Origin: a virus
DNA: 35,378 nucleotides
Direction: 5' to 3' (one strand)
IMG/VR virus record: IMGVR_UViG_3300031669_002510
Coordinates: 1-35,378 of that record
Shown here: positions 1 through 35,378 of the stretch, piece after piece
How the letters are laid out: each line of letters opens with the position of its first letter
Numbering within the stretch: the stretch's first letter is position 1
The notes under the pieces: model-generated
Databases searched by the model: none
What the model was told of the DNA's origin: nothing
Seen by the model: the letters and a program-made list of their open reading frames with translations, nothing else
Made by a program: the position numbers and the translations under genes

Positions 1-2
1 AC

Positions 3-758
3 CTGACGTATGAGTACGGTTTTGAAGAGCCGGTGGATATGACTTCGCAGGAAGTCAATGAGCGTTTCATCAATCAGGAAGCTATTGCGGCTTCTCTGGC
101 TTGGCAGAAGCTGTTGCTCGGTCGTGAGAGTCGTGTGGCTACTGCGTTGATGAATACCACTACCTTCACTGGCGCTACAAATACCGTAGCGGTCGCTGAA
201 GAGTGGGACGATGCGGCAAATGCCGTTGCTTGGGCGAATATTGATGCCGCGGCCATTATCCTGCGTGGTAAGACTGGATACGCGAAGCGTTCCATGTCTC
301 TTATCATAACGGATGATAACCTTGACTACGTGATGCGTTCCACGAACGTCATTGCGAATATCAAGTACACCCGCGATATCGAGACTATGCCTCGTGAGGG
401 CAAGCGTCGTTGGTTTGCTGAGTATCTTGGCATCAAGGAAGTGCTTGAGACGAGTGCTATCTATGATACCTCGAAGCTCGGTGGCACGTTCAGTGCTACG
501 ACTGCTGGTAAGTTCTGGTCGAACGAGTACGGGATGCTCTGTATTCTTGACCGTAGCCCCAGCATGATGCAGACTGGCGTTATCAAGCAGCCTGTATTTA
601 GTCAGTATGCGCAGGATTACGTCATGGAGTCTTATGAAGAGCCTGCACAGCGCAAGCTCATCATCCGTGCGCGTGAGTATCGTGGTATCAAGGTGAACGC
701 GGATTATGGCGTTCTGCTGACGAATATGAAGACCACCGTTGGTACGGGTGGAATCTAG
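3..758 (+). CDS. Major capsid protein, 5'-truncated (C-terminal ~251 residues)
   Basis: The reading frame is open from the first bases of the window and ends at TAG 756-758; an internal GTG at 33 is not a convincing start because the frame continues upstream. The visible protein looks like the second half of an HK97-fold or gpE-type capsid subunit: a helix rich in E and R (EEPVDMTSQEVNERFINQE), a long stretch with DAAAIILRGKTGYAKRSMSL, then a C-terminal part with YAQDYVMESYEEPAQRKLIIRAREYRGIKVN, typical of the capsid P/A-domain end. Codon use is strongly biased toward CGT, AAG and GCG, as expected for a very highly expressed gene. It sits directly before neck and tail genes, the usual capsid position. 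The family call rests on pattern and context; exact subfamily is not certain. Confidence 0.75.
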   Translation: MTYEYGFEEPVDMTSQEVNERFINQEAIAASLAWQKLLLGRESRVATALMNTTTFTGATNTVAVAEEWDDAANAVAWANIDAAAIILRGKTGYAKRSMSLIITDDNLDYVMRSTNVIANIKYTRDIETMPREGKRRWFAEYLGIKEVLETSAIYDTSKLGGTFSATTAGKFWSNEYGMLCILDRSPSMMQTGVIKQPVFSQYAQDYVMESYEEPAQRKLIIRAREYRGIKVNADYGVLLTNMKTTVGTGGI

Positions 759-774
759 TATTTAACCTTACAGG

Positions 775-796
775 GTGGGGAGGGCAACCTCCCCAC
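775..796 (+). terminator. Strong hairpin after the capsid gene (partial terminator or attenuator)
   Basis: A perfect 9-bp stem GTGGGGAGG/CCTCCCCAC closes on a GCAA (GNRA-type) tetraloop 17 bases after the capsid stop codon. Only three T residues follow before the next ribosome binding site (GGAG at 800-803), so full intrinsic termination is doubtful. It may give partial termination or protect the capsid mRNA 3' end, keeping capsid output above that of the downstream tail genes. Confidence 0.5.
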
Positions 797-808
797 TTTG
801 GAGATTAC

Positions 809-1429
809 ATGGCTACGCAGGTTACATTAGATACTAGGCGATACGCTCCTTGGGTGAAGAAACTCATCAAGCGTTATCGTATTGGTATGAATCTCGCTAT
901 AGCCATATCAATAGATAACATTCGCGCGCGAGCTGCACGTAGTTTCATCATACCCAATAAAACTGGTACACGTAATCCTTACGAGGCGACTAAAAAACAG
1001 CCCTCAGACAGTACTAGACTAACATCGAGAACTGGCAAGCTGGTTGAGATGCTTGAGCAGGACGCCACTCCGGGAGGTACTGCGTGGAGTATTGTTGGAA
1101 CCAAAACAATGAGATTGAATACATCAGCCTTCGATGGTATGGTTAAAGTGGCTGCTGGATTTGGGACTGCGAACGAAGAATACGTAGGTACGCTTCGTGT
1201 GCATGTGAAACCCGGTGACATCACATCAGATTGGGTAGCACGTGCATACTTGAGGGGCAAGGTACGAGGTGAAGCAAATCCTGCTGCGCTTCTCGCAATG
1301 AGATTCAAACATGAAACTGGCATTCGCGGGTCGCGTAGACCCTTTATGGCTCCCGCTGTTGGGCAGGAAGAGTTTCCGTTTAGGAAACTTGTCGACCAGA
1401 AGCTCAATGAGCTGGGGTATATACGTTAG
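809..1429 (+). CDS. Putative head-tail connector / neck protein (HK97 gp10-like)
   Basis: A 206-residue basic protein with a GGAG site at 800-803 and ATG start. It contains TSRTGKLVEML and a C-terminal RRPFMAPAVGQEEFPFRKLVDQ segment; the pattern of a central TGxL followed by a late RPFMxPA is seen in HK97 gp10-like and related head-tail joining proteins that sit between capsid and tail tube genes. Position (first gene after capsid, two genes before the candidate tail terminator) agrees with a neck role. No catalytic motif is visible. The identification is by motif and synteny only; a phage minor structural protein of another family is possible. Confidence 0.5.
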   Translation: MATQVTLDTRRYAPWVKKLIKRYRIGMNLAIAISIDNIRARAARSFIIPNKTGTRNPYEATKKQPSDSTRLTSRTGKLVEMLEQDATPGGTAWSIVGTKTMRLNTSAFDGMVKVAAGFGTANEEYVGTLRVHVKPGDITSDWVARAYLRGKVRGEANPAALLAMRFKHETGIRGSRRPFMAPAVGQEEFPFRKLVDQKLNELGYIR

Positions 1430-1430
1430 T

Positions 1431-1457
1431 GTTGGGTTAATTTAACTTGTTTAGGAG
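1431..1457 (+). promoter_or_regulatory. Start-associated leader, GTTGGGTTAA type (late)
   Basis: GTTGGGTTAA at 1431-1440 begins right after a stop codon and is followed by TTTAACTTGTTT and the ribosome binding site AGGAG (1453-1457), 5 bases before the ATG at 1463. The leader closely matches the one at 4889-4916 on this strand and the one at 19426-19454 on the opposite strand. Confidence 0.7.
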
Positions 1458-1462
1458 TAACC

Positions 1463-1831
1463 ATGGAGTACATCGGAAAGAATTTCGCAAGAAAAGATTG
1501 CAAGGAATTGCAAGATGGCGATGTACTGATTAAGTGTAATGTCAGTCAGGAACTAGCTCACACTAAGTTAGCCTGTGATGGTAAGAAGATAACTTTTGAA
1601 AAATGTAATCTTCATAATGTTGAACTGTGGCCTGAAGCTGCTGTAAAGGGATGTCTTACTATTCATGCAGATGTTAATGTTGAGCAGGAGCTTACTACGG
1701 AAGAAAGTATAGACTTGAAACTAAAAGAATTGGTTGAGGTGTATGGCGAGAAGGATGTAAAGGATACTGCAGCGGTGAAATTTGACCTTGCAGCCAAGGT
1801 AGTTGAACTGCCGGAGGTCAAGAAACTATGA
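1463..1831 (+). CDS. Conserved-type small phage structural-region protein, function unknown
   Basis: 122 residues, acidic, starting after AGGAG at 1453-1457. The N-terminal half has MEYIGKNFARKDCKELQDGD, then ITFEKCNLHNVELWPEAAVKGCL, a Cys-Asn-Leu element like a single pentapeptide-type turn, which I recall from small unknown proteins in phage head-tail regions. The C-terminal half is Lys/Glu-rich and probably helical. No enzymatic motif, signal peptide or membrane segment is seen. Its stop codon overlaps the start of the next gene (ATGA at 1828-1831), so the two are likely translationally coupled and may act in the same structure. Function not assigned. Confidence 0.7.
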   Translation: MEYIGKNFARKDCKELQDGDVLIKCNVSQELAHTKLACDGKKITFEKCNLHNVELWPEAAVKGCLTIHADVNVEQELTTEESIDLKLKELVEVYGEKDVKDTAAVKFDLAAKVVELPEVKKL

Positions 1832-3918
1832 CCATATCTACTGACTACTATGTAGATTTAGGGCACGGTGACGATAGTGCTGCTGGCACATCTCCTAGTG
1901 TTCCTTGGAATACGCTAGATAAAGTTATGACAACTGTACTACAAGGGCAGACCGTTGCTGTACGCTGCCAAGAGGGTACATATGTAGTACCTAATTGTCT
2001 ACCACCTTGGGCTGACCAAGGTCTTGCATCTGATGGCATTCTTACATTTATTGCAGTAGATAGCAATTGGGATGAACCTGCTATCGGTGACTACTCTGTT
2101 GTGCTGGATGGCAATAGTACTTTAACTGCATTGATGGATGCTGTGTCTGTAACTACCCCCTTGTGGAACCTGTACTGGAGGAATTTTCATTTTACTAGAT
2201 TTGTATCGGATATTGCAAAAGCGGGTAATCCATATTATGTCAATCAATTAAATTTCTATAATTGCAAGGTTTCTTTATGCCCAAATGGATTCTCTGCTAA
2301 TGGTTCTGCTGCGTATTCATCAAGATGGGCTGCTGCATACTGTGTTGCTGAAGACGTGACTGGTGTAGGATATCCGTGCTATACACATCCTATTACTTTA
2401 TATAAGTGTATTGCGCGTAGATGTGGTAACATTGGATTTGGTAGTTCCTATAATTTAGCGGCGACTGATTGCATTGCTGACTCATGTGTGACAGGATTCT
2501 TATTTGGTGGTGCTTCAAATCAGCAGTGCTTTGGTGTGTTTGATGGCCTCATTGCATATAATTGCACAACTGGTTTCAAAATTGGTACTCGTACACAAGT
2601 AAGTTATGAGATAATAACTAAATGTATTGCTCATAGTTGTACTAATGCTTTTGAAGAAATACTTAATACAGCTGTCTTTGGTAATATAAAACTATTGCAC
2701 ATCTATATCTATAACTGTCCAGTTGTAGTACTGTGGGCTAATCACACTTTATATATCACTTGGTTAAATGACTATGTTGTTTTAACTGACGACCCCTTGA
2801 CTGACCCTGCTAATGGTGACTTCAGTGTCAAGCGTAGTTCTCCGGTGGCATCATTACAAGAGAGTGTTGAGTTAAATAAATTTATGTATACCACTGCTGG
2901 TCCTGGTAGCGTATCTTTATTACCTGAAATCGACGATTCTGCCCCATCGACGGCAGCTGAAGGCGAAACAGTCACGATTACTGGTATCTTTTCTACCGCC
3001 GGAAATGCTGTATCCCTCGGAGGAATATCTTCTGCGATTACATCTGAATCCGCATCCAGCATTGAATGCACTGTTCCAGCTGGATTAACTGCCGGAGAAA
3101 TGTATGATATAGTTGTAACAGATGCTAATGGTAGTATTGCAACGGCGCCTAATGGCTTTAGGCTTCAGCCAGTATCGGCTACATTAGTCATACGGGCATT
3201 GTCGCGTAGGTATTGGGACAGCGCAGGTGGCGAAACAATTAATATTACTATAGAGAATGCTTCCGCCTCTGGGAATACAGTTTTGGTGAACGGGGCAAGC
3301 GTTGATATCGTGAGTGAAAGTGCAAGCCTTATTATTATTACTACTCCTGCTTTAGCAGCGGGTATCTACGATATGGAAGTGCGTTCTGCACTAGGGAATT
3401 CAGATACCTTTACTGGTGCAGTAATCTCAATGGAATACGGAGCAGAAAGTCCAATCGCACTTTTCTTTGAAGCCTTGAAATCTAAAATTGAAACCAGCAC
3501 ATATATTACCGATGCGGATAACGTAGTCGTGGGAGAAACAAAAGATTTATTCGCACACGAGGACGCGAATTTTCCTCGCGTCGAAATCTTGTGTAAGGTC
3601 TTTAATGGTTCTGGCTATGCGTCTCAACGTAGTCTAGACTTTAGATTGCGTATCATCGTAGTTGGGTATCTTAAGCGGGATTCCGACGACGTAACAATTT
3701 CAGACATGACTAATCTAACAAATTTTGGAATCGACTTAAGCACTTTGATTTACGGAATGCTGGACGATAAGCAGAATGGACTGACGAATGTACCGGGATT
3801 CTTGAAATTCTCAGGGTATCCATCTGCGTATTATGACTTTGAGTTAATTCCAAAAATTTCAACTGCGTTGCTGGAAGTCGAAGCAGATTTCCAGTTGAAT
3901 GATACACAAACAAGGTAG
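1828..3918 (+). CDS. Fusion: beta-helix-like + two IPT/Ig-like domains + tail-terminator-like C-terminus
   Basis: 696 residues with three regions. Residues ~6-54 show the opening seen in right-handed beta-helix proteins (DYYVDLGHGDDSAAGTSPS, PWNTLDKV, GQTVAVRCQEGTYVV), followed to ~330 by Cys/Asn/Ile-rich turns. Residues ~369-444 and ~449-533 are two related Ig-like segments with IPT/TIG features (GETVTITG...GEMYDIVVTDANG; GETINITIE...AGIYDMEVRSALG). Residues ~535-696 form a compact domain (SPIALFFEALKSKIE ... LDFRLRIIVVGYLKRD ... LLEVEADFQLN) resembling phage tail terminators. The position just before the tail tube genes fits that role. No ribosome site precedes Met535, so this looks like one polypeptide. 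The N-terminal DNA is more AT-rich than the C-terminal part, suggesting acquisition of a surface module. The tail-terminator call is inference. Confidence 0.6.
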   Translation: MTISTDYYVDLGHGDDSAAGTSPSVPWNTLDKVMTTVLQGQTVAVRCQEGTYVVPNCLPPWADQGLASDGILTFIAVDSNWDEPAIGDYSVVLDGNSTLTALMDAVSVTTPLWNLYWRNFHFTRFVSDIAKAGNPYYVNQLNFYNCKVSLCPNGFSANGSAAYSSRWAAAYCVAEDVTGVGYPCYTHPITLYKCIARRCGNIGFGSSYNLAATDCIADSCVTGFLFGGASNQQCFGVFDGLIAYNCTTGFKIGTRTQVSYEIITKCIAHSCTNAFEEILNTAVFGNIKLLHIYIYNCPVVVLWANHTLYITWLNDYVVLTDDPLTDPANGDFSVKRSSPVASLQESVELNKFMYTTAGPGSVSLLPEIDDSAPSTAAEGETVTITGIFSTAGNAVSLGGISSAITSESASSIECTVPAGLTAGEMYDIVVTDANGSIATAPNGFRLQPVSATLVIRALSRRYWDSAGGETINITIENASASGNTVLVNGASVDIVSESASLIIITTPALAAGIYDMEVRSALGNSDTFTGAVISMEYGAESPIALFFEALKSKIETSTYITDADNVVVGETKDLFAHEDANFPRVEILCKVFNGSGYASQRSLDFRLRIIVVGYLKRDSDDVTISDMTNLTNFGIDLSTLIYGMLDDKQNGLTNVPGFLKFSGYPSAYYDFELIPKISTALLEVEADFQLNDTQTR

Positions 3919-3926
3919 GAGGAAAG

Positions 3927-4886
3927 ATGGGAATCACTACGAAGGTAATCCGTAAAATGGCGGCGGAGATTCAACCCGCGGGTATCTACGATAGCGCCGC
4001 AATGTACCTGATGCCCTATGTTGGCGGTAAAATGGGTAAGTCCTATGATGGCATCATGGACGAATCCATTAGTGGAGAGGCATTTAAAGACATACCGCAG
4101 CAGGGTCCACGACGTGTGATGTCGGATGGTTTGGGATTTCAAATTGACCCAACAAGCTCAGAGATTCTTCTTGAGGCTCTTTTTGGGAACAATACCGCTG
4201 GCGTATTCACGCTTGGGAATAACGCCACAGTCCTTTCTATCGCGACGTATGATGGCGTGAACAGTCATAACAAGTATGCCAATGTATTCTTTAAGAAGGG
4301 AATCATCAAAGGCGCCGTCGGAAGTAACATCACACTTGATGCGGAGACAATAGGTGAAACGGACGAAGACCGAACCAGTGACGCTTTCCCAACAGTTACA
4401 GGATATGGCGAGCCGTTTACGTTTCATGAAGCTGGCGGTACTACTGGTTTCGTTCGTGTTGGGAATGCTGATGATGCTCTCGCTGCTGGTGACAATATTG
4501 AGATAGAGGATTTCTCCTTTGAGATGGACAACGGTTTCGACCATCAGCATTGCAACGTAGGAATAGGCATTCTTACTCCGTTATTCGGTATGGCACCTCC
4601 GAGCGTTGGTGGAAGCTTTACTGTTGCACGGCATGATACTGACCAGTGGCTGACTTGGGCAGAGGACCACACTCCTTTGCAGATGAGCGTCTACATCTAT
4701 AAGAGTGCCACGGCTTCTCTGCTGATTGAGATTCCTCGTTTTATCATCAAAGCTGACATCAGTGATGATGACACAACGAAGGTGGCTGTGGCTATGGAGA
4801 TAGGGCGTAATGGTACTGGCACGTCTTATGCGAATAGCAATATGGAATTCACTAGCCCTATCCGCGCAACACTCGTGAACGCGTAA
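3927..4886 (+). CDS. Tail tube protein (first copy)
   Basis: 319 residues; strong GGAGG site just before ATG. The segment SISGEAFKDIPQQGPRRVMSDGLGFQIDPTSSEILLEALFG and the later EIEDFSFEMDNGFDH and GGSFTVARHDTDQWLTW parts are matched in order by the next gene, so the two are paralogues. Length, acidic beta-rich composition and position before the G/GT chaperone and tape measure genes fit a siphovirus tail tube subunit that stacks as hexameric rings around the tape measure. No enzymatic motif. Assignment is from synteny and general features; which of the two paralogues forms most of the tube cannot be told from sequence. Confidence 0.6.
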   Translation: MGITTKVIRKMAAEIQPAGIYDSAAMYLMPYVGGKMGKSYDGIMDESISGEAFKDIPQQGPRRVMSDGLGFQIDPTSSEILLEALFGNNTAGVFTLGNNATVLSIATYDGVNSHNKYANVFFKKGIIKGAVGSNITLDAETIGETDEDRTSDAFPTVTGYGEPFTFHEAGGTTGFVRVGNADDALAAGDNIEIEDFSFEMDNGFDHQHCNVGIGILTPLFGMAPPSVGGSFTVARHDTDQWLTWAEDHTPLQMSVYIYKSATASLLIEIPRFIIKADISDDDTTKVAVAMEIGRNGTGTSYANSNMEFTSPIRATLVNA

Positions 4887-4888
4887 GT

Positions 4889-4916
4889 GTTGGGTTAACT
4901 AAATTTGTTCAGGAGG
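4889..4916 (+). promoter_or_regulatory. Start-associated leader, GTTGGGTTAA type (late)
   Basis: GTTGGGTTAA at 4889-4898 follows the stop codon of the first tail tube gene, then CTAAATTTGTTC and AGGAGG (4911-4916), 4 bases before the ATG at 4921. The whole leader aligns with 1431-1457 with only scattered changes, although the flanking genes are unrelated. Confidence 0.7.
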
Positions 4917-4920
4917 CCTA

Positions 4921-6264
4921 ATGGCAACGTCGTTGAAGATTAATCAGTTAGGAGCATTCCAACTGGAGGCTGGCCAAGCAGGTGCTGGCCTGTCTCCTGG
5001 CTGGGGTGCCTCTGGTTCTGAGGAAGCTCTTGGGGCTTCGGATGCATTTCCTTGGCTGTCGTTTGGTAAGGGTAAAACCATTAACTCGGAGAGACCGAAT
5101 GAGATTACATCTGAAGCATACTCTGATATTCCTCAGAAAGTCGGTGAGTACGTTGATAAATCGATATCCCTGCATCCTCGATTTTACAGTGCTAAGTTTG
5201 GAAGTATGCTATATTGGATGTGGGGTTTTGAAAATTCAATCGTGGAGGTAGGTGTATTCACACTCAATACCCCTACGGTTGAACCGACTGCTGGTGCTAC
5301 ATATCGTGACACGGATGATAATGACTTTACTTTCTTGAGAATGGAAACTTGGGGAACAACGATTTATCATATCTTTAGTGCAGACGATAGTGTTACGCCT
5401 ACATTGGCTACAGGTGACTTGACGAAGCAAGCGGGTACTGGCGATGCTACACTTACGTTCTCTGCACGCAGTGCGTTGATGTATGAACATTTATACGAAC
5501 TGGATGCACATGAACGTCATCTCACAGATTATCGCACGGCTGAGCAAATATCAGGTTATGCAGCAGGTGATAAGAAAAATAGAATGGCAACGCTTGGTAT
5601 TAAGCTTGGAACAAACGATTACAGATATAGGAACGCAATGTGTAAAGGTTTCAGTCTCAAAAGTCAAGCGGGCGGCTTTTCTGAGGTGGCTGCGGATTTC
5701 GTGGCGTATGATGAAGAGCGAGATGATTTTAGCAGTGCTGATTGGACTTTTGATTCCGGTTTTAATATTTCAGATTCAATTGTGGCTCACCATAATTGGA
5801 TTGTTCAGGTAGGGGAGAGTGCAGCCGCACTTGTAAATCTTGGAGTAACCAATTTTGAGCTTGGTGTATCCATTCCATTACAGGTGCTTCAGGATACTGT
5901 GAGTGGCACGCATATCGCTGAACCTGTTTTTGAGGGGAAGTATGATATCTCTTGTGGGCTTACAGTATCGCGTCACACTGTTGACACGTATCAGGATTAT
6001 CGTGATGCGTGGACTACGGTCGTTGCTCGGATGGCTGCACGCTCTGGCTATTACATGCAGGAGATTCTTGTGCAAGAGGCTAAGATAACCGATGCCGGTC
6101 CCGATGATGGTGACGTGCCTTCTAACACTCTGAAACTTGAAACGGGTTATCCTGCATCGAATCAGTGGTCTACATGGCTTACAGGCAACACGCTTATTCA
6201 AGGCGGTCCGATTGTGATGCGTTGGCGCAATGCGGATTCCACTAACCATATGTTTGAGATTTAA
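4921..6264 (+). CDS. Second tail tube-like protein with an inserted domain
   Basis: 447 residues. It parallels the preceding tail tube protein: NEITSEAYSDIPQKVGEYVDK aligns with ESISGEAFKDIPQQGPRRVM, and GLTVSRHTVDTYQDYRDAW with GSFTVARHDTDQWLTWAED. Residues ~110-187 carry an extra module (ATYRDTDDNDFTFLRM ... GDLTKQAGTGDATLTFSARSA) absent from the first copy but recurring in the 1489-residue tail protein. Such inserted beta-rich domains commonly decorate the outside of tail tubes. It may be a minor or decorated tube subunit. AGGAGG lies 4 bases before the start. The paralogy is visible by eye; the division of labour is inference. Confidence 0.6.
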   Translation: MATSLKINQLGAFQLEAGQAGAGLSPGWGASGSEEALGASDAFPWLSFGKGKTINSERPNEITSEAYSDIPQKVGEYVDKSISLHPRFYSAKFGSMLYWMWGFENSIVEVGVFTLNTPTVEPTAGATYRDTDDNDFTFLRMETWGTTIYHIFSADDSVTPTLATGDLTKQAGTGDATLTFSARSALMYEHLYELDAHERHLTDYRTAEQISGYAAGDKKNRMATLGIKLGTNDYRYRNAMCKGFSLKSQAGGFSEVAADFVAYDEERDDFSSADWTFDSGFNISDSIVAHHNWIVQVGESAAALVNLGVTNFELGVSIPLQVLQDTVSGTHIAEPVFEGKYDISCGLTVSRHTVDTYQDYRDAWTTVVARMAARSGYYMQEILVQEAKITDAGPDDGDVPSNTLKLETGYPASNQWSTWLTGNTLIQGGPIVMRWRNADSTNHMFEI

Positions 6265-6274
6265 GGAGATTCTT

Positions 6275-6649
6275 ATGAGCTTCGTCGTGAAGGAATGCCG
6301 CAAGGTAACGATTAACCATGTTGATGGTGACACGGAAATTAGTGTGACATTCGATTTCCCTGTGGCTGAGGATAGAGATGTTGCGAAATTGAAGAACAAA
6401 CTTGACGGAACGGATAACGGAACTTCCGCAACACTTCTCTACATACTGCGTTCTGCTCTTGTCAGCTGTACTGGAATTATACTTGAGACTGAGGACGGTA
6501 CGCAGAAAGAGGCTGTCATTGATAATGAAAACACTCAGAAGGTAATCTTCAATGCTGTTTGGATGATAGAGGACATTCGGAATAAAATCCTTATGGCCTT
6601 TGGAGACCTTGAAGGAAAAAACTTGCAGACTGGTGCGACGGAACAGTAG
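6275..6649 (+). CDS. Tail assembly chaperone, G-like (zero-frame product)
   Basis: 124 residues, start chosen at ATG 6275 because AAGGAGAT lies just upstream (6263-6270); an upstream in-frame start at 6230 would lie inside the previous gene. It sits between tail tube and tape measure genes, the invariable place of lambda G/GT-type chaperones, which bind the tape measure and recruit tube subunits during tail assembly. The canonical slip site A AAA AAC occurs eight codons before the stop, giving a -1 frameshifted longer product. The protein itself is small and acidic, without recognisable motifs. Function rests on position plus the frameshift arrangement. Confidence 0.75.
   Translation: MSFVVKECRKVTINHVDGDTEISVTFDFPVAEDRDVAKLKNKLDGTDNGTSATLLYILRSALVSCTGIILETEDGTQKEAVIDNENTQKVIFNAVWMIEDIRNKILMAFGDLEGKNLQTGATEQ
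6616..6622 (+). other. Programmed -1 ribosomal frameshift site (A AAA AAC)
   Basis: Zero-frame codons GGA AAA AAC give the canonical heptamer A AAA AAC at 6616-6622. The -1 frame is open from 6613 to the stop at 6982-6984, with no stop codon between. A possible 6-bp stem (GATTGG/CCAATC, 6649-6668) lies 26 bases downstream. A frameshift at this spot before a tape measure gene is the standard G/GT arrangement. Confidence 0.85.
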
Positions 6650-6984
6650 ATTGGAAATGGCGCCAATCAACTTGTCTAGCGTGCCAGTTCGACGGTTGTG
6701 ATAAGGGGTGTAGATACACTAATCAGGAAGTCGATATGAAGTCTTTAGTGCTCTACACCTCTATTTTACCTCTGTGGGAGATTTTTGAGTGCGCCATTGA
6801 ATTGAGTCCTTTGGATGCGCAAGGTTACTTTACTATCACTATGGTGGATTCAATCATTCGGGATATAGAACTTGAAATTAACCCAACAACCTTCTGGAAC
6901 ACCATGCGGTACTTCCTTTATCGGCAGAATAAAAAGATTATAGAGAAGCGCCGGCTAGATGCACTCAAACGCGGAGGGAAGTAA
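6622..6984 (+). CDS. Tail assembly chaperone extension (T part, made by -1 frameshift)
   Basis: The -1 frame after the slip site encodes 120 residues joined to the first 116 of the G-like protein, giving a ~236-residue GT product. The extension opens with a Cys cluster (TCLACQFDGCDKGC, spacing C-x2-C-x4-C-x3-C) that could bind a metal, then a helical segment up to a Lys/Arg-rich C-terminus (KKIIEKRRLDALKRGGK). An internal ATG at 6736 preceded by AGGAA could also give an 82-residue separate product, but the open frame upstream and the slip site make the fusion more likely. Its stop overlaps the tape measure start (TAATG). Confidence 0.75.
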   Translation, partial: LADWCDGTVDWKWRQSTCLACQFDGCDKGCRYTNQEVDMKSLVLYTSILPLWEIFECAIELSPLDAQGYFTITMVDSIIRDIELEINPTTFWNTMRYFLYRQNKKIIEKRRLDALKRGGK

Positions 6985-9764
6985 TGTCGCAACCGTTGAT
7001 TCTAAAGATAACTGTAGATGACAAGGGCAATCCGGCCCTTGTCAGTCTCAATACTAACGCAAAGAAGCTTGAAAAGACGTTGCCATCTGTCGGCAGCATG
7101 ATGAAAGCTATCTTTGCGACGAAGGCTATTACTAGTGGTATAGCCTTTCTTCGAGCTAATATCACTGGCCTTGTGTCTGAAATTTACAAATATGAATTAA
7201 CCCTACGTAAGATTGAGGGTATAACTCAGACTTCGGGCGCACCATTAAAGGCTTTAGGGGATACTGCTCGACAGGCCGCGTTGGATACTGAGTTCAGTGC
7301 TACGGAAGTCTCTGCTGCCATGCTAGAGATTGTTAAAGCTGGACGGTCTGTTAACGAGACCATCGAGCTTACTCCTGCTATACTAGATTTGGCCACTGCC
7401 GCTGGTGCCGACCTTGCTTGGGCCGCTAAGAATACTAATGAGTTAATGAATGCAATGGGAATTGGTGTAGAAGAGACTACTCGCGTTGTTGATGTTATGG
7501 CTACATCATTAAATGCAACACTCCTAAATCTCGAAGACTTCATGGAGGGTATGAAGTATATCGCCCCCATTGCTAATAACATGGGTGTTTCGCTGGAAGA
7601 GACTGCGGCCCTGCTGGGTAAGTTAACAGACGCTGGTATACGTGGTACAATGGCGGGTACTACGCTGCGTAATATCTTCTTGAATCTGTTAACTCCTAGC
7701 AAGCGTGTTGCTGCTGCTTTGAAGGACATGAACTTAGAGGGGAAGTCTGTTTCAGATATACTTGTTGGGTTAAAAAAACGTGGTATGACAATCCTTGACT
7801 TCTTACAGACATTCGATAAGCGTGCAGTTACTGGTGCCGCACAGCTTGCTGAGGTTGGTGGCGCAGTAAATGACTTGCAGAAGTCACTTGAGGATGGCGA
7901 TGTCGCTGCATCAGATATAGCTAATACCATTCGTGACTCGACTGTTATTGCATGGAAGATAGCCAAGAATACAGTTACTGAATTGGGACTGTCTCTAGCG
8001 GATGCTTTTGGAGATTCTACTCAGGGACTTATACAGTCTTTCACTGCTCAACTACGTAAGCTGGATACATGGATTGATAACAACCACGATACTATTAATG
8101 GATTTGTAAAGGGTTTAACTTTTACTGCTAAAGAGATTGCAGGATTGGTTATCCCCACGTTAACCGCATTAGGCAAAGTAATTATAGCTACGTTTGCATT
8201 ACACGCATTCCGCGGCTTAAAACTTTTCATGCGTGATTTAGAATATCTACCGATTAGAGCGCAATACGCGGCAGAAGGACTCAAAAAGATGGCCATGAGT
8301 ATGCAGGCTTGGCAGACCGTTGCCATGGCGGCATACATCGTTTTGGATAGGTGGGCTACTAAATTAAACGAGCTACGCGATGCTCAGATAGAGAATATAA
8401 CAAAGGATTGGAATACCGAGGGGCACCTTGCGGCATTAAAAACTGTCAAGGCGGCGTATGATAACCTACATGACGCTGAGGCAGCCGCTCAGTCCTTGGG
8501 TATGGAAAGTACAGAATGGACTAAAAAAGCTACTAAAGAATTAACAGCAACCATTAAAGCACATGGTAATGCATGGGGGGATACCTCAGAAAAGCAGGTT
8601 TCAACCGAGGAATCCCTTGATGGTATGATTAGAAATCTTGCGGTTTCTCTCTACCTGAATAAGCAGAACGCCGAAAAAACAAAAGAGACAGACGAGAATG
8701 CTAAGTCGTTAGCAAAGACCTTAGCAACGGTTGCAGCCGCTGCTGATGGGGATAAAAAGAGCACTTGGTTTGAGGACAACAAGTGGCAGTTTGATTTATT
8801 AGAAGCGAAGTCGGAATCTGAAAAACTTACAAAGAATTGGTACCAATTAGGTGTCGACCAAGTAAAAAACTTTGAGGATGGCTTTACTGATACAGCTAAG
8901 CATTGGGCAACGAATGTTGCTGCTATGTTTAACGTGGACCCTAGTTTTGCGCCAATCAGTCTAGAGGCCGCGGAAGAGAATGCTGATGGAGTCCGTACAG
9001 TCTATTCTGAATTATTCGGTTGGCTTATAGACTTAAACAAGGAATCCGCGGATAAAATTGCGGCTGAACAGAGAGCGGCCTTCAACTCAATAGCTCAGAG
9101 TGTTGGGTCAATTACAAATTCTGTTATAGACATAGTTGGAACGTACAACCAAAGCATTCTCGATAGCACTCTTGCTAGGCTCGATGCTGAGTCAGCAGCG
9201 ATAACGAAGCGTTATGATTCTGAGTATGCGGCTGCAGAAGGCAATGCTTTTAAGCAGACTATCATTGAGGAAAAGCGTGCCCAAGAAGAAGAGCGCATTG
9301 CCAAGGAAAAAGCCGCGGCCGAGAAAGAAGCTAAAGAAGATGAGAAGGCTTCTAAGATAGCTCAGGCTACAGCTGATGCTACGCTCGCTGTAATTGGTGT
9401 TCTAGCCAATACTTATGGTGGTGTCTACACACGTGCGGCTGCTGGTGTTGCGATAGCTGCTATAGCTGCGGGTTACATTTCGCAGTTATATTCTGCACTA
9501 TCTGGTTATCGCACTGGTGGCATAGTTGGCGAAAAAGGGAATGGGACATCAGACAGCAATCTCGCCTTAGTCAGTAAGGGAGAAAGAATTCTAACTGAAG
9601 ACAATATAGATTCTCTTGGCGGTAACGAGAGAATTAACCAGATGCTGGACCGCGGCGGTACATATAATACATCAAGTAAAACGGTCCACATTGATACATT
9701 TGTGGGTACTCGTGAGTTTGCGCGTTCGATGATTAAGACAATCGAAAAGGAGCTTAGTCGATGA
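6984..9764 (+). CDS. Tail tape measure protein
   Basis: 926 residues. Residues ~85-260 contain a TP901-type tape measure core (EFSATEVSAAMLEIVKAG ... MGVSLEETAALLGKLTDAGI ... GTMAGTTLRNIFLNL). Hydrophobic helices lie around residues 395-410 and 820-860 (ATLAVIGVLANTYGG; AAAGVAIAAIAAGYISQLYS). A charged coiled coil (IIEEKRAQEEERIAKEKAAA) precedes the second. The C-terminus has the tape-measure-like GGIVGEKGNGTSDSNLALVSKGERILT motif. The protein sets tail length; at the usual ~1.5 angstrom per residue it would predict a tail of roughly 140 nm. It is coupled to the GT extension upstream (TAATG) and the next gene downstream (ATGA). One copy of the dispersed 10-mer lies at 7764-7773. Confidence 0.93.
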   Translation: MSQPLILKITVDDKGNPALVSLNTNAKKLEKTLPSVGSMMKAIFATKAITSGIAFLRANITGLVSEIYKYELTLRKIEGITQTSGAPLKALGDTARQAALDTEFSATEVSAAMLEIVKAGRSVNETIELTPAILDLATAAGADLAWAAKNTNELMNAMGIGVEETTRVVDVMATSLNATLLNLEDFMEGMKYIAPIANNMGVSLEETAALLGKLTDAGIRGTMAGTTLRNIFLNLLTPSKRVAAALKDMNLEGKSVSDILVGLKKRGMTILDFLQTFDKRAVTGAAQLAEVGGAVNDLQKSLEDGDVAASDIANTIRDSTVIAWKIAKNTVTELGLSLADAFGDSTQGLIQSFTAQLRKLDTWIDNNHDTINGFVKGLTFTAKEIAGLVIPTLTALGKVIIATFALHAFRGLKLFMRDLEYLPIRAQYAAEGLKKMAMSMQAWQTVAMAAYIVLDRWATKLNELRDAQIENITKDWNTEGHLAALKTVKAAYDNLHDAEAAAQSLGMESTEWTKKATKELTATIKAHGNAWGDTSEKQVSTEESLDGMIRNLAVSLYLNKQNAEKTKETDENAKSLAKTLATVAAAADGDKKSTWFEDNKWQFDLLEAKSESEKLTKNWYQLGVDQVKNFEDGFTDTAKHWATNVAAMFNVDPSFAPISLEAAEENADGVRTVYSELFGWLIDLNKESADKIAAEQRAAFNSIAQSVGSITNSVIDIVGTYNQSILDSTLARLDAESAAITKRYDSEYAAAEGNAFKQTIIEEKRAQEEERIAKEKAAAEKEAKEDEKASKIAQATADATLAVIGVLANTYGGVYTRAAAGVAIAAIAAGYISQLYSALSGYRTGGIVGEKGNGTSDSNLALVSKGERILTEDNIDSLGGNERINQMLDRGGTYNTSSKTVHIDTFVGTREFARSMIKTIEKELSR
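7764..7773 (+). repeat. Exact copy of dispersed 10-mer GTTGGGTTAA
   Basis: In-gene copy in the tape measure, read as Val-Gly-Leu-Lys. Same sense orientation as the late leaders. Confidence 0.8.
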
Positions 9765-10177
9765 CAACTTTAACTTTAACCCAAACCGAAGGCGGCTCCG
9801 AAGTCGTAGCCATTACGTGTAGCCTAGTATACGGCACGGATTGGTTTAGCAATCGTCTTAATCAGACTACGGTAGAGACTGCCGATGGCGGTATGGTTAC
9901 ATATGACGCGGGGCCAACTGTTTGTCATGGGGTATTGGTATTAAAAAACGTATCGTATACAGATGGCCAAGCTTTATTGCATTGGTTAAAAGCGCACATA
10001 CTCTATGCAAAGTATCAATTCACTGTAGCAGCCGTAGCTAATGTGGATTTGGGCAAGGGTAAGAATACTGCATTAACTATTGTGAATTGGGATGGTGGGC
10101 GTAGCACTAGTGGATTACTAGAGTATGTCGCACCCGGACAATACAACGTAAGATTCCCTTACAGATTTAAGGAGTAG
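9761..10177 (+). CDS. Probable distal tail / baseplate protein
   Basis: 138 residues starting in an ATGA overlap with the tape measure stop. Beta-rich, with TDGQALLHWLKAHILYAKYQFTV in the middle and a C-terminal LLEYVAPGQYNVRFPYRFKE. The gene directly after a tape measure usually encodes a distal tail or tail completion protein that connects tube and tip. No family signature I can name is present, so this is a positional call. It has a four-base gap (followed by ATG) to the large hub protein. Confidence 0.45.
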   Translation: MTTLTLTQTEGGSEVVAITCSLVYGTDWFSNRLNQTTVETADGGMVTYDAGPTVCHGVLVLKNVSYTDGQALLHWLKAHILYAKYQFTVAAVANVDLGKGKNTALTIVNWDGGRSTSGLLEYVAPGQYNVRFPYRFKE

Positions 10178-10180
10178 GTC

Positions 10181-13100
10181 ATGGCCTTTGACGTATCTGT
10201 AAGTAATAGTCTGTATGCCTATGTAGCAATTTTTCCTAACGCCAATGACGACTGGTCGGCTACTAGTCCGTTTAGTGGCTATAACCTATCTGGTGGCAAG
10301 ACCGCTTTGGCAATTGGTACATTGGATAGTGATACATTCACGAATTTCGTGCGCGTTCCTTCAAAGCTACTCAGTATCTCAAATATTGATAAAGGTATTA
10401 ATATCTTTGAGGGCAATAAACATGACTTGAAAGTCAGCAAGGAGATATTGGGTGTTGGCGGCGTGGCCATGACTGGTAGCTTTAGTATTGAATTTGAGAA
10501 TTCCAATCGTACTATCATGACCTCAAATTTGATTGGTCGCACTATATCTCTTTGGGTCGCTAATGGTACTGCCATGTCGGATACAACGGCTGACAAAGAA
10601 GTATTATTTACAGGTAAAATCTACTCTATCGACGACTCTGGACGTGTTGGGTTAAAAATAGAAGTTAGGTCGAACCTGTCTCTTTGGGATAAGGAAATCG
10701 GGACACCCACTGAGAGTGAATCTACTATCTATAACAGTAAGATTATCCCGATGGTCTATGGGGATTTTAGCGATGATTTCGCCTATGTGCCTATCGTTAT
10801 GGATAAAGACTTTCGTAATTTTGCACAGTTGTTTCTCGATGAGCGCAAGCTTAATGAAGTGCTAAATTTCTATTGCTGGGATAAAGATAGCAAGGTAGCG
10901 TATCTCGCTACGAATGGCAATGATAGTGTTTTGAACACAGACAATAATAGAATTACGATGTACTCTGATAACGACCTGTATCTAGTAGATGCCACTATAG
11001 CAATTGCAGATTGGTTCAAGACTTCCTATTTTCCAATCACTCTATGGAATCCGCCCTACGTAATCTTTGCTATTAGCGGTACTGTGACAACCGAGCCTGT
11101 AGGGCATACCATAGTGGCCACTGGTACAGTCTACTATGATGCAGAAGGAAATATGTATGAATTTTTATACATGACTTCAACATATTATGTCTTTACTGCT
11201 CGCAGCGAAGACTACATATATTCAGAACTTAGCGGTACTCTTACTAAGCATTCTGGAACTGGAGACAGTAGTTTGACCTTTACTTGGCACTCTGCCGTGC
11301 GTGACCCGCATCTCTTTTTTGAGAGTGCTGAAGAGGTCTATAATAGTGTTTTAGTTTCATCGGCCAAAGCTGAGCAGATATTGATTCAAGTTGAAGACGA
11401 AAAAATGCTATTGGTTACAGATTTCACTACAGAGTGTGTAGCCGTTGCGGGTAAAAACGGGTACTATGAAAAGAGCTCTACTCACGCCTATCGTGGCTAC
11501 GATGGTACATCGGCTGTTGTCCACGCTGCGTTGTCTTCCGTCTATGAGGTTAATGGTAAAATTAAGGGAAGCAAGTGGTTGGTAAAACATAAATTTATCT
11601 CTACTGGTTTTGCTGGTTTCTCAACGTCTATGCGCGGCACGTATAAAGTAGCCTTTGAAGGTACTAATGCATTCGTAGATGATTGGGCGGCTCTAGAAGA
11701 GAATTTCATAAGCGCAAATGATTTTATTACAGTAGCCCGGTCAGGTGACGGCTATGTAATTGGGCTTCCTATACGCAGATACTGGAATGTTACTACATTT
11801 GGTAGCCTAGGTAGTGCTATCCTTGCACTAGATTTGCTATTTCCTACCGTAAATATATCTGGAGAGGTTCTGGATATCTTTGTAATAGGTGGAATAGCTT
11901 TTCAAAGTAAGGATTTCACACAGACATACGGCTTACAACACACCGCGGCTACGGCCTGTATTGTAAAAGGTGGATCTCTTAAACCACATATATATGTCAA
12001 GCAGGAATCTACTAGCCGTAGAACGGCTGGAACACTACGTGTAGTATCTGCGGATTATACCTCTAGTACAGGATTTGCGATGGAGGGGCTTGGCAGGTGG
12101 GCACTACAGCCAGAAGACTATCTTTTCCAGCGCATGAATTACTTGGCGGATACTATCTTTCCTGATGACGTTGGGTGCTTTCTATTTGAATCCAGGGGAC
12201 AGGGTTTTAGAGGATTCTATACACCCGACTATTTACCCTTAACCGACCCTTTGTATGCTGCGAAGTATCCTCAACTTTCTTCGGATGAAAGTTTCTCTTT
12301 GTCACACAGTGACCTTGAATACGATGGTGTTTTTGGGAACATCAATCAGCTCGGCACACAAAGATACGCCTTGTGTATTTGTGAGGGATTTCAAGTAAAG
12401 TATGGGAGCCAGGTATGGTCGGGTCTGATAAATGATACGTTACTGACAACCATTAAAGAAATTGGTTTCCTAATCCATTTCTATGTTGACCCCGTAGAGA
12501 CTCCTTTCTACACCAAGGTGTATGGCCGTGAGTTTGACGCAGCAGTATCCTATTTTGACGAAACGGCTTCTGGTATGATTGAGAATGCCGCGGATGTAAT
12601 AGAGGATATTCTGCGAAGAGAAGTTGGCCTGACCGATGCTGAACTGGACGAAACGTCTTTTGATGCCGTTCGCCCTTTAAGAGATACTTGGAAGCTCGCA
12701 ACGGTTATACAAGGTGAACCAGTTTTGTTAACCCAACTCCTAAATAATATAGCGCGTGAGTTTGGATTGATTGTTTATGAGACACGCGAGGGTAAGATAG
12801 GTTTGAACACCTTAGATGTGCCAGCAGCTACGGGCAGTCTTCGTGAAATACTTGATTCTGAGTTGGTGACTGAGGATGAGAAAGTAGTCTTCCAAGAAGA
12901 ATATACTTCACTCAGTAGTTTATTCACTGGGGTTAATGTTAATTATGCAAGAAACCATGCTGACGACTCCTATGGATACAATGCACAGACTGATGCTATC
13001 GAAGACCTAACTCAATTACTGGCGGATACCGAAGACTTCACTGACGAGGCAGTTAGTGCTACGATTAATTTTGAGGGTATCCGTGATTCTCTAACCGCTA

Positions 13101-14650
13101 ATCAGTCTGTATACTTGATTGCATTATACCATAAAGCGCCCTTGCGCAAACTGACTATTAGTGGTATTCTTTCACTATATGATGTAGATGTAGGGGACTG
13201 GGTATACTTTGACACCGCGACATATATTCCCGGAACGGGTAGCAAGGTATATTTAGTAATTAACTCAAACTTAACACTTCCCTTGTTTGGTGCCTTCCCT
13301 AATGTTACATTGGAGCTAATCGAAATGGACATCGGCGCGAACAACCAGACCTTTGCTGAGGTGACAGATGCTTACTTCACTGGAGGATATCCGGGCAGTC
13401 AGACAGAGTTAAAGGCTGGAGACACGTTTGACTTGACTGTTGAAACCGATAAAGATATTGTAGCTATAGAGGTGATGGACTCCCAATATTATGCCACAGA
13501 GGGCGAAGTATTTGAGTTCTCAGCTTCTCAGAGTGAAACGGTAACTGTTACGATAGCTGACCGCGGGGCAGAGACTCAGTTTATGGAGTGCATGCTTAGA
13601 GTGCAGTCTGCCGATGGCGTGTGGTCTAGCTGGATAGGTACTAGTGATTTCTCTGAGGTGGATGGCACAGGTAAAGTATATCTTAATAATACCTATCCTT
13701 TTGCATCAGTTGATATGATTACGTATCCTACTGACCAGGATGCTATTTCCAGCGGTGAGTTAGCCGTTGTGTACGTCGATGAGGTGAATTGTGATTCAGT
13801 AGTTTATAGCTCACCCAATAGTCAATTGACAATCCATGACACAACTGTAATGGATGATAAAGTCTGTGACTACGCTGCTGGTGACTATAATACTACTGAA
13901 GTGAACTTCCAAGGTATCTTTACACGCGCCGCCAATGGAGCTACATATACACTAGAGGTAATTGTAGCCATAGCGAATGCCGCACCAGTGATAAGAATAA
14001 CAGAGAGTGCTGAACTCCTGCGTAGTGGTCCTAGTGTTTGTTGTGGTGGTACTGGAGCAGAATACTATGTGTATATAGTCTCTGACCAGATACTTCTTGA
14101 GGTGCCTACTCTAGCTCCTGATAGTAGTGACACCGAAACTGAGATAAGCGCATTTGAACTACTAGAAGACTTGTCAGACGATGAACAGACATTGCTAGTT
14201 GATTACCTGACAGGACACTATATCTATCGCGCAACGATTACTATCTATGATGATACTGGTAACGGAGTATTCGACTGGGAGAGTCTTGTGGCGACCGGCC
14301 TCGCAGGCGTTGAGCAGAATACTATTACTGCGGACGACTTCGATGACACCTATGAGATTCGCGGGTTCATTGAGCGCACTCTTACCTTTGCTGCATGGAC
14401 AAATAGGGAAAGAGGAATCGGTAAGGCTGTGCATACTATAGGCAACGTAGTTGTCCATAATCTCAGTAAGGGTGATGATTATGAATTAACCTTACGCACA
14501 TCAGTAGGGGACGAAATAGACACATTCACAATAACTGACCCGTCTGCCACGTACAACGCTAATGGTAATCTATTGTATAATTGCGACTTAGCCAATGCAG
14601 TCTCTAATACAAGCGGCACACTCCAAATGACAATTGAGGAAACTATATGA
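10181..14650 (+). CDS. Large tail hub / tip protein
   Basis: 1489 residues, the largest gene. Residues ~60-185 look like a tail-tube-derived hub entry; the middle (~820-1060) contains VIQGEPVLLTQLLNNIAREFGLIVYETREGKIGLNTL and later LRKLTISGILSLYDVDVGDWVYF, a pattern typical of tail-tip or baseplate hub proteins. Residues ~1090-1170 look like an Ig/FN3-type domain (ELKAGDTFDLTVETDKDIVAIEV ... QSADGVWSSWIGTSDFSEV). Residues ~297-376 contain a beta-rich module (GTVYYDAEGNMYEFLYM ... GTLTKHSGTGDSSLTFTWHSA) shared with the second tail tube protein. It likely organises the tip and links to fibres. A copy of the dispersed 10-mer lies at 10646-10655. Confidence 0.65.
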   Translation: MAFDVSVSNSLYAYVAIFPNANDDWSATSPFSGYNLSGGKTALAIGTLDSDTFTNFVRVPSKLLSISNIDKGINIFEGNKHDLKVSKEILGVGGVAMTGSFSIEFENSNRTIMTSNLIGRTISLWVANGTAMSDTTADKEVLFTGKIYSIDDSGRVGLKIEVRSNLSLWDKEIGTPTESESTIYNSKIIPMVYGDFSDDFAYVPIVMDKDFRNFAQLFLDERKLNEVLNFYCWDKDSKVAYLATNGNDSVLNTDNNRITMYSDNDLYLVDATIAIADWFKTSYFPITLWNPPYVIFAISGTVTTEPVGHTIVATGTVYYDAEGNMYEFLYMTSTYYVFTARSEDYIYSELSGTLTKHSGTGDSSLTFTWHSAVRDPHLFFESAEEVYNSVLVSSAKAEQILIQVEDEKMLLVTDFTTECVAVAGKNGYYEKSSTHAYRGYDGTSAVVHAALSSVYEVNGKIKGSKWLVKHKFISTGFAGFSTSMRGTYKVAFEGTNAFVDDWAALEENFISANDFITVARSGDGYVIGLPIRRYWNVTTFGSLGSAILALDLLFPTVNISGEVLDIFVIGGIAFQSKDFTQTYGLQHTAATACIVKGGSLKPHIYVKQESTSRRTAGTLRVVSADYTSSTGFAMEGLGRWALQPEDYLFQRMNYLADTIFPDDVGCFLFESRGQGFRGFYTPDYLPLTDPLYAAKYPQLSSDESFSLSHSDLEYDGVFGNINQLGTQRYALCICEGFQVKYGSQVWSGLINDTLLTTIKEIGFLIHFYVDPVETPFYTKVYGREFDAAVSYFDETASGMIENAADVIEDILRREVGLTDAELDETSFDAVRPLRDTWKLATVIQGEPVLLTQLLNNIAREFGLIVYETREGKIGLNTLDVPAATGSLREILDSELVTEDEKVVFQEEYTSLSSLFTGVNVNYARNHADDSYGYNAQTDAIEDLTQLLADTEDFTDEAVSATINFEGIRDSLTANQSVYLIALYHKAPLRKLTISGILSLYDVDVGDWVYFDTATYIPGTGSKVYLVINSNLTLPLFGAFPNVTLELIEMDIGANNQTFAEVTDAYFTGGYPGSQTELKAGDTFDLTVETDKDIVAIEVMDSQYYATEGEVFEFSASQSETVTVTIADRGAETQFMECMLRVQSADGVWSSWIGTSDFSEVDGTGKVYLNNTYPFASVDMITYPTDQDAISSGELAVVYVDEVNCDSVVYSSPNSQLTIHDTTVMDDKVCDYAAGDYNTTEVNFQGIFTRAANGATYTLEVIVAIANAAPVIRITESAELLRSGPSVCCGGTGAEYYVYIVSDQILLEVPTLAPDSSDTETEISAFELLEDLSDDEQTLLVDYLTGHYIYRATITIYDDTGNGVFDWESLVATGLAGVEQNTITADDFDDTYEIRGFIERTLTFAAWTNRERGIGKAVHTIGNVVVHNLSKGDDYELTLRTSVGDEIDTFTITDPSATYNANGNLLYNCDLANAVSNTSGTLQMTIEETI
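10646..10655 (+). repeat. Exact copy of dispersed 10-mer GTTGGGTTAA
   Basis: In-gene copy in the tail hub gene, read as Val-Gly-Leu-Lys, sense orientation. Confidence 0.8.
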
Positions 14651-15132
14651 GACTCTATATACCTTATTGGATTAATGGAGTGTTACCTCCGACTGTGATT
14701 AAAAGTATCGGAGCCCAGACTATTCAGTGTGAAATCGTAGTGATTAGTACACTGCGTACACGTAATAGAGATAGTGAGTATGAGAATAGGAATATGATAT
14801 TTGACTTAGCCAAGGCAGAAGACGTATTCCTAATGCAGGATTCCGACGTGAGTCATAAGCGTACTGATAATATACACAGTATGCTACACTATCTTGCTGA
14901 GCATCCGACAGTGGGCTATGTGGCATTAAGGCACGGGGCAATCTTAGTACATACCAATCATGTGGATATCGGTTGCTGTGCGGTTAGGAGACTCGCGATT
15001 AAAGATTCTTATTTAACCCAACAGCATTCAGAATGCTGCTGTGTTGGGTTAAAAAATCTTGTTGAATCAAATGGATACGTCGCTAAGTACCTTGATGCGG
15101 CAGAACGCATACAACTGGAGCTGAGACAATGA
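14647..15132 (+). CDS. Small glycosyltransferase-like protein in the tail module
   Basis: 161 residues, ATGA overlap with the hub gene stop. The layout resembles a compact GT-A glycosyltransferase: an N-terminal beta strand (CEIVVISTLRTR), an RN pair before a helix (ENRNMIFDLAKAED), and a DxD-type site in FLMQDSDVSH (D65-S66-D67) that in GT-A enzymes coordinates the sugar-nucleotide metal. Later VGYVALRHG and HVDIGCCAVRR could form acceptor-side elements. It is shorter than full-length GT2 enzymes (usually 220 or more residues). Wedged between hub and fibre genes and coupled to both, it could modify a virion or host surface structure. A large inverted repeat of the dispersed motif is coded within it (15013-15052). 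Confidence 0.55.
   Translation: MRLYIPYWINGVLPPTVIKSIGAQTIQCEIVVISTLRTRNRDSEYENRNMIFDLAKAEDVFLMQDSDVSHKRTDNIHSMLHYLAEHPTVGYVALRHGAILVHTNHVDIGCCAVRRLAIKDSYLTQQHSECCCVGLKNLVESNGYVAKYLDAAERIQLELRQ
15013..15052. repeat. Inverted pair of the dispersed motif with nested hairpin
   Basis: TTAACCCAAC (15013-15022) and GTTGGGTTAA (15043-15052) face each other. Between and overlapping them, CAGCATT and AATGCTG form a second 7-bp stem around the loop CAG. Together they give a ~17-bp interrupted stem in the middle of the glycosyltransferase-like gene. No T-run follows on either strand, so it does not look like an intrinsic terminator. Confidence 0.8.
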
Positions 15133-17642
15133 GCGCATTTGAACAATTTGTTGATACAGAACTCCCGTTGAGGCTTTCTATCGCGTTTCCCGCGGGAGGG
15201 AATCTAGCTGCCAATAAACTTTTACAGACTACTGGTGTTGGGTTAAATACGAAAATAATGGATACCGCGGTCGCAGATTTTGCAGTGACAACTCTCAGCA
15301 CAACGATAATTACGGCGTTGACTCCCGGCATACTAAGTATAAATCTTGGAACGACAGATGGAAATGACAACGGTGAAATGACTATTTCTGGCGGCGGTGG
15401 TACTTCTCCTAGTCGTGGTGCTACACTCTGGATAGCCGGAAACGAGAGCTATAATACTGGTGGATTCTCTGCTATAACGGGCAACGTGTCAGGCGCGTTC
15501 CTTCAACTGCACGTGTATGGAAAAATCTACCAGTGGATGGACTATGACACGGCTTCGGTATGGTGGGATATCAGTGGCACAAAGATGTCTCTTAGTGCGA
15601 CGGCATTCGCGGTGACTCCGGCGGCGACGTTCTCCAGCACGCTGCAGGCTACAGGGCTGAGCGTGGGGAGGGCAGCCACATACCTGCTGGATGTCTATAG
15701 TGCCGCGGGTCTATCCCAAGCGGTAGTAACAACTGGTGGAGGTGCAGGCCAGTTAGCATCAGTATCATCTTCAAATGGCACAGCTACCCTTAATCTAATA
15801 ACACATTCTGCTACTTATGGAGTAGGAACTACCTATGGATTAAATGATCAGGGTAATAGCTTTCTGTCAGCGAATGGTAGTGCAGGCGGGTTTGGTCTTG
15901 GCACTACCGATTCACAACCAGTAGTTCTTGGAACAAACGGCACCGCGCGCATCACTATTGCCGCCGCAGGAGCAGTTACATGCGCGAGCACGCTATCTGC
16001 AACACAACTAACATCTACTATAGCCATCGGCACAGCTCCGCTTGTGGTGACTTCAACTACCGTTGTAGCTAATCTTAATGCAGCACTATGGGATGGATAT
16101 GCTAGGGCAACCTACATAGACCAAGCTTTGCTTACAACTAGCACTCCAGCATTTGGCGGATTAACTCTTAACAAGACCGGCAATGCTCACTATTATTCTA
16201 CTTTGAATCTAGTACATGCCACTACTGGTTATGACATTGGTATAAAACTTACAACATTTAATTTTGGTATTCACTTGGCCATAGATGATACTGACGGTAA
16301 GTTCATGGTGATGGAGCCTGAAGGCCCATCATCTGTATTCTCAGTATCTCAAGCTGGCGCAGGAATCTTTGCCTCTACAGCACAGGCTACAGGGCTGAGT
16401 GTTGGGCGTGCGCTGACTACTGGTGTACTAGATCTTTATGGTGGCGCAGCAGGTGGAAATATATGTGCATACATACGTACAGATGACGCAGATAAAGAAG
16501 CGGGCTTGTACGTTGTCAACGATGGCGGATACAACATTTCAATGGTGTTGGAAGGGTCTGCCGTAGGTGGTGGATGGGCCAACTATGCTGCCATGCTGAC
16601 AAATGCTACTGCAGGATTGCGCCTTGGAACCACATCCGCTACAGATGTTGTGATTAGGACAAGCAATACTGCCCGTATCACCATCGCCGCCGCAGGTGCC
16701 GTCACATGCGCAAGCACGCTGCAGGCTGGTAAAATCACCGCCCAAACTAGCAGTGGAGACAAGCTGGTTCTGAAGCGTGCAGGTGCTGATGCTGATTGTT
16801 ACATTGATTACCAGAGTTCTGCTGGAGCCGAACAGGGATTTGTGGGATTCTGGTCGTCCGACAAATTCAATATCTATAACGGGTTGAATACTGATATGCG
16901 GTTTTACACAAATGGCACTGTTCGCGTCACCATCGCCGCCGCAGGTGCAGTCACATGCGCCAGCACGCTAGTTGCTGGTTCGTATGTTTTGGGTACTTGC
17001 ACGTCTACCGCATCACTTTCTGGGACAGGGGGCGTAGGACAAGCTTTAGAGGTGAAACAGAATACAAATAGTGCGGGCGTGGACAGCTTCATGGCATTTC
17101 ATATTGCTGGTAGATATGCACTCAACTTAGGAATTGATAGAGCGACAAATTCACTCAGTGTTGGTGGCTGGAGCATGGGCGTCGTAAAATACAGAGTTGT
17201 ACATGAGGGTCTTGCCGCTACAGTACTTGCGGGCACGCTGCGGGCCACATCATTGATTGCAACGACTGACATTTACCGCACTGCATTCACAGACTACTCT
17301 GGAACGTCAACAACTGCCGGTTGGGCGAGTGTAACAAAAAATATTTATTACAAACGTATTGGAAAAACAATGCATATTTGGTTTTATCTTAATGGTACAG
17401 CAGGTGGTGGTAGCCCGTATGCCGCAACATTTACTCTACCCGTAGCCGCAAGTGCGACGGCTCCAACAGGAGGTTACATTGGTACATGTCGCTCTCTTAT
17501 AGCCGCGACATATTATGCAGGTTTTTGTTCTCTCGCTGCAAGCGGTTCAACAGTTAGTTGTTATCCAGATGTATCAGGCGGTGGGTGGGCACCTACAGGT
17601 ACGAAGGGTGTTCAAGGATATCTTTGTTATGAAACTGCATAG
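15129..17642 (+). CDS. Tail fibre / receptor-binding protein with internal repeats
   Basis: 837 residues, coupled to the previous gene (ATGA). Low-complexity Ala/Thr/Ser/Gly-rich composition typical of trimeric fibres. Three near-identical units, [TV]R[IV]TIAAAGAVTCASTL, occur around residues 271-289, 513-531 and 596-614, and a related STLQATGLSVGRA element occurs near 170 and 420. The C-terminal ~115 residues (IYYKRIGKTMHIWFYLNG ... ATFTLPVAASATAPTGGY ... VQGYLCYETA) look like a beta-sandwich knob of the kind that binds receptors. Fibre identity is well supported by composition, repeats and position; receptor unknown. One copy of the dispersed 10-mer lies near its start (15237-15246). Confidence 0.85.
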   Translation: MSAFEQFVDTELPLRLSIAFPAGGNLAANKLLQTTGVGLNTKIMDTAVADFAVTTLSTTIITALTPGILSINLGTTDGNDNGEMTISGGGGTSPSRGATLWIAGNESYNTGGFSAITGNVSGAFLQLHVYGKIYQWMDYDTASVWWDISGTKMSLSATAFAVTPAATFSSTLQATGLSVGRAATYLLDVYSAAGLSQAVVTTGGGAGQLASVSSSNGTATLNLITHSATYGVGTTYGLNDQGNSFLSANGSAGGFGLGTTDSQPVVLGTNGTARITIAAAGAVTCASTLSATQLTSTIAIGTAPLVVTSTTVVANLNAALWDGYARATYIDQALLTTSTPAFGGLTLNKTGNAHYYSTLNLVHATTGYDIGIKLTTFNFGIHLAIDDTDGKFMVMEPEGPSSVFSVSQAGAGIFASTAQATGLSVGRALTTGVLDLYGGAAGGNICAYIRTDDADKEAGLYVVNDGGYNISMVLEGSAVGGGWANYAAMLTNATAGLRLGTTSATDVVIRTSNTARITIAAAGAVTCASTLQAGKITAQTSSGDKLVLKRAGADADCYIDYQSSAGAEQGFVGFWSSDKFNIYNGLNTDMRFYTNGTVRVTIAAAGAVTCASTLVAGSYVLGTCTSTASLSGTGGVGQALEVKQNTNSAGVDSFMAFHIAGRYALNLGIDRATNSLSVGGWSMGVVKYRVVHEGLAATVLAGTLRATSLIATTDIYRTAFTDYSGTSTTAGWASVTKNIYYKRIGKTMHIWFYLNGTAGGGSPYAATFTLPVAASATAPTGGYIGTCRSLIAATYYAGFCSLAASGSTVSCYPDVSGGGWAPTGTKGVQGYLCYETA
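15237..15246 (+). repeat. Exact copy of dispersed 10-mer GTTGGGTTAA
   Basis: In-gene copy near the 5' end of the fibre gene, read as Val-Gly-Leu-Asn, sense orientation. Confidence 0.8.
15939..15994 (+). repeat. Fibre repeat unit, copy 1 of 3
   Basis: A ~56-bp direct repeat encoding TARITIAAAGAVTCASTL; shares GCCGCCGCAGG and CATGCG..AGCACGCT with the copies ending at 16720 and 16969. Confidence 0.85.
16665..16720 (+). repeat. Fibre repeat unit, copy 2 of 3
   Basis: Second ~56-bp copy, encoding TARITIAAAGAVTCASTL; differs from copy 3 mostly at third codon positions. Confidence 0.85.
16914..16969 (+). repeat. Fibre repeat unit, copy 3 of 3
   Basis: Third ~56-bp copy, encoding TVRVTIAAAGAVTCASTL. 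Near-identity at DNA level makes recombination between copies possible. Confidence 0.85.
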
Positions 17643-17650
17643 GAGGAAGT

Positions 17651-18025
17651 GTGGCAAACATTACTAAATTGGTATTCTCAACAGACAGTGTTGCGTTGGA
17701 TGAGCCAGTGATAGTAGACGGAAGAATAACGGGTACGGCTACGGTAGATAAACCGCGCAGCGAAGTAGAAACGACGATGCTGAAAGACCTCGCAGAATAT
17801 TCGGCAAATACTGCTAAAAGCATGAAAGACGTTATCAGTATGCTAAATGTAGTGGAGCAACTCGAAAAACTCACAGGAGCTATAACAAAAAATACTGAAG
17901 TGGATTTAGCCAATGCAGACATCCTTAAGATAAACGAGGCCTTTGTTGGGTTACAAAACAAACCTAACGGTTGGATACGCTATTGTCGCAACCTTATCCG
18001 TCAGCTTGCGAGTGTTAAAGAATGA
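17651..18025 (+). CDS. Small protein of unknown function between fibre and lysis genes
   Basis: 124 residues. GTG start at 17651 chosen because AGGAGG lies at 17641-17646, overlapping the fibre stop region. The middle (TMLKDLAEYSANTAKSMKDVISMLNVVEQLEKLTGAI) is a probable amphipathic helix or coiled coil; no membrane segment is present, so it is not a classical holin. Its stop overlaps the amidase start (AATGA), so the two are coupled. A virion-associated or lysis-regulating role is possible from position, but I do not recognise the family. A near copy of the dispersed motif (GTTGGGTTAC) lies at 17945-17954. Confidence 0.7.
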   Translation: MANITKLVFSTDSVALDEPVIVDGRITGTATVDKPRSEVETTMLKDLAEYSANTAKSMKDVISMLNVVEQLEKLTGAITKNTEVDLANADILKINEAFVGLQNKPNGWIRYCRNLIRQLASVKE

Positions 18026-18438
18026 AGAGACTACTTACATCATCTATCGTATTTCATCATAGTGCCTCGCGTGATGTTAGTATTGATGAGGTAAGAGCGT
18101 GGCATATTGCGCGGGGCTTTAGCGATATTGGGTATCATGCTATCGTACACAGAGATGGTAGACTTGAAGAAGGGAGAAGAATTACACTTATAGGTGCCCA
18201 TGCAAAGGGGCGTAATTGGTGTAGCATTGGTGTATGTCTTATGGGTAACTTAAATAAAGTTTTTCCTACAGCAGCTCAAATACGCGCAGCTGAAAACTAT
18301 TATGTCTATGCCTGTGAATACTATAAGAAAAAACTAATTCCAAGTTTTCATCATGCAGAATGTCCAGGGAGTAATCTTAACCGAGAGAAGTTCAAGTCTC
18401 TAATGGAGGCCGCGTATGCGTCTCAAAATAGAAGGTAG
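18022..18438 (+). CDS. N-acetylmuramoyl-L-alanine amidase (endolysin, T7 lysozyme-like)
   Basis: 138 residues, almost the length of T7 lysozyme, matching the Amidase_2/PGRP fold throughout. Visible features: SSIVFHHSAS with zinc ligand H12, VRAWHIARGFSDIGYHAIVHRDG with the catalytic-type Tyr38, GAHAKGRNWCSIGVCLMGN, and HHAECPGSNL carrying zinc ligands His110/111 and Cys114. The enzyme would cut the MurNAc-L-Ala bond of peptidoglycan at the end of infection. The Lys that precedes the Cys in T7 lysozyme (PKACP) is replaced by Glu (HAECP). No signal peptide or SAR anchor, so export would need a holin, which is not evident nearby. Confidence 0.92.
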   Translation: MKRLLTSSIVFHHSASRDVSIDEVRAWHIARGFSDIGYHAIVHRDGRLEEGRRITLIGAHAKGRNWCSIGVCLMGNLNKVFPTAAQIRAAENYYVYACEYYKKKLIPSFHHAECPGSNLNREKFKSLMEAAYASQNRR

Positions 18439-18979
18439 ATTCTTTGGGATGGAGAACTATGATGTAAAGCCTCTCGATGGTCGTTGGTGGCTTATACAGA
18501 ATCCTGAGAGTAATTGGGGATTTGAAATCACAAAGGGAGCGGAGAATATACCTTCTGGTTCACTTGTAATTCCAAGACATAATGCAGAAACTGACTTCGC
18601 GTCTGTTCCGTACCGTGCAGTAATCACTCGGCTCATTGGACCACCTACCGGATACGGTAAGGGTAGGGCATATGGCCCTGCGGCTATAATGCATGATGAG
18701 CTATACACTACCGGCAAAGTTATCGGGCCGGGTGGCCAGAAGATTACCTGCTCAAAGCGTTTTGCAGACTCGCTGTTCTTCACTGCAATGGAGTGTAAGG
18801 TTAAAACTAAAATTAAAAGTGTGCTCTTGAACGGCGACCCGGTGGATAAAGAATACATTCTTGTAGACGTTGCACGCTGGAGACGTAAGGTAATGTGGAT
18901 GGCCGTGGCTGGATTCGGTAAGAGTGCTTGGAAGAAACATGGCCGACCTGCGTTCGTTTACAAAGATGTTAAACCATGA
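18416..18979 (+). CDS. DUF1353 family protein
   Basis: 187 residues. The ATG at 18416 is supported by GGAGG at 18405-18409 inside the amidase gene; the two genes overlap by 23 bases in different frames. The core TDFASVPYRAVITRLIGPP ... YGPAAIMHDELYTTGKV is the DUF1353 signature (T-D-x-A-S-V-P ... A-x-x-H-D-x-L-Y), found widely in phages next to lysis or tail genes, function unknown. A later ATG at 18449 is possible but has a poorer ribosome site. It is the last late gene before the bidirectional terminator. Confidence 0.85.
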   Translation: MRLKIEGRFFGMENYDVKPLDGRWWLIQNPESNWGFEITKGAENIPSGSLVIPRHNAETDFASVPYRAVITRLIGPPTGYGKGRAYGPAAIMHDELYTTGKVIGPGGQKITCSKRFADSLFFTAMECKVKTKIKSVLLNGDPVDKEYILVDVARWRRKVMWMAVAGFGKSAWKKHGRPAFVYKDVKP

Positions 18980-18987
18980 AAAAGAAA

Positions 18988-19007
18988 GGGCGCCGATTAA
19001 GGCGCCC
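18988..19007. terminator. Bidirectional rho-independent terminator
   Basis: Perfect 7-bp stem GGGCGCC/GGCGCCC with loop GATTAA. On the minus strand it is followed by a good T-run (TTTCTTTTTC); on the plus strand by the weaker TATTCATTTA. It separates the plus-strand late genes from the converging minus-strand operon. Confidence 0.88.
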
Positions 19008-19014
19008 TATTCAT

Positions 19015-19224
19015 TTACTGCCCGAACTTTTTCCGCAGATTAAACTGAGCGTGTCTACATCTATCTGGATGATAGAAGATCCCACAGTCTGCTGTACTGG
19101 TTATTTGCGGGCACGTAACCACCCAACACTTTTTAGCGTGCTCGCCCTCCTTTAACACTACGAGTTCTTCATTATCATTGTATCGACGTAAAAGATTCTC
19201 GACCTGCTGACGAGTAGGCTCCAC
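19015..19224 (-). CDS. Small hypothetical protein, Cys/His-containing
   Basis: 69 residues, GTG start (19222-19224) after GGAGG with ATTA spacing. MEPTRQQVENLLRRYNDNEE at the N-terminus is helical; the C-terminal half has C-W-V-V-T-C ... CGIFYHPDRCRH, possibly a metal site. Its start overlaps the previous gene's stop (TAGTG). Last gene of the leftward operon, ending against the terminator. No known family recognised. Confidence 0.65.
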   Translation of the reverse strand: MEPTRQQVENLLRRYNDNEELVVLKEGEHAKKCWVVTCPQITSTADCGIFYHPDRCRHAQFNLRKKFGQ

Positions 19225-19421
19225 TAATCCTCCCTTGATTTGGAAACTGTTTCACGTTCGTGCATTTCACTTATATTGCGTGAGGACCAAAGCACGTTGT
19301 CATAGTCTCGTTTAGGGAAGTACCTTTTCATTAATGTATTCTGTTCATTGATGGACATGCCCCAAAACCATTTCAGTGCCGTGGGAGATGCCTTGCCATA
19401 TAGTTTTTTTGTCTGCTCCAC
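19224..19421 (-). CDS. Small hypothetical protein
   Basis: 65 basic residues (MEQTKKLYGKASPTALKWFWGMSINEQ...), GTG start at 19419-19421 preceded by GGAGG. The 16 bases spanning its ribosome site and start (19415-19430) are identical to those of the next gene downstream (19218-19233), although the proteins differ after the first residues. The W-F-W-G-M-S-I-N-E-Q segment suggests a short helical protein. Function unknown. Confidence 0.65.
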   Translation of the reverse strand: MEQTKKLYGKASPTALKWFWGMSINEQNTLMKRYFPKRDYDNVLWSSRNISEMHERETVSKSRED

Positions 19422-19425
19422 TAAT

Positions 19426-19454
19426 CCTCCTTACACAAGTTTAATTAACCCAAT
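19426..19454 (-). promoter_or_regulatory. Start-associated leader, GTTGGGTTAA type, embedded in the exonuclease gene
   Basis: Read on the minus strand: ATTGGGTTAA, then TTAAACTTGTGTAA and GGAGG, 4 bases before a GTG start. It closely matches the late leaders at 1431 and 4889 on the other strand. Here it also encodes the last residues of the exonuclease (IGLIKLV-stop). Confidence 0.65.
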
Positions 19455-19979
19455 AAGTGTTTTGTATAGTATAGCTGTTAGCCTTGCATCACCTTCGGCG
19501 TCATGAACATCCTGTGTGGGAATGTTGAAATGTGCGCAAGCCTTTCTAAGATTCCTAGGAATATGACTACCCATATCAGTAATGGCAGTAATAAGATTTG
19601 TCGTGTCTCTAATGTGGTAGTCGAAGGTTTCATCATATAGCTCGATGCCCATAAATTTTCTAATATATGTTCTGTCAAAGATGTAGTTATGCCCAAGCGG
19701 AAATATCTTTTCATCAGTTAACTCTCGTTTCCATATCAAAAGACTCGTTCTGACTTGTGCCGCGGTGGGTGCCATGAGCAATTCTTCTTTAGTAATCCTG
19801 TGTATTTCAAATGCCTCCGGGGACATGAGCTGTAGTGCAATCGGCGATGGCCGTATTCTTGTTGTATAACAGTGACCGTTGAAGGAGAAATCTTTATTTA
19901 ACCCAACAATCGCCAGTTCAATCATTTCACAGCATGTCTCATTGAGACCTGTGGTCTCGGTATCAATTGCACAAATCAT
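19431..19979 (-). CDS. DnaQ-like 3'-5' exonuclease (DEDDh)
   Basis: 182 residues with the three exonuclease motifs in order: Exo I AIDTETTGL (D6, E8), Exo II GHNYIFDRTYI (D102), Exo III VHDAEGDA (H159, D164). The histidine five before the last Asp places it in the DEDDh group (DnaQ/RNase T/ExoX). It would remove nucleotides from 3' ends of DNA or RNA, with two metal ions bound by the acidic residues. It overlaps the end of the primase-helicase gene (ATGA), so they are co-translated. The phage also has a proofreading domain within its DNA polymerase, so this enzyme probably has another job, such as end processing or degradation of RNA or host DNA. Exact copy of the dispersed 10-mer at 19898-19907. 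Confidence 0.92.
   Translation of the reverse strand: MICAIDTETTGLNETCCEMIELAIVGLNKDFSFNGHCYTTRIRPSPIALQLMSPEAFEIHRITKEELLMAPTAAQVRTSLLIWKRELTDEKIFPLGHNYIFDRTYIRKFMGIELYDETFDYHIRDTTNLITAITDMGSHIPRNLRKACAHFNIPTQDVHDAEGDARLTAILYKTLIGLIKLV
19898..19907 (-). repeat. Exact copy of dispersed 10-mer GTTGGGTTAA
   Basis: In-gene copy in the exonuclease, read on the minus strand as Val-Gly-Leu-Asn, sense orientation. Confidence 0.8.
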
Positions 19980-22627
19980 CCTCTGAATCTCCTTTCAAGG
20001 CGCCCATTACTTGGGTTAAGAATAAACTCGAAGACTTCATCTTTATCATCCAATATCAGTGTGATGTTCCCTACAAAAGTTTGGTTAGTGCCGCCCATTT
20101 TTCCTTTGACGTAAGGATGCATCTTGGGGAAAAATCTCGCTACCCTTAGCGCACTCCAGTAAGGGCGCTTATCTGCTGGTAGCCATGAGAAGAATGAATT
20201 ATAGAATTCATCCCATGTAATAAGTTTGCCGTGGCATATCTTAGTTTTTTCAGCAATGAATACCTCTAAGTCGTTCCTATTGAACATCTCCAATTCCATT
20301 TTCTCAGCAGTGTGCAAGCAGGGTACTGCCAGGCGTCCATCGGGTTCTGGTAACTCGATGGACAGAATGAGATTTAGGAATTGTGCTTTCTCTGCTTCTA
20401 GCCTATCAAACAGGACACGCTTAGGGACTTCTTGTTTGATTACGTCTACGCGGCATACTGTCACCCGAGTATCTCCGGGGAATACCGGACAGTATGTTGG
20501 GTCATTTGCACATTGCATCCAATGAGAAGTATTGGCGATATCATAAACTGTTCTATACTTCTCATTAATTGCTATTGTCTTACCAGTAACCCAATCCTTA
20601 ATTCTGTTGGAAGCTTCCTTATTTGTTCTGAGATTGACTTCTTCAACCACGCAAAGTATGGCATTCGCGATTTCAGCATTGAATCCTTGTTGGTTAATAA
20701 GTGCGTTGTCTGCTCTAGCATATCCTCTACTTTTCTTGAACAGCAAGGACAGAGCTTCGTGAAGGGTGCTTTTTCCGGTGTTTTGTTGTCCAATAAAAAA
20801 GATATATGGCAATGGTTCTTGAGGTCGTTGAAAGATATTTGAAATCCAACAAAGTAGATACTCGGCTCCGGTTGTGATTGCATTAGCTTGACACCATTCG
20901 TGGTTTTTAATGACCTCATCGAGTGACTCCCCACAGTGTTTAAGTACTTCCATCCATGTAGGGCACGGCCCATCCTCTGGAGAACACGAGAAGGTCGCGG
21001 CATTCTTATTCCATTTACGATTGCCGGGGTATTCATCCTCGAAAGGAATGTTTACCATTTCCCACGGCTGAAGAATTGCTTTACTCATTAGCATCTCAAC
21101 ATCTGCTTTGCCAGAAACTGCATTTTGACTCAACAATACAGTATTGACATTAGACTTGTTCTGCTCTATCCATCTGCCTTCCGTATGAATATACCAGCCC
21201 GCTTCAGAATCGTTAGCTATAACATGTCTGATTAGAGTGTCCGGTGCTGGCATATTCTTCTTCTTGCGCGTGACTGTAATCACGCATTCCCATCTATCCT
21301 TCGTAGGCAGGAATCCCTCTAGGTTAGGGTCATAGTCCTCTCGCTTAATACCTACGATTAGTTTGTCACCTTTCTCCTTGATGAACATCTGCCGTTGTAG
21401 ATACATCTCAGGTAAGGTTAATTCTATTTCTGAATTGGCCAGTGCTTCGATTCCCTTGGCAGCGGTATTGAATACAAATTCACCCTTGGCGCTCTCTACC
21501 CCACCACTAGCTTTTGATGCTGCTTGGATATCCGCAACGTCATTAAACACACAGCGTGTCCAGCCGCTAGGGTCTGTTATCCATGTCGCGTGTTCTTTTA
21601 CATTGATTCCGTGCCGCCTGACAATCCAAGCGCCATTGGTAACTGGGAACGCATAGCAGTTTTGCCCTGACGAACCACTTGAGTTTGTAAAGAAAAATCC
21701 CTTGAGATTAAGCGTTGTATGACAGTCTCGTAAATCAAACGTGTGACAGACAAGCATATTGTGGTCGCTGTCCCACCAGAAGTCTTTCTTTGCGTTTCGG
21801 GAAAACCACTTGAGTACACGTCTATGGTCTTCGTCAATCTCGATTCTCTTGAGTGGAGAAACCATCTGATTGAAGATATCATCATCTGTCCCGAGCCCCT
21901 TAATCTGTTTTCTTTTGCCAGTCGTAACCTCAACATGACTTCGCCAGTTCTTAGGGATAAGACTTGAATTTAACTTTACACCTTCCTTCAAAAGCGATAG
22001 CCCATCTGTGCCCTCTTGCTTGCGATGGTACACCCATAGAACGCCACCACAGGCATCGACATTGGCTTCGAGATTGTATCCAGTTTCGATTGAGAGTAAA
22101 GTTAGAATTGACCTCGCTAGCCCAGCATGAACTGTATGATTCTCTGTCGGGACTGGCGTCTCGAAATGGATATAGAGATGTAATCCTTTTCCACTTGTGC
22201 TTTTGATGGTTGTAACCCAAGGTACATCGAGAACAGCTAGTTTGATTTTTTCAAGCTCTTCGGGTTCTAGACCTTCCTTGTGATTAGCAATGGAATCGAA
22301 ATCGAAGCCAACCCATTTAGATTGCAAGTTAACCCAATCCCATCCAGTCATCCCAATACCCTCAACGTGAGCGGTAAGGTTAAATTTCAATTCACTGTCC
22401 TGATACTCTGGACTACCCTTAGCGTTCCAAGGTATACGAAATGACTTCCACTGTTCGGTATCATTCTTCCAACCTACCCATCGTTTGCCTTTATACACTC
22501 CTTGAATCTTTTCACCATCATCCTTCGCTACATTAATCTGCACTTCCATGTTTGGGTTAAATAACAATGTTAGATGTCGATTACCCACTGTCTTGAGAAA
22601 CTCGCCAACTGCTTCCAGCTTTTGCAT
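19976..22627 (-). CDS. Primase-helicase: archaeo-eukaryotic primase-like N-terminus + SF3-type helicase
   Basis: 883 residues. The N-terminal part has the primase-polymerase (AEP) pattern: WVGFDFDS at ~106-112 (metal-binding hDhD) and STSGKGLHLYI at ~142-152 (sxGxGxH-type motif). The C-terminal part is a D5/SF3-type helicase: Walker A GQQNTGKST (~613-621), Walker B with LCVVEEVN, and a motif C region ending SHWMQCANDPTYCPVFPGDTR. It should prime and unwind during phage replication. First gene of the leftward operon; leader 22631-22648 supplies GGAGGG and a TTTTAACCCAAT motif. The Asp/Asn character of Walker B (E-E) is normal for SF3. Domain order and fusion are common in phage and plasmid replication proteins. 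Confidence 0.88.
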   Translation of the reverse strand: MQKLEAVGEFLKTVGNRHLTLLFNPNMEVQINVAKDDGEKIQGVYKGKRWVGWKNDTEQWKSFRIPWNAKGSPEYQDSELKFNLTAHVEGIGMTGWDWVNLQSKWVGFDFDSIANHKEGLEPEELEKIKLAVLDVPWVTTIKSTSGKGLHLYIHFETPVPTENHTVHAGLARSILTLLSIETGYNLEANVDACGGVLWVYHRKQEGTDGLSLLKEGVKLNSSLIPKNWRSHVEVTTGKRKQIKGLGTDDDIFNQMVSPLKRIEIDEDHRRVLKWFSRNAKKDFWWDSDHNMLVCHTFDLRDCHTTLNLKGFFFTNSSGSSGQNCYAFPVTNGAWIVRRHGINVKEHATWITDPSGWTRCVFNDVADIQAASKASGGVESAKGEFVFNTAAKGIEALANSEIELTLPEMYLQRQMFIKEKGDKLIVGIKREDYDPNLEGFLPTKDRWECVITVTRKKKNMPAPDTLIRHVIANDSEAGWYIHTEGRWIEQNKSNVNTVLLSQNAVSGKADVEMLMSKAILQPWEMVNIPFEDEYPGNRKWNKNAATFSCSPEDGPCPTWMEVLKHCGESLDEVIKNHEWCQANAITTGAEYLLCWISNIFQRPQEPLPYIFFIGQQNTGKSTLHEALSLLFKKSRGYARADNALINQQGFNAEIANAILCVVEEVNLRTNKEASNRIKDWVTGKTIAINEKYRTVYDIANTSHWMQCANDPTYCPVFPGDTRVTVCRVDVIKQEVPKRVLFDRLEAEKAQFLNLILSIELPEPDGRLAVPCLHTAEKMELEMFNRNDLEVFIAEKTKICHGKLITWDEFYNSFFSWLPADKRPYWSALRVARFFPKMHPYVKGKMGGTNQTFVGNITLILDDKDEVFEFILNPSNGRLERRFRG

Positions 22628-22630
22628 CTA

Positions 22631-22648
22631 CCCTCCATTGGGTTAAAA
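22631..22648 (-). promoter_or_regulatory. Start-associated leader, TTTAACCCAA type (leftward)
   Basis: On the minus strand, TTTTAACCCAAT is followed directly by GGAGGG and, three bases later, the primase-helicase ATG. It has the same order and orientation relative to the gene as the rightward leaders at 23160-25212. Confidence 0.7.
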
Positions 22649-22667
22649 GTAAGCAGTAAAGTTAACT

Positions 22668-22696
22668 GGGCATTTCTGTTACGTGACGTTATGCCC
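22668..22696 (-). promoter_or_regulatory. Hairpin in the leftward mRNA leader
   Basis: Inverted repeat GGGCAT...ATGCCC with a 17-base interior that contains the odd-centre palindrome ACGTGACGT (22681-22689). It lies between the leftward promoter and the primase start, so it could be an RNA attenuator or a protein-binding site. Confidence 0.45.
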
Positions 22697-22717
22697 GCTG
22701 ACTAACTAACTATACCT

Positions 22718-22746
22718 AATATACAACCGTTTTCTAGGTTTGTCAA
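22718..22746 (-). promoter_or_regulatory. Leftward sigma-70 promoter
   Basis: On the minus strand TTGACA (22741-22746), 17-base spacer, TATATT (22718-22723): a near-consensus promoter driving the primase-helicase operon. Confidence 0.85.
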
Positions 22747-22820
22747 GTATTGAGTCATTTAAGCGGTTAAACAACGAGCAAATATCGTGCCAACTATTTT
22801 AAGAAAATGAGGCGTTGCCC

Positions 22821-22849
22821 TTGACTTTGCCGCCGGCGAGTATTATATT
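22821..22849 (+). promoter_or_regulatory. Rightward sigma-70 promoter
   Basis: TTGACT (22821-22826), 17-base spacer, TATATT (22844-22849). It would drive the early operon starting at 22941, with a leader of about 85 bases. Confidence 0.82.
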
Positions 22850-22940
22850 GTACTACCTTGTATAGTGCCATAGCTGAAATAACGAGTGCTGAGTTAAAAA
22901 CAAATTTCTTTCTAACCTAACAGAAAGGTAAGGTTAATTT

Positions 22941-23159
22941 ATGAAGATGACTCTAACTACTGCGTGCGGTTGCCAGCGTTTAGTTGAAGTCCCAAACTAC
23001 CATGCTACCCACATCTTGGTCCCCCTTACTGGTGAGCATACACAAGAGTTGTTTTTTAACTCAACTACCGTTCCTTCCTTTACACCAGTTCGCGTTTTTG
23101 TACGCGAAGACTACTATGACCACGGAACGCGCTTCGTTCGCTACGTAGAAAAAGTTTAA
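22941..23159 (+). CDS. Small hypothetical early protein
   Basis: 72 residues; first gene of the rightward early operon, preceded by AAAGGTAAGG. It contains CGC near the N-terminus and a C-terminal VRVFVREDYYDHGTRFVRYVEKV strand pattern. Being nearest to the promoter it is likely expressed first and strongly, as many host-takeover proteins are, but that is only positional. No recognised family, no membrane segment. Confidence 0.65.
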   Translation: MKMTLTTACGCQRLVEVPNYHATHILVPLTGEHTQELFFNSTTVPSFTPVRVFVREDYYDHGTRFVRYVEKV

Positions 23160-23179
23160 TTTAACCCAACAAAAAGGAG
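23160..23179 (+). promoter_or_regulatory. Start-associated leader, TTTAACCCAACA type (early)
   Basis: TTAACCCAAC at 23161-23170 directly follows the preceding stop codon; GGAG (23176-23179) lies 5 bases before the ATG at 23185. Confidence 0.75.
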
Positions 23180-23184
23180 AGTGT

Positions 23185-23580
23185 ATGATTGTCCAGTCAA
23201 AGTCAAATCCAACTAGCATTGTAGATGGCGATTCACTTCGTGCGGTGATGGAATCTCTTCCACTCTATTTCTACCTTACAGGTTCGCGCTACTTCGGAAC
23301 ACAAACACAATCTTCTGACTACGACTATATCGTGGTGGATAGCTCGCAGTCGATGGCGTTTCTGACGCGTATTGCGGCTCTCCCCGTTGAGTATCAGAAC
23401 TCCCCGTATGAAGTGTACGCAAGGTATGATGTGCACTTTATTGTTATTCCTCAGGACTGCCTACCTACACTCTTGGCCACCCAAGAATGGATAAAAAAAT
23501 ACGGCCTCATAACTCATGACAAAGCACGCAACGGCAAGTTATTTCGGGCCATCTCTGCTATCCTTGATAAAGATCTTTAA
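23185..23580 (+). CDS. Small nucleotidyltransferase-fold protein
   Basis: 131 residues with the pol-beta/MNT-type nucleotidyltransferase signature: FYLTGSRYFGTQTQSSDYDYIVV gives the G-S loop (G33, S34) and the paired metal-binding Asp45 and Asp47; a likely third Asp is D82 in RYDVHFIVI. It is close to the size of minimal nucleotidyltransferases. Such domains transfer a nucleotide to protein, RNA or small molecule; the target is not evident here. Second gene of the early operon, so a role in host modification or tRNA handling is conceivable. The catalytic-type residues are intact. Confidence 0.75.
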   Translation: MIVQSKSNPTSIVDGDSLRAVMESLPLYFYLTGSRYFGTQTQSSDYDYIVVDSSQSMAFLTRIAALPVEYQNSPYEVYARYDVHFIVIPQDCLPTLLATQEWIKKYGLITHDKARNGKLFRAISAILDKDL

Positions 23581-23594
23581 CCCAACAGAAGGAG
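23576..23594 (+). promoter_or_regulatory. Start-associated leader, TTTAACCCAACA type (early)
   Basis: TTAACCCAAC at 23577-23586 overlaps the TAA stop of the nucleotidyltransferase; GGAG at 23591-23594 serves the GTG start at 23601 (an ATG at 23596 is closed by TGA after one codon). Confidence 0.75.
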
Positions 23595-23600
23595 AATGAA

Positions 23601-24158
23601 GTGAAAAACGAAGCATTGGAAGCGTCGATTGCACATCACGAGAGAAATGTTACGTTGCTAAATACCATGCGTGACATGGCTCGAAAGGTAAGCTACAGGT
23701 CACAAGATTGCGCGCTTTGTTCTGCCTATCACAATACTGATCCCATATCCACCGGTTGTGGTGCTTGCCCGGTCGGAAAGGCTACCGGCAAAGCTAATTG
23801 CAGAGAAACTCCTTATGTAATCGCAACGAACCTCAATTCCGATATACACTTTGCACTGACCAGAGTTCTTGACGCTGCTAGAGATGAGGTTAATTTTCTA
23901 AAGTCACTTCGCGAAAAGAAAGAGGAAGAAATATTCTATCATGCGGGACAGCGTTTTCTACTCGTCGAAGACCGTACAGAGCATTTACTAGTACACACAG
24001 GAGGCAACCAAGTCTGTTTAGTTGGCATGGACAGCGGTAATCGCTGGTGCGAGCCCACATGTGTAGATAACTTTGCTAGGATTACTCAAGAAGAATTCCG
24101 CCGAATTGGCGGAACAGCATATACATGGAAGGAGGTCACGAAAGAGAAGACTAACTAA
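23601..24158 (+). CDS. Cys-rich putative zinc-binding phage protein
   Basis: 185 residues, GTG start. CALC (C37, C40), GCGACPVG (C53, C56) and NCRET (C67) form a plausible zinc site of the kind seen in small unknown phage proteins. A helical stretch (RDEVNFLKSLREKKEEEIF) separates this from a C-terminal beta-rich part (GQRFLLVEDRTEHLLVHTGG ... NFARITQEEFRRIGG). Position in the early operon, between nucleotidyltransferase and ParB-like genes. Function unknown; DNA or protein binding is possible. Confidence 0.7.
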   Translation: MKNEALEASIAHHERNVTLLNTMRDMARKVSYRSQDCALCSAYHNTDPISTGCGACPVGKATGKANCRETPYVIATNLNSDIHFALTRVLDAARDEVNFLKSLREKKEEEIFYHAGQRFLLVEDRTEHLLVHTGGNQVCLVGMDSGNRWCEPTCVDNFARITQEEFRRIGGTAYTWKEVTKEKTN

Positions 24159-24196
24159 TTCTGCGCGCGTCAAACAGTCGAGTATGTAGAACTAAA

Positions 24197-24214
24197 TTTA
24201 ACCCAACATGAGGA
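24197..24214 (+). promoter_or_regulatory. Start-associated leader, TTTAACCCAACA type (early)
   Basis: TTAACCCAAC at 24198-24207 followed by GAGGA (24210-24214), 6 bases before the ATG at 24221. The 39 bases before it (24159-24197) contain nothing recognisable. Confidence 0.75.
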
Positions 24215-24220
24215 TTTAGA

Positions 24221-25189
24221 ATGAACACCAAAGCAGTTGCGATTAGTGCCATCCAGTTTCCGCCCGAAGAAGTTTCACTGCGTCCGCCTCCATCCGCCAA
24301 GGACAAGGACTTTGCTACATTCCTTGAGCTGAAGGCCGACATTGCCAACCGTGGTTTGCAGAACCTTTTCTCGGTGCGTGAGAAGGATGGACAGTTCTAT
24401 ATCATTGACGGTTTCCGCCGTCTGTCCGCTTTGAAGCAGCTTGACGAGGAAAACAAACTTCACCCAACACTCGTGCATGAAGGCATCGGCATGGTGACGG
24501 TGCAGGTGCGGGATGACAATGAGTGGGATGCACTCGCCGCACAGTTGAGTGCCAACTACCATCGGAAGAAGACTCTCAGCTCGCTTGAGATTAAGGCCAT
24601 GCAGAAAATCATGCAGGCTCAGAATCTCACTCTGGCTCAGCTGTCGTCGAAGATTGGTATGGGTGAGGCGTATGTGGCAAATCTGCTGAAGCTCCAGTAT
24701 CTTCCTGCTGTTGCTCAGGCAGCCATTGACAGCAATGAGCTTTCGCTGGCCAATGCTATGCTCCTGAACAAGCTCCCGGACGATATGGTTGACACCTACC
24801 TTGAGGATGCACTGTCAAAGACGGTCGAGGAATTCACGACCCAGATTAGCGCAGTGCTGAATGAGGTTAAAAAGAATCGGTCAATCTCCAAGGCCACTGG
24901 GTTTGTGGCGGTTCCGAAGCTGCGTGAGAAGAAGGAGCTTGAGGTTGCTCTGGAACGCGCCCAGCAGGAATACGACATGGACAAGTCAGACTACAACCGC
25001 GGTAAGGTTGAGACTCTGGCCTATGTCTTCCAGATGGACGAGCCCACCATTGCGGCGAAGAAGGCCGAGTGGGAGCTGAAGGAGAAGGAGAAGGCTGACA
25101 AGGCAGAAGCCCGCAAGGGTGAGCGCGTCGAGAAAAAGCTTGCCGACTCTCAGAAGTTCCTTGAAGAGCACGGTAAGAAGGTTGTTTAA
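24221..25189 (+). CDS. ParB-like N-terminal domain protein
   Basis: 322 residues. The N-terminal part has the ParB/Srx fold features: LKADIANRGLQNLFSVREKDGQFYIIDGFRRLSALKQL, where IDGFRRL matches the ParB box (usually D/E-G-x-R-R). A helix-turn-helix-like region follows (LAQLSSKIGMGEAYVANLLKLQYL), then a long charged Lys/Glu helix to the C-terminus. Phage ParB-like proteins act as DNA-binding regulators or nucleases rather than partition proteins, and no ParA is nearby. Codon use is strongly biased, suggesting high expression. The leader at 24197 drives translation. Confidence 0.85.
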   Translation: MNTKAVAISAIQFPPEEVSLRPPPSAKDKDFATFLELKADIANRGLQNLFSVREKDGQFYIIDGFRRLSALKQLDEENKLHPTLVHEGIGMVTVQVRDDNEWDALAAQLSANYHRKKTLSSLEIKAMQKIMQAQNLTLAQLSSKIGMGEAYVANLLKLQYLPAVAQAAIDSNELSLANAMLLNKLPDDMVDTYLEDALSKTVEEFTTQISAVLNEVKKNRSISKATGFVAVPKLREKKELEVALERAQQEYDMDKSDYNRGKVETLAYVFQMDEPTIAAKKAEWELKEKEKADKAEARKGERVEKKLADSQKFLEEHGKKVV

Positions 25190-25212
25190 TTAACCCAACA
25201 CAGAACTGAGAT
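25189..25212 (+). promoter_or_regulatory. Start-associated leader, TTTAACCCAACA type (early)
   Basis: TTAACCCAAC at 25190-25199 immediately follows the TAA stop of the ParB-like gene. The ribosome site before ATG 25219 is weak (CTGAGAT), so the motif may matter more here. Confidence 0.65.
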
Positions 25213-25218
25213 TAACAA

Positions 25219-25950
25219 ATGAGTGAGAATTTGCCAGTTTCGGCTAACGACCTTTTCAACGCGCAGATGCCGACTGCCGCAGGTGACACCCCGAAGGACT
25301 TGGCCGCGGTTGCCTCGTCTAGCTTTCTCCCAAACCTGTCTATCGGGTATGGTACGTCTGATGCTGTGAAGAAGAAAATCGCTCAGATGGGCGAATTTGT
25401 TCTCGCGGGTCAGACTAGCCTTGGGAGTAAGGTTGAGGTTATCCTGCTTCAGTATCGTATCCACGCTTGTAGGGTTAAGAACAAGGTTGAGTTCATGGAC
25501 CATTGTTATCACGTGAATACTCGTGGTAGCATTGCTCAGAACGCGGAATACCAGAAGTACACTTCACAGGCGTCAGAGCCCGGTGTTGAGTTGATTCAGG
25601 GTTCTGATGTGCTGTTCTGGATTCCGGCAGCAAATGCCTTCGCTGTCATGTTCTTCAAGAAGACCCTCGCACAGTATGCGGCGGAACTCTACAAGCATGG
25701 AGCAGGTGGGCGCCTTGTTGCGATGGAAACGGTCCCAATGGAGAACCGTACTCGGACGCATTCATGGTATGGTCTGACTGTTACTCCGTTGAATCGTGGG
25801 GTTAAAGGTGGTCCTGCTGGAATCCCGGACGACAAGAAGGACATTGTGATACCGGGAGATTTGTTGACAAGGACTTACGGGATGTTCATGAATCCTTCTA
25901 GCGGAGATGGTGTTGAGAAAGACTCCGATGGTGGGACGCGTGACCGTTAG
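25219..25950 (+). CDS. Conserved-type replication-region protein, possible ssDNA-binding protein
   Basis: 243 residues, with the strongly biased codon use of an abundant protein. The segment SSSFLPNLSIGYGTSDAVKKKIAQMGEFVLAG resembles a group of phage proteins (LPRLQL...S..VK.GKI type) that lie near polymerase and helicase genes and are often suspected to coat ssDNA. The C-terminus is Gly/Ser/Asp-rich (SSGDGVEKDSDGGTRDR), reminiscent of the acidic tail of ssDNA-binding proteins though less acidic. An OB fold cannot be shown by eye. A large hairpin lies 17 bases after its stop. Confidence 0.5.
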   Translation: MSENLPVSANDLFNAQMPTAAGDTPKDLAAVASSSFLPNLSIGYGTSDAVKKKIAQMGEFVLAGQTSLGSKVEVILLQYRIHACRVKNKVEFMDHCYHVNTRGSIAQNAEYQKYTSQASEPGVELIQGSDVLFWIPAANAFAVMFFKKTLAQYAAELYKHGAGGRLVAMETVPMENRTRTHSWYGLTVTPLNRGVKGGPAGIPDDKKDIVIPGDLLTRTYGMFMNPSSGDGVEKDSDGGTRDR

Positions 25951-26332
25951 GATTTTGTCTTCTGTACGGGTAGACGTGGGGGAGTTTCCCCTGCGTCTAC
26001 CCATTCCTACACCCGAGAACAGCGGTGGCTACCTTACACCTATTGGCTATACCTATAGTGATATTGATTTGCTTGTGGCAGGACTTGAGGCTGTTGAGTT
26101 AAAAAAAGATGTTACCAATCTGGCGCAGTTCTTTGATTCCCACCGGAATATGATATCTATGAGTAAGGTTAAACTTACTTTTTCTATAGATAATGAGATT
26201 TACCATGAGAGTATCCTGTGCATTAAAAACCGCATACTCGCTACCAAGAATGAAAACCTTTTAACAGTAATGCAGAAAAACGCACCTTTAACTTTCAAGT
26301 GGGGTATGTATGGGATATCTGCTAAAGTGTAA
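25907..26332 (+). CDS. Hypothetical protein, start uncertain
   Basis: Open from ATG 25907 (141 residues) overlapping the previous gene by 44 bases; ATG 25928 or GTG 25940 are alternatives, and none has a clear ribosome site. The segment with GYTYSDIDLLVAGLEAVELKKDVTNLAQFFDSHRNMISM and the C-terminal IKNRILATKNENLLTVMQKNAPLTFKWGMYGI look like real protein. The large hairpin at 25968-26002 would be inside its 5' coding part. It overlaps the helicase start by 23 bases. Family unknown. Confidence 0.55.
   Translation: MVLRKTPMVGRVTVRILSSVRVDVGEFPLRLPIPTPENSGGYLTPIGYTYSDIDLLVAGLEAVELKKDVTNLAQFFDSHRNMISMSKVKLTFSIDNEIYHESILCIKNRILATKNENLLTVMQKNAPLTFKWGMYGISAKV
25968..26002 (+). promoter_or_regulatory. 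Large hairpin after the putative ssDNA-binding gene
   Basis: Outer 9-bp stem GGGTAGACG/CGTCTACCC encloses an inner GGGG/CCCC stem with GAGTTT loop. No T-run follows, so it may be an mRNA-protecting or attenuating structure rather than a simple terminator. Confidence 0.5.
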
Positions 26333-27983
26333 GGCGGGTGGTTACATTGTTCCTGTTTCCGTGGAGCCGGTGGACAATAATCTTGTCCTGACTTTTCCAT
26401 TTAATAGGGCAATGTTGACAGAGGTTAAAGCTATGGAGCGCAATCCGGGCGGTGGCTGGGACCCGGTGCGTAAGGTATGGGTAGTGGCTAATTCCCGTCG
26501 TAACCTATTTGCGTTGGACATACTAGTAGGCGGCGATATGATTGCTCGGTATGACGCAGATATAAATTTCACCCAACACGTAGATGGATTCTGGTCGCAT
26601 CAGGATAGAATGAAAGCTTTCATAGACGCGAGACATCGGTGTATCCTTGCTGCCGAAATGCGCACAGGAAAGACTCGCCCTACCCTAAAAGCTTTCTATG
26701 ACTCTAAGTGGGCTGAGTGCTGGTGGGTTGCACCAAAGTCAGCCCTCGCTGGTCTACCTAGAGAGCTGAAGAAGTTTCCACTCCCTAATGGGAAAGAGCT
26801 TCGGACATTCTCTTATGAAGGTTTCAAACGTGAGGTTAAAAATACTTCTCATGTACCGGGATTCCTCGTCTTTGATGAGTGCCAGAAGCTGAAGACTCCT
26901 ACAAGTGAACGTAGTGAGATGGCACAGGAACTCTCTGATACAATGGCTGGGGCATACGGTGGAGATGAATTTGTTATAGGGCTGAGTGGTACACCTGCCC
27001 CTAAAGACCCGTCTGACTGGTGGAATATCTGTGAGATTATCCAGCCCGGATTTATCCTTGAAGGAGATTTGAATAGATTCAAAAGACGCTATGGCGTATG
27101 GGAGCAGCGTGAGGGTGCCGTTGGTCAGATGTATTGGCATCTGGTGCATTGGAATATCGATGAGATAGATAGAATGTATAATCGACTCAAACCTTTGGTA
27201 CAGGTGAATCTGAAAAAGGATTGCCTAGACCTGCCGCCGATTCGATATGAGATACGAGAGTTTGAACCGTCTGTTGAATTGATGCAGGTGGCGCGTACTG
27301 TTTTGGACACAGAGACACATGCTCTGACAGCTATCAATAAGCTGCGCCAGCTTAGCGATGGCTTTATGTATGTCAAAGAGTATGACGAAGAGAAGAATCG
27401 TACCAATAGGCATTCAGAGTATGTTGGTTCCCCGAAGGAAGTTGGGTTAAAAGAAGAACTTGACAACCATTGGGATACCGGTCGTCTTATTGTTTACGCT
27501 GGCTTTCAGGGTAGCGTGGATATCATAACGAAAATCGCTACCGAGAAAGGTTGGTGGGTGCTACAGGCTGACGGCAGAGCTTGGCAAGTATTCAAACCTA
27601 ATTCAGAGGGAGCCTCCGAACATGGTGACATTGACTCATACAGCGTTGATTTTCTCCTTGGCGAGATGGACGGTAGCGTTAACACTAGGACTGTATCTAA
27701 TCTCGTATTTGTGGCCCAAACTGATGCCGCTGGCACTGGTCTGGAATTGTCTGCTAGTCCTACTACTATCTATTACTCTAATAGTAACAATGGTGAAGGT
27801 CGTATGCAATCCGAAGCAAGAGCCCACTCAAACAATATGGATAAAGAGCGCGGACTCACTGTCATCGACTTCATACATCTACCCGTTGACAAAAAGATAA
27901 GAGACTCACTACTAAACAAAAAGGAGCTACAGGGTATCTCTATGGGGGAACTCAAAAAGGCGTTTGCGAGGGAGGCTCAGTGA
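26310..27983 (+). CDS. SNF2/SF2-type DNA helicase
   Basis: 557 residues. Helicase motifs in order: I AAEMRTGKTRPTL (~114-126), II FDECQKLK (DECQ, ~187-194), III SGTPAPKDPSDWW (~225-237), and a C-terminal RecA-like domain with IVYAGFQGSVDIIT, AGTGLELSAS (motif V) and GRMQSEARAHS (motif VI, ~497-507). The N-terminal NPGGGWDPVRKVWVV segment resembles the substrate-recognition strand found before SNF2-like phage helicases. It would remodel or unwind DNA at the cost of ATP during replication or recombination. An in-gene copy of the dispersed 10-mer lies at 27441-27450 and a near copy at 26568-26577. The next gene starts inside its stop (GTGA). Confidence 0.9.
   Translation: MGYLLKCKAGGYIVPVSVEPVDNNLVLTFPFNRAMLTEVKAMERNPGGGWDPVRKVWVVANSRRNLFALDILVGGDMIARYDADINFTQHVDGFWSHQDRMKAFIDARHRCILAAEMRTGKTRPTLKAFYDSKWAECWWVAPKSALAGLPRELKKFPLPNGKELRTFSYEGFKREVKNTSHVPGFLVFDECQKLKTPTSERSEMAQELSDTMAGAYGGDEFVIGLSGTPAPKDPSDWWNICEIIQPGFILEGDLNRFKRRYGVWEQREGAVGQMYWHLVHWNIDEIDRMYNRLKPLVQVNLKKDCLDLPPIRYEIREFEPSVELMQVARTVLDTETHALTAINKLRQLSDGFMYVKEYDEEKNRTNRHSEYVGSPKEVGLKEELDNHWDTGRLIVYAGFQGSVDIITKIATEKGWWVLQADGRAWQVFKPNSEGASEHGDIDSYSVDFLLGEMDGSVNTRTVSNLVFVAQTDAAGTGLELSASPTTIYYSNSNNGEGRMQSEARAHSNNMDKERGLTVIDFIHLPVDKKIRDSLLNKKELQGISMGELKKAFAREAQ
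27441..27450 (+). repeat. Exact copy of dispersed 10-mer GTTGGGTTAA
   Basis: In-gene copy in the helicase, read as Val-Gly-Leu-Lys. Its orientation is opposite to that in the nearby early leaders. Confidence 0.8.
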
Positions 27984-28192
27984 CCGAAGAACAAGTAAGG
28001 TTAAAAGCAGATGAAGTGATGAAGGCGTCTGATGGCTTTGTAATCTTTTCATTAAGAAGGGATACCGATACTCTTGAAAACGTGGTATACTTCGGCAGTT
28101 TGACAGCTGTCGAGGCGGCATCACTGATTAAGTATACGGCGCTTACTAACTATTCAATGGCAGTTAAACTAAAAGAGGGAGCAGGCATCTAA
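27980..28192 (+). CDS. Small hypothetical protein
   Basis: 70 residues, GTG start in a GTGA overlap with the helicase stop; GGGAGG precedes it. An alpha/beta pattern is visible (ADEVMKASDGFVIFSLRRD; VVYFGSLTAVEAASLIKYTAL). Ends in TAATG overlapping the next start. No family recognised. Confidence 0.7.
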   Translation: MTEEQVRLKADEVMKASDGFVIFSLRRDTDTLENVVYFGSLTAVEAASLIKYTALTNYSMAVKLKEGAGI

Positions 28193-28359
28193 TGGGAATA
28201 CTAATCGCAAACATTATGGCCGCTGTTGGTTTCACACTTGGTACGATTGGTGTAATCGTTTTGCAGACCAAGGACGAATTTCTGCCGCCACAGGTAATCG
28301 AATTTAACTCAAACATTCAAGCTGACACGACCCTCGACAGCACTTGGTGGGCAGAATGA
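28192..28359 (+). CDS. Very small membrane protein (55 residues)
   Basis: Start ATG 28192 overlaps the previous stop (TAATG) and its stop overlaps the polymerase start (ATGA), so both ends support it as a real coupled gene. The N-terminus is one strong hydrophobic segment (LIANIMAAVGFTLGTIGVIVL), then a polar tail with EFLPPQVIEFNSN and a C-terminal TWWAE. Likely a single-pass inner membrane protein. Function unknown; a holin-like or membrane-anchor role cannot be excluded. Confidence 0.7.
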   Translation: MGILIANIMAAVGFTLGTIGVIVLQTKDEFLPPQVIEFNSNIQADTTLDSTWWAE

Positions 28360-30584
28360 TTTTCTTCGATACAGAATCAATTGGCTATTACGGGCCAACT
28401 ATCCTCATCCAGTGGGCTAAGGATGATGGACCAGTGCATCTGCACAATATTTGGACGCAGCCTGTAAGGTCAACTTTGAAACTGATTGAAGAGATGGCGC
28501 AGGATACCTTGGTAGGATTTAACCTAGCACACGATTCTTTTCATATCAATAGGACGTATGGTTGTCTTTCTCTACTGCCTCTCGACGAACCACCCACAAC
28601 AGCGCATTACATGGATGTAGAGAAAGACGACCGCTGCCGAGATGACTATTGTGTTAAGCCGGCCGATGCCCTCGACCTGATGCTATATGGTCGTAAGGGT
28701 GAATTCCAGTCTACGTTGAATCAGAAGGATATCATAATCCGTAAGATTCCTCGTCTACTCGCAACACGGCTACTTGTTGAGTTAAAAGAACGTGTTAAGA
28801 TTGACGACATCTACTTCGCGAAGTCAAAGAATGGATGTCAGTGGCGTATAATTGACTTGGACGTGGACGGACGCGAGATTACAACTGACACATCAGTCGA
28901 GCGTGACCCCGACTTTGTGAATCTTCGTTTGACATTCCATCCCTCTGCTGCGTTAAAGTCAATTATGGAATCTGTACTCGGCCATGAAGTGACAACATTC
29001 GACGAATTCGATAACATGAAGCGGCCTGAAGAGTATGGGTGGTGGCCATGCAGCGGCAAGTGGATTGGTGTCGCTAGGCAGTGGATATGGGAATGGACTA
29101 ACGACGAGAGGCGGCTTGTCTATGCTGAGAACGACGTTAAGTATACTCGTGAATTATATGAATACTTTGGTAGTCCAGCATCCGGGGATGACGATAGTGT
29201 GCTTGCATGGGCTGTAGGCGCTATCTATTGGCGTGGCTTTTCTGTGGACATACAGGCGTGCCGCGAAAAGCTCTTGAAAGCAAATGATACCATCGAGGAA
29301 TGTGAGATTAATGTCAATTCCCCGAGTGAGGTTAAAAGATATTTACATGAAGTATGCACTCCACTTCAGCGCATGGCTATCCCAAACACCAGTAAAGAAG
29401 TCCTTGCTTCTATTTCTGAATGGGATACAAATGTTGAGTTAACAAAACGCGTTGCCTCAGTTGTACACGCGAGGCGTGCCTGCAAAGAAAAAGACCTACT
29501 AGAGAAACTCATAATAGCCGGGAGACTATATGTTAACTTTAAGGTTATTGGTACAAAGTCCAATCGTATGTCAGGTGGCAATGAGTCTTTTGTTAGTCGT
29601 GGCGGCAGTATTAATCCACAGGGAATTAAAAAAGAAAGTGACATTAGGGCCTGTTTTCCTTTGGCTCTGGTTGATATGCTGTTGTGTGGGGGTGACTTTG
29701 ATGGTTTTGAAATCTCGATTGCCGAAGCAGAGTGGAATGACGCAAACCTCAGAATAGACCTTCAGACGGGTAAAAAGCTACACGCCATTGTTGGGTCAAG
29801 TATGTATAATATGACCTATGATGAAGTGATAGCCACAAAAGACCTAGGAGCACAAGACCCCAATGGTTACTATTCCCGAGCAAAGACATTTGTCTTCGGT
29901 AATATGTACGGCGCCGAATTACAGAAATCCAGTTCTGTTCTTGGGCTTAGTGTTGATGAAACTCGTGAGGGTATTGCGCGGCATGAGCAGAGGTATCCGG
30001 GAATACGTGAAGCAAGAGAAAGAATTTATGAGGATTTTGCCGCGCTCCGCCAGCCTCAAGGTATCGGTACCGAAGTCGTTTGGTGTGAGCCTAAGCGTTT
30101 TGTGGAGTCTATGCTCGGGTTCAAAAGATATTTTGCCATGGAGTACTCTGTTATCCGAGCCCTGTTTGAACTGGCTAGAGAGCCGAGTGATGAGCTCAAA
30201 GAAGCCTGTAAAGGTCTCAGTAAGGTTAAAAGGAGAGATAGATTACAAACGGTTGGCGGGGCCGCGGCTTCGGCTCTCTATGCAGCAGCTTTTAACCTTA
30301 ATGCAAAAGTCATGCGAAGTGCAGCTAACCATAAGATTCAATCGCCCGGAGGACAAATCACAAAAAACGTTGAAAGGAGAATATGGGATATCCAACCAGT
30401 AGGGATTCATGCGTGGGTAGTGATGGTGTTTAATGTGCATGACGAGGTAATGGCACCGTGTAAGCCAGAGGTAGTAGAGCTAGTGAAATCTATAGTTAAC
30501 TCAACAGTAGAGTCCTATCGCGACCGTATACCGTTTATCAGTATGCAGTGGAAAATAGGGCTCAAGAATTGGGGAGAAAAATGA
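28356..30584 (+). CDS. Family A DNA polymerase with 3'-5' proofreading domain
   Basis: 742 residues from ATG 28356 (ATGA overlap). An alternative in-frame TTG at 28344 is less likely. Exonuclease motifs: I FFDTESIG (D5, E7), II VGFNLAHDSFHI, III YAENDVKYT. Polymerase motifs: A GGDFDGFEIS (~D446, with the E of the steric gate), B SRAKTFVFGNMYG (K510, F514, Y518), C FNVHDEVMAP (H695-D696-E697). The phage replicative polymerase. Motif A departs from the usual DYSxIELR/DASGLELR (Arg replaced by Ser), and the Arg four before the motif B Lys is not in its usual place. Phe at the position equivalent to T7 Tyr526 is the common bacterial form. Confidence 0.93.
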   Translation: MIFFDTESIGYYGPTILIQWAKDDGPVHLHNIWTQPVRSTLKLIEEMAQDTLVGFNLAHDSFHINRTYGCLSLLPLDEPPTTAHYMDVEKDDRCRDDYCVKPADALDLMLYGRKGEFQSTLNQKDIIIRKIPRLLATRLLVELKERVKIDDIYFAKSKNGCQWRIIDLDVDGREITTDTSVERDPDFVNLRLTFHPSAALKSIMESVLGHEVTTFDEFDNMKRPEEYGWWPCSGKWIGVARQWIWEWTNDERRLVYAENDVKYTRELYEYFGSPASGDDDSVLAWAVGAIYWRGFSVDIQACREKLLKANDTIEECEINVNSPSEVKRYLHEVCTPLQRMAIPNTSKEVLASISEWDTNVELTKRVASVVHARRACKEKDLLEKLIIAGRLYVNFKVIGTKSNRMSGGNESFVSRGGSINPQGIKKESDIRACFPLALVDMLLCGGDFDGFEISIAEAEWNDANLRIDLQTGKKLHAIVGSSMYNMTYDEVIATKDLGAQDPNGYYSRAKTFVFGNMYGAELQKSSSVLGLSVDETREGIARHEQRYPGIREARERIYEDFAALRQPQGIGTEVVWCEPKRFVESMLGFKRYFAMEYSVIRALFELAREPSDELKEACKGLSKVKRRDRLQTVGGAAASALYAAAFNLNAKVMRSAANHKIQSPGGQITKNVERRIWDIQPVGIHAWVVMVFNVHDEVMAPCKPEVVELVKSIVNSTVESYRDRIPFISMQWKIGLKNWGEK

Positions 30585-30724
30585 TGATTTGCATTGACCA
30601 CAAATGTCCGCGTCGTGAAGATTGTGCCTCAGCGAAACCGCATGAGGAAACTCTGCATTGCAAGGAAGGCTGTAGCCTACTGGACGAGAAGTTTTCACGT
30701 AAGCCATGCGTGAGGGTTAAATGA
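30581..30724 (+). CDS. Very small Cys-rich protein (47 residues)
   Basis: ATG 30581 overlaps the polymerase stop (a second ATG follows immediately) and the stop overlaps the next start (ATGA), so it fits a coupled series. Six cysteines: CIDHKCPRREDCAS, HCKEGC and KPC. A small zinc-binding or disulfide protein is likely. No known family recognised. Confidence 0.7.
   Translation: MMICIDHKCPRREDCASAKPHEETLHCKEGCSLLDEKFSRKPCVRVK

Positions 30725-35378: not shown

Follow-up and report, generated by a model that had tools for sequence, protein, structure and literature searches.

The gene that fills the tail-terminator slot of the viral genome analysed here encodes a protein of 696 residues, in which a likely terminator core of standard size is preceded by a module of about 530 residues, made of a probable right-handed beta-helix and two IPT/TIG Ig-like domains. 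The window, i.e., the whole stretch of DNA under analysis, is a linear IMG/VR record of 35,378 bases. The overall explanation that we consider probable is that of a tail terminator bearing an N-terminal display module, for which we infer the ring, its location, the projection of the module and its binding.

The fused gene and its expression signals

The open reading frame of 696 codons is uninterrupted throughout (Table 1). A strong Shine-Dalgarno sequence, GGAGGT (1813-1818), lies 9 nt upstream of its ATG, and its start overlaps the stop of the 122-residue gene P0003 in an ATGA (1828-1831). Inspection of the sequence upstream of the internal ATG of Met535 found no Shine-Dalgarno sequence. Since the long frame has its own ribosome-binding signal and the ATGA overlap, and none precedes Met535, the fusion is the expected product, and the 696-residue fusion is confirmed as a real gene, as read from the sequence. 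Third-position GC content (GC3) is 0.29 in residues 1-530 versus 0.40 in the core (residues 531-696; permutation p 0.007); it is 0.28 in residues 1-345, and 0.37-0.58 in most flanking genes. This shift within the gene, together with the metagenomic origin of the contig, could be taken as the mark of an assembly chimera, or the N-terminal part could be cleaved and separately active. Both are highly improbable, given the single continuous frame, the signals described above and a gene order that continues on both sides as in the relative described below.

Table 1. Features of the neck and tail region, with the evidence for each.
Feature	Coordinates	Strand	Evidence
Major capsid protein (MCP), incomplete at the window edge	3-758		PHROG 1005
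gp10-like / lambda gpZ-like tail completion protein, 206 aa	809..1429	+	L159:10833-11516, 26% identical, E 1e-22
P0003, small gene of 122 aa, part of the inserted stretch	1463..1831	+	no match in L159 contig
Fused gene, beta-helix-like module + two IPT/TIG + tail-terminator core, 696 aa	1828..3918	+	ORF, Shine-Dalgarno, ATGA overlap
Probable right-handed beta-helix, residues 1-345, lineage-specific	1828..2862	+	LnbX N-cap match, coil motif, absence from L159 contig, low GC3
IPT/TIG Ig-like domain 1, residues 366-444	2923..3159	+	Pfam PF01833, 29.5 bits
IPT/TIG Ig-like domain 2, residues ~454-521	3187..3390	+	Pfam PF01833, 22.8 bits
Likely tail-terminator core, residues 535-696	3430..3918	+	L159:11503-11988 match over residues 546-694; fold matches
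Tail tube protein, 319 aa	3927..4886	+	Pfam Phage_tube_2 E 2e-7; 44% identical to L159:11998-12954
Second tail-tube-like paralog, 447 aa	4921..6264	+	53% identical to L159:12970-14298
Tape measure protein	6984..9764	+	PHROG 1533 E 3e-54
Partners of gp145-like domain resembling window 15129-17642	L018:11257-12861, L030:11229-12263		similar protein start

A relative with a free-standing core

A scan with the major capsid protein yielded the sole relative found, IMGVR_UViG_3300037424_000697 (52,270 bases; hereafter L159). Its structural genes are collinear with those of the window (identities of 52% for the capsid protein, 44% for the tube, 53% for the second tube and 36% for the tape measure protein), and the replication genes are also shared (polymerase 50%, primase 49%, helicase 44%). 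The order in both genomes is capsid protein, gp10-like gene, the gene in question, tube, second tube, two small genes in the chaperone position and tape measure protein. The slot of the 696-residue frame, between the gp10-like gene and the tube, is occupied in L159 by a free-standing gene of 161 residues (11503-11988), which overlaps the end of the L159 gp10-like gene and is 30% identical to the C-terminal part of the window protein (E 6e-25). The sequence-only reading had singled out an unusually large gene in the terminator position, and this ortholog at the same syntenic place bears it out. That reading also left no room for a separate terminator gene; a search of the window found no second copy of the core.

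Met1 of the 161-residue protein aligns at about residue 540 of the window protein, so that Met535 lies close to the old start. In the 52-kb contig of L159, neither P0003, the beta-helix part nor the IPT domains has a match. From this comparison, the 696-residue protein is a neck protein of standard size to which some 530 residues, specific to this lineage, have been joined at the N-terminus, almost exactly where the ancestral protein began. The window thus has, between the gp10-like gene and the terminator, a segment of about 2 kb that is absent from L159. This segment, P0003 plus the module, would either have been inserted once the two lineages had separated or have been lost from that of L159. 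As small free-standing terminators are the rule, gain in the window lineage is more likely than loss in L159, on the two genomes compared.

L159 also encodes, upstream of its terminase gene, a free-standing protein of 355 residues (2463-3530) that shares the N-cap motif (YYVKPDGDDGDDGT) and matches Pfam Beta_helix weakly (E 5e-5). A protein of this type may have served as donor of the module, although the two show no direct similarity. P0003, for its part, holds a pentapeptide-like stretch (ITFEKCNLHNVELW).

A search for closer relatives among 50,697 phage genomes returned nothing, whether by megablast with bases 1-20,000 or by tblastn with several of the structural proteins. Scans of IMG/VR with P0001, P0002, P0009, P0010 and P0012, and of genome contigs with P0001 and P0006, gave no relative either. 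The phiKZ gp145-like domain (63 loci) and tape measure proteins (80 loci), used as queries, retrieved distant phages devoid of homologs of the neck genes.

Identity of the C-terminal core

In the window as in L159, the core gene lies after the gp10/gpZ-like gene and directly before the tail tube gene, as do lambda gpU, HK97 gp9 and T5 p142 with respect to the tube; the gene order is that of lambda Z-U-V and HK97 gp8-gp9-gp10, in which the 696-residue frame fills the terminator slot. No sequence similarity to lambda gpU, HK97 gp9 or T5 p142 is detectable in the core. Searches of the core against Pfam, PHROGs, NCBIfam and PDB sequences, and tblastn of phages up to E 10, were empty or spurious; hhalign of single- and two-sequence profiles against collected terminators, gp10s, stoppers, adaptors and tubes gave no signal, and with a mixed terminator HMM the core does not score above shuffles. 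A family match is indeed not to be expected, as the terminator class shares only 7-18% sequence identity (PMC11784142). Weak matches in Helicobacter, Ochrobactrum and Salicola phages were dropped as out of context, and others, to an ORF in the stopper position among distant phages, were judged to be chance.

Single-sequence AlphaFold2 modelling of the core predicts, with low confidence (pLDDT 41), a helix, three strands, a helix, a hairpin and a strand. The p142-class fold is defined by a four-strand antiparallel sheet, two helices and a hairpin after helix 2, and the order of helices and strands described for T5 p142, of 161 residues, matches that of the model (PMC11784142). In a Foldseek comparison of the model with 350,542 PDB chains, the diffocin collar takes first place and T5 p142 ranks second and fifth; PilO, which DALI is reported to place near T5 p142 (PMC11784142), ranks eighth, and more neck or terminator entries follow lower down. 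Alignment with VIA-align lists the R2 pyocin collar over 106-107 residues and, among the predicted viral proteins of BFVD, a "tail completion protein" comes first and a "tail terminator protein" eighth. None of these structural matches is significant singly (best E 0.09 for viral proteins and 0.49 for the PDB), and it is their agreement that provides the evidence for the fold. The T5 protein and the free-standing L159 core share a length of 161 residues, and the top PDB resemblance of the window core is to p142 and tail collars.

It is quite unlikely that the core is another neck protein, such as a head-tail stopper or another completion protein, in which case the module would still sit at the neck. 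No stopper gene was recognised in the window or L159, so that the stopper could be among the genes left unassigned, and the sequence tests do not separate the stopper and terminator classes for the core. Against this alternative, the core gene stands directly before the tube gene, the predicted element order and the fold matches point to terminators and collars rather than to stopper beta-barrels, and a stopper in this place would leave no terminator between the capsid and tape measure genes of L159. The core (residues ~535-696) is likely a tail terminator, on the strength of synteny with the ortholog and of a weak but consistent structural resemblance. The terminator assignment of the sequence-only reading is thus likely right, and the structure prediction that it had proposed as a check gave a model of the core whose best matches are terminators and collars, at the low confidence and without the significant match noted above.

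The N-terminal module

The first 34-46 residues of the protein resemble the N-cap found in the lacto-N-biosidase LnbX and in a family of Leptospira surface proteins, with residues 4-34 matching the lacto-N-biosidase cap at E 0.0005 in NCBIfam and E 0.0016 among PDB sequences. Right-handed beta-helices are recognised by core residues that stack over successive coils, each of about 20-26 residues. Four copies of the motif C[IV]Axx[CV] lie at residues 172, 194, 215 and 266 (spacing of 21-51 residues), a four-fold pattern that was picked after viewing the sequence and was reached in 0 of 20,000 shuffles. The hydrophobicity of residues 1-345 shows a weak periodicity at 21-22 and 26 residues, and this part holds 15 of the 17 cysteines of the protein. 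A Pfam scan of the protein gave no Beta_helix match, and AlphaFold2 without an alignment yielded no usable model of residues 1-355 (pLDDT 30). Residues 1-345 are probably a right-handed beta-helix, judging from these motifs. The two Ig-like domains are firmer, as both exceed the PF01833 gathering cut-off of 20.9 bits. The beta-helix plus IPT architecture claimed earlier for the N-terminal ~530 residues is therefore established for the IPT domains and likely for the beta-helix.

Phage beta-helix proteins are often depolymerases, and the N-cap match is to a lacto-N-biosidase; the module could accordingly be an enzyme acting on capsule or exopolysaccharide rather than a binding module. We regard this as unlikely, though the least so of the alternatives: the match covers only the cap (~30-40 residues), Pfam and NCBIfam searches of the protein for a lyase or hydrolase domain gave no match, and two IPT domains as spacers suit display.

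Proposed arrangement at the neck and known systems

Terminators form a hexameric ring atop the tail tube, in which a beta-sheet lines the channel and the helices lie outside (PMC11784142). From knowledge of this family, in which loss of the terminator gives tails that are overlong or cannot be attached, residues ~535-696 would form an alpha-beta ring subunit, six of which would cap the tail tube and connect it to the head. In residues 1-530, the two IPT/TIG domains would act as a stalk for the beta-helix, attached just ahead of the first helix of the ring subunit; because the module joins before this helix, and the helices lie outside the sheet that lines the lumen, six copies would project outward at the neck. 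An N-terminal addition should be tolerable in T5 p142, since the protein stays soluble with an N-terminal His-tag (PMC11784142). Judging from domain type and position, the neck probably shows six copies of a surface-binding module. This module would probably bind host surface glycans as an ancillary adhesin, with an enzymatic role possible. Ancillary glycan binding is the most likely function because the neck passage structure (NPS) of lactococcal 936 phages includes beta-helix modules, and a CBM domain belonging to a different NPS group shows weak binding to host cells (PMC6669499).

Adhesin-type modules are thus carried at the neck by the NPS, in P335 as well as 936 phages of lactococci, and in groups D and E this structure ends in a beta-helix (PMC6669499). 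A dispensable gene of its own encodes the NPS, which has a BppU-like collar domain at the N-terminus, a binding domain at the C-terminus and a proposed 18 copies, whereas the module of the window protein is N-terminal, fused to a terminator anchor at the C-terminus and expected in six copies. The Pfam scan found no BppU-type domain in the 696-residue protein, whose layout thus differs from the one that defines the NPS, in which a separate gene encodes a binding domain preceded by a BppU-like collar domain.

Standard terminators measure ~105-161 residues (PMC11784142, among other sources), compared with which the window protein has an N-terminal extension of 530 residues. A terminator core with an extra domain is also found in phage 812 gp99 (a beta-sandwich) and in PVC16; these extra domains contact the contractile sheath or duplicate the core (PMC12886913, PMC11784142), whereas the window phage has no sheath and its extra part is an N-terminal module of the surface-interaction type. 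The adaptor of roseophage R4C is likewise a core neck protein fused to an Ig-like attachment domain (PMC10276861), but this domain fits none of the common phage Ig families, makes contact with the capsid and comes without a beta-helix. The module might instead stabilise or shield the neck as a collar or decoration would, without a role in adsorption, as the terminator decoration proteins of phage 812 (PMC12886913) and the Milano collar (PMC10491603) are structural. This is rather unlikely: those are separate small proteins or jelly rolls, and a beta-helix with IPT domains is a typical surface-interaction module. A display module on a terminator remains our preferred reading, and both of its ingredients have precedents: terminators that carry added domains, and beta-helix adhesins borne at the neck. 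The combination of terminator, beta-helix and Ig-like stalk was not met, nor any adhesin-fused terminator reported, in the literature searched, the coverage of which is incomplete.

Altogether, there is good support for the fusion and its architecture, and one can reasonably infer, from domain type and position, the adhesin, polysaccharide-binding or neck-whisker role that the sequence-only reading had put forward.

Other genes of the tail region

The 206-residue gp10-like protein scores 4.1 bits with a gp10-like tail completion HMM, above all of its own 200 shuffles (200/200), and contains by eye the motif HETGxRGSRRPFMAPA, of which the HETG..RPFMAPA end is seen in that class. Two tail-tube-like paralogs lie in tandem (3927-4886 and 4921-6264) and both are conserved in L159, whose own tube protein matches Phage_tube_2 at E 1.5e-13; in cross-comparison, the window tube matches the second tube of L159 at E 5e-4.

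Further downstream, the C-terminal ~430 residues (1057-1489) of a large tail protein (10181-14650) are 38-39% identical to phiKZ gp145 and its jumbo-phage relatives, which carry the annotation "tail sheath". The L159 homolog, of 1,081 residues, is alignable up to window residue 1037, and the L159 contig gave no match to the gp145-like domain. The tail thus has a second added module, at its opposite end. In two of the inspected loci from the scan with this domain (L018 and L030), the protein encoded next after it begins like that of window 15129-17642 (FxxFVxxELPxRIG...), which suggests that the two form a conserved partner pair in those phages and the window. Between the large tail protein and the latter gene, a 161-residue gene (14647-15132) looks by eye like a small GT-A glycosyltransferase (IPYWING..., MQDSDV), with no significant family match.

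Implications

To our knowledge, neck adhesins described so far are separate and usually dispensable proteins. A siphophage tail terminator, an internal component essential to assembly, may here have been turned into a six-copy adhesin carrier by insertion of a beta-helix and IPT stalk at its N-terminus, which would hard-wire neck adhesion into the ring between head and tail, such that it could not be lost without losing the terminator; we put this forward tentatively, as somewhat short of an even chance. The window and L159 offer a before-and-after view of one lineage. If a core joining protein can bear a surface module of ~57 kDa, adhesion would be addable at the neck by simple domain insertion, and a protein annotated as "tail terminator" may also be a host-interaction protein.
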